Below are positions 1-51,829 of a DNA stretch of 51,829 nucleotides, one piece after another (within the stretch, counting starts at the first letter, position 1; the number at the start of each line of letters is the position of its first letter). Both the position numbers and the translations under genes were made by a program. The DNA comes from Bacteroidota bacterium (lineage in GTDB: Bacteria; Bacteroidota; Bacteroidia; Chitinophagales; Chitinophagaceae). The notes below the pieces were generated by a model. That model had not been told where the DNA came from. It made no database searches and saw only the letters and a program-made list of their open reading frames with translations. The DNA is taken from contig JAPLEL010000077.1 of the NCBI GenBank assembly GCA_026391415.1, forward strand, positions 1-51,829, written 5' to 3'.

Positions 1-1595
1 TCTGCTTGCGTTCCTGCCAACACTTTTAAATTGTGTTTTTTATAAGAGCCAGAATAAGTAGCCTGTGCCAAATAAGTAGTTCTTGTGTTTGTTGAATAAG
101 ATTCACTCAAACTATTTGTACCTGGCCAAACACCCACATAATCATAAGAATTGGTTCCAACATTTGGTTGGTATATTCCTACATTTTTTACTTGTGTTTT
201 AGTATTAGGCACCCAATATTCGCGTGCCCAAAATGCTTCAACATCTATATTTTTTATAGGCTTATAATTAAAGCCAAGTTTGCTTAAAATAGAATTATTA
301 AAAACTTCAGTTGTTCCCCCGGCTTCTGCCTGTGCAAGTGGATTACGGTTATTACTTTGTCCTGCATTACCATACATATCAGGACCAAATTTGGCAGCAC
401 CAATTGGAATGATTCCTATGGCCTCTCTAATAATAAATTCTGCAGAACTAGTAGAAGGTGTGGTGGTGGTGTATTGGTTGTAATTTAAAACACCATGAAA
501 ACTAAGTTTGTCATTTACTTTCAAATCGGGATTCATTCTAATGTCTATTTTCTTATAGCTTGTATTAGGAACGATTCCTTTTTGGTCTAACAATGAAATA
601 GAAGTAAACATGCTTAGCTTTTCTCCACCTGCATTAATTGATATATTATGGTTTTGCATTAAACCAGAATTGACAAATAACAATTTCACCCAATCATTGT
701 CAATCACATCCATATTGTTTGCTGGTGTAGTTTTATATTTATCTATTAGCGCTTGCGCATAAATAAATGCTGCAGGATTTCCAGTACTATTTTGTTGCGC
801 CACATTACTCAAATTCATAAAATCAACAGCACTGGCTCTTTTAGGAATATCTGTTACATATTGTTGCGTAAGAAACATATTGTATCCAATTTGTAATTCT
901 TTTCCTTTAGCGCGTTTTGTAGTAACTAATATTACCCCATTTGCCGCTCTAGCGCCATAAACAGCTGTTGAAGCAGCGTCTTTTAAAATAGAGATAGTTT
1001 CAATTGCATTTGCATCAACATTATCAAAGCTAGAAACTACTCCATCTACTAAAATCAATGGACTTTGTCCTGCATAAATTGAACTTAATCCACGGATATT
1101 TATTGAAGCACCATCAGCACCCGGACGACCAGATTGTTGTGTAACGGTTACACCAGGAGCCAAACCTTGCAATAAATTACTAGATGTTGATACTTGTCTT
1201 TTAGTTAAATCTTCTGCTTTTAAAGTAACCACCGATCCTGTTAAGTTTACTTTCTTTTGCGTACCAAAACCAACTACTACCACATCATTTAGTTCTGTGA
1301 ATTTTTCATCTAGAACAACGGTTACGTTTAATTCAGTACCTAATATGATGGTTTTTGATACGAAGCCAACTGCGGTAAAAACCAATTTAGCACCTTTATT
1401 TAATTGAATACTAAATCTGCCATCTATTCCAGACAAATTGGTTTTTTTTGAATTAGGTTCGTTGATAACTACTCCCTCAATACCTTTTCCTGTAGCATCT
1501 TTTACCTGACCTCTATACGTTTGTGTTTGCGCAAACGTTGCTAATGAGCAAAGTAAAAGGCCAAGAAGCAGTAACAAAACTTTGGGCATTTTCAT
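1..1595 (-). CDS. SusC/RagA-family TonB-dependent outer-membrane receptor (N-terminal part)
   Basis: The reading frame is open from the ATG at 1595 to the window edge, giving 531 codons of a protein that normally has about 1000 residues, so the C-terminal barrel lies outside. It begins with a signal peptide ending near ATFAQ (about residue 22), followed by a carboxypeptidase-regulatory-like domain (about 25-105, TYRGQVKDATGKGIEGVVI). Next come the TonB-box-like VVVVGFGTQKKVNLTGSV and the plug domain with INIRGLSS, ILVDGVV and ILKDAASTAVYGARAANGVI, all typical SusC signatures. A second in-frame ATG lies two codons downstream. The family imports glycan oligosaccharides with a SusD lipoprotein, whose gene would be expected beyond the left edge. 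The gene lies 214 bp downstream of the AGE epimerase gene on the same strand, and its upstream region carries an AT-rich palindrome-like element. Confidence 0.93.
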   Translation of the reverse strand, partial: MKMPKVLLLLLGLLLCSLATFAQTQTYRGQVKDATGKGIEGVVINEPNSKKTNLSGIDGRFSIQLNKGAKLVFTAVGFVSKTIILGTELNVTVVLDEKFTELNDVVVVGFGTQKKVNLTGSVVTLKAEDLTKRQVSTSSNLLQGLAPGVTVTQQSGRPGADGASINIRGLSSIYAGQSPLILVDGVVSSFDNVDANAIETISILKDAASTAVYGARAANGVILVTTKRAKGKELQIGYNMFLTQQYVTDIPKRASAVDFMNLSNVAQQNSTGNPAAFIYAQALIDKYKTTPANNMDVIDNDWVKLLFVNSGLMQNHNISINAGGEKLSMFTSISLLDQKGIVPNTSYKKIDIRMNPDLKVNDKLSFHGVLNYNQYTTTTPSTSSAEFIIREAIGIIPIGAAKFGPDMYGNAGQSNNRNPLAQAEAGGTTEVFNNSILSKLGFNYKPIKNIDVEAFWAREYWVPNTKTQVKNVGIYQPNVGTNSYDYVGVWPGTNSLSESYSTNTRTTYLAQATYSGSYKKHNLKVLAGTQA

Positions 1596-1754
1596 GTGGA
1601 TTTTTTTTAATAATTAAATGTGATTCTCAATCGTTTAATATAATTGCTAAAGAAATAATTGGTTTTTATCCCAATTTTATCAAGGCAACTAGTTAAATGC
1701 TATTTATTAATTAAAGACCTATTGTTTAAAATAAATTATGTTTAAAGCACTAAC

Positions 1755-1774
1755 TTACTAAATTATTTTAATAA
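1755..1774. promoter_or_regulatory. Candidate operator upstream of susC (20-bp near-palindrome)
   Basis: The element TTACTAAATTATTTTAATAA matches the perfect 20-bp palindrome at 12780-12799 in 18 of 20 positions. It lies about 160 bp upstream of the susC start. Sharing between two promoters of the same glycan locus suggests a common regulator, with the ROK protein at 3190 the obvious candidate. The AT-rich background makes chance similarity possible. Confidence 0.4.
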
Positions 1775-1809
1775 CTATTATAAAAAATAGAATTTTTTAT
1801 AATAATGTA

Positions 1810-3024
1810 CTATTTAATATTAGCATTGATTTCTAAAGAAGCAATGTTTTGATTTTCGTTTGTAATGCTAGAAAAGGTCTGCCAAATTTGAAATAAGGCC
1901 CTCGGAATATGAAAGCAACCTTTCCATTTACCACCTTTCATTTGCTGTAACACTTTACCTTCTCTATTTAAATAACCAAACCATTCTCCATTTTCAACAT
2001 CTCTAAAATGCTTCCAAGTATAGTCATGAACTTGATTAAAAGCATTTAAACATGCCGTATTTCCTGTGTAAGCATAGCCTTTTGCTAATGCTACTAATGC
2101 TTCTACGTGCACCCACCAAAGTTTTTGATCGGCCTCTAATTGCTGTAATGGTTGGCCTTTTACATCCATAAAATAGAAAATGCCACCATACTTTTTATCC
2201 CAACCATAAATAAGTGTGTCCAGCATTATTTTGGTTGCTTTTTCTATAAGTTCTTGATTACCAAGTCTTTTACCAATATCCATTACAAACCACATAGCTT
2301 CAATTGCATGGCCAGGATTTAACAATCTCCCTTCAAAAGAATCTACAAACTTTCCATCTGGGCTAATATTTTCAAGTATTAAACCAAATTCGGGTTGATA
2401 AAATTCTTCTAATAATTCTTTTAATAAAGATGGTACAGTAGATATAATAAAATCATCACCGAGTAAGTGTTCCATTTCATAAGAAAGGTTCACTAGAATC
2501 ATAGGAAGCGCAAAATTCTTCATTGGTCGGGTTCCTGAAATGGTTTTTTCATACTGCCCTTTCCAATTGTTTTTTCTAGCATTTATAGCGCTAAATGTTT
2601 GAATAGCAATGTCTTTGTGTTTTTGCAAGCCAGTAATCTTATACAATTCAGAAAAGGCCATCACCGCAAAACAGTCACTAAAAATATTATAAGGTTGCAC
2701 CAAAGGCAATCCTTCTTTTGTAAGAGAAAAATAAAATTGACCACTTTTATCTCTACCATATTTTTCTAAAAAATCGTCCCCTAATAAAGCCATATCAAGC
2801 CATTCTTGCTTCTTTTCTACTTTATTATACAACATGCTAAAACACCAAATCTGCCTGCCTTGTAACCAAACAAATTTGTCTGTGTCATACACTTTTCCCT
2901 GGGCATCTAAACAAGTAAAATAACCACCATTAACCCTATCTGGACTATTTTTTAACCAGAATGGTACTATATAATCTAGTAGTTCATTTTTGTATAATTC
3001 TGAATAAATCGATAACTGTTCCAT
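1810..3024 (-). CDS. AGE-family sugar epimerase/isomerase (N-acylglucosamine 2-epimerase-like)
   Basis: This 404-residue protein has the length and motifs of the (alpha/alpha)6-barrel AGE family: WLQGRQIW with R57, NPGHAIEAMW with H239 and E242, WWVHVEAL with H306, and FHIPRALF with H372. The arginine and histidines match the catalytic set of GlcNAc/ManNAc 2-epimerases and of YihS-type aldose-ketose isomerases. There is no signal peptide, so it acts in the cytoplasm. It is divergent from the ROK regulator (165 bp apart) and upstream of susC. Motifs alone do not separate GlcNAc-ManNAc epimerase from mannose isomerase. The neighbouring GH92 alpha-mannosidase favours mannose, while the NagX-like and phosphodiester-glycosidase genes favour amino sugars. 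No nanA or other sialic-acid gene is in view, so calling it NanE would go too far. Confidence 0.88.
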   Translation of the reverse strand: MEQLSIYSELYKNELLDYIVPFWLKNSPDRVNGGYFTCLDAQGKVYDTDKFVWLQGRQIWCFSMLYNKVEKKQEWLDMALLGDDFLEKYGRDKSGQFYFSLTKEGLPLVQPYNIFSDCFAVMAFSELYKITGLQKHKDIAIQTFSAINARKNNWKGQYEKTISGTRPMKNFALPMILVNLSYEMEHLLGDDFIISTVPSLLKELLEEFYQPEFGLILENISPDGKFVDSFEGRLLNPGHAIEAMWFVMDIGKRLGNQELIEKATKIMLDTLIYGWDKKYGGIFYFMDVKGQPLQQLEADQKLWWVHVEALVALAKGYAYTGNTACLNAFNQVHDYTWKHFRDVENGEWFGYLNREGKVLQQMKGGKWKGCFHIPRALFQIWQTFSSITNENQNIASLEINANIK

Positions 3025-3189
3025 CTTGTCTTTAATTGCTATTTGAATTTAACAAGCAATTTATAGAATATTTTTAATTTCTATTAATACTTATTAATAT
3101 TTTTATTTAAGATACGCTTATATTTACTTTTTCAACAAATAAAGCTTTCCAATTGAATTCGTTACTTTGTAAGAAAAAGAATAGCTATT

Positions 3190-4428
3190 ATGAACTTTTT
3201 AAAAGAATTAACGGAAGATGAACTGACTGGTGTGGCTTTTAAAAACATGAACCTTAAAAAAAACATCATTCGGTTACTGGATATTCAAGAAAAAGCCACC
3301 ATTTCTGATTTAGGAAAGGAATTTAATGTTAGTGCCCCAAAAATCACGAGCATTATTAATGAGTTAATTGAAGAAGGGATGGTAATGGATTATGGCAAAA
3401 TTGAATCTACAGGTGGCAGAAGGGCAAATCTATTTGGATTAGCTAATGATTCTGGATATTTTGTTGGGGTTGAAGTAAAAAAATATAGTGTGTCGTTGGG
3501 GCTCATCGATTTTAAAAAAAATCTAATTCGTGTAGAAGACAATTCGAGTTTTGTATTAGAAAACACCAAAGAGTCTTTACTTTCTCTCATAACTATTATC
3601 AAAGATTTTATAGACAGAATTAATATATCTAGAGATAAGATATTAAGTATTGGAATCAATTTAACTGGTCGTATAAATTATGCAACGGGCTACAGTTTCA
3701 GTTATTATCATTTCGACGAAGACCCACTTAGTAAAATTATAGAGAGAGAATTAGGCATTAAAACCTACTTAGATAATGATTCTCGTGCCATGGCATTTGG
3801 AGAGTTTTGTATTGGTGTTGTAAAAAGCGAAAAAAATGTACTCTTTATAAACCTCGATTATGGAATAGGTATTGGAATTATGATAGAAGGTCAGTTGTAT
3901 TATGGGAAGTCTGGTTTTTCAGGAGAGTTTGGACATATTCCATTTTTCGATAATGAAATTATTTGTCATTGCGGAAAAAAAGGCTGCCTAGAAACAGAAG
4001 CATCCGGGCAAGCATTAATAAAAAAGTTTCAAGAAAAAAGAAAAGCTGGTTTTGGCTCTATCCTTCCTACAGCTGGTAAAAAAATTGAAGAAATTACTTT
4101 AGAAGATATTGTAATGGCCTGTAATCAAGACGATGTGCTTGCCATAGAATGTATTGCTGAAATAGGAGAAAAATTAGGCAAAGCAATTGCCATGCTAATA
4201 AATATTTTTAATCCAGAATTAGTCATATTAGGAGGATTATTATCTACTACAAAAGACTATATAAGATTTCCTATTAAAAGTACCTTAAATAAATATTCAT
4301 TAAGCCTTGTAAGTAATGATACGCAGTTAAAAATCTCTAAGCTAGGTGCTAGAGCAGGCGTAAATGGCGCATGTTTGCTTGTAAGGAATAAGCTCTTATC
4401 TACTAATCTGGGTGGTAGTTCTAACTAG
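3190..4428 (+). CDS. ROK-family transcriptional regulator
   Basis: This 412-residue protein has an N-terminal winged helix-turn-helix (about residues 24-75, ATISDLGKEFNVSAPKITSI) followed by a ROK domain. The ROK zinc site is intact: GEFGHI with H249, then CHCGKKGCLE with C259, C261 and C266. The phosphate-binding DxGxT loop is degenerate (GVEVKKYSVSLG near 93-104), and the usual NDAN motif reads NDSR (196-199). It is therefore probably a sugar-responsive repressor or activator like NagC/Mlc rather than a kinase. It is divergent from the AGE gene and only 25 bp upstream of the GH92-oxidoreductase gene, probably co-transcribed with it. The inducer is likely a mannose or amino-sugar derivative made by the locus (inference). 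Confidence 0.92.
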   Translation: MNFLKELTEDELTGVAFKNMNLKKNIIRLLDIQEKATISDLGKEFNVSAPKITSIINELIEEGMVMDYGKIESTGGRRANLFGLANDSGYFVGVEVKKYSVSLGLIDFKKNLIRVEDNSSFVLENTKESLLSLITIIKDFIDRINISRDKILSIGINLTGRINYATGYSFSYYHFDEDPLSKIIERELGIKTYLDNDSRAMAFGEFCIGVVKSEKNVLFINLDYGIGIGIMIEGQLYYGKSGFSGEFGHIPFFDNEIICHCGKKGCLETEASGQALIKKFQEKRKAGFGSILPTAGKKIEEITLEDIVMACNQDDVLAIECIAEIGEKLGKAIAMLINIFNPELVILGGLLSTTKDYIRFPIKSTLNKYSLSLVSNDTQLKISKLGARAGVNGACLLVRNKLLSTNLGGSSN

Positions 4429-4453
4429 TTGATAAGACAAAAGTTATTCGATT

Positions 4454-7400
4454 ATGAAAAAATGTTTCTATGTTTCTTTGCTAGCATTTCTATTATTAAC
4501 ACAGTTAGTTGCTGCACAAAGTTTAATTCAATTTGTAAATCCTTTTATTGGTACAGGTGGCCATGGACATACCTATCCAGGCGCAACAGTTCCTTTTGGT
4601 ATGGTGCAACTTAGCCCCGATAATGGCAGTTCGGGTTGGGATTGGTGTAGCGGTTATAATTATAGCGATACCGTAATTGCAGGTTTTTCGCACACACATT
4701 TAAGCGGAACAGGTATTGGAGATCTTTGTGATATTTCAATGATGCCCGTCTTTAATAAAAAAGCCGATACAATAAATAATTTATATACTTTTTCTCATGC
4801 AAACGAAAAAGCTTCTCCTGGATTTTATTCAGTAAAACTTAATAATGGCATTTCTGTAAAGTTAACAGCGTCAAAACATACGGGAATTCAAGCGTATCAA
4901 TATCCTGAAAATGTTCAACAACAAGTTAAACTCGATTTGGGTTGGGCTATTAATTGGGATGCTACAAAAGAAACGAATCTTAATAAAGTTAATGATTCAA
5001 CATTTACCGGATATCGATTTTCTACAGGATGGGCCAAAAAACAAAAAGTATATTTTGTAATTCAGTTTAGCAAAAAGGTAATTAGATTAGACACATTGCA
5101 CTATAAGAGTGGTCAGGGAATGACTGCATTATTTCAATTTAATAATAAACAAACTATAGTAGAAACAAGGGTTGCTTTATCGAACAAATCTATTGAAGCT
5201 GCTATTAAAAATTTAGCGGAAATATCAAACAAAAATTTTAAAACAATACAATCAGCTGCTGAGGAAAATTGGGAAAAAGAATTATCGGTCATTAAAATAA
5301 AATCAACAGATAAAGATGTGCTAGTAAATTTTTATACTGCACTATACCATACTTTTCTTACCCCTGTTTTATTTAGCGATATTGGCGATACAACTTTGTA
5401 TAGTACCTTTTCGTTGTGGGATACTTTTAGAGCAGCTAATCCATTATTTAGTATTACGCAACCCGCTTTAGTAAAAGATATCATTAATTCATTCTTACAT
5501 TTTTACGAAGAGAAAGGTCGTTTACCGGTATGGGATTTAATGAATAGCGAAACCAATACTATGACTGGTTATCATGCTGTTCCTATAATAGCTGATGCCA
5601 TCTTAAAAGACAACCGCGGTTTTAATTGGAACAAAGCATATGAAGCCATGCTTGCATCAGCCATGCAAAAAGAAAGAGGTACAGAAGCATACAGACAATA
5701 CGGCTATTTACCACAAAACAAACACGGATGGAGTGTTACCATTACTTTAGAATATGCTTATGATGATTGGTGTATTGCGCAGGTAGCAAAGAAAATGGGC
5801 AATGAAAAAGATTATCAAATATTTTCAAATCGTGCAAATTCCTATAAAAATCTTTTTGATCCAGTAACAGGCTTTTTTAGGGCAAAAAATAGTGATGGGC
5901 AATTTTTAAAACAGTTTGATCCGTATTTAAGTGAACATGGTTTTGACGGACAATATATTGAAGGTACTGCATGGCAACATAGTTGGTTTGTACCTCAAGA
6001 CGTAAATGCACTAATGCGTTTACATGGAGGAAAAGAAAAGTTTGTAAACAAACTCGATTCTTTATGGACTGTTTCATCAAAAGTAACTGGAGAAAATGCA
6101 TCGGCAGATATTAGTGGAATGATTGGTCAATATGCACATGGCAATGAACCTAGCCATCATATTGCATACTTATATGCCGCAGTTGGATTGCCTTATAAAG
6201 GAGCAGAAAAATTGCGACAAATTTCAACCACCCTATATAAAAATGCAATAGACGGATTGTGCGGCAATGAAGACTGCGGACAAATGAGTGCCTGGTATGC
6301 ATTTAATGCACTAGGGTTTTATCCTATGAATCCATCTTCGGGAGATTATTATTTTGGTAGTCCTTTAATTGATCAGGCAATTATAAACTTGCCCAATAAT
6401 AAAAAATTTACCATTCAGGTAAAAAATAATAGTTCGAAAAATATTTACATAGCAAGTATTTTATTAAACGGAAAAAAATATCTAAAAGATTATATTTCTC
6501 ATGCCATTATTATGCAAGGTGGCAACTTAGAAATAACAATGAGTAATACGCCTCACTTGCAAACTGAAGTATTAGTTGTTGGTGGAAGCACTGGTGGAAC
6601 TGCTGCTGGAATTCAAAGCGCCAGACTTGGTGTGAACACAATGATTGTTGAAGAAACACCTTGGTTAGGTGGAATGCTTTCTGCAGCAGGCGTTACTGCA
6701 ACAGACGGAAATAATAATTTACCTAGTGGCATTTGGCAAGAATTAAGAGATGCATTATACCAGCATTATCAAACAAAAAAATTAAATACCGGCTGGGTTA
6801 GTAATACTTTGTTTGAGCCCTATGTTGCAGATAGTATTTTTAAATCATGGGCTGATAAAGAAACTAATTTACGTGTTAATTATGGTTGGTATTTTGATTC
6901 GGCTTTAGTAAAAAATGGAAAAATAGTTGGCGTACAATTTATTAATGCTAAAAAAGAACACCTAATTGTAGAAGCGAATACAATAGTTGATGGAACAGAT
7001 TTGGGAGACGTATTTGCAAACGCAAAAGCCGAATATGATTTGGGAATGGAAGATGCTATTTATAGTGGAGAAAAAGAAGCCCCTGGTAAAAACGATATCA
7101 TTCAAGATCTTACTTGGGCGGCTACGCTACAAGATTATGGGCCAAATGCAAGCAACAATATTCTAATAGACAAAGATTTGTTTTACCCCATTTCATTAAC
7201 CGAATTTGATTGCAGCACTTTAAATGCACCTTGTCCTGAAGGCAAACCATATAATGCAAATACCCAAAAAGTATTAGACTATGGTAGACTTCCTAAAAAC
7301 AAATTCATGTTAAATTGGCCTGCACATGGAAATGATTATTATATAAATGCCATTCATTTAAAACCAATAGATCGACCTAGTTTTTATACCCCTGCTAAAA

Positions 7401-8323
7401 AACAAACACTAGCATTTGTATATTATATTCAACAGGTTTTAGGATTTAAAAATATTGGACTAGATACCACACAGTTTCCTACAAAAGACCATTTAGCATT
7501 AATGCCCTATCATAGAGAAGGCAGGAGATTAAAAGGTGTTGTTCGATTTAGTTTGCCACACATGAACCAAACATTTAATCAACCACAAGCTTTGTATAGA
7601 ACAGGCATTGCTGTTGGTGATTACCCAGTAGACCACCATCATGGAAAAAATAAATTAACACCAAGCATTCAATTTCCGGCAGTTAATTCTTTTAATATTC
7701 CATTAGGATCATTAATTCCAAATAAATTAAACGGACTTGTTGTTTGTGAAAAAGGCATCTCTGTTTCAAACCTTGCCAATGGGAGTACCAGACTTCAACC
7801 ATGTGTGCTTTTAACAGGTCAAGCGGCTGGCATTCTTGCAGCGTTATCTGTTCAACAAAACAAAGAACCAAGAGCAGTTGCGGTGAGAGAAGTACAAGCA
7901 ATATTATTAAAACAAAAAGGCTTTTTAATGCCTTATGTAGATGTATTACCAACAGATACTGCATTTGCCGACATCCAAAAAATTGGCGCAACTGGTATAT
8001 TAAGAGGTACCGGAAAAAAAGAAGGATGGGCAAATAAAATGTATTTTTATCCAGATAGTATTTGCAATAGCAAGGAGTTGGCAAAAAACTTATTGGCATT
8101 TATCAGTCAAATAAAATTGCCAGCATTAAACAATAATGTAACCTTAGCTGATATTAAAAAAATTCAACAAAGTTTCATTGCTATTAATCCTAAAAATAAC
8201 TATTTACAAATTACAGAGCAATATGGCAACAGGGATTTAACTCGTAAAGAGGTATGCATATTAATACAAAAATATTGTGATCCATTTTCAATTCCTATTA
8301 ACCATATAGGTCTTCAGAATTAA
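4454..8323 (+). CDS. GH92 alpha-mannosidase fused to FAD-dependent oxidoreductase
   Basis: This secreted 1289-residue protein has a signal peptide (MKKCFYVSLLAFLLLTQLVAAQS). Residues about 24-698 form a full GH92 domain: FVNPFIGTGGHGHTYPGATVPFG near the N-terminus, GNEPSHHIAYLY at 563-574, and GNEDCGQMSAWYAF at 604-617. GH92 enzymes are calcium-dependent inverting exo-alpha-mannosidases, and the acidic pair E606/D607 corresponds to the conserved catalytic segment (usually DD, here ED). A second complete domain starts at about residue 705: EVLVVGGSTGGTAAGIQSAR is a dinucleotide-binding Rossmann motif, followed by WLGGM, IVDGTDLGDV, MPYHREGRR and YPVDHHHGK. This is the pattern of secreted FAD-dependent oxidoreductases (FAD_oxidored type). 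A short tail near 1160-1200 looks SLH-like. No stop or frame break separates the halves. The order suggests sugar oxidation linked to mannosidase action; the oxidised substrate is unknown. Confidence 0.92.
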   Translation: MKKCFYVSLLAFLLLTQLVAAQSLIQFVNPFIGTGGHGHTYPGATVPFGMVQLSPDNGSSGWDWCSGYNYSDTVIAGFSHTHLSGTGIGDLCDISMMPVFNKKADTINNLYTFSHANEKASPGFYSVKLNNGISVKLTASKHTGIQAYQYPENVQQQVKLDLGWAINWDATKETNLNKVNDSTFTGYRFSTGWAKKQKVYFVIQFSKKVIRLDTLHYKSGQGMTALFQFNNKQTIVETRVALSNKSIEAAIKNLAEISNKNFKTIQSAAEENWEKELSVIKIKSTDKDVLVNFYTALYHTFLTPVLFSDIGDTTLYSTFSLWDTFRAANPLFSITQPALVKDIINSFLHFYEEKGRLPVWDLMNSETNTMTGYHAVPIIADAILKDNRGFNWNKAYEAMLASAMQKERGTEAYRQYGYLPQNKHGWSVTITLEYAYDDWCIAQVAKKMGNEKDYQIFSNRANSYKNLFDPVTGFFRAKNSDGQFLKQFDPYLSEHGFDGQYIEGTAWQHSWFVPQDVNALMRLHGGKEKFVNKLDSLWTVSSKVTGENASADISGMIGQYAHGNEPSHHIAYLYAAVGLPYKGAEKLRQISTTLYKNAIDGLCGNEDCGQMSAWYAFNALGFYPMNPSSGDYYFGSPLIDQAIINLPNNKKFTIQVKNNSSKNIYIASILLNGKKYLKDYISHAIIMQGGNLEITMSNTPHLQTEVLVVGGSTGGTAAGIQSARLGVNTMIVEETPWLGGMLSAAGVTATDGNNNLPSGIWQELRDALYQHYQTKKLNTGWVSNTLFEPYVADSIFKSWADKETNLRVNYGWYFDSALVKNGKIVGVQFINAKKEHLIVEANTIVDGTDLGDVFANAKAEYDLGMEDAIYSGEKEAPGKNDIIQDLTWAATLQDYGPNASNNILIDKDLFYPISLTEFDCSTLNAPCPEGKPYNANTQKVLDYGRLPKNKFMLNWPAHGNDYYINAIHLKPIDRPSFYTPAKKQTLAFVYYIQQVLGFKNIGLDTTQFPTKDHLALMPYHREGRRLKGVVRFSLPHMNQTFNQPQALYRTGIAVGDYPVDHHHGKNKLTPSIQFPAVNSFNIPLGSLIPNKLNGLVVCEKGISVSNLANGSTRLQPCVLLTGQAAGILAALSVQQNKEPRAVAVREVQAILLKQKGFLMPYVDVLPTDTAFADIQKIGATGILRGTGKKEGWANKMYFYPDSICNSKELAKNLLAFISQIKLPALNNNVTLADIKKIQQSFIAINPKNNYLQITEQYGNRDLTRKEVCILIQKYCDPFSIPINHIGLQN

Positions 8324-8341
8324 GCATATTCAACTACTTTG

Positions 8342-9373
8342 CTATTTCTTTTTTATAAGCACCGCAGAAACAACAGGTCGTTCTACACCATTGTCTCCTG
8401 GACGAACTAATAGTTGATTCGCTACAACCATACTAGTAGATCCACCACCATCTAAGTTAATCGCGTCTACGCATCCAAAGGATTGCATAACTGTAGTTAA
8501 TTCAACTAAATTCATGCCGTCTGTTCCGTTTAAAGTATTATCTCCTTCAATAGCAAATAACAAAACTAAATTTGAAGGTGTATAACCTATTGCAGTTCTT
8601 GGTCGGGAAGTTGTATTGTTTATGCTTATCATTTCGGCAGTATCGGTGATATTCACTTTCCCATTTTTTATAAGCATTGGTGACCCGCCTATAGCAGATT
8701 GTGTATTCCAAATAGATCCGCCAATAGGAAAAATTTCTGTTGGCAAATCCATAGGTGCTTTACCCTCAACATTTGCATTAGGTTTAGGATAAGAATAAAT
8801 CATATCGTTAGTAGTTCCAACATGGTATACCCAAGCAGCTTCATAAGCACCTGTTGATGTAACACCAAATGCCGCCCTTGTTGCATAGTACGCTGTGCTT
8901 GCACCATTATAAGTTCTGTTTAACACTTTTATATTGGGCGATAAAACAGCCCCGTTGTATTTGACCAAACTATACGATTGGTTTACGCCAAAATATCCGC
9001 CATTTATTGCCGCATATACAACACCAGTTTCATCTTTAAAAAAATCACTAGGCTTTTTAGCTACACTTGATATTGTTGGCTTAAACTCTATACTAGTAGT
9101 TTTACTGTCATAGGCTAAACAAAACATTTTTGTTTTTCTTCCGGCATAAATACTATCGTAATAATATAATTCAATGCCACTAGGAAAATTTGCTGAAAGC
9201 GTGCTTGATAATTTCCAGCCATTAGGAAGGGTCATTAATTTAGGTACCGCAACAGTTGGAGGTGTTACAGGATTTATTGGCGTTGTTGACCCGCCATTAG
9301 TGTTTTTACTACAGCTAATTAAAAGTACAAACAGCAGCAGGTGCATACTTTTTTTAATATAGGTTTTATACAT
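8342..9373 (-). CDS. Phosphodiester glycosidase (NAGPA-domain) lipoprotein
   Basis: This 343-residue protein begins with a lipoprotein signal ending LLISC (lipid-modified Cys21) and a Thr/Pro-rich linker. The rest is a NAGPA-type domain with AAINGGYFG (N124-F128), PRTAIGYT and DAINLDGGGSTSM (D303-M315), the hallmark motifs of N-acetylglucosamine-1-phosphodiester alpha-N-acetylglucosaminidase. The human family member removes GlcNAc from GlcNAc-P-mannose on high-mannose glycans; bacterial members act on various sugar phosphodiesters. It is the last gene of a four-gene minus-strand operon, 2 bp after the GHL10 gene, and converges with the GH92 fusion at a spacing of 18 bp. Co-occurrence with a mannosidase makes a phosphodiester-linked glycan a reasonable substrate (inference). 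Confidence 0.88.
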   Translation of the reverse strand: MYKTYIKKSMHLLLFVLLISCSKNTNGGSTTPINPVTPPTVAVPKLMTLPNGWKLSSTLSANFPSGIELYYYDSIYAGRKTKMFCLAYDSKTTSIEFKPTISSVAKKPSDFFKDETGVVYAAINGGYFGVNQSYSLVKYNGAVLSPNIKVLNRTYNGASTAYYATRAAFGVTSTGAYEAAWVYHVGTTNDMIYSYPKPNANVEGKAPMDLPTEIFPIGGSIWNTQSAIGGSPMLIKNGKVNITDTAEMISINNTTSRPRTAIGYTPSNLVLLFAIEGDNTLNGTDGMNLVELTTVMQSFGCVDAINLDGGGSTSMVVANQLLVRPGDNGVERPVVSAVLIKKK

Positions 9374-9375
9374 GT

Positions 9376-10473
9376 TTAATTGTTTTTATAAATTGGCGTT
9401 TTTGATTCCTTGATTGTTTGATAATAAAATAAAACCTCTCCGTTATAACCTTCTTGTCTATTTAGGGAAATCATTTGTTGAATCATTAAACTATCTGCCC
9501 GATAACCATCTCCTAAAGAACTTAAAATACCCGGAAAGATTTTGTACTTACTATTACTAGGCAGATGCGTAGCAATGGCTTTTAGTGTTTGCGAATAACT
9601 GTCTAATTTATACCTATACACTTGTGGAATAATTAAATCGGCATAACCATCTTTTAACCAGGTTGGCCAATCTTGCAAATATTGTTCTTTACTCCATGGA
9701 TAAATACTAGGCGCCCAAGTAACCAAACAATTTGGATTTATTTTTTTTACACTGCTATATAAATTCTTTGCAAAATCGTTTAATTTATTTGCCCGCCAAC
9801 TAATCCATGCTGCATTTTTTGTATCGGATGGTGGTAGGCTGCCTTGGTTTTCTGATTGGTACATTTTAATAGTAAGGGCATCGTATCCACCTTCTGATGG
9901 CATTGCAGGAAGTCTATCGTCTCCTTGAATGCCGTCTACTTGATATTTATTAACAACTTCAAGCACTAATTTTTTTATAAATGATTGAACAGCTGGATTC
10001 ATTGCATTCCACCAAAAGAATCCGTTTTTTTTAAGTAATTCTCCCTTGCTATTTCTACCTACCCAATCAGGATATTTTTCTAGCCATTTATTTTTACTAC
10101 TGTCTTTGTAAGCGTATGAAAATCCAAATTCAAACCAAGCATGTACTCGTAAGCCAAGCTTATGGCCTTGTTCAACAAAAGCCAATAATGGATCGAAATT
10201 TTTAAAATTCGTGTCTTGTAAAATACCCGTATAAGATTTTACCAATGGGCTAGGATACATTGTTACACCATCATTCCAAACCACAACGAATATATCGGTA
10301 AGACCATTTTTTTTACAGTTCTCAACCGTTTCAATTACATTTTGTTTTGAATACATTGCAACACTAGCCGAACTAGTTATCCATGTTCCTTTAACTACTA
10401 TTGGATTTTTATATTGCGAATACCCAATAATTGCCAAATTAAAAATGGAAACTATTATTAAAAGAAATTTCAT
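9376..10473 (-). CDS. GHL10 / family-10-like glycosyl hydrolase
   Basis: This 365-residue protein has an N-terminal signal peptide (MKFLLIIVSIFNLAIIGYSQ). The remainder resembles the GHL10 (formerly DUF187) TIM barrel, with VKGTWITSSASVAMYSK, NGLTDIFVVVWNDGVTMYPS, HAWFEFGFSY, GIQGDDRLPAMPSEGGYD and DLIIPQVYRY. GHL10 members include YngK-type proteins whose substrates remain largely undefined. Acidic residues suited to glycoside hydrolysis occur at strand ends (the E of HAWFEFG, the DD of QGDDR). It lies between the DUF4434 and phosphodiester-glycosidase genes with 2-bp gaps on both sides, so the three are almost certainly translated from one mRNA. Periplasmic or extracellular location is likely. 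Confidence 0.85.
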   Translation of the reverse strand: MKFLLIIVSIFNLAIIGYSQYKNPIVVKGTWITSSASVAMYSKQNVIETVENCKKNGLTDIFVVVWNDGVTMYPSPLVKSYTGILQDTNFKNFDPLLAFVEQGHKLGLRVHAWFEFGFSYAYKDSSKNKWLEKYPDWVGRNSKGELLKKNGFFWWNAMNPAVQSFIKKLVLEVVNKYQVDGIQGDDRLPAMPSEGGYDALTIKMYQSENQGSLPPSDTKNAAWISWRANKLNDFAKNLYSSVKKINPNCLVTWAPSIYPWSKEQYLQDWPTWLKDGYADLIIPQVYRYKLDSYSQTLKAIATHLPSNSKYKIFPGILSSLGDGYRADSLMIQQMISLNRQEGYNGEVLFYYQTIKESKTPIYKNN

Positions 10474-10475
10474 TT

Positions 10476-11411
10476 TTAGCTCAGTTGATTTTTAAATGCT
10501 ATATATCGATTGTATAAATGATGCGCTTGAACATACGCAGACTGCGGGCTCATAAAATGCGAAAACTCAAAAGTAATTGCCTTGTCGTAACCTGCTCGTG
10601 CCGCTGCTTCTAGTTTTAATTTTAATTTTTCGAATTTGATGGGTAAAAATTTAATAGGCATATCTCTATCAAAAGATTCTGCATTTGTCCAACATTGTAA
10701 CTGGTATTTATCGGCTAATAATTTATTTATTTGAAAAAAGCTATCTAGTTCGTGGTATTCAATATGACCATCTTGAAAGGCAACAGCATCAATAGATTGG
10801 TGAATGCCATCAAATATTTCATTCCATTCGTTTTCGTGTTCCTTTAATGAAATAGCATCTGTTTTTGATAAATTACCAGAAGCGGCCATCACTGCTTTTT
10901 TACCATCAATCCAGGGAGAAATAAAAACAGGCAGATTACTACTAACATCTTTACACATTTTACCTAATCCACTAAATGCCTCTATTGCTCCTTTTGTTTT
11001 TCTACTAATTTCAGTACTTAAATACCATCCTTTAAAAGCTTTTCTATGGCCATATAAATTCCATACTTCATCAATAACAAAACGGTTTGCGTCAATTTCA
11101 AAAGTCAAATTACCTGTGTCCCAATATTTTCCACTATCATACAAGCCAAAATAAAGCTGCATTTCGTTTTTTTCGGCAAGCGTTAAAAACAAATCAATCA
11201 AATCAATTGGAGGCGTATAACAGTTGTGTTTATCTATTAAATATTTAGAGGGATAAGTAATAAAATTTCTATAGCCACACCGAATAACAATAACCGTATC
11301 TATGCCTGCGGCTTTCATGTGTTTAAAATCATTTTCCCACTCAACTGTTCCCCAATTTTGATGGGGAATATCATGACTTATTTCATCTATAAATGTGCCG
11401 GTTAATAACAT
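10476..11411 (-). CDS. DUF4434 domain protein, putative TIM-barrel glycosidase
   Basis: This 311-residue protein starts MLLTGTFIDEISHDIPHQNW, and the segment WENDFKHMKAAGIDTVIVIRCGYR is characteristic of DUF4434 proteins, a TIM-barrel family next to glycoside hydrolases in Bacteroidota. Further support comes from QLYFGLYDSGKYWD, GWYLSTEI, VFISPWIDG and AVAFQDGH, which resemble barrel strands ending in acidic residues. No signal peptide is seen, so unlike its neighbours it probably works in the cytoplasm, possibly on a product brought in by the transporter encoded 49 bp upstream. No specific reaction can be assigned. Confidence 0.8.
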   Translation of the reverse strand: MLLTGTFIDEISHDIPHQNWGTVEWENDFKHMKAAGIDTVIVIRCGYRNFITYPSKYLIDKHNCYTPPIDLIDLFLTLAEKNEMQLYFGLYDSGKYWDTGNLTFEIDANRFVIDEVWNLYGHRKAFKGWYLSTEISRKTKGAIEAFSGLGKMCKDVSSNLPVFISPWIDGKKAVMAASGNLSKTDAISLKEHENEWNEIFDGIHQSIDAVAFQDGHIEYHELDSFFQINKLLADKYQLQCWTNAESFDRDMPIKFLPIKFEKLKLKLEAAARAGYDKAITFEFSHFMSPQSAYVQAHHLYNRYIAFKNQLS

Positions 11412-11460
11412 AAATTTTTGGGAATTAAATAATCATGAAAATATAAATAGACGAAATTAA

Positions 11461-12738
11461 TTATGTGCCTTCCAATTCAGGTGCTTTTAGCGGAACAAGC
11501 CAAGTAATAATAAACGCCGGGATTGTTGAAATAAGTACCCAAATAAAAAAATCTTTATATCCTAAATAGTCACTAACAAAACCACTAATCATAGAAGGCA
11601 CCATGAAACCTAAATTCATTAATCCACTTCCAAAAGCATAATGCGCCATTTTGTATTTTCCAGGCGCCATATTTTGCATGATAAAAAGTATCAACCCAAT
11701 AAACCCAAATCCATAGCCAAAGTATTCCACTGCAATGGCTATGCCTATCACCATTAAATTATCTGGTATATATACTGCCAAATAAGCATAGGCTAAAAAA
11801 GGAATATTAAAAAAGCTACATAATATTAATAATGATTTTCTGGTTAATCCTTTATTTGAAATAAAATAACCTGCCGCAATTGAACCAATCACAAAAGCCA
11901 ATGAACCAAATACACCATATAAAAGGCCTATTTGAGAAGTGGTTAATCCTAATCCTCCTTCGGATCTTGCTGCTTTAAAAAATAATGGTGTTATTTTAAT
12001 TGCTTGCCCTTCAGCAAAACGATAGAACACAATAAAACAAAGGCTATACCAAATATTTTTTTTCTGGAAAAAAGTAATAATTACGTCTTTTAGAATGGCA
12101 AGACCTTCTTTTAAATTTTGTGGTTGGGTATTGTTTTCATTATCAGGAAGCACCGTTCTATTGTATAAACCTAAAATGACCATCATCACTCCATATAAAA
12201 ACATAACCACCATCCAAGCAGTAGCAACACCTTGTTTTTTTTCTAGCTCACCTGCCAAGTACACCAAAATTCCACCAGAAAATATTTTTGCAATATTATA
12301 AAATGCGCCCTGCCATCCAACATAAGTAGCCTGCATTTTGGGGCTTAGCTCATTTAAATAAACACCATCAGCAGCTGTATCATGGGTAGCACCACTAAAC
12401 GCAATGATGGCAAATAGTGCTATAGAAAAAACAAAAAAATGGTTTAAATGAAGGGTTAATGCAATCAAACCAAAAACACAACCTGTAAAAATTTGAGTGC
12501 TGTAAACAAAAAACTTTTTCGTTTTAAACATCTCTAAAAAAGGCCCCCATAAAGGCTTTATGGTCCAGGGTAACATAATTAAGGATGTCCAAAAAGCAAT
12601 TTGTGAATCAGAAATGCCCATGTTTTTATACATGATAGAACTAGCTGCTGCAAGCGCAACAAATGGTAGCCCCATAGCAAACCAAGTAGACGGAACCCAG
12701 TAAATTGGATTCCTTTTATTAGTTGGGTTTATTGGCAC
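11461..12738 (-). CDS. MFS transporter, PAT/AmpG-like
   Basis: This 425-residue hydrophobic protein has about 12 membrane segments. The N-terminal portion (WFAMGLPFVALAAASSIMYKNMG, then FWTSLIMLPWTIKPLWGPFLEMF) matches the layout of PAT-type MFS permeases such as AmpG, which import amino-sugar muropeptides. FSGATHDTAADG in the fourth or fifth segment also fits. The frame starts at a GTG at 12738; the nearest upstream ATG is out of frame, so GTG is the best start. It is the first gene of the operon running to the phosphodiester glycosidase and probably brings the released saccharide into the cytoplasm. Its promoter region, shared with the divergent NagX-like gene, contains a perfect 20-bp palindrome. 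Confidence 0.85.
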   Translation of the reverse strand: MPINPTNKRNPIYWVPSTWFAMGLPFVALAAASSIMYKNMGISDSQIAFWTSLIMLPWTIKPLWGPFLEMFKTKKFFVYSTQIFTGCVFGLIALTLHLNHFFVFSIALFAIIAFSGATHDTAADGVYLNELSPKMQATYVGWQGAFYNIAKIFSGGILVYLAGELEKKQGVATAWMVVMFLYGVMMVILGLYNRTVLPDNENNTQPQNLKEGLAILKDVIITFFQKKNIWYSLCFIVFYRFAEGQAIKITPLFFKAARSEGGLGLTTSQIGLLYGVFGSLAFVIGSIAAGYFISNKGLTRKSLLILCSFFNIPFLAYAYLAVYIPDNLMVIGIAIAVEYFGYGFGFIGLILFIMQNMAPGKYKMAHYAFGSGLMNLGFMVPSMISGFVSDYLGYKDFFIWVLISTIPAFIITWLVPLKAPELEGT

Positions 12739-12779
12739 AATTGTATCATTTATTTAATTTAATAAAGAACTAAACAAAC

Positions 12780-12799
12780 TTATTAAAATATTTTAATAA
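12780..12799. promoter_or_regulatory. 20-bp perfect palindrome between divergent transporter and NagX-like genes
   Basis: TTATTAAAATATTTTAATAA is its own reverse complement. It sits 42 bp upstream of the transporter start and 70 bp upstream of the NagX-like start, a good place to control both. The same element with two changes occurs at 1755-1774 upstream of susC, and a poorer match (15 of 20) at 3091-3110 lies between the AGE and ROK genes. It is a candidate ROK operator. Confidence 0.45.
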
Positions 12800-12869
12800 C
12801 TAGAAATATATTTTATCTTACCTTTTTAATCAATTTGATAGTTCCTATATAAAAAGAATTCAATAAAAT

Positions 12870-14264
12870 ATGATGCAGAAAAGAAATGAAAGTTTAGACG
12901 CCTTGCGCGGTTTGGCAATTTTAGGAATGGTTTTATCTGGAAGTATTGCGTTTGGAAATGTATTGCCTGCATGGATGTACCATGCACAAGTACCGCCGCC
13001 CAATCATATATTTCATCCTGATCTTCCAGGCATTACATGGGTTGATCTAGTTTTTCCATTTTTTTTATTTTCAATGGGCGCAGCCATTCCATTATCGTTT
13101 GAAAATAAATTAAAAGATCCGCCATGGTACAATACCGCTTGGTTAATTGCAAAAAGAGGATTATTGCTTTGCTTCTTTGCCATTTTTTTAGACCATGTTA
13201 AAGACTATATGTATGGTAATGAAAATAATATGGTGTATTTATTTGGCATTCTAGGCTTTGTTTTATTGCATGTATTACTTGTAAAATGGCCATTTGCAAT
13301 AAACAACAAAATAAGTGTTGGATTAAAATTATGTTCCTTAATAATAGCAGCAATAATGCTTTGGCAATTTCATTTTAAAGATGGTTCAGGGTTTAAAATA
13401 ACAAGAATGGATATTATTATTGTAGTACTTGCAAACATGGCTGTATTTGCTTCTATTATATGGATTTTTACAAAAAACCATCCTATTCATCGCTTGCTAG
13501 TACTACCTATTGTAATGGGTATATTTTTAAGTAATACTAACAATATCAGTTGGCAACATGAACTGTACAATTTTACCCCAATAAACGGTTTATATAGTTT
13601 TTATTATCTCAAGTATTTATTTATTGTAATCCCTGGAACAATTGCTGGAGAATGGTTGCAAGCATATAGTAGAGGGCCGGAAAAAAATAATATATCAGAT
13701 AAAAACAAAACAATCTTGCTAGCTCTTTTATTAGTGTCAATAATAGTTGTAAATCTTATTGGATTATTTCAACGCTATTTATTCGTCAATTTAATTGGCT
13801 CAATTATTTTAATCGTTGTTATTGTTTCAATTAATAGAAAGTTGAATAATGTAAATAACGCATCTAATTATTTTATACAAGCAGGAAGTTATTTGTTGCT
13901 ATTAGGATTAATTTTTGAAGCTTATGAAGGTGGTATTAAAAAAGACCATTCAACTTATAGTTACTACTTTGTAACATCGGGGTTAGCCTTTTTATTATTA
14001 TATGCTTTTATTGTTTTAGAAAGCAAAGAAGTACTAAAAGTGCCCATTAATTTTCTGGCAAATATCGGCAAGAATCCAATGGTGGCATATGTTTCAGGAA
14101 GTTTACTTATTACGCCTATTTTACATTTAAGTGGATTAAATTATTATTTTAATTTATTAAATGCTACCGCTTTTAGTGGATTTTTAAAAGGTGTTATTTA
14201 TACAGGTCTTGTTGCTTTGATAACCTTGTTTTTTGTTGAGAAAAAATATTTCTGGAAAACGTAG
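12870..14264 (+). CDS. NagX-like (DUF5009 / HGSNAT-type) membrane acyltransferase
   Basis: This 464-residue polytopic protein opens with RNESLDALRGLAILGMVLSG, the signature of the family related to heparan-alpha-glucosaminide N-acetyltransferase and bacterial NagX. GITWVDLVFPFFLFSMGAAI and the C-terminal IGKNPMVAYVSGSLLI are also typical. Family members span the inner membrane about 11-12 times and are thought to move acetyl groups across it onto amino sugars. In Bacteroidota they commonly sit in GlcNAc-use clusters, which fits the AGE epimerase and PAT-like transporter here. Two adjacent ATG codons (12870 and 12873) could serve as start. The gene is divergent from the transporter operon. Confidence 0.87.
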   Translation: MMQKRNESLDALRGLAILGMVLSGSIAFGNVLPAWMYHAQVPPPNHIFHPDLPGITWVDLVFPFFLFSMGAAIPLSFENKLKDPPWYNTAWLIAKRGLLLCFFAIFLDHVKDYMYGNENNMVYLFGILGFVLLHVLLVKWPFAINNKISVGLKLCSLIIAAIMLWQFHFKDGSGFKITRMDIIIVVLANMAVFASIIWIFTKNHPIHRLLVLPIVMGIFLSNTNNISWQHELYNFTPINGLYSFYYLKYLFIVIPGTIAGEWLQAYSRGPEKNNISDKNKTILLALLLVSIIVVNLIGLFQRYLFVNLIGSIILIVVIVSINRKLNNVNNASNYFIQAGSYLLLLGLIFEAYEGGIKKDHSTYSYYFVTSGLAFLLLYAFIVLESKEVLKVPINFLANIGKNPMVAYVSGSLLITPILHLSGLNYYFNLLNATAFSGFLKGVIYTGLVALITLFFVEKKYFWKT

Positions 14265-14342
14265 TAAAAATACTTTTTTATAACAATTATATCTTATTGA
14301 CTAAAATTAGGTTTGAGTTTTTTAAAAAACGATCAAAAACTG

Positions 14343-14465
14343 AGTTTTGGCTGAGTATGTTTTTTTATACTCAGCCAAAACTAGTGTTTTTTTCGAGTTT
14401 TGGCTGAGTATAATTTTTTATACCCAGCCAAAACTGGTGTTTTTTTGACCGTTTTGGCTGGGTAT
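14343..14465. repeat. Tandem array of alternating inverted repeats (hairpin repeats)
   Basis: Five arms alternate direction. A perfect 16-bp stem (AGTTTTGGCTGAGTAT, 14343-14358, with 14367-14382) has an 8-nt T-rich loop. A second copy has arms 14396-14411 and 14420-14435 with one mismatch. A third left half occupies 14451-14465. The period is 53-54 bp. The first two hairpins are each followed on the plus strand by GTG and seven T, so they look like tandem intrinsic terminators for the NagX-like gene. Neighbouring arms can also pair (14420-14434 with 14451-14465), so several folds compete. Confidence 0.8.
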
Positions 14466-14502
14466 AATTATATTAACCACTAAATCAAAGAATAGATTAC
14501 AC

Positions 14503-14532
14503 AAAAAAATAGCAGGAATCCCTTCCTGCTAT
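14503..14532 (-). terminator. Intrinsic terminator of the DUF4114/T9SS gene
   Basis: A perfect 10-bp stem (ATAGCAGGAA paired with TTCCTGCTAT) with a 4-nt loop lies 32 bp past the stop codon of the minus-strand gene. It is followed on that strand by seven T. Confidence 0.88.
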
Positions 14533-14563
14533 CGACCCTTTTCCAACAAAAAATTTATACGAA

Positions 14564-17062
14564 TTAGTTTTGAATGATTAGCTTTTTAGGTTGATACTTG
14601 GCTCCTTCGGCTTCTAGCTGAAGGATATAGCCATTGGTATTAATTGTTTGATTCATTTCAACCAATACTTTGTTATCTCCAGCAACTGCATTAATTGATT
14701 TACTCAATTGAAGTACCCCTGTATTAATGTCTACCAATTTTAAGGTAACAACTATTGCTTTCTCCGATTTAAAGCTTGCAGTGAATCTTCCCTTACTTGG
14801 GTTTGGATACAATTGTACTTCTTTAATGCTTACTACATCGGCTGGGGCAAGTAATGATTTACTAAATGCTACTTGTTCTATTTTAGCGGTAATAGCAGTT
14901 GGTGTTGCGGTTGGAACTTCTAGTGCAAAAATAACGGTAGTAATATCTGATGGGTTGATATTTCCTTTTCCGGTACTCGTTGCAAAATCTGCTAATGCAA
15001 TACTATATTCTTTACTATCTGCCGATAATGGTTGATAGAAACTATATTGGTCGGCCCAATTGCTTACACCCGCTTTTACTAGCGTAATGCGCATATTAGC
15101 ACCTGTTGCTGCTGCAGTAAATTTAATGGCTTTATAAGCGGTTAAATCTTGTACAGCGCCACCTCCCTTTAATAATTTATATACAGTTGTATAATCGCTG
15201 GTAGTTGCCGCAACTTGTACATTTCTAAATAATGGGTAGTCTTCTTTAGGTGTATTGGCAATATTTGGATCATTTTGAATAGTAAACGATTTTAACACAG
15301 TGGTGTTTTTATTGTAGTCTACATTCCAAGTGCCATCAGCCATAAATACTACGTCTTGTAATTGATTGTTCAAGTACAAACTAATGGATGATTCGTAAGA
15401 ATCGCTTACAGGTATTGAAACGCTTGATTTAGTATTCGCACCAACGCTAATTGCAACATTTCTTTTACTAATGGCAGTGGTATTTTCGGCAAGTCTTTCT
15501 TCTATTTGAAAATAACCTGTTGCTGCAGTTGTTGTATTATTGATTGAAAAATTAAGATTCGTTCCGTCTCTTTTTCCTGAAACAATATAAGTTTTTGGCA
15601 ATGCTGTTCCGCTATTTAATGCTTGTACAGGCATTATGGCATTTAGTTTTTCTAAAATTTCTAAAGCCATATCTATGCAGTAAAAAGGTGTTGCTCCCCA
15701 AACTTGGTAATTATACATGGTTTCTTCAGGCGTATAATTTTGTGTTAGCCAATTTGATTGAAAAGAAAAATTAGACCTGCCTGTTTTTGTACCTACAGAA
15801 AAACTCATGGCATATTCTGTACTACCACTTGGTTGCAATAAAGTATAGCGAACAAAATTTAGGTTGTTAATACTAATATTTTCCATTCCCAATAGTGAGG
15901 CACCTTTTAATCGGTCGCAAACGGGTTTGGTATGATCATATAATTGACCCAATGTTTTAGTAACAAATGCTACTGCACGGCAATTATTGTTAAGGGTAAA
16001 ATCTACTGAACGAACTTCCGTTGCATTACTGAAACTAGTAATATCTGCTGCCGTTGTAACATAAGCAGTATAGCCAGGGTCAATCATTTTACTTGGCATG
16101 ATATCGGCCAAACCTAAAGCAGCATTGGGTCCTACACCTGTTACAGTATTACGGATATCTGTTGCAACCAATGGCATTTTTGCATAATTGATAGCACCTT
16201 GTGTACTATTAACTGCGTTATTAAAAATTCTTTTTGCAACAGCATCGCCTAAACTTTTACTTTCTAATCCACCTTGCTGTCCTGAATTTGAATCATCGCC
16301 ATCATGATCGGTTTTTGGAATTTTTTCTTTTTTCGCTACACAATCCGGCGATGACATTGTTATAATAAATAATAGGTCGTTAAAATCATGGTCGCAATTA
16401 GGATCATCTCTGCGAATATCTTCAAGACCAACTATATAACGTTTCGAATCTTCGTCATAAATTAAAACAGAATGTTTTTTTAGGTCTGGATTGGCTTCTG
16501 GATTAAATCGATTATCGGTATATAATTGACCCAAACCTGGAGTAACTATTTCATTGCTATTATCCCAACCATTGGATAATAAAACAAATCCTATAGATGT
16601 ATTGGCAGGAAAATTACCAAAAAAAACTTTGTCTCCTGTTTTTAATCCGCCGCCATAGCCGCCCTTTGAAGCGTTAGGGAAAATGATTTTAATACTATTG
16701 GGGGTTGGTGCAACTGTTAACGGTGAATTTGTTGGGTAAGTATAATAACCAAATGAATTTTGATAACTAGCCCCTTCATCAAAAAAACTAATCCAAACAT
16801 CTGAGCTACAAGTTGTGGAAATATTTTCTGGAATATTGTTGGCTATTAATTTAAGATTATATGTAGGAACAGGTCGTCCTTCTGGTAAAGTAGTTTGGAT
16901 ATTATTTTTTAGGGTGTCAGAAATTTTTTCAAATGGCATAACCAAATATTTTGGGCAACCATCTGAATAATAAGTACCCATTGAAAGATATTGTGCTTTA
17001 GCTGCAACACTGACTGTAATAAATAATAAACCTAAAAATATTTTTTGTATAACTGTTTTCAT
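14564..17062 (-). CDS. Secreted DUF4114-domain protein with T9SS C-terminal sorting domain
   Basis: This 832-residue protein has a signal peptide (ending AAKAQ, about residue 24). A DUF4114-like segment covers roughly 130-236, with RYIVGLEDIRRDD (209-220) and CDHDFNDLLFII (223-234); this acidic motif suits calcium binding. A central beta-rich region of unknown role follows. The last 90 residues start with VQLYPNPSKGRF and end in KLIIQN, the type A sorting domain used by the type IX secretion system, so the protein should be exported and anchored or released at the cell surface. It stands alone, with its own terminator and a -7-like element at 17121-17128. Function is unknown; adhesion or binding is plausible for such repeat-poor surface proteins. 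Confidence 0.86.
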   Translation of the reverse strand: MKTVIQKIFLGLLFITVSVAAKAQYLSMGTYYSDGCPKYLVMPFEKISDTLKNNIQTTLPEGRPVPTYNLKLIANNIPENISTTCSSDVWISFFDEGASYQNSFGYYTYPTNSPLTVAPTPNSIKIIFPNASKGGYGGGLKTGDKVFFGNFPANTSIGFVLLSNGWDNSNEIVTPGLGQLYTDNRFNPEANPDLKKHSVLIYDEDSKRYIVGLEDIRRDDPNCDHDFNDLLFIITMSSPDCVAKKEKIPKTDHDGDDSNSGQQGGLESKSLGDAVAKRIFNNAVNSTQGAINYAKMPLVATDIRNTVTGVGPNAALGLADIMPSKMIDPGYTAYVTTAADITSFSNATEVRSVDFTLNNNCRAVAFVTKTLGQLYDHTKPVCDRLKGASLLGMENISINNLNFVRYTLLQPSGSTEYAMSFSVGTKTGRSNFSFQSNWLTQNYTPEETMYNYQVWGATPFYCIDMALEILEKLNAIMPVQALNSGTALPKTYIVSGKRDGTNLNFSINNTTTAATGYFQIEERLAENTTAISKRNVAISVGANTKSSVSIPVSDSYESSISLYLNNQLQDVVFMADGTWNVDYNKNTTVLKSFTIQNDPNIANTPKEDYPLFRNVQVAATTSDYTTVYKLLKGGGAVQDLTAYKAIKFTAAATGANMRITLVKAGVSNWADQYSFYQPLSADSKEYSIALADFATSTGKGNINPSDITTVIFALEVPTATPTAITAKIEQVAFSKSLLAPADVVSIKEVQLYPNPSKGRFTASFKSEKAIVVTLKLVDINTGVLQLSKSINAVAGDNKVLVEMNQTINTNGYILQLEAEGAKYQPKKLIIQN

Positions 17063-17120
17063 TTGTAAGATTTATATCAAATGGAATACTAGTTGCCACT
17101 TGATGTTAGACGTTTAAATA

Positions 17121-17128
17121 CAAATTTA
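17121..17128 (-). promoter_or_regulatory. Bacteroidota -7 element for the DUF4114/T9SS gene
   Basis: TAAATTTG on the minus strand matches the TAnnTTTG consensus 58 bp upstream of the start codon. No convincing -33 TTG was found at the usual spacing. Confidence 0.45.
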
Positions 17129-17264
17129 ATTTTTGATTTTTTATTGAGGAATACCAATCAGTTTGTATGTTTTAATTTTTCACGCATTTTAAGGCTAGAT
17201 AATTAAAAACTAATCAGGTATTTTATAAAAATCTTGTTCAGGCGCATACAAAATTTTCTTTATA

Positions 17265-17280
17265 TACAAACTAGTTTGTA
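17265..17280. promoter_or_regulatory. 16-bp perfect palindrome upstream of LuxR-type regulator
   Basis: TACAAACTAGTTTGTA reads the same on both strands and ends 39 bp before the start codon of the response regulator. A half-site AGTTTGTA recurs at 17160-17167. It is a candidate operator, possibly for autoregulation. Confidence 0.4.
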
Positions 17281-17319
17281 CTTTTAGTGGGTGTTACTAT
17301 CAGTGACCCCTAAAGTAAA

Positions 17320-17967
17320 ATGGCAATTGAAGCAATTGAAAAAATAAGAATTATGTTGGCCGACGACCACCCGTTGTTCATTGAAGGCCTTAAAATGATG
17401 CTTAGTAAAGAGCCTGATTTTGAAATTTGCGGAATTGCTTATAATGGTAGAGAAGTGTTGGATATGCTTCCAGAAACCCTACCTGATTTAATTCTCTTAG
17501 ATATTAACATGCCTAAAATGAATGGTCTCGAAACCATTAAATACATCAAGCAAAGCTATCCTTCCTTAAAAATTGTTATGCTTACGGGTTATTCTGATGA
17601 TGCTATTATTAACGAAGCAAAATCAATGGGCGCAAATGGCTATTTGCTAAAAAGCAGTAAAAAAGAGGAATTAATTGAAACGATTAAATCGGCTTATGCT
17701 AGTAAAAAATTTTCCTCTCCGCAAAAAGAAGAAAAATCTGAAAAAAGCTTATCCGAAAATGACCAGTTTTTGCAACAGTTTAATTTAACCAAACGCGAAA
17801 AAGAACTAATTCAGCATATTAAAAAAGGTTTAACCAATCAAGAAATTGCCAATAATTTGTGTTTAAGCGTATACACCATAGAAACGCATCGCAAAAATAT
17901 CATGCGAAAATTAAAACTGAAGTCTCCTATTGCATTGATTAAATTTATTATTGAATATCAGATTTAG
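17320..17967 (+). CDS. NarL/FixJ-type response regulator (receiver + LuxR HTH)
   Basis: This 215-residue protein has a receiver domain (about 9-125) with acidic residues D15 and D16, phospho-acceptor D61 (DLILLDINMP), the switch threonine in VMLTGYSDD and the lysine in YLLKSSKK. A charged linker leads to a LuxR-type helix-turn-helix (about 155-213: LTKREKELIQHIKKGLTNQE, then LCLSVYTIETHRKNIMRKL). It should bind DNA as a phosphorylated dimer. No histidine kinase is encoded nearby, so its partner is elsewhere. It converges on thrC with 5 bp between stop codons. A 16-bp palindrome lies just upstream and may be its own binding site. Confidence 0.93.
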   Translation: MAIEAIEKIRIMLADDHPLFIEGLKMMLSKEPDFEICGIAYNGREVLDMLPETLPDLILLDINMPKMNGLETIKYIKQSYPSLKIVMLTGYSDDAIINEAKSMGANGYLLKSSKKEELIETIKSAYASKKFSSPQKEEKSEKSLSENDQFLQQFNLTKREKELIQHIKKGLTNQEIANNLCLSVYTIETHRKNIMRKLKLKSPIALIKFIIEYQI

Positions 17968-17972
17968 TATTA

Positions 17973-19274
17973 CTATAGCGCTAGCAACCATTCTTTCAAT
18001 ACTTCAAAGTTGGCTTCCATTAAAATACTTTTTTTCTCTTTAGCAAATAAGTGTTGCACGGATGCTGGTATATTAATTTTTTTATTAATTAAAGTTTCTA
18101 CTGTTTCAGGGAATTTTACTGGATGCGCTGTTTCTAAAAAAATACCTGCTTGGTTTGGATGTAATTTAAGGTATTCTGATAATGCATAATAGGCCACTGC
18201 TCCATGCGGATCTAATAAATACCGCTCATTCAAATAAGTGTTTAAAATTGTTTGTTCGGTAATTGCATCCGAAACAGTATAGCCCGTTATTTTTTTGCTG
18301 ATATTTTTGTAATTGTGTTGAAATAATTCGAGGATGCGTACAAAATTACTTGGGCTTCCTACATCCATGGCATTTGAAATAGTGGCTACTGCTTTTTGTG
18401 CGGCATAATTTCCACTGCGCAAATACGCTGGTACTGCATCGTTAACATTACAAGCTGCTATAAAATGCGCTATAGGCAATCCACTAACATGTGCTAACAA
18501 TCCTGCACAAATATTGCCAAAGTTTCCACTAGGCACGGCTATTACAGGTGCTTGCTGGTGGTTTTTAATCCAAGCTTGGTAGGCAAAAAAATAATACAAT
18601 TGTTGCGGCAACCAACGCGCCACATTAATACTATTAGCAGAAGTAAGTGTTAAGTGTTGGTTTAAACTGGCATCCATAAATGCATCTTTTACCATGGCTT
18701 GACAATCATCAAAACTTCCCGCAACTTCTAATGCTGTAATATTTTGTTGACAGGTAGTTAGCTGTAATTCTTGAACCGGACTCACTTTGCCTGATGGATA
18801 TAAAATAACTACTTCCACTCCTTCCACTCCTAAAAATCCATTTGCTACGGCACCGCCTGTATCGCCCGATGTGGCTACTAAAACTGTGATAGTGTTTTTT
18901 TGGTCTTTTGAAAAATAACCCAAACATCGACTCATAAATCTGGCGCCCACATCTTTAAATGCTAGTGTAGGACCATGGAATAATTCTAAGGATTCCATTC
19001 GTTCATTTAAGGGCACGAGTGGAAATGGGAAATTAATTGTCTCTGCAACAATGCTACTTAAATCTACTTTATTAATACAATTGCCAACATAAGGAAGCAT
19101 AATCTCTAAAGCCAAATCTTCTTTAGAATATTGCTGGATATTTTTAATGAGTGCAGGATCTAGTACCGGAATTTTTTCTGGAAAATACAATCCTTTATCT
19201 GGTGCCTGACCTTTAATGGTTGCTTGTTTAAAATCAACGCTCGGTGCATTTTTATTGAGGCTATAATAATTCAT
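17973..19274 (-). CDS. thrC: Threonine synthase
   Basis: This 433-residue PLP enzyme converts O-phosphohomoserine to threonine, the last step of the pathway. The PLP lysine is K107 in HGPTLAFKDVGARFM. VLVATSGDTGGAVANGFLG is the phosphate/PLP-binding glycine-rich loop, and SANSINVARWLPQ and VPSGNFGNICAGLLA are also family motifs. The N-terminus (MNYYSLNKNAPSVDFKQA) fits the bacterial form. It is the last gene of thrA-thrB-thrC, 24 bp after thrB. Expression should follow the threonine-rich leader upstream of thrA. Confidence 0.97.
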   Translation of the reverse strand: MNYYSLNKNAPSVDFKQATIKGQAPDKGLYFPEKIPVLDPALIKNIQQYSKEDLALEIMLPYVGNCINKVDLSSIVAETINFPFPLVPLNERMESLELFHGPTLAFKDVGARFMSRCLGYFSKDQKNTITVLVATSGDTGGAVANGFLGVEGVEVVILYPSGKVSPVQELQLTTCQQNITALEVAGSFDDCQAMVKDAFMDASLNQHLTLTSANSINVARWLPQQLYYFFAYQAWIKNHQQAPVIAVPSGNFGNICAGLLAHVSGLPIAHFIAACNVNDAVPAYLRSGNYAAQKAVATISNAMDVGSPSNFVRILELFQHNYKNISKKITGYTVSDAITEQTILNTYLNERYLLDPHGAVAYYALSEYLKLHPNQAGIFLETAHPVKFPETVETLINKKINIPASVQHLFAKEKKSILMEANFEVLKEWLLAL

Positions 19275-19298
19275 AGTTTGTATTATTTGAAATGAATT

Positions 19299-20243
19299 TT
19301 AATCAACGAATCTTACACCAGCATGGTTTACTGTGGTAACATAAGTATGATGATCTAGTGATAATTGTTCGTACACTTGGTGCATGGCTTCTGCTACTTG
19401 ATTGGCCGTTGCTTGTGTTTTACTTAACATAAATATAGATGGACCCGAACCAGAAATACCGCCGCCTAATGCGCCCGCTTCTTTGGCTTTTTGTTTGATT
19501 AAATCGAAGCCTGGAATTAAAATACTACGCACTGGTTCAATCAATACGTCTTCTAATGAGCGTCCTATTAAATCGTAATCTTCTTTTAATAATCCGGCTA
19601 CCAATCCTGCTATATTGCCCCATTGTTTAATGGCATCTTTGAGCAATACTTTTTGTTGAAGAATACTTCTGGCATCGGCAGTGCGTACTTCAATTTGAGG
19701 ATGCACAATGCTTACATATAATGGTGGTGCATTTAGTGCCACTATGTCTAATGGAAAAATAGAACGAATAAGTGTTACGCCACCATAAATACAAGGTGCA
19801 ATATTATCGGCATGCTTAACGCCAGAAGCTAATTTTTCGCCGTTCATAGCAAAACGCACCAAATCTTCGTTATTAAATCGATGCTGCATTAATTTATTGG
19901 CTGCCACCACAGCACCAGCTGCACTTGCCGCACTTGAACCCACACCGCTACCTGGTTTGATATTTTTTTTAATGGTTAATTCAAAACCAACGGGTTCATT
20001 AATTTCTTCCATCATGGCTAGTAATGCAGCTCCCGCTACATTTTTTTCGGGATCTGTTGGCAAATTGTATTCGTCGTCATTTATAATTGTAATACCCGGT
20101 GTTGCTGAAAAACGAATTTGCATTTCGTCGTAAGGGTCATTCACTGCAAAACCCAATACATCAAAACCACAAACCATATTGGCAACCGTGGCTGGTGCAT
20201 AAATTTTTACTATAGTGGAATAATCGATATTTAGTGCTGTCAT
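19299..20243 (-). CDS. thrB: Homoserine kinase
   Basis: This 314-residue GHMP-family kinase phosphorylates homoserine using ATP in the cytoplasm. The GHMP ATP-binding motif is IKPGSGVGSSAASAAGAVVA (about 91-110). The N-terminal VKIYAPATVANMVCGFDVLGFAV and the C-terminal GGGISGSGPSIFMLSK are also characteristic. Length is normal for the family. It lies 72 bp downstream of thrA and 24 bp upstream of thrC, in the same orientation. Confidence 0.97.
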   Translation of the reverse strand: MTALNIDYSTIVKIYAPATVANMVCGFDVLGFAVNDPYDEMQIRFSATPGITIINDDEYNLPTDPEKNVAGAALLAMMEEINEPVGFELTIKKNIKPGSGVGSSAASAAGAVVAANKLMQHRFNNEDLVRFAMNGEKLASGVKHADNIAPCIYGGVTLIRSIFPLDIVALNAPPLYVSIVHPQIEVRTADARSILQQKVLLKDAIKQWGNIAGLVAGLLKEDYDLIGRSLEDVLIEPVRSILIPGFDLIKQKAKEAGALGGGISGSGPSIFMLSKTQATANQVAEAMHQVYEQLSLDHHTYVTTVNHAGVRFVD

Positions 20244-20315
20244 AATTATTTTTTTATTGTAGTAAGAATCAATTGTATACTCCTATTGTTTTTCCGATAA
20301 AATGTATTGGATATT

Positions 20316-22760
20316 TTAAACCCTTGCTACACGAATAATATCTGCAAACACACCCGATGCCGTTACTTCTGCGCCCGCACCGGCACCTTTTATTACCAAG
20401 GGTTGTTCTGGATACCTTTCTGTAAAAAATAAAACCAAATTATCTTTTCCATATAAATGATAAAAATCTGAATCGACAGGAATATGTTGTAAACCTACTG
20501 CCGCTTTACCATTTTCATATGTTGCTACAAATTTTAACTTACATCCTTTGGCTGCAGCTGCATCATAAATCGCTTTAAAATGTGGCTCTTGTTTTTCCAT
20601 CTCGGCATAAAAATCCGCTACAGATCCTTCAAAACATTTGGCTGGTAAAAAATATTCGTTGCTAATATCTTCCATTTCTAATTGCTTACCTGCTTCGCGC
20701 GCCAATATCATAATCTTACGCATTACATCAGTACCGCCTAAGTCTAAGCGTGGATCTGGTTCGGTGTATCCTTCGTTTTGTGCTTCTTGTACTACTTGCG
20801 CAAATGGCAGGGTTCCGTTATAATTATTAAACACAAAATTTAAAGTGCCCGATAGTACTGCTTGAATTTTTTTAACCTGATCGCCACTTCTTAATAAATC
20901 ATTGAGCGTGCCTATTACTGGCAAACCAGCGCCCACATTAGTTTCAAACAAAAACAAGGCATTGAATTCGCGGGCCAATGATTTTAATTGTTGGTAAGAT
21001 GCATACGAAGAAGAACAGGCAATTTTATTACAAGCCACTACAGAAATACTTTTCTCTAATAAATGGGCATACACGCCAGCTACTGTTGCATTGGCTGTAA
21101 CATCTACAAATACACTATTGCGTAGGTTTAAATTTTTAATAGCCAATACAAAATCTTGAATCGATCCATTGGGTGAAGCCAATAATGTTTCTTTCCAATT
21201 GGCAAGGTCAACCCCTTCTTCATTCAATAAAATATTTTTGCTATTGGCCAACCCTATTACCCGAATTTGTAAACGTAAATGTTCTTGTAAGTAGTTAAAC
21301 TGTTTGTTTAATTGCATTAATAATTTACTTCCCACATTTCCGGTACCTGCAATAAATACATTCAATTGTTTAAAAGTGGTTTCAAAAAATTCTTCGTGCA
21401 ATACATTGATGGCTTTTTGCACATCAATCGATGACAAGACTGCAGAAATATTTTTTTCGGATGAGCCTTGTGCAATGGCGCGTACATTAATCCCATTTCT
21501 ACCCAGAACGCCAAACATTTTTCCGCTAATACCCGGATGGCTTTTCATTTGCTCACCTACCAATGCTACAATTGACAAACCTGTTTCTACTTTTAGTGGC
21601 TCTACTTTTCCATAAGAAATTTCGTAACTAAATGCATGGTCAATAGCTTGCTTGGCTTTATCGGTATCTACTTCATTAATGCCTACACAAATAGAATGCT
21701 CCGACGAACTTTGTGTTATTAAAATCACGTTCACGGTTTCATTGGCCAGTGCTTCAAATAATCTTTTTGAAAACCCGGGTATGCCAATCATGCCTGTACC
21801 TTCTAAGCTTAGCAAACTAATTTTATTAATTGACGATATGCCTCGAATAATATTGTTTGAAATAGCTGAAGTATTTTCTACTAGTGTTCCGTGCTCGTTT
21901 GGCGCAAAAGTATTTTTAATCCAAACAGGAATATTTTGCGCCATCACTGGTTGAATAGTGGGCGGATAAATAATTTTTGCGCCAAAATGCGATAGCTCCA
22001 TGGCTTCTTGGTAAGAGATTTGTTGAATGGGTTTTGCATTGTTTACCAATCGCGGATCGGCCGTCATCATACCACTTACATCGGTCCAAATTTCTAGTAC
22101 ACTTGCTTTTAATGCCGCTGCATAAATAGCACTGGTATAGTCAGATCCACCTCGGCCCAATGTGGTGGTATTATGATTTGCATCGGCCGCAATAAATCCG
22201 GGCGCAATGTATAATTGTGCTAAGTTGTTGCTAAAAAATTGTTGGATATTTTGATTGCTCACAATAAAATCTACCGTGGCATTTCCGTAATTAGCATTCG
22301 TGCAAATTAACAATCTAGAGTCAACCCATTGTTGTACAAATGGCACACTGTTTACTTTTGCAGCAATAATTAATGACGATAATATTTCGCCATAACTTGC
22401 TAATCGATCTTTTGTTCTGTTCGATAATTCACCCAATAAAAACACGCCGTCTGCAATGCCTTCTAATTCGTTGAACTTTTGTTTTACCAAACTCAACGTA
22501 GCACTTTGTTGCTGAATAGGCAATAATTCACGCACGGTGTTTAGGTGCTTTTGTTCTAATTCTTTTAAAACAATTTTATAATCTTCATTACCCGTTTCTG
22601 CATATTTACCCGTTTGTAATAAAGCATCTGTTACACCACTTAATGCCGATACCACTAATAATACCGGTTCTTTTTTAACGGCCAATAATACTATGGCTAC
22701 TACTTTATTTATGTTCGCAGCAGTTGCTACTGAACTTCCACCAAATTTTAATACTTGCAT
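20316..22760 (-). CDS. thrA: Bifunctional aspartate kinase / homoserine dehydrogenase I
   Basis: This 814-residue protein carries both enzymes at the normal length for ThrA. Residues 1-290 form the aspartate kinase (MQVLKFGGSSVATAANINKV; TLGRGGSDYTSAIYAA). Two ACT regions span about 305-455 (SLLSLEGTGMIGIPG, VALVGEQMKSHPGISGKMF). The homoserine dehydrogenase follows from about 462 (VFIAGTGNVGSKLLMQL), with VACNKIA, GLPVIGTLNDLL and RLDLGGTDVMRKIMILAREA. The ACT regions imply feedback inhibition, in the known family by threonine. The gene starts 103 nt after the stop of a threonine-rich leader peptide, so it is probably also controlled by attenuation. Confidence 0.97.
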   Translation of the reverse strand: MQVLKFGGSSVATAANINKVVAIVLLAVKKEPVLLVVSALSGVTDALLQTGKYAETGNEDYKIVLKELEQKHLNTVRELLPIQQQSATLSLVKQKFNELEGIADGVFLLGELSNRTKDRLASYGEILSSLIIAAKVNSVPFVQQWVDSRLLICTNANYGNATVDFIVSNQNIQQFFSNNLAQLYIAPGFIAADANHNTTTLGRGGSDYTSAIYAAALKASVLEIWTDVSGMMTADPRLVNNAKPIQQISYQEAMELSHFGAKIIYPPTIQPVMAQNIPVWIKNTFAPNEHGTLVENTSAISNNIIRGISSINKISLLSLEGTGMIGIPGFSKRLFEALANETVNVILITQSSSEHSICVGINEVDTDKAKQAIDHAFSYEISYGKVEPLKVETGLSIVALVGEQMKSHPGISGKMFGVLGRNGINVRAIAQGSSEKNISAVLSSIDVQKAINVLHEEFFETTFKQLNVFIAGTGNVGSKLLMQLNKQFNYLQEHLRLQIRVIGLANSKNILLNEEGVDLANWKETLLASPNGSIQDFVLAIKNLNLRNSVFVDVTANATVAGVYAHLLEKSISVVACNKIACSSSYASYQQLKSLAREFNALFLFETNVGAGLPVIGTLNDLLRSGDQVKKIQAVLSGTLNFVFNNYNGTLPFAQVVQEAQNEGYTEPDPRLDLGGTDVMRKIMILAREAGKQLEMEDISNEYFLPAKCFEGSVADFYAEMEKQEPHFKAIYDAAAAKGCKLKFVATYENGKAAVGLQHIPVDSDFYHLYGKDNLVLFFTERYPEQPLVIKGAGAGAEVTASGVFADIIRVARV

Positions 22761-22971
22761 TTTTGATATTTCTGATTCCTATACGGAAGATGAACCTACT
22801 TGAGTTTCTTTTTGAGAACAGCTGTAAAAAACAGCCCAATGGCAATATGAATATTATAACCCCTTACAGGGTCGTTGTAGTAGACGTTGTTGTTGTTACA
22901 GCAGTATGCAGCAGCGTTGCTGTGCAAGTAGTAGATATAATATGTAATGGCTGTAAATACATGTATTGAAG
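22761..22971 (-). promoter_or_regulatory. Attenuator leader region of the thr operon
   Basis: The predicted leader RNA contains a leader peptide gene (22864-22962) and several short pairings that cannot all form together. GCUGUAA in the peptide coding part (22897-22903) can pair with UUACAGC (22821-22827). That segment also takes part in a hairpin (22821-22835, arms GCTGT and ACAGC). ACCC/GGGU arms (22859-22872) form a small stem over the leader stop codon. A run of six U (22826-22831) follows only a short stem, so the classical terminator shape is weak. Ribosome stalling at threonine codons would choose between the folds (inference). Confidence 0.6.
22864..22962 (-). CDS. thrL: Threonine-rich leader peptide of the thr operon
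   Basis: A 32-codon minus-strand frame starts with ATG at 22962 and ends with TAA at 22864. It encodes MYLQPLHIISTT at the start, then further threonines including TTTTSTTTTL at the end: 13 of 32 residues are Thr, with all four Thr codons used (ACA, ACG, ACT, ACC), and two are Ile. This composition and position, 103 nt before thrA, match the thr attenuator leader of enterobacteria (Thr and Ile codons), although the sequence is unrelated. A TAnnTTTG element (TACATTTG, 22972-22979) lies just upstream, so the transcript would start only a few nucleotides before the ATG. The symbol is by functional analogy. Confidence 0.8.
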   Translation of the reverse strand: MYLQPLHIISTTCTATLLHTAVTTTTSTTTTL

Positions 22972-22979
22972 CAAATGTA
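22972..22979 (-). promoter_or_regulatory. -7 promoter element of the thr operon
   Basis: TACATTTG on the minus strand matches TAnnTTTG exactly, 9 bp before the ATG of the threonine leader peptide. The 5' untranslated stretch would be only about five nucleotides. Confidence 0.6.
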
Positions 22980-22994
22980 AAGAATTAAATTTAA

Positions 22995-23031
22995 TTGTAT
23001 GCCACTCACTTAAAAAAGAAGTGGCATACAA
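22995..23031 (-). terminator. Hairpin after ilvC, probable terminator
   Basis: Perfect 12-bp arms (TTGTATGCCACT and AGTGGCATACAA) enclose a 13-nt loop, 8 bp past the ilvC stop codon. The following tract on the minus strand (TTAAATTTAATTC) is T-rich but interrupted, so termination may be partial. The structure separates the ilv operon from the thr promoter. Confidence 0.65.
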
Positions 23032-23038
23032 CATAAAT

Positions 23039-24523
23039 TTAACCTACGGTACTAATGGTTTTCATATCAGTCATGGCTCTGCGCAATTCTGCACCTACCA
23101 TTTCTACTGGATGAAAACGAATTACTTCGTTCACCGCAATTAATACTTTATTATCAACACCGGCATCAATACCTGCGTTAAAGTTTTTTCCAATAATATC
23201 GGTATCAACGTTTTTCATAAAATCAGCCAACAATGGTTTGCAAGCATGCGTAAATAAATAACAACCGTATTCTGCTGTATCTGAAATAACACGATTCATT
23301 TCAAATAATTTTTTACGCGCAATGGTATTGGCAATTAATGGTGTTTCGTGCAATGACTCATAATAAGCCGATGCTTCTTTAATACCAGATTGAACCATTG
23401 TTTCAAAAGCCAATTCTACACCTGCTCTTACAAATGCAACCATTAGCAAACCATTATCGAAAAATTCTTGCTCTGCAATTTTCACATCGCCAGCAGGTGT
23501 TTTTTCGAATGCTGTTTCACCAGTTGCTGCGCGCCAGCTCAATAAATTTTTATCGTTATTGGCCCAGTCTTCCATCATGGTAGTAGAAAATACGCCACTC
23601 ATAATATCGTCTTGGTGTTTTTGAAATAGGGTGCGCATGATGTCTTTTAATTCTTCCGACAATTCATAGGCTTTAATTTTTGCAGGATTCGATAAACGAT
23701 CCATCATAGCAGTAATACCACCTTGCTTTAAGGCTTCTGTTACTACTTCCCATCCGTATTGAATGAGTTTAGACGCATACGCTTTGTCTATTCCTTTTTC
23801 TACCATTTTATCGAAACATACAATAGATCCTGTTTGTAACAAACCACACAAAATAGTTTGCTCACCCATTAAATCTGATTTTACTTCGGCTACAAAAGAA
23901 GATTTTAATACACCTGCTTTGTGTCCGCCAGTGCCTACGCAATAAGCTTTTGCTTGTTCCCATCCTTTTTGTTCAGGATCATTTTCTGGATGCACCGCAA
24001 TTAAAGTGGGTACACCAAATCCTCTTTGGTATTCTGCACGCACTTCAGATCCAGGACATTTAGGCGCCACCATAATTACGGTGATGTCTTTGCGAATTTG
24101 CATGCCTTCTTCTACAATATTAAATCCGTGCGAGTAAGAAAGTGTTGCACCTTGTTTCATTAAAGGCATAATTGCACTCACTACTGCAGTGTGTTGTTTA
24201 TCGGGGGTTAAATTAATTACCAAATCTGCTGTTGAAATTAATTCTTCGTAAGTTCCAACCGTAAAATTATTTTCAGTTGCACTTTTCCATGATTGGCGTT
24301 TTGCTTCAATCGCTTCTTTGCGCAACGTATAAGAAACATCTAAACCAGAATCGCGTAAGTTCAAACCTTGGTTTAAACCTTGTGCGCCACATCCTACAAT
24401 AACTAATTTTTTTCCTTTTAATTTGTTTACGCCATCTGCAAATTCAGATTTATCCATAAAATCGCAAACGCCTAATTGATTCAGCTTTTCTCTTAATGAT
24501 AATGTGTTAAAATAATTGCCCAT
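23039..24523 (-). CDS. ilvC: Ketol-acid reductoisomerase (class II)
   Basis: At 494 residues this is the long class II form (class I has about 330). It rearranges and reduces acetolactate and acetohydroxybutyrate in isoleucine and valine synthesis, using NAD(P)H and Mg2+. The Rossmann motif [20 protein letters not shown] begins near residue 40. [21 protein letters not shown] and [16 protein letters not shown] match KARI, and the C-terminal half repeats the knotted domain ([20 protein letters not shown]). It is separated from ilvN by 167 bp that hold repeats, and may have its own promoter there. Confidence 0.97.
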
Positions 24524-24580
24524 TTGTTTTGTTTTGGTTTCCTTAATCTCTTTTGATTTTGGGTTTGTTGATAAATATTT

Positions 24581-24669
24581 TTAAAGATCTTTTTGTAAGG
24601 GTTTTGTGATTGTAAAATTGATTGATTTATTTAAAAATCTTTTTGTAAGTGTACAATAATAAAATCAAT
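24581..24669. repeat. Direct and inverted repeats between ilvN and ilvC
   Basis: The 19-bp sequence TTAAAGATCTTTTTGTAAG (24581-24599) recurs with one change at 24631-24649, 50 bp apart. An inverted pair, ATTGATTTATT (24621-24631) and AATAAAATCAAT (24658-24669), brackets the second copy. This is the largest gap inside the ilv operon, so it may hold an internal promoter, an mRNA-processing signal or binding sites for a regulator of ilvC. None of these can be chosen from sequence alone. Confidence 0.55.
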
Positions 24670-24690
24670 CGTATTTTTTTACAAGAAATA

Positions 24691-25281
24691 TTACATCGTA
24701 AAAATTTCGTCTTGTTTGTTTAAGAATTCGTTTTCAAGTTGTTCTTCGCCTGGTTGCGCTTCTTCAAACTCTTTTAGTTTTTCGTGGAAGCCGTGCGATG
24801 CTTTAATGATAGCTACCCTAGCACTTCTTACAAATTCAATTAATCCAAAAGGCGCTAATACCGCTACTAGGTTATCGGTTTCTTCGCGGTGTCCGCTGGT
24901 TTCAAAAATGGTATAGTCTTTGCGAATTACTACGGCTCTTGCGCCGTGCTCGCGCAACAATCTTTCTACTTGTGCCTTCTCTGCTATTTCATCGGTAGAT
25001 ACTTTATATAGCGCAAGTTCTTGCCAAATAATTTCGTCATTGGTATTATAATATGCTTTTAATACCTCTACTTGTTTTTCAATTTGGCGGGCTAGTTTTC
25101 TTACCACTTCTTCAAATTCATTAATTACAATGGTAAAGCGGTGAATGCCTTCTGCTTCAGACGGTGAAGTATTTAAACTTTCAATATTAATTTTTCTACG
25201 CGAAAACATAGTAGCAATTCTTACCAACAAACCAATATGGTTTTCGGTATATACGGTTATGGTAAATTCCTGTTTATTCAT
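24691..25281 (-). CDS. ilvN: Acetolactate synthase small (regulatory) subunit
   Basis: This 196-residue protein starts with an ACT domain (about 4-78: EFTITVYTENHIGLLVRIAT, then MFSRRKINIESLNTSPSE), the valine-binding part of the regulatory subunit. A C-terminal domain (about 85-175, with VIRKDYTIFETSGHREETDN) activates the catalytic subunit. It partners with IlvB, encoded 41 bp upstream, and should give feedback control by branched-chain amino acids. The C-terminal tail is acidic and somewhat longer than in many homologues. Confidence 0.95.
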   Translation of the reverse strand: MNKQEFTITVYTENHIGLLVRIATMFSRRKINIESLNTSPSEAEGIHRFTIVINEFEEVVRKLARQIEKQVEVLKAYYNTNDEIIWQELALYKVSTDEIAEKAQVERLLREHGARAVVIRKDYTIFETSGHREETDNLVAVLAPFGLIEFVRSARVAIIKASHGFHEKLKEFEEAQPGEEQLENEFLNKQDEIFTM

Positions 25282-25322
25282 AAATAATCCCTATGGGAAT
25301 TTTATACTGTTCAATGCAAATT

Positions 25323-27056
25323 TTATTTCAATCTAATTTCACTTATACTGCATCCTTGTGGAACCATTGGGAATACATTGTTTTCTTTTCCTACCATCAC
25401 TTCTAATAAAAACGAGCCTTTGTGATTAAGCATGGTTTCTAATGCGCCGTTTAAATCAGTTCGATGAATTACTTTTTGTCCTTCAATTTTATACGCTTTT
25501 GCAACTGCTATATAATCTGGGCTTGCAATGTCTACAAATGAATAGCGTTTGTCGTGAAACAATTGTTGCCATTGACGCACCATTCCTAAAAACTCATTAT
25601 TTAAAATCAAGATTTTTACGTCTACTTCGCTTTGCATAATGGTGCCCAATTCTTGAATGGTCATTTGTATACCACCATCGCCAATAATGGCTACCACCGT
25701 TCTATCTGGTGCACCAAATTTTGCACCAATGGCTGCTGGTAATGCAAATCCCATAGTGCCTAATCCGCCCGAAGTAATATTACTTTTCGACTGATTGAAT
25801 TTTGCATAACGGCAAGCCACCATTTGGTGTTGGCCTACATCGGTTACAATAATGGCATCGCCTCCTGTTAATTCATTTAGGTTACGAATTACTTCGCCCA
25901 TGGTTAAAATATCGGTGCTAGGATTCAACTCTTCGTGAATCACTTCTTTAACTTCTTCATCTTGGTGTTCTTTAAATTTATGCAACCATTGTGGATACAC
26001 TTTTGATTCCACTAATTTGGTAAGCATCGGTAAGGTTTCTTTGCAATCTCCCCAAACACCCACAGTTGCTTTTACATTTTTATCAATCTCCGAAGGGTCA
26101 ATATCCAAATGAATTATTTTGGCTTGTTTGGCATATTTATCTAAGCGTCCTGTAACACGATCATCAAAACGCATGCCTATTGCAATCAATACATCGCAAT
26201 CATTGGTTAATACATTTGGACCATAATTTCCATGCATCCCTAACATGCCAACATTTAATGGATGGTCTGTGGGTAATGCACTTAATCCCAGAATGGTCCA
26301 AGCAGCTGGTATACCTGCTTTTTCAATAAATGCTTTGAATTCTTTTTCTGCTTTTCCTAGAATTACTCCTTGACCAAAAATTACAAATGGTTTTTCGGCT
26401 TGGTTAATAATAGCAGCAGCGTCTTCAATATATTCTTTGCGCACAATTGGTTTTGGGCGATAACTTCTAATGTGTTTACATGGCGTGTAGCCTGCGTATT
26501 CAAATTTTTGTAGTTGTGCATTTTTGGTAATATCAATCAACACCGGACCTGGTCGGCCTGTTTTGGCAATATAAAATGCTTTGGCTAAAACAGCTGGTAA
26601 CTCAGTTGCATCGGTTACTTGGTAATTCCATTTGGTAACGGGTGTGGTAATATTTATTACATCAATTTCTTGAAACGCATCGGTGCCTAATAAATGCGCA
26701 TACACTTGTCCGGTAATACAAACTAGCGGTGTACTATCAATCATTGCATCTGCCAATCCGGTTACTAAATTGGTTGCTCCCGGACCACTTGTTGCAAATA
26801 CAACACCACATTTTCCAGACGACCTTGCATATCCTTGGCCTGCATGAATACCGCCTTGTTCGTGACGCACCAAAATATGTTTTAGTTGATCGTGGTAATC
26901 ATACAGCGCATCGTAAATAGGCATAATTGCGCCACCAGGATAACCAAAAATGGTATCAACTCCTTCGGCAATAAATGCTTCTAATACTGCTTGTGATCCT
27001 GAAATTGTTTTTGTTGCAGTTGTTTCTGTTGCTGCTGAAATATCTGTCGTTGCCAT
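25323..27056 (-). CDS. ilvB: Acetolactate synthase large (catalytic) subunit
   Basis: This 577-residue ThDP-dependent enzyme condenses pyruvate with pyruvate or 2-oxobutyrate. The catalytic glutamate is E66 in VRHEQGGIHAGQGYAR. FGYPGGAIMPIYDAL and FATSGPGATNLVTGLADA are typical AHAS motifs. The ThDP/Mg2+ motif runs from GDGGIQMTIQELGT to ILILNN (about 465-493). The central FAD-type domain (IGMRFDDRVTGRL) is present. It lies between ilvD (25 bp) and ilvN (41 bp) in the operon. Confidence 0.97.
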   Translation of the reverse strand: MATTDISAATETTATKTISGSQAVLEAFIAEGVDTIFGYPGGAIMPIYDALYDYHDQLKHILVRHEQGGIHAGQGYARSSGKCGVVFATSGPGATNLVTGLADAMIDSTPLVCITGQVYAHLLGTDAFQEIDVINITTPVTKWNYQVTDATELPAVLAKAFYIAKTGRPGPVLIDITKNAQLQKFEYAGYTPCKHIRSYRPKPIVRKEYIEDAAAIINQAEKPFVIFGQGVILGKAEKEFKAFIEKAGIPAAWTILGLSALPTDHPLNVGMLGMHGNYGPNVLTNDCDVLIAIGMRFDDRVTGRLDKYAKQAKIIHLDIDPSEIDKNVKATVGVWGDCKETLPMLTKLVESKVYPQWLHKFKEHQDEEVKEVIHEELNPSTDILTMGEVIRNLNELTGGDAIIVTDVGQHQMVACRYAKFNQSKSNITSGGLGTMGFALPAAIGAKFGAPDRTVVAIIGDGGIQMTIQELGTIMQSEVDVKILILNNEFLGMVRQWQQLFHDKRYSFVDIASPDYIAVAKAYKIEGQKVIHRTDLNGALETMLNHKGSFLLEVMVGKENNVFPMVPQGCSISEIRLK

Positions 27057-27081
27057 CCACTTAATTTTTTATTTTTTTAAT

Positions 27082-28761
27082 TTATGCTTCGTCGGTTACA
27101 CAACCTTCAGATGCATCTTTCACACACTGTGCGTATTTAAACAAAAGTCCTTTGGTTGCTTTTAAAGCTGGTTGTTTCCAATTGGCCCTTCTACTTGCAA
27201 TAATAGTTTCGCTTACACGTAAATTGATGCTATTGGTAGTGGCATCTAATTCAATAATATCATCGTCTTCAACAAGTCCAATTAAACCGCCTACAAATGC
27301 TTCGGGCGAAATATGACCTACTACAAAACCATGTGTGCCACCACTAAAACGTCCATCGGTAATAAGCGCTACTGATTTGCCCAAACCCGCACCAATAATG
27401 GCAGACGTAGGTTTTAACATCTCTGGCATACCCGGTGCACCTTTGGGTCCTACGTGTTTAATAACTACTACATCACCCGCTTTTATTTTTCCCGAATTGA
27501 TCCCTTTAATTAATTCTTGTTCGCCATCAAAAACCCTGGCAGGTCCTACAAAACGTTCGCCTTCTTTTCCACTAATTTTTGCTACAGATCCTTTCTCGGC
27601 CAAATTGCCGTACAATATTTGTAAATGCCCAGTTGCTTTTAATGGCGCTTCTAATGGCATGATAATTTTTTGTTCGTCGAAATTTAAATCGGGCATACCC
27701 GCCAAATTTTCGGCAATGGTTTTACCAGTAACTGTTAAGCAATTGCCGTGTAAAAATCCTTTTGCTAATAAGTATTTCATGACCGCTGGCAAACCACCAT
27801 ATTGGTGTAAGTCTTGCATTAAATATTTTCCACTCGGTTTAAAATCGGCTAGTACGGGTGTTTTATTACTAATGGCTTGAATATCGTCTTGCGTTAATGG
27901 AATGTCTACAGATTTTGCCATTGCAATCATGTGCAATACGGCATTGGTACTTCCACCCAAAATCATAATAATGGTAATGGCATTTTCAAAAGCCTCGCGC
28001 GTCATAATATCTCTTGGCTTGATGTCTTTTTCTAACAACAAACGAATGGCTTTTCCTGCGTCTTCGCATTCTTTTTGTTTTTCATCGCTTAGTGCTGGAT
28101 TCGATGAAGAATATGGCAAACTCATTCCTAATGCTTCAATGGCACTAGCCATGGTATTAGCAGTATACATGCCCCCACATGCACCTGCACCTGGGCAAGC
28201 ATGTTGTACAATTCCTTTAAAATCTGCTTCGCTTAATTGACCTGCAATTTTTTGACCAAGTGCTTCAAAAGCAGATACAATATTTAAATCTTGTCCGTTG
28301 TAATGGCCTGGTGCAATGGTTCCGCCATACACCATAATGGATGGACGATTTAATCGGCCCATGGCAATTAATGAACCCGGCATGTTTTTATCGCAACCCG
28401 GAATAGCAATCAATGCATCGTAATATTGTGCGCCACAAACTGCTTCTATTGAATCTGCAATAATATCGCGACTCACCAAAGAATAACGCATACCATCTGT
28501 TCCATTACTCATGCCATCACTCACGCCAATGGTGTTAAAAATCAATCCCACTAAGTCGTTTTCCCAAACTCCCACTTTTACTTTTTTGGCTAAATCATTT
28601 AGGTGCATATTACAAGTATTGCCATCATAGCCCATACTCACAATACCTACTTGCGCTTTTTGTAAATCTGCGTCTGTTAAACCAATTCCATAAAACATGG
28701 CTTGCGCTGCCGGTTGTGTTTCGTCGAGTGTAATGGTTTTACTATACTTATTCAATTCCAT
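27082..28761 (-). CDS. ilvD: Dihydroxy-acid dehydratase
   Basis: This 559-residue iron-sulfur enzyme converts dihydroxy-acids to 2-oxo-acids in valine and isoleucine synthesis. The cluster cysteines are recognisable in [13 protein letters not shown] and [18 protein letters not shown]. Further family motifs are [29 protein letters not shown] and [20 protein letters not shown]. The length matches the family. It starts 3 bp after the leuA stop codon, indicating tight coupling. Like other members it should be oxygen-sensitive to some degree through its cluster. Confidence 0.97.
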
Positions 28762-28764
28762 GGT

Positions 28765-29934
28765 TCAATTATTTTTAGCCAATGCAGGATTGTATGCCCT
28801 AGCTAGCTGGTGTAAATCATTTTCTTCAACTTCTTTTTTCTGATCGGCTACTTGTACAAATTGCTCGTATAAAACATCAATATCATTTCTGTCAAATGCA
28901 TACCCAATTTTTTGGAATCGATGTGCTAGTGCGCTTCTTCCGCTACGGGCAGTGAGTACAATTCTGCTTTCGCCTGCACCAACTTCTTCGGGATTGATAA
29001 TTTCGTAAGTAGTAGCATCTTTTAAAAATCCATCTTGGTGAATCCCTGATGAATGCGAGAAGGCGTTGGCACCTACAATAGCTTTGTTTGGTTGAACTGG
29101 CATGCGCATTACGTCTGATACTTCTCTGCTTAATCCATATAATTGTTTGGCATGAATATCAGTATGGAAACCCATGTGTTTGTGCTGTTGAATGATCATC
29201 ACCACTTCTTCTAAAGCAGTATTACCGGCTCTTTCTCCCAAGCCGTTTATGGTACACTCAATTTGACGTGCACCACTAATAATACCTGCAATAGAGTTAG
29301 CTGTAGCCAACCCTAAATCATTATGGCAATGACAAGAAAGTATAGCCTTGTCTACATTAGATACATTGTTAATGAGGTAAGCGATTTTTTCGCCATATTG
29401 ATAAGGCAAACAATAACCGGTTGTATCTGGAATATTTACCACAGTTGCACCCGCTTTAATAACCGCTTCTACCACACGTGCCAAGTATTCGTTGTCTGTT
29501 CTGCCTGCATCTTCTGCATAAAACTCTACATCATCTGTAAAGTTTCTGGCCCATTTAACACATTGAATGGCGCGGGCTAAAATATCTTCTCTATTTGAAT
29601 TGAATTTGCTTTTAATATGATAGTCTGAAGTACCTATTCCAGTGTGGATACGCGGTCTTTTTGCATACTTTAATGCTTCTCCAGCCACTTCAATATCCTT
29701 TTGTACGGCACGGCTCAAACCACATACAGTAGCTGTTTTGATGGCTTTTGAAATTTGGGTGACCGAATCAAAATCACCCGGACTTGAAATAGGAAAACCT
29801 GCTTCAATGATATCAACGCCCAAGGCCTCGATATGTAGCGCTAAATCTAATTTTTCCTTCGTATTTAGCTTACAACCTGGCACTTGTTCGCCATCGCGTA
29901 AAGTGGTATCGAAAATGAAAATTTTTTCACTCAT
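28765..29934 (-). CDS. leuA: 2-isopropylmalate synthase, short form without regulatory domain
   Basis: This 389-residue protein contains the HMGL-like TIM barrel: [16 protein letters not shown] at the N-terminus, the metal-binding [18 protein letters not shown], and [14 protein letters not shown], with [14 protein letters not shown] marking the IPMS/homocitrate group. It ends after an accessory helical part (about 330-389) and lacks the roughly 120-residue C-terminal leucine-binding domain of 500-residue LeuA proteins. Allosteric leucine inhibition of the usual type is therefore unlikely. The first position in leuA-ilvD-ilvB-ilvN-ilvC supports isopropylmalate synthase over citramalate or homocitrate synthase, which remain alternatives. 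leuB, leuC and leuD are not in the window. Confidence 0.88.
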
Positions 29935-29961
29935 TAAATAACATTTTTCGTACTAATATGA

Positions 29962-30023
29962 TAAAAAAGCAGGCGCTCTGTTATTGTTATCGATTGCCGT
30001 TAATAACAAACAGAAAGCCTGCT
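29962..30023 (-). terminator. Intrinsic terminator in the leuA leader (possible attenuator)
   Basis: On the minus strand AGCAGGC (30017-30023) pairs with GCCTGCT (29968-29974). The stem continues after an internal loop through CTGTT/AACAG and a further TGTTAT/ATAACA helix, and is followed directly by a run of six T. It ends 28 nt before the leuA ATG. No minus-strand gene lies upstream within reach, so it most likely acts inside the leuA leader. The opposite strand has no T tract after the stem. Confidence 0.75.
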
Positions 30024-30041
30024 AACTTCGAATTTAATACA

Positions 30042-30118
30042 TAAGGGCTGCAAAGCCCGATCAAAATAAGGGCTGTTTTACAGTGCTCAAATTGTCTTAT
30101 ATTTGGCAAAACCCTTAC
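30042..30118 (-). promoter_or_regulatory. leuA leader with mutually exclusive helices
   Basis: In plus-strand terms GGGCT (30045-30049) can pair with AGCCC (30054-30058), and the same AGCCC can instead pair with a second GGGCT (30070-30074). CCCTTA (30112-30117) can pair with either TAAGGG copy (30042-30047 or 30067-30072). Such switching upstream of a terminator fits attenuation or a ligand-sensing RNA. No ATG-initiated leader peptide rich in Leu, Ile or Val was found; two frames would need TTG starts. Confidence 0.4.
30098..30105 (+). promoter_or_regulatory. -7 element for the gene at 30150
   Basis: TATATTTG matches TAnnTTTG exactly, 44 bp upstream of the start codon. The -33 region is not clear. 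Confidence 0.45.
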
Positions 30119-30149
30119 TGATACTGACTTATAGGATTAAAATAATACG

Positions 30150-31724
30150 ATGCCTAACCGTTCAACTGATGCCCTTTTTTTATTGATTCAATCGCTCGAA
30201 AAATCAGAAAAGCGGAGTTTTAAGCTATTTGTTAACCGAAATTCAGGTACTGGAGACCTTAAAATCATCCAATTGTTCGATGCCTTGAATGAAATGGGCA
30301 CCTACGACGAAGAGCTTTTATTAAAAAAAACCCCGGCTATTCAAAAGCAACAACTATCTAATTTAAAAGCCCATTTATACCGAGAGTTATTGAACAGTTT
30401 GCGCCTATTAAAGCAAGAAGAAAATATTGACTTGCAATTACACGAACAACTCGACTTTGCCCGAATTTTGTACAATAAGGGTTTGTACCACCAAAGTTTA
30501 AAGATTTTAGAAAAAATAAAAGACTTATCAAAAGCCAATAACCAGGTTACTTATTTATTACAAGCCTTGTTTTTAGAGAAAAATATTGAGGGATTACATA
30601 TTACCCGAAGCTTGCAAGACCGTGCCGACCACTTGGCGGCCGAAGTAGAAGAAACCAATTATCGATTAACCATGATTGGGGCATTATCGAATCTATCCTT
30701 GCAATTGTATAGTTGGTATATTAAAAATGGATTGGCGCGCAATAAAAAAGACGCCGACTTATTAGACCAATTTTTTAACAACAGTGTAATTGATGGCTCA
30801 AAAGATGTTAAGGGTTTTTATGAGTTGATGTATCGGTACCAGTGTTATAGTTGGTATGCTTTTATTACCCAAGATTTAATTATGTATTATAGGTATTGCC
30901 AAAAATGGGTAGACCTTTTTCATGCCAATCCTAAAATGATTGATATAGAAACAGCACATTATATTAAGGGCATGCACAATTTAATGGGGGCACATTTCGA
31001 CCTGCGTAATTACCAAAAATTAGCAGAAACAATTTTGGCTTTTGAAGCTTTTTCACAAACGCCCATTGTACTTCAAAACCACAATAACCATATACAAGTA
31101 TTTGTTTATTTACAAATTGCCAAACTCAACCAACATTTTTTACAAGGTAGTTTTACAGAAGGATTGGCTGATATTCCTTTTATAGAAACTAAGTTAACAG
31201 AATATGAATTGTATTTAGACAGGCACCGTATTTTAGTATTCTATTATAAAATTGCATCCTTGTATTTTGGTAGCGGCAACCACGAAAAAAGTATTGATTA
31301 TTTAAATAAAATTATTAATTTAAAAGTAGACCTCCGAACAGACTTGCAATGCTATGCACGCCTACTTCATTTAATAGCCCATTATGAATTAGGTAATTTA
31401 GACATACTCGATTACTTGCTAAAATCGGTGTATCGATTTATGTATAAAATGCAAAACCTTAGTACTATTGAAGAAGCCATTTTTACCTTTGTAAAAAATA
31501 CGCTGAGGCTAACTGACCGCGAAATAAAAACAGAATTTAAAACCTTACTTGCTCAGTTAAAAGAATTAGAAAACGAACGTTTCGAAACCCGGGCATTTAT
31601 GTACTTAGATATTATTTCTTGGTTAGAAAGTAAAATAAATAGCATACCTGTTGAAACGGTTGTGCAACAAAAATATATTGAAGCACAAAAGAAAGCATTG
31701 GCTAGGGCACAGGTAACTAATTAA
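30150..31724 (+). CDS. Conserved alpha-helical protein of unknown function
   Basis: This 524-residue protein has no signal peptide and no catalytic motif that I recognise. It begins MPNRSTDALFLLIQSLEKSE, with a basic stretch KRSFKLFVNRN, then a long helical repeat-like body: pairs of helices such as LDFARILYNKGLYHQSLKIL and KIASLYFGSGNHEKSIDYLN resemble tetratricopeptide units. It is probably a cytoplasmic scaffold or regulator, but no role can be assigned. It is divergent from leuA, has its own -7-like element, and ends at a bidirectional terminator. Confidence 0.85.
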   Translation: MPNRSTDALFLLIQSLEKSEKRSFKLFVNRNSGTGDLKIIQLFDALNEMGTYDEELLLKKTPAIQKQQLSNLKAHLYRELLNSLRLLKQEENIDLQLHEQLDFARILYNKGLYHQSLKILEKIKDLSKANNQVTYLLQALFLEKNIEGLHITRSLQDRADHLAAEVEETNYRLTMIGALSNLSLQLYSWYIKNGLARNKKDADLLDQFFNNSVIDGSKDVKGFYELMYRYQCYSWYAFITQDLIMYYRYCQKWVDLFHANPKMIDIETAHYIKGMHNLMGAHFDLRNYQKLAETILAFEAFSQTPIVLQNHNNHIQVFVYLQIAKLNQHFLQGSFTEGLADIPFIETKLTEYELYLDRHRILVFYYKIASLYFGSGNHEKSIDYLNKIINLKVDLRTDLQCYARLLHLIAHYELGNLDILDYLLKSVYRFMYKMQNLSTIEEAIFTFVKNTLRLTDREIKTEFKTLLAQLKELENERFETRAFMYLDIISWLESKINSIPVETVVQQKYIEAQKKALARAQVTN

Positions 31725-31749
31725 AATGATTCCTTCCACTATTTAAATG

Positions 31750-31785
31750 AAAAGAGGCTGTACTTGTGAATGGTACGCCTCTTTT
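31750..31785. terminator. Bidirectional terminator between convergent genes
   Basis: AAAAGAGGC plus GTAC pairs with GTAC plus GCCTCTTTT (one bulged T). The A-rich and T-rich flanks serve both the helical-protein gene (plus) and the acyl-CoA synthetase gene (minus). Confidence 0.8.
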
Positions 31786-31804
31786 CAAAAATTTGATGCA
31801 TATA

Positions 31805-33589
31805 TTACGAATAGATTCTTTCTACCGCATCTTTAAATTTCTCCATCACCACTTTTCTTTTTAAACTCATTTTAGGCGTCATTTCTCCCGTTTCAATACT
31901 CCATTCTCTTGGAATTAATTCGAACTTTTTAATTTGTTCTACATGGTTAAAAAACGTATTGAAACTTTGTACCAATTCTCTATACAATTCTAATACCTTA
32001 GGATGATGCAAAGCATCTTCGGTAGTAGTGTATGGAATATTTTTTTCACGCATCCATTCTTTTAAGGTTGGAATAGAAGGAACTATTAATGCACCAACAA
32101 ATTTTTGTTCAGCACCTACCACCATTACCTGTTCTACAAAAGGGCTTTCTTTTAATTTGTTTTCTATAGGCTGTGGCGCAACATATTTTCCGCCACTTGT
32201 TTTAAATAATTCTTTTTTTCGATCAGTAATTTTTAAATATTTATCGTCTACCCAAACACCAATATCGCCCGTTAATAACCAACCATCTACTACTGTTTCG
32301 GCCGTTAAATCTGGGCGTTTATAATAGCCCAACATCACACAGGGGCCTGCCACACAAATTTCTCCGTCTTCGGCTAGTTTTACTTGAACACCATTTACAG
32401 GAGGGCCAACTGTACCAATTTTTGTTCCGCCTTTTTCTTTGCGATTCACACTAATTACCGGACTATTTTCTGTAGGACCATATCCTTCGTATACTGGAAT
32501 TTGTGCAGCATTAAAAATGCGCAATAGTTTTACTTGACAGGCTGCGCCGCCAGTTACAATAAATGAAATATTTCCACCAAGTGCGTCGCGCCATTTATTA
32601 AAAATTAATTTATTGGCAATGGCTAATTGAATATTATACCACCATCCGCCGCTTTCTAGATTATCGTATTTTTCTGCTAATGCTACCGCCCAATAAAACA
32701 AATCGCGTTTTACGCCTTTTAGTTCAGCTCCTTTCAGCATTATTTTTTCAAATACTTTTTCTAAGAGTCTTGGCACGGTAGTAAAACCATCTGGTTTAAT
32801 TTCTTTTAGGTTATCGCCAATGGTCTCTAAACTTTCTGCATAATAAATACCAATGCCACTATACAAATAAATATAGGTAACCATTTTTTCAAAAATATGG
32901 TTCAATGGTAAAAAGCTGAGTGTTTTGGTTTCTGGCGCATCATCAAAAGGAAAACTTTCTTTTGCAAAAGCTACATTCGAATAAATATTACTGTGCATTA
33001 ACATCACGCCCTTTGGTGTGCCTGTTGTGCCAGATGTATAAATAATAGTAGCCAAATGTGCACTTGGAATACTTGCTTTAATAGTATTTACTTTTTGTAA
33101 ATTTGTTTCGTTTGCAAGATTGGTCAATTCGCTCCAGTGCAATACCCCTTCAATTTTATCAAAGCAATAAATGTTTTTAACCGATGGAATATTTACGCAA
33201 ACATCCTTTGCTTTTTTGTATAAATCAATACTACTAACAAACACATATTTTACAGCCGCATCATTTAAAATAAATGCTAATTCTAGAGGATTGGTGGTAG
33301 GATAAACTGGTACTAAAATAGCACCTATTTGTTGCACTGCTAAATCGGTAAAAACCCATTCAGGTCTGTTATTACTAATGATAGCAATTTTATCACTTCC
33401 TTCGGGCGTAAAATCATTTCCAGATACGCCCATTTCTAATAAGCCTGCACTCAAGCGATTGGCAATATCTGCAACCATTTGTGTGCTATACTTTACCCAC
33501 ACGCCATTTTCTTTGGCGGCCAACATATCTGGCTTGGGAAAATTTTGCAACTGATGATCTATACAATCAAATAAACGTTTACTATTCAC
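31805..33589 (-). CDS. Long-chain acyl-CoA synthetase (AMP-forming)
   Basis: This 594-residue protein belongs to the ANL superfamily and activates fatty acids to acyl-AMP and then acyl-CoA. The AMP-binding motif is TIIYTSGTTGTPKGVMLMHS (181-200). Others are FLPLNHIFEKM, the adenine-binding YEGYGPTENSPVIS, WLLTGDIGVW and DRKKELFKTSGGKYVAPQPIE. It resembles the FadD15/long-chain type with an ER-like insertion. The start is a GTG at 33589; no in-frame ATG is close upstream. It is monocistronic, between two terminators. Confidence 0.93.
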   Translation of the reverse strand: MNSKRLFDCIDHQLQNFPKPDMLAAKENGVWVKYSTQMVADIANRLSAGLLEMGVSGNDFTPEGSDKIAIISNNRPEWVFTDLAVQQIGAILVPVYPTTNPLELAFILNDAAVKYVFVSSIDLYKKAKDVCVNIPSVKNIYCFDKIEGVLHWSELTNLANETNLQKVNTIKASIPSAHLATIIYTSGTTGTPKGVMLMHSNIYSNVAFAKESFPFDDAPETKTLSFLPLNHIFEKMVTYIYLYSGIGIYYAESLETIGDNLKEIKPDGFTTVPRLLEKVFEKIMLKGAELKGVKRDLFYWAVALAEKYDNLESGGWWYNIQLAIANKLIFNKWRDALGGNISFIVTGGAACQVKLLRIFNAAQIPVYEGYGPTENSPVISVNRKEKGGTKIGTVGPPVNGVQVKLAEDGEICVAGPCVMLGYYKRPDLTAETVVDGWLLTGDIGVWVDDKYLKITDRKKELFKTSGGKYVAPQPIENKLKESPFVEQVMVVGAEQKFVGALIVPSIPTLKEWMREKNIPYTTTEDALHHPKVLELYRELVQSFNTFFNHVEQIKKFELIPREWSIETGEMTPKMSLKRKVVMEKFKDAVERIYS

Positions 33590-33670
33590 AAGTGCGTCGT
33601 TAGGTGGTAAAAATAATTTCTTATGCCAACATAAGAATTACTCTGTTAAATTAGGTAAAACAACACACAT

Positions 33671-33702
33671 AAAAAAGCCGATAGGTTCACTATCGGCTTT
33701 TT
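33671..33702 (-). terminator. Terminator of the DUF502-serC-DUF1015 operon
   Basis: The stem GCCGATAG/CTATCGGC with a 5-nt loop, flanked by A6 and T5, lies 35 bp past the DUF1015 stop codon. On the minus strand it ends in six T. Confidence 0.88.
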
Positions 33703-33736
33703 ATATTTTTTTAACCCCTGTTTTGGGTGATCGTAT

Positions 33737-34972
33737 CTAATCGTAAATCAAATGCGTTAATAAACCATCGCGTAATTTTGGTTCGAACCAAGTGCTTTTG
33801 GGTGGCATCACTTTTCCGCTATCAGCAATATCAAATAGTTGATCCATACTTACTGGAAAAATACTAAACGCTGCAGCCATCTCGCCGCTATCTACACGCT
33901 TTTCTAATTCTTGTAAGCCCCTTATTCCGCCAACAAAATCAACACGTGTATCGGTGCGCGGATCATTGATATTTAATAGCGCCGATAAAATATTGTCTTG
34001 TAAAATAGTTACGTCTAAAATACCAATTGGGTCATTCGAAAAAGTTCCTTGCTTGGCGCTTAGTTGATACCATTGGTGGTTTAAGTACATTCCAATATCG
34101 TGTAAATTGGCTGGCTTAAATGCTTGTAAGGCTTGTGGTGTGATTGTAAATTTCGCTGCAATGGCTTCTAAAAACTGTACAGGTGTTAAGCCATTCAAAT
34201 CTTTTACCACCCTATTATAGTCCATAATAAACAATTGGTTCGATGGAAATAGGGTTGTTAAAAAATGGTTGGCTCCTTCGGGCGAATTAGCACCCAAAGC
34301 CAAACGAACTTTTGAAGCAGATGCTGCACGGTGGTGGCCGTCGGCTATATAAGTACAAGGAATTTCGGCAGCAAATACTTGGGTGATTTCGTTACAAATA
34401 TCGCCGTCACTAATAATCCAAATAGTATGTTGAATACCATCATCTGCTAAAAAATCATATCCAGGAGATTTGGTGGATTTCCATTTTCCTATAATGGCAT
34501 CAATGGTATGATTGTTGCGATACGCTAAAAAAACATTGCCTGTTTGCGCACCCGATGTTTTAATATGATTGATTCTATCTAACTCTTTTTCTGGACGCGT
34601 AAATTCATGCTTTTTAATAATATCATTTTCATAATCATCCACACTGCTCACACAAACCAATCCTGTTTGTTCGCGACCATTCATAATTAATTGATAGATA
34701 TAATAACACTCTTTCGACTCTCTAAACAAAGTATCTCTTTGAATAGATGCTTGTAAATTTTCTTTTGCTTGTAAGTATACTTCTGGTGCATGCACATCAA
34801 CCGATTCTGGTAAATCAATTTCACTTTTGGTGATGTGTAAAAATGAAGCGGGATTTCCTTGTGCTTCAATTTTTGCTTCTGCACTACTCAATACATCGTA
34901 AGGTCTACTGGCAACTTGTTTGGCTATTTTTGCTTGTGGTCTTAATGCTTTAAATGGTTTAATGTTTGCCAT
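33737..34972 (-). CDS. DUF1015 family protein
   Basis: The 411-residue protein starts MANIKPFKALRP; the ATG at 34972 is chosen because a longer frame from 35017 would overlap serC and adds 15 residues untypical of the family. Family motifs include VASRPYDVLSSAEA near the N-terminus, IADGHHRAAS in the middle and FLTTLFPSNQLFIMDYNRVV. The IADGHHR segment looks like an active-site or metal-binding loop. The biochemical role is unsettled; the position 25 bp after serC in the same operon suggests a link to serine metabolism (inference). Confidence 0.88.
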   Translation of the reverse strand: MANIKPFKALRPQAKIAKQVASRPYDVLSSAEAKIEAQGNPASFLHITKSEIDLPESVDVHAPEVYLQAKENLQASIQRDTLFRESKECYYIYQLIMNGREQTGLVCVSSVDDYENDIIKKHEFTRPEKELDRINHIKTSGAQTGNVFLAYRNNHTIDAIIGKWKSTKSPGYDFLADDGIQHTIWIISDGDICNEITQVFAAEIPCTYIADGHHRAASASKVRLALGANSPEGANHFLTTLFPSNQLFIMDYNRVVKDLNGLTPVQFLEAIAAKFTITPQALQAFKPANLHDIGMYLNHQWYQLSAKQGTFSNDPIGILDVTILQDNILSALLNINDPRTDTRVDFVGGIRGLQELEKRVDSGEMAAAFSIFPVSMDQLFDIADSGKVMPPKSTWFEPKLRDGLLTHLIYD

Positions 34973-34997
34973 GCTCGTTTCTTTGATTAATAAATAA

Positions 34998-36068
34998 TTA
35001 TCCGTGTTGCTGCGCAAAAGATTGCATGAGGTCAGTCATAGCTCGTACGCTGCTTAGTGGGAGTGCATTATACATGCTCACCCTAATTCCGCCAACTGTT
35101 CTATATCCTTTTACTCCTATAAATCCTGCTTTTTTACATTCCTCTAAAAACAGATTTTGTAAGTTTTCGTCTTCAATAAAAAACACCGCATTCATTTCAC
35201 TTCGGTCTTCTTTGGCAACCGTTGTTTTATAGAATGGTAAGCGATCGATGGTGCTATATAATAAGTTGGCTCTTTCTTTTGCGCGTAGGCCCATTTCTGC
35301 TAATCCACCTTCGGCTTCAATCCATTGCAGGGTAAGCATGCTCACATACACTGCAAATACTGGCGGTGTATTCATTAATGATCCAGCCTCAATATGCTTT
35401 TGGTAATTCATGATGGTTGGAATCTTACGTTTAATTTTTCCTAAAATGTCTTTTTTAACCACCATTAAATTCACGCCAGCAGCACCCATATTTTTTTGAG
35501 CACCTGCATAGATTAATGAAAACTGTTTAAAATTAGTAGGCCTACTAAAAATATCACTACTCATATCTCCAATCAATGGAATAGCTACATCAGGATACAC
35601 ATGCCACTGTGTACCTTCTACCGTATTATTAGTGGTAATATGTAAATAGTTAGCGTTATTTGGTATGGATAAATTTTTAGGAATATAAGTATGATTTTTA
35701 TCGGCCGAACTTGCTGCTACTGCAACGTTTCCAAACATAGCCGCTTCTTTAATCGCCTTGTTTCCCCAAATACCATTATCGCAATAAGCTGCTGTTTCGC
35801 TATTATCCAATAAGTTCATAGGCACTTGCATGAATTGGGTGGTAGCGCCTCCGTGTAAAAAAAGTACTTCGTACGAATCGTCTAAATCCATCAAACGTTT
35901 AACAGACCCAATTGCTTGGTTTAATACTTCTTGAAAATGGCTTGTCCGATGCCCAATTTCTAAAATAGACAACCCTGTTCCATTAAAATTATGGATGGCT
36001 TTTGATGCTTGTTCTAAAACCGATGGAGGTAAAATAGAAGGCCCTGAGTTAAAATTATGCAGTGTCAT
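34998..36068 (-). CDS. serC: Phosphoserine aminotransferase
   Basis: This 356-residue PLP enzyme transfers an amino group from glutamate to 3-phosphohydroxypyruvate in serine synthesis, and may also serve pyridoxal synthesis. The PLP lysine is K192 in LIYAGAQKNMGAAGVNLMVV. The N-terminal HNFNSGPSILPPSVLEQA and ISEIGHR-like LSILEIGHRTSHFQ are diagnostic, as is the C-terminal GGIRVSMYNALP. It lies 18 bp after the DUF502 gene. serA, often next to serC, is not in this stretch. Confidence 0.97.
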   Translation of the reverse strand: MTLHNFNSGPSILPPSVLEQASKAIHNFNGTGLSILEIGHRTSHFQEVLNQAIGSVKRLMDLDDSYEVLFLHGGATTQFMQVPMNLLDNSETAAYCDNGIWGNKAIKEAAMFGNVAVAASSADKNHTYIPKNLSIPNNANYLHITTNNTVEGTQWHVYPDVAIPLIGDMSSDIFSRPTNFKQFSLIYAGAQKNMGAAGVNLMVVKKDILGKIKRKIPTIMNYQKHIEAGSLMNTPPVFAVYVSMLTLQWIEAEGGLAEMGLRAKERANLLYSTIDRLPFYKTTVAKEDRSEMNAVFFIEDENLQNLFLEECKKAGFIGVKGYRTVGGIRVSMYNALPLSSVRAMTDLMQSFAQQHG

Positions 36069-36086
36069 GAAAATTACTTGTAATAA

Positions 36087-36749
36087 TTAGGGTAAATGAT
36101 TAGCCTTTTCGTGAATATCGGTTACGCCCCCCGAAACAGTGTATTTCATTGCTTCTGATGGGTGAATATTCGAAGGCAAGGGTTTTACTTTTTCAATAGG
36201 AACCAAATAAGTGATCCCCGAAATAGCATAGGAATGGGGTACATACACCGTTAAATGCGTTTCTAATCCTAGGTGTTTACTATTGTTTTGGGTAATAAAT
36301 CCAATACGCCAAATATCTGCTCCGTCTACATTTACTAGTACCGGTTGGTCGAATTTCTTTTTATTTCCAGCAAAAGCTTCAATAAAATCTTTCACCGACG
36401 AATAAATAAATTTTATACCAGGAGTACGCTCTAAAATAGTATCAAAAACCGCTACTAGTCTGCCTACAACAAATAAAGAAGATAGCCAGCCAACCATTAA
36501 AACAAGGCTAATGACCACCACAAATCCAAGGCCTGGTAGCCTTTTTAGATTGCCAGCAGCATCTTTTTGTAATAAATCGGGGGCTAAATTATTAATGAGG
36601 TTGGGTAAAAAGCTATCTACCCAGTTAAAAAGTCCAAAGACCACCCAAATAGTGATACCAATGGGTGCCAAAACAATCAACCCTTGCAAAAAAAGCTGCA
36701 AAGACTTACCTAAAGTACGTTTGAAAGAAGGTTTTTTTAGGTGTTTCAT
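36087..36749 (-). CDS. DUF502 family membrane protein
   Basis: This 220-residue protein has two hydrophobic segments: LFLQGLIVLAPIGITIWVVF (about 18-37) and GLGFVVVISLVLMVGWLSSL (about 74-93). The family motif RTPGIKFIYSSVKDFIEAFA follows. The ATG at 36749 is preferred to the TTG six codons upstream. DUF502 proteins are inner-membrane proteins of unknown function. Here it opens a three-gene operon with serC and DUF1015. Confidence 0.86.
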   Translation of the reverse strand: MKHLKKPSFKRTLGKSLQLFLQGLIVLAPIGITIWVVFGLFNWVDSFLPNLINNLAPDLLQKDAAGNLKRLPGLGFVVVISLVLMVGWLSSLFVVGRLVAVFDTILERTPGIKFIYSSVKDFIEAFAGNKKKFDQPVLVNVDGADIWRIGFITQNNSKHLGLETHLTVYVPHSYAISGITYLVPIEKVKPLPSNIHPSEAMKYTVSGGVTDIHEKANHLP

Positions 36750-36815
36750 GAATTGATTTTGGTGCAAATTAACGAAGAAAAAAGTAGGATTCCATTAAGA
36801 GATAATAAGTTAAAT

Positions 36816-36857
36816 AAACTAAGGAAACTTTTTTTATGTTAATAGTTTTCTTAGTTT
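36816..36857. promoter_or_regulatory. Inverted-repeat operator of the tetR-efflux operon
   Basis: AAACTAAGGAAACT (36816-36829) and AGTTTTCTTAGTTT (36844-36857) are inverted copies, 13 of 14 positions matching, with a 14-bp spacer. The right arm overlaps the -7 element, so bound repressor would block transcription. It lies 22 bp before the tetR start codon, as expected for autoregulation. Confidence 0.6.
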
Positions 36858-36859
36858 TG
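36852..36859 (+). promoter_or_regulatory. -7 promoter element of the tetR-efflux operon
   Basis: TAGTTTTG matches TAnnTTTG exactly, 20 bp before the ATG, and is covered by the right arm of the inverted repeat. Confidence 0.6.
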
Positions 36860-36879
36860 CGCCTCTATCATAAAAAAGT

Positions 36880-37518
36880 ATGGAAACAGCCCAAAGAATT
36901 ATTACCAAAACATACGAATTATTCATGCGCTATGGCATTCGTAGCGTGAGTATGGATGATATTGCCTTTCATTTAGGCATTAGCAAAAAAACCATCTACC
37001 AGTATTATGCCGACAAAGATGCACTAGTAGATAGCGTACTAGATATTGAATTTCAACGCAATTACAAAGAATGTGAAAACCACAAAATCAATAAAGAGAA
37101 TGCGGTACACGAAATCTTTTTGTCTTTAGATGAAATGCAGGAATTGTTTAAGCACTTGAATCCTACCATTATTCATGATATTCAAAAATATCATCCAAAT
37201 TCTTTTAAAAAGTTAAGCATACACAAAGAAGAATTTATATACAATATGATTAAACAAAATTTAGAAACTGGCATTAAAGAGGGTTTATATAGACCAGAAA
37301 TTAATGTAGATATTTTAACCAAATTTCATATTGAATCTATTTTCATTGCTTTTAATACCGAAATATTCCCGAGTTCAAAATACCAACTCTCCAATATCAA
37401 TCAAGAAATTATAGAAAACTTCTTGTATGGTATTGTATCCATTAAAGGGGTTAAAAAAATTCAACAATATAAAAGACAAAGACAAAAACCAATTTCTTAT
37501 GAACCAAAAAACGCTTAA
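36880..37518 (+). CDS. TetR/AcrR-family transcriptional regulator
   Basis: This 212-residue protein has an N-terminal helix-turn-helix (about 18-52: YGIRSVSMDDIAFHLGISKK, then TIYQYYADKDALV) of the TetR type and a variable helical ligand-binding domain behind it. The C-terminus is basic (KGVKKIQQYKRQRQKPISYE). The stop codon overlaps the following tolC gene by 20 bp, so the regulator is the first gene of the efflux operon. An inverted repeat over the -7 element is the likely operator. The ligand is unknown and is probably a substrate of the pump. Confidence 0.93.
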   Translation: METAQRIITKTYELFMRYGIRSVSMDDIAFHLGISKKTIYQYYADKDALVDSVLDIEFQRNYKECENHKINKENAVHEIFLSLDEMQELFKHLNPTIIHDIQKYHPNSFKKLSIHKEEFIYNMIKQNLETGIKEGLYRPEINVDILTKFHIESIFIAFNTEIFPSSKYQLSNINQEIIENFLYGIVSIKGVKKIQQYKRQRQKPISYEPKNA

Positions 37519-38845
37519 CCAACTGGTAGGGCTTTGCTGCTTTTTGTTAGCAGCAAACACTGTATTTAGCCAGCCAGTAACCAAGCACGCTTTTTCCTTA
37601 AAAGACTGTGTGGAATTTTCACACAAGAATAATGTACAAGTAAAAAACGCCTTATTGAATGTTCAAATTCAAAAACAAATCAACAAAGATATAACAGCAG
37701 CAGCCATGCCAACCATTAGTGCCAATATTGGTGGCAATGATTATTTAAAAATTCCAACTTCTTTATTACCTGGTGAAATTTTTGGACAACCATCCGGCTC
37801 TTATATTCCAGTTCAATTTGGAACAAAATTCAATGCAAATGCAGGCATTGCATTACAACAGTTATTATTTGACGGGCAAGTATTTGTTGGATTAAGAACT
37901 CGTAACACCACAATTGAGTTTCAAAACAAAAATGTAGAAGTTACCGAAGAATTAATTAAAACAAATGTCTATAAAATTTACTATCAATTAGTAGCAAGTA
38001 AATTACAAATAACCATTTTTGATACCAATTTAGAACGATTAAACAAGTTATTAAAAGATGCTAAGGTTTTGTATGAAAATGGTTTTGTAGAAAAATTAGA
38101 CCTCGATAAAATAGCCGTACAAATTTCTAATTTAGAAACCGAAAAACTAAAAGCAAACAATAGTATTGAAATTGGTTACCTAGGATTAAAAACATTAATT
38201 GGCATGCCGTCGAAAGACACACTTGAATTGACAGATGCCTTAAATGAAAATTTACTAAAAGATGATTTGGGCATGGCCAATGATTTTAAATACCAAGATA
38301 GAAAAGACTACCAGTATTTAGGATTAGCTAAAAAATTGAATGAGTTTAATATTCAAAGATACCAATTGATTTATTTGCCTACGCTAGCATTGAATGGCAA
38401 CTACAGTAAAAATGCACAAAGAAAGCAATTTGATTTTTTTGGAAAAGGAGATTGGTTTAGTACCTCTTTTATTGGATTGAATCTTAACATACCCATTTTT
38501 AGTGGGTTCTCTAAAGATGCCAAATTGCAAAAGTCTAGGTTTGAATTAAAGCAAACAGAAAACCAAATAAGTAATATGCAATTGTCTATTGATGCAGAAA
38601 TAGAGGGCGCTAAAATGGTTTTTCGCGCAGCTATTGCCACACTTGGTTTTCAAAAACAAAATATGCAATTAGCAGAAAATGTATACAACCAAACCAAAAA
38701 GAAATTTGAATTAGGCACAGGATCAAATACAGAAATTACTGCCGCTCAAACAGATTTAAGAACAGCTCAAACCAATTATATCAGTGCATTGTATAGTGCT
38801 ATTGCAGCAAAAATTGATTATACAAAAGCTGTTGGAAAATTATAA
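37499..38845 (+). CDS. TolC-family outer-membrane efflux protein
   Basis: The start ATG at 37499 gives 448 residues beginning with a signal peptide (MNQKTLNQLVGLCCFLLAAN, ending near FSQ); a longer frame from 37427 lies inside tetR. It shows the two-fold repeat of helical hairpins typical of TolC trimers, with LKDCVEFSHKNNVQVKNALLN opening the first half and IPIFSGFSKDAKLQKSRFEL opening the second. VYNQTKKKFELGTGSNTEITAAQTDL is the characteristic C-terminal helix. It forms the exit duct for the adaptor and RND pump encoded next, 22 bp and further downstream. Confidence 0.93.
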   Translation: MNQKTLNQLVGLCCFLLAANTVFSQPVTKHAFSLKDCVEFSHKNNVQVKNALLNVQIQKQINKDITAAAMPTISANIGGNDYLKIPTSLLPGEIFGQPSGSYIPVQFGTKFNANAGIALQQLLFDGQVFVGLRTRNTTIEFQNKNVEVTEELIKTNVYKIYYQLVASKLQITIFDTNLERLNKLLKDAKVLYENGFVEKLDLDKIAVQISNLETEKLKANNSIEIGYLGLKTLIGMPSKDTLELTDALNENLLKDDLGMANDFKYQDRKDYQYLGLAKKLNEFNIQRYQLIYLPTLALNGNYSKNAQRKQFDFFGKGDWFSTSFIGLNLNIPIFSGFSKDAKLQKSRFELKQTENQISNMQLSIDAEIEGAKMVFRAAIATLGFQKQNMQLAENVYNQTKKKFELGTGSNTEITAAQTDLRTAQTNYISALYSAIAAKIDYTKAVGKL

Positions 38846-38867
38846 AATAACTACAAAAAATAAAAGG

Positions 38868-40061
38868 ATGCAACTTATTAGAAGATTACTATTTATGGGA
38901 TTAATGATTTCTTTAATTGCTTGTGGCAACAAAAAAGAAACCACAACAGTTATTACTGAGAAAAAAGCAACACTAGAAGCATTAAAAAAACAACAAATTA
39001 CAGTTGGAGATGCTATTACAAAATTAGAAGCGGAAATTATTAAATTAGATCCTTCAATTTTACAAGCAGAGAATGCAAAATTAGTTGTAACAACCGCTGT
39101 AACAACAGAAAAGTTTACGCACTATATTGACCTTCAAGGAAAGGTGGATGCTATTAATATATCTTATATCGCTCCTCGTGGCGGTGGCGGACAGGTTAGA
39201 GAATTGTATATAAAAAAAGGCGACAACGTTACCAAAGGACAATTGATATTAAAACTAGACGACGTTATTGTTAAGCAAAGTATTATTGCTAGTGAACAAG
39301 GATTAGAAAGCATTAAAACACAATTGGCTTTTGCAAAAAACATCTATCAAAAACAACAAAATCTTTGGGCACAAAATATTGGTACAGAAGTACAATTAAT
39401 TACTGCTAAAAATAATGTTGAAGCCATAGAGAACCAATTAAAAACAGCGCAGGAGCAAATTAAAATTACCCAAGAACAACTAAAGTTCACCGCTGTTTAT
39501 AGCAATGTAACGGGTGTTGCAGATGATGTAAATATTAGAGTGGGTGAATTATTTGTAGGACCAGGTCAAATTAAAATTGTTAATACCAACGATTTAAAAA
39601 TCACTACCCTAATTCCTGAAAATTATGCAATGCGCGTGGGTGTTGGTACTGCTATTAAAATTTCGTTGCCAGATATTAATAAAACCATAGATGCAACCAT
39701 CTCTGTGGTAGGAAAAATTATTGACCCAAATACGCGTAGCTTTTTTGTAGAAGCTAAAATTCCTGCAGATAAAAGTTTCCGCCCTAACCAAATTGCATTG
39801 GTTAAAGTACAAGATTACCAAGTAGCTAATGCCATAGCAGTTCCAGTTAATATTTTACAAAACGACGAAAAAGGTCGTTATATACTTGTTGCCATTAATG
39901 AAAATAATAAATTAATTGCCCGTAAAAAAGCGGTGATTTCTGGAGAATTATACGGCGATAAAATTGAAATCAAATCAGGTATTGCTGCTGGTGACCAAAT
40001 TATTACCAATGGTTATCAGAGTTTATACGATGGACAAACAATTACAACAGTAGCAAAATAG
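38868..40061 (+). CDS. RND efflux periplasmic adaptor (HlyD/MFP) lipoprotein
   Basis: The ATG at 38868 gives 397 residues starting with a lipoprotein signal (MQLIRRLLFMGLMISLIAC). A coiled-coil segment precedes and follows the biotinyl-lipoyl-like domain, seen as GGGGQVRELYIKKGDNVTKG and the return strand GVADDVNIRVGELFVGPGQ. The barrel region includes VGTAIKISLPDINKTI. The adaptor bridges the RND pump and TolC across the periplasm. The 4-bp gap to the RND gene indicates translational coupling. Confidence 0.93.
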   Translation: MQLIRRLLFMGLMISLIACGNKKETTTVITEKKATLEALKKQQITVGDAITKLEAEIIKLDPSILQAENAKLVVTTAVTTEKFTHYIDLQGKVDAINISYIAPRGGGGQVRELYIKKGDNVTKGQLILKLDDVIVKQSIIASEQGLESIKTQLAFAKNIYQKQQNLWAQNIGTEVQLITAKNNVEAIENQLKTAQEQIKITQEQLKFTAVYSNVTGVADDVNIRVGELFVGPGQIKIVNTNDLKITTLIPENYAMRVGVGTAIKISLPDINKTIDATISVVGKIIDPNTRSFFVEAKIPADKSFRPNQIALVKVQDYQVANAIAVPVNILQNDEKGRYILVAINENNKLIARKKAVISGELYGDKIEIKSGIAAGDQIITNGYQSLYDGQTITTVAK

Positions 40062-40065
40062 TTTT

Positions 40066-43000
40066 ATGAGTGTATTAAACAATATCAATACCAAGTTCAA
40101 AGAATTTAGTCCCACCACCTGGAGTATTAAAAATAAAACCTCCATTTACCTACTCATGATATTTGTGAGTTTAGCTGGTATCTTTCAATTTGTTACTTTA
40201 CCAAAAGAACAGTTTCCAGATATTGTAATTCCTACCATTTTTGTACAAACAATTTATGTAGGTAACTCTCCAAAAGATATAGAAAATTTAGTAACACGCC
40301 CTATAGAAAAACAAATAAAAAGTATTACAGGAGCTAAAATAAAAAAGTTCACAAGTACTTCTCAACAAGATTTTTCGGCTATACAAATTGAGTTTGATAC
40401 CAATGTAAAAACAGATATCGCGTTACAAAAAGTAAAGGATGCTATTGATAAAGCAAAATTAGATTTGCCTACCGATTTAACCTCTCCACCAACTGCACTT
40501 GAAATCAGTTTTAGCGAGCAGCCAATCATGTATGTAAATATTAGTGGCGACTATAATTTGCAACAGTTAAAAAAATACGCCGACGATCTTAAAGACAAAC
40601 TAGAAGACCTTACTCAAATTAATCGGATAGACATTGTAGGTGCGCCAGAAAGAGAGTTTCAAATTAATGTAGACAACTATCGCATGCAAAGTGCGGGTGT
40701 AACTTTCGATGATATTTCAAATGCTGTTCAACGCGAAAACATTGATATCTCTGGCGGCTTACTGGAAGTAGGAAACATGAAACGTAACCTGCAATTAAAA
40801 GGGCAACTAAAAACTGCTTTTGATATTGAGCGAATAATTATTCGTAACCAAACAGGCGCACCCATCTACTTAAAAGATATTGCGGTGATTAAAGATACCG
40901 TTAAGCAAAAACAAAGTTTTGCTCGATTGGATGGTAAAAACGTAGTGACCTTAAATATTATTAAAAGAAGTGGCGAGAACTTAATTGAAACTAGTGACGG
41001 TGTTCAAAAAATTGTAAATGAAATGAAAGCCAGTAGTTTTCCAAAAAACTTAAAGGCCGTAATTACCGGAGATATGAGCGTTAGAACCCGCACTTCATTT
41101 ACTGATTTAGTCAATTCTATTGTGATAGGATTTGTATTGGTATTAATTATTTTGATGTTTTTTATGGGGGTAGTAAATGCTTTTTTTGTGGCACTATCTG
41201 TTCCCTTAAGCATGTTCGTGGCATTTGTATTTTTACCAGGCGCCGACCTAATTGTTGGCGGACATGTTACCTTAAACTTTATTGTATTATTTGCTTTACT
41301 CTTTGGACTAGGAATTATTGTAGATGATGCCATTGTAGTCATTGAAAATACGCATAGAATATTTTTTGATGGGAAAGGAAAAATTTCAGCTGCCATTTCT
41401 GCACGTATGGCTGCAGGAGAAGTATTTATTCCGGTATTAGCAGGAACACTAACCACACTAGCACCATTCTTTCCATTACTTTTCTGGCCTGGTATTATTG
41501 GTAAGTTTATGATTTATCTACCTACCATGCTCATATTTACACTAGCTGCATCATTGGTAGTGGCTTTTATTATGAACCCGGTTTTTGCGGTTGATTTTAT
41601 GAATCACCCAGAAAACGAAACGGATAAATCTACAAAGAGTGCCATCTTTAAAAAGAAAGGATTTTGGGCCGCTATTTTATTAGGTATTTTATTAGACTTA
41701 ATTGGCGCACCATTTTGGGGCAACCTACTCTTGTTCTTTATGATACTTGTAGTATTAAATAAATATGTTTTGGATGATGCCATTCATATTTTCCAAAACA
41801 AAGTACTTCCTTATATCATGAACCGTTACGAATCCCTACTACGTTGGGCTTTACATGGTTGGAGGCCTGTTTATTTATTACTCTCAACGATTGGTTTATT
41901 GATATTTTCTGTATTTATTTTTGCGGTAAGCAATGTACCCGTTCAGTTTTTTCCCAAAGGAGATCCTAACCAAATTTTTGTTTATGCAAAACTAGCTGTA
42001 GGCACCGATGTGGTATATACAGATTCTATTACCAAAGTTTTAGAAGCTAGGGTAAGTAAAGTACTAGGAACCGAAAATGGAAAAACAAATCCAATTTTAG
42101 AAAGCGTTATTTCAAACGTAGCCGTTGGTGCAAGTGACCCAAGATCTGGTGATAGAAGTACCCGTAGTGAACTAGGTAGAATTCAAATTTCCTTTGTACC
42201 ATTCGAAGATAGAAATGGTGTTGCAACAACGCCTATTTTAGACAGTTTGCGTAAAGCCATGAAAGGTATTCCTGGAACAGAAATTAGTGTAGACCAAGAA
42301 CAAAGTGGTCCACCAACAGAATCGCCCATAAATATAGAAGTGTCGACTGAAGATTTTGACAAGCTCATTAAAACATCGATGGATTTTAAAAACTACTTAG
42401 ATTCTATTCAGGTTCCTGGAGTAGAAGAATTGAAACTCAGTGTTGATTTAACTACACCAGAACTAACGCTTAAAGTAAACAGAGAGCGTGCTTTAATAGA
42501 AGGTGTATCTTCTGGACAAATTGGCTTGGCTTTAAGAACCGCTTTATTTGGAAAAGAGATTTCTAAAATTAAACAAGGCAAAGACGAGTTTAAAATACAA
42601 TTACGCAATAATGAATTGCAGCGTAAAAATTTAACCGAATTACTAAACATGAAAATTAGTTTTCGTGATTTTGCTAGCGGCGGTGCCATTAAAAATATTC
42701 CTATTAGTTCATTAATAAGTTTTGAACCCACTAGTACACTTGGAAGTGTGAAGCGTAAAAATCAAAAACGACTAATTACCCTTCAGTCGAATGTATTAAA
42801 TGGCTATACTGCAACCGCTGTAAACATGGTTCTTGCAAAATATATTACTACCTTTTTACGAAAAGTAGATGGTGTTACAATTAAGCAAACAGGCGAAGGA
42901 GAGCAACAAGCAGAAACAGGTGCTTTTTTAGGAAAAGCTTTATTAATTGCGCTGATGTTAATTTTATTTATACTCGTATTGCAGTTTAACTCTATTAGTA

Positions 43001-43647
43001 AACCTGTCATTATTTTAACCGAAATTATTTTCAGTTTAATTGGGGTACTATTAGGATTTGCCATTACAGGTATGCAAATATCAGTTGTAATGACAGGTAT
43101 TGGTATTGTTGGCTTAGCAGGAATTGTGGTAAAGAACGGAATATTAGTGATTGAATTTACCGATGAGCTTAGGTTGAGGGGTATGAAAACTAGAGAGGCC
43201 GCAATTGAAGCTGGTAAAACAAGAATCATTCCTGTATTGTTAACAGCACTTGCAGCCATATTGGCTTTCATACCAATTGCTACAGGATTCAATATTAATT
43301 TCATTAGCTTGTTTACCGATTTAAATCCGCATATTTTCTTTGGTGGAGACAATGCGGTTTTCTGGAAGCCATTGTCTTGGACCATTATTTTTGGATTGTC
43401 ATTTGCATTTTTTATGACCCTAGTTATGGTACCTGCTATGTACCTTATTTCAGAAAGATTAAGAAGACCAATGCGCAATACTTTTGGTGGAAAATGGATT
43501 AGCATGTTGGGTATTCCACCGCTAACCTTATTGTTTATGCCTTTAATGATTGTTGCGGTTATCAAACAAAAAAATAAACGCAAGCAACGTGCCGCCAAAC
43601 TAAAAGGTCAAATAGTAAATGATGCTTTTATTGGTAGTTGGTTTTAA
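40066..43647 (+). CDS. RND-family multidrug efflux permease
   Basis: This 1193-residue permease has the usual duplicated 6-TM layout with large periplasmic loops. The proton-relay residues are present: two aspartates in TM4 (GIIVDDAIVVIEN) and the TM10 lysine in GLAGIVVKNGILVIEF. PKEQFPDIVIPTI and LSVPLSMF fit the family. It is about 150 residues longer than AcrB-type proteins. Roughly residues 510-585 add two hydrophobic stretches (GFWAAILLGILLDLIGAPFW and NLLLFFMILVVLNKYVL) between the halves, and a C-terminal segment (MLGIPPLTLLFMPLMIVAVI) may be an additional TM. Substrate is unknown. Confidence 0.94.
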   Translation: MSVLNNINTKFKEFSPTTWSIKNKTSIYLLMIFVSLAGIFQFVTLPKEQFPDIVIPTIFVQTIYVGNSPKDIENLVTRPIEKQIKSITGAKIKKFTSTSQQDFSAIQIEFDTNVKTDIALQKVKDAIDKAKLDLPTDLTSPPTALEISFSEQPIMYVNISGDYNLQQLKKYADDLKDKLEDLTQINRIDIVGAPEREFQINVDNYRMQSAGVTFDDISNAVQRENIDISGGLLEVGNMKRNLQLKGQLKTAFDIERIIIRNQTGAPIYLKDIAVIKDTVKQKQSFARLDGKNVVTLNIIKRSGENLIETSDGVQKIVNEMKASSFPKNLKAVITGDMSVRTRTSFTDLVNSIVIGFVLVLIILMFFMGVVNAFFVALSVPLSMFVAFVFLPGADLIVGGHVTLNFIVLFALLFGLGIIVDDAIVVIENTHRIFFDGKGKISAAISARMAAGEVFIPVLAGTLTTLAPFFPLLFWPGIIGKFMIYLPTMLIFTLAASLVVAFIMNPVFAVDFMNHPENETDKSTKSAIFKKKGFWAAILLGILLDLIGAPFWGNLLLFFMILVVLNKYVLDDAIHIFQNKVLPYIMNRYESLLRWALHGWRPVYLLLSTIGLLIFSVFIFAVSNVPVQFFPKGDPNQIFVYAKLAVGTDVVYTDSITKVLEARVSKVLGTENGKTNPILESVISNVAVGASDPRSGDRSTRSELGRIQISFVPFEDRNGVATTPILDSLRKAMKGIPGTEISVDQEQSGPPTESPINIEVSTEDFDKLIKTSMDFKNYLDSIQVPGVEELKLSVDLTTPELTLKVNRERALIEGVSSGQIGLALRTALFGKEISKIKQGKDEFKIQLRNNELQRKNLTELLNMKISFRDFASGGAIKNIPISSLISFEPTSTLGSVKRKNQKRLITLQSNVLNGYTATAVNMVLAKYITTFLRKVDGVTIKQTGEGEQQAETGAFLGKALLIALMLILFILVLQFNSISKPVIILTEIIFSLIGVLLGFAITGMQISVVMTGIGIVGLAGIVVKNGILVIEFTDELRLRGMKTREAAIEAGKTRIIPVLLTALAAILAFIPIATGFNINFISLFTDLNPHIFFGGDNAVFWKPLSWTIIFGLSFAFFMTLVMVPAMYLISERLRRPMRNTFGGKWISMLGIPPLTLLFMPLMIVAVIKQKNKRKQRAAKLKGQIVNDAFIGSWF

Positions 43648-43673
43648 AATACTCGTTTAAATTTTCATAAAAT

Positions 43674-44474
43674 ATGATACAGAACCACGAAATAGACTAT
43701 CGAATCTTCGGCGAAGAAATGCAGTACGTTGAAGTAGAATTAGACCTCAATGAAACGGCAATTGCCGAGCCAGGTGCGTTTATGATGATGGATGATGGAG
43801 TTGCGATGGAAACCATTTTTGGAGATGGTAGCAATCAAGCCAATAACGGCGGCTTATTAGGTAAATTACTTAATGCTGGCAAAAGAGTTTTAGTAGGCGA
43901 AAGCTTATTTATGACGGCTTTCTCTAATATCAGCTCGGGTAAAAAACACGTAAGTTTTGCGTCTCCCTATCCTGGCAAAATAATACCCATCAACTTACAG
44001 CAAATGGGTTATAAAATTATTTGTCAAAAAGATGCTTTTTTGTGTGCTGCTAAAGGCGTTAGTGTAGGTATAGAATTTCAAAAAAGACTTGGCACCGGTT
44101 TATTTGGTGGCGAAGGATTTATTATGGAAAAATTAGAAGGTGACGGGATGGTATTCTTACACGCTAGTGGTTATGTGCAACAAAAACAATTACAGGCCGG
44201 CGAATTAATTAAAATTGATACCGGTTGTATTGTTGGCTTTACATCTACAGTAGCATACGATATTCAGTTTGTAGGCGGCATTAAAAATACGTTGTTTGGA
44301 GGCGAAGGCGTATTTTTTGCAACCCTGCGTGGACCCGGAATTGTTTGGATTCAAAGCTTACCAATAAGCCGTTTGGCAGGTAGAATATTGCAGTACGCCA
44401 CTACCTCTCGCAGAGAAGAAGGCAGTGTTTTAGGCGGCCTAGGAAATTTATTGGATGGCGATGGTTGGAGATAA
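43674..44474 (+). CDS. AIM24/TIGR00266 family protein
   Basis: This 266-residue protein fits the AIM24-like family, a beta-rich fold of unknown function. Recognisable segments are MQYVEVELDLNETAIAEPGAFMMM, the repeated LGTGLFGGEGFIMEKLEGDG and IKNTLFGGEGVFFATLRGPG, and the C-terminal QSLPISRLAGRIL. No signal peptide is present. It follows the RND gene by 26 bp and ends at its own terminator, so it may share the efflux transcript, but no functional link is evident. Confidence 0.9.
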   Translation: MIQNHEIDYRIFGEEMQYVEVELDLNETAIAEPGAFMMMDDGVAMETIFGDGSNQANNGGLLGKLLNAGKRVLVGESLFMTAFSNISSGKKHVSFASPYPGKIIPINLQQMGYKIICQKDAFLCAAKGVSVGIEFQKRLGTGLFGGEGFIMEKLEGDGMVFLHASGYVQQKQLQAGELIKIDTGCIVGFTSTVAYDIQFVGGIKNTLFGGEGVFFATLRGPGIVWIQSLPISRLAGRILQYATTSRREEGSVLGGLGNLLDGDGWR

Positions 44475-44492
44475 TTTATCTTAACTTCATAC

Positions 44493-44535
44493 CTACCCGA
44501 ATATGCAGTGAAGTAAATATGGCGTATTCGGGTAG
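44493..44535 (+). terminator. Terminator of the AIM24-like gene
   Basis: CTACCCGAATA (44493-44503) pairs with TATTCGGGTAG (44525-44535), extended by three further pairs including one G-T. A T-rich tract (TTAATTTT) follows on the plus strand. Confidence 0.75.
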
Positions 44536-44549
44536 TTAATTTTACTACT

Positions 44550-45047
44550 ATGCAATTTGCCTCCGAATACCAAGAACAATGCTGTTATCGAATTGACGAA
44601 AACCTACAAAAAATTAGTCAATGTATCGACCTCCTTAGCGAAACTGAAGTTTGGTTTTCACCAAATGCACAATTAAATAGTGTAGGAAATTTAATTCAAC
44701 ACCTTTGCGGCAATATCACGCAGTATATTTTAACAACACTAGGTGGCGCAGCAGATAATAGAAATAGAGACGCAGAATTTGAAATATCCGGAAACCTAAC
44801 AAAAGCAGCTTTAATATCCAATCTACAAAACGTAATAAAAAATAGCACCCGTACCATCCGCCAAACTACCGCGGAAGAACTATTCGAATCTAAAAAAGTT
44901 CAAGTGTATGAACTAACTGGTATCGGTATCATCTTACATGTTACGGAACATTTATCCTACCATACCGGCCAAATCGCACTGCTAACCAAACTCATTACAC
45001 AAAAAGATTTGGGATTTTATGCAGGACTAGACCTCAATAAAAAATAA
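44550..45047 (+). CDS. DinB-like (DUF1572-type) protein
   Basis: This 165-residue helical protein has the metal-binding histidine triad of the DinB/YfiT four-helix fold: H51 in LIQHLCGNI, and H134 and H138 in VTEHLSYHTGQI. Relatives include thiol-dependent transferases, but most have no defined activity. It sits alone on the plus strand after a terminator and converges on the aminotransferase gene, 8 bp apart. Confidence 0.88.
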   Translation: MQFASEYQEQCCYRIDENLQKISQCIDLLSETEVWFSPNAQLNSVGNLIQHLCGNITQYILTTLGGAADNRNRDAEFEISGNLTKAALISNLQNVIKNSTRTIRQTTAEELFESKKVQVYELTGIGIILHVTEHLSYHTGQIALLTKLITQKDLGFYAGLDLNKK

Positions 45048-45055
45048 GTATCCTA

Positions 45056-46207
45056 CTATTGTAATTTGGCTAATTTTTGGGCAGCTAGTTCTAAAGTACT
45101 TTCTTTTTTAGCAAAGCAAAAACGCAATACTTTATTATCAGTTCCATTTTTGTAAAATGCAGATAGTGGTACTGTAGTAATACCATATTCTTTGGTTAAT
45201 CGAACCGCCAGTTCCATATCGGTTTCGTTCGAAAACTGCGCATAACTATAGCACTCAAAATAACTTCCGTGCGAGGGAATACATTCAAAAGGCGTTGCTT
45301 GCATTAAGGTTCTAAAATAATCTCTTTTCTGTTGCAAAAAATTACCCAAATTTAAATAGGCCGATTGATTCGGAAGATAACTAGCTAGTGCCACTTGTTT
45401 GGGTGTATCGCAACTAAAAGCATTAAACTGGTGTAGTTTTCTAAATTCTTTCATTAAAGTAGGCGAGCTAATACAATAGCCTAATTTCCATCCAGTACAG
45501 TGATAGGTTTTGCCAAAAGAAAAACACACAAAACTCCTAGCCAATAAATCGGGATAGCGTAAAATACTTTGGTGTGCAATGCCATCATAAATTAAATGCT
45601 CATACACTTCGTCGCTGAGTATTAAAATATTGGTTCCTGCTACTATTTTGCGCAACTGTTCAATATCTGTTTCCGACAATACCGCCCCAGTTGGATTGTG
45701 GGGTGTATTAATCATAATCATTCTTGTTTTGCTGGTAATTTTTTGTTGTACTTCCTCCCAAGGAATGGAATAGTTTGGATACGACAAAGAAATTAATACC
45801 GGTATCGCTCCATTCACTTCAATATTGGGGATATAACTATCATAAGCTGGCTCAAATACAATTACCTCATCGCCAGGGCGTAAAACGGTTGTTATTGCTG
45901 TATAGATGGCATAAGTGCCGCCTGGAGTAATTGTAATATCCGTATCTGGATGAATGTTAGCGTTATATAATTGATTTGCTTTTTCTGCTAGTCTTTCGCG
46001 CAGTATAGGCAAGCCACTCATTGGTGCATACTGGTTAAAATCATCGCGCATGGCTTTGCTGACTAATTCGGTTAATGCTGCATCCATGCTAAAATCGGGA
46101 AAGCCCTGACCCAAATTTACTGCACCATATTCTGTAGCTAATTGGCTCATTACTGTAAATATAGAATTACCAACTGCAGATAATTTTGATGTGATGGATA
46201 GGTCCAT
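45056..46207 (-). CDS. Class I aminotransferase, methionine/kynurenine type
   Basis: This 383-residue PLP enzyme begins GNSIFTVMSQLATEYGAVNLGQGFPDF (in pieces at 13-39), the pattern of YbdL-like methionine aminotransferases and kynurenine-oxoglutarate transaminases. The PLP lysine is K233 (SFGKTYHCTGWKLGY). N168-G174 (NTPHNPTG) and D199 (LSDEVYEHLIYDG) contact the cofactor. A role in methionine salvage or aromatic amino-acid turnover is likely, but the exact substrate is open. It starts 9 bp after the MG2/TonB-plug gene and may be co-transcribed with it. Confidence 0.9.
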   Translation of the reverse strand: MDLSITSKLSAVGNSIFTVMSQLATEYGAVNLGQGFPDFSMDAALTELVSKAMRDDFNQYAPMSGLPILRERLAEKANQLYNANIHPDTDITITPGGTYAIYTAITTVLRPGDEVIVFEPAYDSYIPNIEVNGAIPVLISLSYPNYSIPWEEVQQKITSKTRMIMINTPHNPTGAVLSETDIEQLRKIVAGTNILILSDEVYEHLIYDGIAHQSILRYPDLLARSFVCFSFGKTYHCTGWKLGYCISSPTLMKEFRKLHQFNAFSCDTPKQVALASYLPNQSAYLNLGNFLQQKRDYFRTLMQATPFECIPSHGSYFECYSYAQFSNETDMELAVRLTKEYGITTVPLSAFYKNGTDNKVLRFCFAKKESTLELAAQKLAKLQ

Positions 46208-46216
46208 GACTTGACT

Positions 46217-48604
46217 TTATTTTTGAAAGAACTTACTATAGTGTAACATTTTTCCTTCATTATCCATCCCCTCTAATACTACTCTAAATGATTTACTGAT
46301 ATCGTTATTATAAAAAACAATTTTTACTTTTTTATTATCATTGTCTGTTCTAATAACAGGATTCCATAATAAAGTATTACGGGTGTCCAGTGTATTAAAA
46401 TTCACTTGTTCTTCGGCATAATTCGGCGTGTAAAATTCACGAATAGGCGCATAACCTGGTACCATTACAAAATCTAAACCTCTTGCCGCTCTCATTGCAT
46501 CTGCCCCTTTCTTGGTATATACAACAATTGCACCACCACTCCCACCTCCAAATCCACCAAAAAATGGTGGTCGAAATACTTTAATTAAAGCAATATCACT
46601 AATGCTAATACTATTTATCATATCTCCACTTACACTCATTTCGTTCATATAAAAAGAAGTGCGCGAATTCCTCCAAGTTACAATTGGATTAGACGGATTT
46701 AAATTATTAATGGTTAAACCCGCAACCCTTCCTTGTAAATAAGATAACACATCACCACCTGCAGATATTTCATTGTTCATATCAAACAGATAGCCATCTC
46801 CACCAGTAAACATACCCGAAGTGTATTGTTCATCGAGCTCTTGTTTGCGCGATTTAACTTTTGAGTTAACAATCACTTCTTTCAGCGTGGTTTGCAATTT
46901 TAGCAATTCGGCTTTTTTCTGTTCATTAGCAAAATACATCATTCGTGCAGTGCCAGTAGTATCTATCAAAATATGTGTGGTATATAAAATACGTTTGGGG
47001 TCGGCTTTTAATAAATTGGTTTGAATAATTACATTACTTCTAAAAGATAAACCTGTTCCATTTAGTTGGTAAAATACTTTAGTAGTATCAAAAAACATTA
47101 TATCATTCTGTTTAAAAGTTCCGTCTGGCAGAAGGGGTAAAAACAACATTAGTTTTGAAGAATCTTTCGATAATAAAATCAAATTCATCAATGCCGCTTT
47201 TTTAATTTTAGCATCTGTTATATTTTCAATTTTACCCATTAAATTCATATAACTAGTATCCCTTAAAAAATGCGTTGGCTTATTGTAATCATTAAATATT
47301 TGTTTCCAAGTATATTTACGCCAGCCATTCGTAAGCATTACAAGGTCTAAATGATCTGAAGCGCTATCTGCATCTGAACTAAAATAATAGGCTGGATGAT
47401 GAATATATCCTTTTAAATCACCAGCAAGTAATAATTGCGAAACAATGCTATTGTCTGGCGCAGCACTAGAAAGCCCATCAGTAATAGACAAAGATAAATT
47501 TGCATTCGTGCTATCTTGAATTTCTATTTCTAAAACATTTTTTTCTCTTTTGTAGAGGTTTAATGTATCGAATTTAATTTTTGCATTAAGTGTATATTCT
47601 TTGTTGTTTACAAAAATTAATCTTTCTGCAATGGGTTGGTTATTGGCGTCAAAAATAGTTACTTGTACAATGGAAGATGGAAATTGGCTAACAGGAATTC
47701 TGCTTGTTGCGTTTAGCTTATCAGACAAATTGGCCACCGCTTTAAAAATTACTTGGCCTGCAACTTGCGCAACCACCGTGAGTCTTTTCATTGATTCTGG
47801 AACAGAATCAGATCGCTGTATATGAAAAACACGATCGAGTTTTCCGTTTTCAAAATGAACACTAATACCTACTGGCTGAGCCGTTGGTAAGATTGTTTTG
47901 TGTAAGCGGCCCAGTTGGTCATTCCACTCAGCGGTAAACACATCATTGGGTTGTGGTAGATAATAAAATTTACCCATGCCATCGTGTTGGCTAGCAAAAG
48001 CAACTACCGAGTCGCCATCTTTATTTTTTACTACTCCCGAAATGTTTTCTGGTAAGCCCAATTGGTTGATGGCTTTAAAAGCCATCACACTTGGAATTAG
48101 TTCAATCAAATTTCCAGCTTCTGGTAAAAATTGTATGGTTGCTTCTGGCAAACTACCAGTAGCGTTATTAGCCATTATTTTTATTGGAATAACACTCAAT
48201 TGCTTGCGGAAAAAATAAGCCGAGTCAAAATTGCTCATCCATTGTGTATAAGCAACTGTTTGAATGGATGTGCCCATATATTTTTCTGGAATAATAAAAC
48301 TACCCCAAGAAGATCCATATACAATAGGCCTTGTGCTGTGCTCCAACAATTTTCCACTTGCATCAAAAAAATCAATGTAAATATTTTTCGAAATCTCAGA
48401 CGGTTCTAACCCTAGCATTAAGTATGCTTTGAACCAAATAGTTTGGCCTGGAGCATAGTGGTTGTTGTCGAACTGAACGTAAATTTTTTCGGTGGGCCTT
48501 GCTTGGTACCATTGGGTTAAAACAGTATCAATCGATTGTGCTTTTGCTGAAAGCGCTAATTGAAAAATCAAACAACCACTTAGTACAATTTTATTGTATT
48601 TCAT
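46217..48604 (-). CDS. Secreted MG2-like / TonB-plug-like protein
   Basis: The ATG at 48604 (preferred to the TTG two codons upstream) gives 795 residues with a signal peptide ending near AKAQS. The front part resembles macroglobulin-type beta domains (RPTEKIYVQFDNNHYAPGQT, then IWFKAYLM). Near 590-710 there is a plug-like section with LDEQYTSGMFTGGDGYLF, VLSYLQGRVAGLTINNL and GGSGGAIVVYTKKG, as in SusC plugs. No barrel follows. Related Bacteroidota proteins are annotated as carboxypeptidase-like or TonB-plug-containing; function is unknown. It lies between a TolC gene and the aminotransferase. Confidence 0.85.
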   Translation of the reverse strand: MKYNKIVLSGCLIFQLALSAKAQSIDTVLTQWYQARPTEKIYVQFDNNHYAPGQTIWFKAYLMLGLEPSEISKNIYIDFFDASGKLLEHSTRPIVYGSSWGSFIIPEKYMGTSIQTVAYTQWMSNFDSAYFFRKQLSVIPIKIMANNATGSLPEATIQFLPEAGNLIELIPSVMAFKAINQLGLPENISGVVKNKDGDSVVAFASQHDGMGKFYYLPQPNDVFTAEWNDQLGRLHKTILPTAQPVGISVHFENGKLDRVFHIQRSDSVPESMKRLTVVAQVAGQVIFKAVANLSDKLNATSRIPVSQFPSSIVQVTIFDANNQPIAERLIFVNNKEYTLNAKIKFDTLNLYKREKNVLEIEIQDSTNANLSLSITDGLSSAAPDNSIVSQLLLAGDLKGYIHHPAYYFSSDADSASDHLDLVMLTNGWRKYTWKQIFNDYNKPTHFLRDTSYMNLMGKIENITDAKIKKAALMNLILLSKDSSKLMLFLPLLPDGTFKQNDIMFFDTTKVFYQLNGTGLSFRSNVIIQTNLLKADPKRILYTTHILIDTTGTARMMYFANEQKKAELLKLQTTLKEVIVNSKVKSRKQELDEQYTSGMFTGGDGYLFDMNNEISAGGDVLSYLQGRVAGLTINNLNPSNPIVTWRNSRTSFYMNEMSVSGDMINSISISDIALIKVFRPPFFGGFGGGSGGAIVVYTKKGADAMRAARGLDFVMVPGYAPIREFYTPNYAEEQVNFNTLDTRNTLLWNPVIRTDNDNKKVKIVFYNNDISKSFRVVLEGMDNEGKMLHYSKFFQK

Positions 48605-48640
48605 TTTCAATTGGGCTTGTAAAAACGATGGAAAAGAATA

Positions 48641-49945
48641 TTAATTCACCAAACGACTTGCCAAACGCTTCAATTCAATTTCAGCAATTTTAGCTGTATA
48701 ATTTAAATTGTATAATCGAAAACTAGCTGCTTCAAAGCTTTGCTGTGCTTGTTTTACATCAATTATTGTTGCCTGACCCAATTCAAATTTTTGCGCAATC
48801 AAATCGAGTAATTCTTGCGATAAATGCACATTGTCTTGTTCTGTTTGCAATTGCGCAAGTGCATTGGCATACGCTTGAAATGTTTTTACTGTGCTAGATT
48901 CGTAATCGAGTAGTAAATTATTGAATTGATTTTTTGAACTGCGGGTATTAATAGAAGCAATCTGTTGTTGACGCTTAGCAATGGTTCCATTATAAATAGG
49001 AACAGATAAATTAATGCCCACAAATGGACCATAGCTTTGGTTCAACCAAATAAAACCTGCAGCACTTTTAGCACTCGATAAATTAAATCCAGTAGAAGCA
49101 CGCAGTGTTGGATAACGCGTTGCCAATACTTCTTTTTCAATCAATTCATTAATATGAATTTGTTTTTGTGCAGCTATCACTTGAGGGTTTGAACTTAAAT
49201 TTGCCAATATAGAATCTAAGCGAATTGACTTATCAATTAAAATGGTATCCACAATATTAATAGGCTGATTAGCTGGTTGTAAAAACAGTAAGTTTAACAA
49301 ATCTGTTTTTGCTTGATCAATTGTAAGGTATTGTGTTTGCTTTGTTTGTACACTTGCATTCAAGTCTAATTGTGCTTGAAAAATATCGGCATTATTAGCT
49401 ACGCCAATTTGCTTTCTTACAGTGAGTATGGCTAATTTTTGTTTGGATACTTCAATAGAACGATCAAGGGCTCGTAAAAAATATTGCAAACGAACTATAT
49501 CATAATATTTAGCCATCACACCTGCAATGGTATTTTGAATTTGTACCGCCAACAGTTGTTGGTTTTGTTGTTGCAATTCTGCTAACCTGCTTTTAGTTGC
49601 TTGTACTCTTTGTCCATTATACAAAAGCATACTACCCGTAACACCTGTTGCTAAATTATTACTCCCAACATTATTTCTTTTGGTATCTCTAGCAGGATCA
49701 GGGAATTTTTGGTTGATACTAGTTAGCTGTTCGTTATCGCTAAGCGTTGCCGTTACAATTGGCAAACCGCCAGCAATGCCTATATGGTTCGATAGGGCAC
49801 TAATGTCTATATTGTTTTGGGCCAGTTGAATATCATAACTGTTTTTTAAGGCAGTATTGATGGCATCTGTTAATGATAATTTCTGCTGAGAAACTCCCAT
49901 TAAACTAATGGCGCAAAAAATAAGGAACAATAGTTGTTTCTTCAT
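48641..49945 (-). CDS. TolC-family protein
   Basis: The ATG at 49945 gives 434 residues with a signal peptide (MKKQLLFLIFCAISLMGVSQ). The body shows TolC hairpin repeats: LSLTDAINTALKNSYDIQLA at the start, a second half with INLSVPIYNGTIAKRQQQIA, and the final QKFELGQATIIDVKQAQQSF. No adaptor or inner-membrane pump gene is adjacent, unlike the copy at 37499, so its partners are elsewhere. It lies 57 bp downstream of pyrH. Confidence 0.9.
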   Translation of the reverse strand: MKKQLLFLIFCAISLMGVSQQKLSLTDAINTALKNSYDIQLAQNNIDISALSNHIGIAGGLPIVTATLSDNEQLTSINQKFPDPARDTKRNNVGSNNLATGVTGSMLLYNGQRVQATKSRLAELQQQNQQLLAVQIQNTIAGVMAKYYDIVRLQYFLRALDRSIEVSKQKLAILTVRKQIGVANNADIFQAQLDLNASVQTKQTQYLTIDQAKTDLLNLLFLQPANQPINIVDTILIDKSIRLDSILANLSSNPQVIAAQKQIHINELIEKEVLATRYPTLRASTGFNLSSAKSAAGFIWLNQSYGPFVGINLSVPIYNGTIAKRQQQIASINTRSSKNQFNNLLLDYESSTVKTFQAYANALAQLQTEQDNVHLSQELLDLIAQKFELGQATIIDVKQAQQSFEAASFRLYNLNYTAKIAEIELKRLASRLVN

Positions 49946-50002
49946 AACTGTGAATTTACATACTGCATTGAACACAATATAAGCTATTACACCAACGGAT
50001 GA

Positions 50003-50719
50003 CTAGCTTACCAAAGTACCCATATCTTGACCTTGCACTACTCTTAATAGGTTGCCTGGCTCATTCATATCAAATACAATGATGGGTAATTTATTTTCCA
50101 TACAAAGTGTAAATGCTGTCATATCCATTACTTTCAGGTTTTGGTTAATACATTCCTGGAAGCTGATTTTTTCAAAACGGGTAGCGGTTGGGTCCTTTTC
50201 GGGATCGGCAGTATAAATGCCATTCACCCTAGTTCCTTTTAATATTACATCTGCTTTCATTTCAATGGCACGCAAAGAACCAGCTGTATCTGTTGTAAAA
50301 TAAGGATTCCCTGTACCCGCTCCAAATATTACCACCCTACCTTTTTCTAGGTGACGCAAGGCTTTTCTTCTGATATAAGGTTCTGCTACTTGCTCCATAT
50401 TAATAGCGCTTTGTAAACGCGTATAAACACCAATCTTTTCTAACATCGCCTGCATAGCCATTGCATTAATCACCGTAGCCAACATGCCCATATAATCGCC
50501 ATGCGCTCTTTCAATACCACTCTCGGCCTCGTTCATTCCTCTGTAAATATTACCTCCACCAATTACAATGGCTACTTGAACACCTAAATCAACTATGGTT
50601 TTAATGTCTTGTGCGTACTGTTCAATTATGGCAGCGTTAAAAGGATCGCCATTACGTTGATTGCCCAATAGAGCCTCTCCAGATAGTTTCAGTAAAATTC
50701 GTTTGTATTTAGGAAGCAT
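50003..50719 (-). CDS. pyrH: UMP kinase
   Basis: This 238-residue amino-acid-kinase-family enzyme phosphorylates UMP to UDP. The start ATG at 50719 is preferred to a TTG two codons upstream. Motifs are [15 protein letters not shown] at the N-terminus, [29 protein letters not shown], and [20 protein letters not shown] with [19 protein letters not shown]. Length and motifs are normal for bacterial PyrH. It follows tsf, the common tsf-pyrH order, but a terminator and a 5' hairpin separate them. Confidence 0.97.
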
Positions 50720-50726
50720 ATGCAAG

Positions 50727-50748
50727 GGTTATTTACATGCAAATAACC
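50727..50748. promoter_or_regulatory. Inverted repeat just upstream of pyrH
   Basis: GGTTATTT and AAATAACC form a perfect 8-bp inverted repeat with a 6-nt spacer. It ends 7 bp before the pyrH ATG and so would lie in the 5' UTR of its mRNA. It may be a protein-binding site or an RNA hairpin affecting translation. Confidence 0.4.
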
Positions 50749-50820
50749 TTAATTTTTCATGAGCAACCAAAATGAATCCCTCTATCTTAGAAATACACCG
50801 ACGAATTATGCAAATTGCTC

Positions 50821-50860
50821 CAAAAAACAAAGAGGCTGCATCAAAAATGATACAGCCTCT
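50821..50860 (-). terminator. Terminator between tsf and pyrH
   Basis: AGAGGCTG pairs with CAGCCTCT, extended by ATC/GAT after a one-base mismatch, around a 5-nt loop. On the minus strand TTTGTTTTTT follows. It sits 33 bp after the tsf stop codon. Confidence 0.85.
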
Positions 50861-50892
50861 CTTAAAGATATGTTCTTAGAATGCCGCTAGAA

Positions 50893-51732
50893 TTATCCTA
50901 GTGCCACACGTTTGAATTCTGTTACTATTAAATTAGCGCTAACAGATTTTAAATGATCGCCAACTGTTTTGCTGCCGTCTTTTACAAATGCTTGTGCTAA
51001 TAATGTTTGCTCTTTAAAGAAGGCGTTTAATTTTCCTTCTGCAATTTTAGCAATCATTTCGTCTGGTTTGCCAGCCATTTTAGGATCTGCTTTCATGGTT
51101 TCAACCACAATGGCTCTTTCTCTTTCAATGGTAGAAGCAGGAATACTGTCAGCATCAACAGCCAAAGGATTCATTGCAGCAATTTGCATAGCAATATCTT
51201 TTCCAGCTTCAGCAGCTTCTTCAGACATTCCTACTAAAACACCCATACGGTTTGCACCATGGATATAAGAGGCAACAAAAGCTGCTTCAATTCTTTCAAA
51301 TTTAGCAACCCCAATTTTTTCGCCAATAGAAGCTAATTTATCGTTGATTAAGTCAGAAACTTTCACACCGTTAATACTTACTTCGTTTAATTCTTCTGCG
51401 CTTTTAACATTGTTAGAAACAGCAGCTTCAGCAATACCTTGTGCAAATGCAACGAACTCAGGATTTCTTGATACGAAATCAGTTTCGCAACTAATACAAA
51501 CTACAAATCCAGTTTTGTGATCAGCAGAAGTTTTGGCAATAATTACTCCTTCTTTTGCTTCGCGGTCGCTACGTTTAGCGGCTACTTTTTGACCTTGTTT
51601 GCGTAACCAATCAATGGCAGCTTCAAAGTCTCCATTTGTTTCAGTTAAAGCTTTTCTGCAATCCAGCATACCAGCACCAGTTGCCTGACGCAATTTATTG
51701 ATATCAGCGGCGGTTATTGTTACAGTTGACAT
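50893..51732 (-). CDS. tsf: Translation elongation factor Ts
   Basis: This 279-residue protein exchanges GDP for GTP on EF-Tu. The N-terminal UBA-like part (ITAADINKLRQATGAGMLDC and RKALTETNGDFEAAIDWLRK) is diagnostic, followed by the dimerisation core with CETDFVSRNPEFVAFA and IHGANRMGVLVGMS, and the conserved AMQIAAMNPLAV. Length is normal for the family. rpsB, which commonly precedes tsf, would lie beyond the right edge. Confidence 0.97.
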   Translation of the reverse strand: MSTVTITAADINKLRQATGAGMLDCRKALTETNGDFEAAIDWLRKQGQKVAAKRSDREAKEGVIIAKTSADHKTGFVVCISCETDFVSRNPEFVAFAQGIAEAAVSNNVKSAEELNEVSINGVKVSDLINDKLASIGEKIGVAKFERIEAAFVASYIHGANRMGVLVGMSEEAAEAGKDIAMQIAAMNPLAVDADSIPASTIERERAIVVETMKADPKMAGKPDEMIAKIAEGKLNAFFKEQTLLAQAFVKDGSKTVGDHLKSVSANLIVTEFKRVALG

Positions 51733-51763
51733 AATGTATAATTGTATTGATGATTAATTGTTT

Positions 51764-51798
51764 TTCACTGGTTGAGTTTATAACCCGTTAACAGTGAA
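51764..51798. other. Possible hairpin upstream of tsf
   Basis: TTCACT (51764-51769) pairs with AGTGAA (51793-51798), with an inner GGTT/AACC helix. No T tract follows on the minus strand. The stretch from 51733 to the window end shows no gene; it may be the rpsB-tsf spacer or the end of an upstream gene. Confidence 0.3.
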
Positions 51799-51829
51799 TC
51801 GTTGTATAAAAATTTGGGTCATTATGCCA

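What the first reader, a model, noticed from the sequence alone, without database searches (positions are those of the whole stretch)
4454..8323. Complete GH92 mannosidase joined in frame to a complete secreted FAD-dependent oxidoreductase
Seen: one uninterrupted 1289-codon frame with a single signal peptide, GH92 motifs up to about residue 620 and a Rossmann FAD motif beginning at about 705, both halves full-length. Known: GH92 enzymes release alpha-linked mannose; FAD_oxidored-type proteins are common in Bacteroidota glycan loci but of mostly undefined activity. Inference: the fusion couples redox modification of a sugar to its hydrolysis, so that a modified mannoside is made or removed in one step. 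I do not know this pairing as a described architecture.
Basis: partly seen in the sequence, partly recalled or inferred. Interest (0 to 1): 0.75.

Follow-up and report, generated by a model that had tools for sequence, protein, structure and literature searches.

The report
Mannosidase fused to glycan-locus flavoenzyme
A Bacteroidota genome joins a sugar-cutting mannosidase and an exported-looking flavin enzyme into one protein; the same two families are joined in the opposite order in other bacteria, which points to an uncharacterised flavin enzyme that works alongside glycan-cutting enzymes.

Summary
Window 4454-8323 (+) encodes one 1289-aa protein: signal-peptide-like start, complete GH92 (27-697), complete FAD_oxidored PF12831 (705-1151), and a tail modelled as SLH-like. 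It is not an assembly error: a 97% relative (a cluster of 35 sequences) and four relatives at 70-72% have the same architecture.

The pairing is not unique. The reverse order, FAD then GH92, occurs in other clusters, and the FAD-domain tree rejects one clade for both orders (p-AU 0.001); the GH92 tree does not decide. The FAD family is also fused to some ten other families, mostly glycan enzymes, and several of these are its separate neighbours in loci with an amino-sugar epimerase. In 45 loci of related genomes GH92 lies within 10 kb of the FAD gene in 7 (0.48 expected), the epimerase family in 18 (0.28 expected).

So the fusion joins two members of one probable glycan pathway. That flavin chemistry and mannoside hydrolysis form one coupled step is not supported; the FAD substrate is unknown.

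The parts
4454..8323 (+). GH92-FAD_oxidored fusion gene, 1289 aa
4454..4519 (+). signal-peptide-like start, residues 1-22 (judged by eye)
   Evidence: no predictor run
4532..5182 (+). GH92 N-terminal domain PF17678, residues 27-243
5201..6544 (+). GH92 catalytic domain PF07971, residues 250-697
5960..5962 (+). Glu503, aligns with the GH92 general acid (BT3130 Glu535, BT3990 Glu533)
   Evidence: alignment; residue roles from passages of PMC5930347 and PMC10167667; the chain-to-residue offset is my inference
6272..6274 (+). Asp607, aligns with a GH92 general base (BT3130 Asp637, BT3990 Asp644); the position of BT3990 Asp642 is Asn605
   Evidence: same offset inference
6545..6565 (+). junction, residues 698-704; almost no linker
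6566..7906 (+). FAD_oxidored PF12831, residues 705-1151
   Evidence: AlphaFold2 model of residues 701-1289, mean pLDDT 90.9
7907..8320 (+). C-terminal domain, residues 1152-1289, SLH-like fold in the model
3190..4428 (+). ROK-family (NagC/Mlc-like) regulator or kinase, 25 bases upstream of the fusion, same strand
1810..3024 (-). N-acyl-D-glucosamine 2-epimerase AGE (NCBIfam equivalog, 637.4 bits, cut-off 600)
3..1595 (-). TonB-dependent receptor with plug and carboxypeptidase-like domains (SusC-like), cut by the contig end
8342..9373 (-). NAGPA phosphodiester glycosidase family protein
9376..10473 (-). GHL10 glycosyl-hydrolase-like protein
10476..11411 (-). DUF4434 protein
11461..12738 (-). 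MFS transporter, AmpG-like by NCBIfam but under the cut-off
12870..14264 (+). DUF5009 membrane protein, weakly like the glucosamine N-acetyltransferase NagX (under the cut-off)

Best explanation
An exported bifunctional enzyme of an amino-sugar and mannose glycan locus. Shown: an intact GH92 module with the general acid and one general base in place, and an intact FAD module, joined with almost no linker just downstream of a ROK gene, where the nearest relatives have the FAD gene alone. Inferred: in the periplasm or at the cell surface, GH92 trims terminal alpha-mannose from an oligosaccharide taken up by the SusC-like receptor, and the FAD module, a two-electron oxidoreductase, acts on a sugar of the same oligosaccharide before or after that. 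Neighbouring NAGPA, GHL10 and DUF4434 proteins complete the breakdown, and the amino sugar enters the cell through the MFS protein and is handled by AGE and possibly a kinase. The fusion tethers two sequential enzymes that already share loci; it is not one coupled reaction.
For: Intact domains and catalytic residues. Two fusion orders whose FAD domains do not form one clade (p-AU 0.00107; tree). Unfused adjacent genes in both orders: GH92 then FAD gene on one strand in L023 and L026, FAD gene then GH92 with one stop between in L186 and L187. GH92 within 10 kb of the FAD gene in 7 of 45 loci against 0.48 expected, the AGE family in 18 of 45 against 0.28. Fusion partner families that recur as neighbours: GH92, GHL10, DUF4434, NAGPA, GDSL, metallophosphatase, BNR, SusD. 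In 121 FAD domains, W781, E788, Q884, D885, W955, D961, Y1019, R1021, E1022, R1025, D1060, H1062, K1100, R1113 and Q1115 are identical in 121 of 121, as expected of an active enzyme. In L017-L020 the nearest unfused FAD genes (68-70%) follow ROK directly, as the fusion does.
Against: 'Acts on a sugar' rests on context alone: matches of the FAD half to solved structures cover mostly 40-60 N-terminal profile positions and at most about 150, in the 60 of 164 rows shown, and fold matches are to the general flavoprotein fold. 70 of the 79 unfused FAD loci show no recognised GH92 in the stretch held, though many stretches are short. In 244 genomes of the family only the window's own has the GH92 fusion. 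The Poisson values ignore relatedness of the genomes. In the best GH92 tree the two fused groups fall on one side of a branch (support 35), so one origin of the GH92 halves is neither shown nor rejected. NAGLU, GMC and beta-lactamase-like partners were not seen among the neighbours, though only 25 of 99 neighbour families are shown. How an exported protein gets its FAD is not explained.
Confidence: 0.55

Rival explanations
1. Incidental operon fusion: two adjacent co-expressed genes were joined by loss of the stop and of the second leader; each domain works as before, and the tether gives only fixed stoichiometry. The FAD reaction is in the same pathway but not on GH92's substrate or product.
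For: The FAD family is fused to some ten unrelated families, as expected if almost any neighbour can be joined. Unfused tandem genes abut with one stop between in L186 and L187.
Against: GH92 is joined in two opposite orders whose FAD domains are not one clade, and the GH92-first form is kept in the window and in five database clusters down to 70% identity; a useless tether might be expected to be lost more often.
Confidence: 0.3
2. The FAD module is redox-neutral: flavin briefly oxidises a sugar so that a glycosidic bond or substituent can be eliminated, then gives the hydride back. The partners (mannosidase, esterase, phosphatase) remove caps before this step.
For: Constant FAD residues with cap-removing partners. 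One partner is a GMC oxidoreductase nearest, among solved structures, to fructose dehydrogenase. Oxidation-assisted glycoside cleavage is described for other enzyme families (starts of abstracts in the listing, for example PMC10628242, PMC10646112).
Against: The cases in that listing use GMC or Gfo/Idh/MocA enzymes, not PF12831. No residue-level evidence for such a mechanism here.
Confidence: 0.12
3. The FAD module does not act on carbohydrate: it is, for instance, a quinone-, thiol- or enoate-type oxidoreductase whose electrons serve another need of the locus.
For: The best structural matches include fumarate and urocanate reductases, though these reflect the common fold.
Against: Most recognised fusion partners and many neighbours are glycan enzymes or SusC/SusD.
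Confidence: 0.12
4. Assembly or frameshift artefact joining two genes.
For: The genome is fragmented, 306 contigs, and reads could not be checked.
Against: Same architecture in five database clusters and in a contig of another MAG.
Confidence: 0.01

Closest known systems
GH92 exo-alpha-mannosidases BT3130 (PDB 6f8z by residue numbering, my inference) and BT3990 (PDB 2wvx, likewise)
   Same: full-length N-terminal and catalytic domains; general acid Glu and a general base Asp conserved
   Different: here a complete flavoenzyme follows. The abstract of PMC10167667 says most characterised GH92 consist of one catalytic domain and a few have extra domains such as putative CBMs; the words oxidoreductase and FAD have 0 occurrences in that text
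Stand-alone PF12831 FAD_oxidored proteins (e.g. P0122; loci L017-L020)
   Same: 68-70% identity over nearly the whole FAD half including the C-terminal domain; same slot after ROK in L017-L020
   Different: own leader, no GH92 domain
Reverse fusion FAD-GH92 (P0007, P0289, P0301 and others)
   Same: the same two families in one chain
   Different: opposite order, leader on the FAD half (lipoprotein-like in several, by eye), P0007-P0010 43-44% identical, elsewhere in the FAD tree
Flavin glycoside 3-oxidases and pyranose oxidases (GMC superfamily)
   Same: flavin enzymes that act on sugars in glycoside breakdown (listing)
   Different: different family: P0001 matches PF12831 and no GMC model. GMC occurs only as a fusion partner
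Bacteroidota sialic acid (nan) locus
   Same: epimerase, TonB-dependent receptor with SusD-type partner, ManNAc to GlcNAc conversion and RokA kinase (passages of PMC3969230)
   Different: no neuraminate lyase or sialidase among the 29 of 38 ORFs of 150 aa or more that I scanned in this window; the words FAD and oxidoreductase have 0 occurrences in that paper

Membership tests
GH92 (Pfam PF17678 + PF07971) | full-length match to both domains above the curated cut-off | tested here: met
   244.7 and 544.9 bits against 34.5 and 24.6; also TIGR01180, 641 bits against 249.55
GH92 | general acid Glu and general base Asp | tested here: met
   Glu503 and Asp607 by alignment to 6f8z and 2wvx, roles from passages; the second base Asp of BT3990 (Asp642) is Asn605 here, and also Asn in 6f8z
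GH92 | calcium-dependent exo-alpha-mannosidase activity | not testable with these tools
   needs purified protein
FAD_oxidored PF12831 | full-length match above the cut-off | tested here: met
   279.7 bits against 27, profile 1-416 of 416
FAD_oxidored PF12831 | glycine-rich dinucleotide motif and conserved acid after it | tested here: met
   G710 and G715 119 of 119, E733 119 of 121; that the acid binds ribose is recalled
FAD_oxidored PF12831 | bound FAD and a redox reaction | not testable with these tools
   no assay
SLH domain (PF00395), C-terminal 138 aa | profile match | tested here: not met
   no SLH match for window 7907-8320 at E up to 1; two distant FAD_oxidored relatives, P0331 and P0332, do match SLH after the FAD domain
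SLH domain | SLH fold | tested here: inconclusive
Polysaccharide utilisation locus | SusC and SusD pair with glycan enzymes | tested here: inconclusive
   SusC-like receptor cut by the contig end; no SusD among the 29 of 38 ORFs scanned. In relatives, SusC lies in 21 of 79 unfused FAD loci, and SusD models match 15 of 121 scanned neighbours of the AGE-bearing loci
GMC sugar oxidases | GMC_oxred domains | tested here: not met
   no GMC match in P0001 at E up to 0.001

The most novel reading that the evidence does not exclude
The exported PF12831 flavoenzyme is the constant core of an undescribed flavin-dependent branch of glycan breakdown in Bacteroidota: it oxidises (or redox-cycles) one residue, probably an amino sugar of the GlcNAc/ManNAc kind, of periplasmic oligosaccharides, and recruits interchangeable cap-removing enzymes by adjacency or fusion. 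Its SLH-like tail, of the fold that binds ManNAc/GlcNAc polymers in Gram-positive walls, together with AGE and a phosphodiester glycosidase family, would make bacterial cell-wall glycopolymers a candidate substrate.
Probability: 0.22. Interest if true: 0.8.

Novelty: new variant of a known kind. Interest (0 to 1): 0.56.

Why it matters
Two known families are joined in an architecture about which none of my ten paper searches listed a paper, and they are joined in two opposite orders. That gives an experimental handle on a large, uncharacterised exported flavoenzyme family: fusions and neighbours say which enzymes it works with (alpha-mannosidase, alpha-GlcNAcase, phosphodiester glycosidase, esterases, phosphatases), so its substrate can be sought among glycans that such enzymes would process. 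If the FAD step is needed for glycan breakdown, accounts of Bacteroidota glycan loci that list hydrolases and lyases only are incomplete.

Tried and rejected
Assembly error: rejected in practice. One origin of both fusion orders: rejected for the FAD domain. For the GH92 domain one search found the two fused groups on one side of a branch with support 35, neither shown nor rejected; the unfused GH92 sampled there were nearly all close to P0001. Domain order from the Pfam column: misleading, since FAD-first proteins list GH92 first too; the order was taken. Open-frame lengths of 1482 and 1491 aa for G509 and G573 looked like further fusions; translation showed two adjacent genes with one stop between. 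Two cysteines invariant in the 48 near relatives as a general feature: rejected, C in 58 and 50 of 121 rows. SusD as a fusion partner is weak: in P0242 only the last 90 or so residues match a SusD profile end. Sialic acid locus: no lyase or sialidase among the 29 of 38 window ORFs scanned; one search shows only 25 of 99 families, so absence elsewhere is not shown. (391 genomes of the class of G509, 100 with a match) was aimed at the wrong group and not used. (314 genomes of the order of G474) was used only through one locus, L195, read: a metallophosphatase-FAD gene followed by an SGNH-like gene (judged by eye, no profile run). Structure search of the FAD half gave only the common flavoprotein fold; absence of a closer relative there proves nothing. 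Paper searches were badly chosen and listed unrelated papers. The papers that held several of my terms (PMC10651915, PMC11345257, PMC8256616) were seen as listings only.

Rows left out: before the tally, I dropped 13 of the 134 candidate neighbours to stay under the residue limit (mostly the longest and some at stretch ends); those 134 come only from the 20 AGE-bearing loci with such neighbours, within 9 kb of the FAD gene. The FAD tree used a chosen subset: 24 of the 120 proteins P0122-P0241, 45 loci from L049 up with a FAD gene of 561-699 aa, and 52 fusion proteins with most NAGLU near-copies left out. Partner counts are hand counts of its listing, recounted once.
Full report
What is there. 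The window holds one ORF at 4454-8323 on the + strand, 1289 codons from ATG, translated without a stop. Pfam finds the GH92 N-terminal domain at residues 27-243, the GH92 catalytic domain at 250-697 and FAD_oxidored PF12831 at 705-1151, the last over its whole profile. NCBIfam agrees on GH92 (TIGR01180, 641 bits, cut-off 249.55). Alignment to solved GH92 enzymes places Glu503 and Asp607 on the general acid and a general base (roles from passages of PMC5930347, and PMC10167667; the numbering offset is my inference). The join has almost no linker: GH92's end runs straight into what is the mature N-terminus of stand-alone FAD proteins.

Is it real. A search with the whole protein listed the best 120 of 7998 matches; nine of these carry both families. 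Positions show that P0002-P0006 have GH92 first, like the window (P0002 97% identical, a cluster of 35 sequences; the others 70-72%), while P0007-P0010 have FAD first. A contig of another MAG (L016) encodes the same arrangement after a ROK gene, 98% identical over residues 1-416 of the FAD half and cut by its end. An assembly fault is thus excluded in practice.

Other fusions. A search scored only on the FAD half, but limited by length to proteins long enough to hold more, gave 103 matches among the 7993 candidates scored. By hand count of that listing the partners are NAGLU/GH89 (22), metallophosphatase parts (15), SGNH or GDSL esterase types (15), GH92 with its catalytic domain (15: five GH92-first, ten FAD-first), DUF4434 (7), NAGPA (2), GHL10 (2), GMC oxidoreductase (2), SusD (2, fragmentary), BNR (1) and beta-lactamase-like (1); some proteins carry two partners, and others of the 103 show no second family. 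Ten chosen proteins scanned against Pfam confirm nearly complete FAD_oxidored domains beside these partners. A further GMC-FAD fusion lies in Thermoflavifilum (L084); its GMC half is nearest, among solved structures, to fructose dehydrogenase.

Independent origins. In a tree of 121 FAD domains the six GH92-first sequences share a fully supported branch (100) with three unfused proteins, P0122, P0127 and P0132, far from the FAD-first group; that group itself needs four changes of label on the tree. Forcing both orders into one clade costs 866 log-likelihood units, p-AU 0.00107 (quick tree, LG+G4 without mixture). The GH92 tree does not decide: both fused groups lie on one side of a branch, support 35. 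Unfused adjacent genes exist in both orders: GH92 then FAD gene on one strand in L023 and L026 (in L026 GH92 is split over two frames), and FAD gene then GH92 with one stop between in L186 and L187.

Neighbourhood. In the window the fusion follows a ROK gene, with AGE, NAGPA, GHL10, DUF4434, an MFS transporter, DUF5009 and a cut SusC-like receptor around it. Of 80 loci with a relative of the FAD half (the best 80 of a capped list), one (L016) is the GH92 fusion. In the other 79 the stretch held contains ROK in 23, AGE in 21, SusC in 21, GHL10 in 13, DUF5009 in 12, DUF4434 in 10, GH92 in 9, MFS in 4 and NAGPA in 2 (matches to the window's own proteins at E 1e-10). Many stretches are short, so these are lower bounds. 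Of 121 further neighbours in AGE-bearing loci, SusD models match 15, GHL10 7, GDSL 5 and each metallophosphatase end domain 2; a BNR protein stands beside the FAD gene in L061 and a GDSL protein in L066. So most, not all, fusion partner families also occur as neighbours; NAGLU, GMC and the beta-lactamase-like partner were not seen there. In 244 genomes of the family, 44 have the FAD gene at E up to 1e-100, 46 matches in all. For the 45 loci outside the window's genome, GH92 lies within 10 kb in 7 (0.48 expected from genome density, Poisson 8e-7) and AGE in 18 (0.28 expected, 1e-26). These values ignore relatedness and use rounded genome sizes. In the same genus G087 has an unfused 70% relative between ROK and DUF5009, the slot in which the window has the fusion; G164 has an unfused 58% relative and G216 none.

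What it most likely does. Shown: two intact domains in one exported-looking chain; repeated association of the two families; loci with an amino-sugar epimerase. Inferred: GH92 trims alpha-mannose and the FAD module oxidises a sugar of the same oligosaccharide, one after the other, tethered for convenience. Not shown: the FAD substrate, the electron acceptor, the loading of FAD outside the cytoplasm, and any coupling of the two reactions.

Novelty. Ten paper searches listed no title or abstract start about the pairing; two of them were poorly aimed, most subscription papers are not held, and the few papers holding several of the terms were not opened. I saw the listings, plus passages of PMC5930347, PMC10167667, PMC10154615 and PMC3969230. 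None of the 25 listed of the 328 papers holds 'PF12831'. No architecture database was searched. I rate it a new variant of a known kind: known families, an architecture that I did not find described, and a wider pattern that makes an uncharacterised flavoenzyme testable.

Recounting led to these mends: five database clusters, not six, share the GH92-first form; 52, not 51, fusion proteins were in the tree; 29 of 38 window ORFs were scanned; the GH92 tree's result against two origins is told; the habitat word was dropped.

Noticed in passing
window 7907-8320: The FAD half ends in a domain whose model matches only SLH domains, which in the listed structures bind pyruvylated ManNAc/GlcNAc (titles); odd in Bacteroidota.
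   Followed up: partly
L084:8180-11740: 1186-aa fusion of a GMC sugar-dehydrogenase-like domain with FAD_oxidored in Thermoflavifilum: two flavoenzymes in one chain.
   Followed up: partly
L042:8987-11818: FAD_oxidored protein of Sediminibacterium magnilacihabitans with about 340 residues before the FAD domain that match no Pfam family at E up to 0.001; the start codon was chosen mechanically.
   Followed up: no
P0263, P0309: Triple fusions: metallophosphatase, FAD_oxidored and SGNH esterase in a 1419-aa protein; metallophosphatase parts, FAD_oxidored and DUF4434 in a 1524-aa protein.
   Followed up: no
P0300: FAD_oxidored fused to a beta-lactamase-family domain (PF00144), a family that also holds esterases and peptidases (recalled).
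   Followed up: no
window 3-1595: SusC-like receptor cut by the contig end; a SusD partner, if any, may lie off the contig.
   Followed up: no
window 14564-17062: 832-aa protein with DUF4114 and a weak, sub-threshold type IX secretion tail; 834-aa relatives lie downstream of the unfused FAD gene in L018-L020, so the locus is partly syntenic.
   Followed up: partly
window 30150-31724 and 46217-48610: ORFs of 524 and 797 aa without any Pfam match at E up to 0.001.
   Followed up: no
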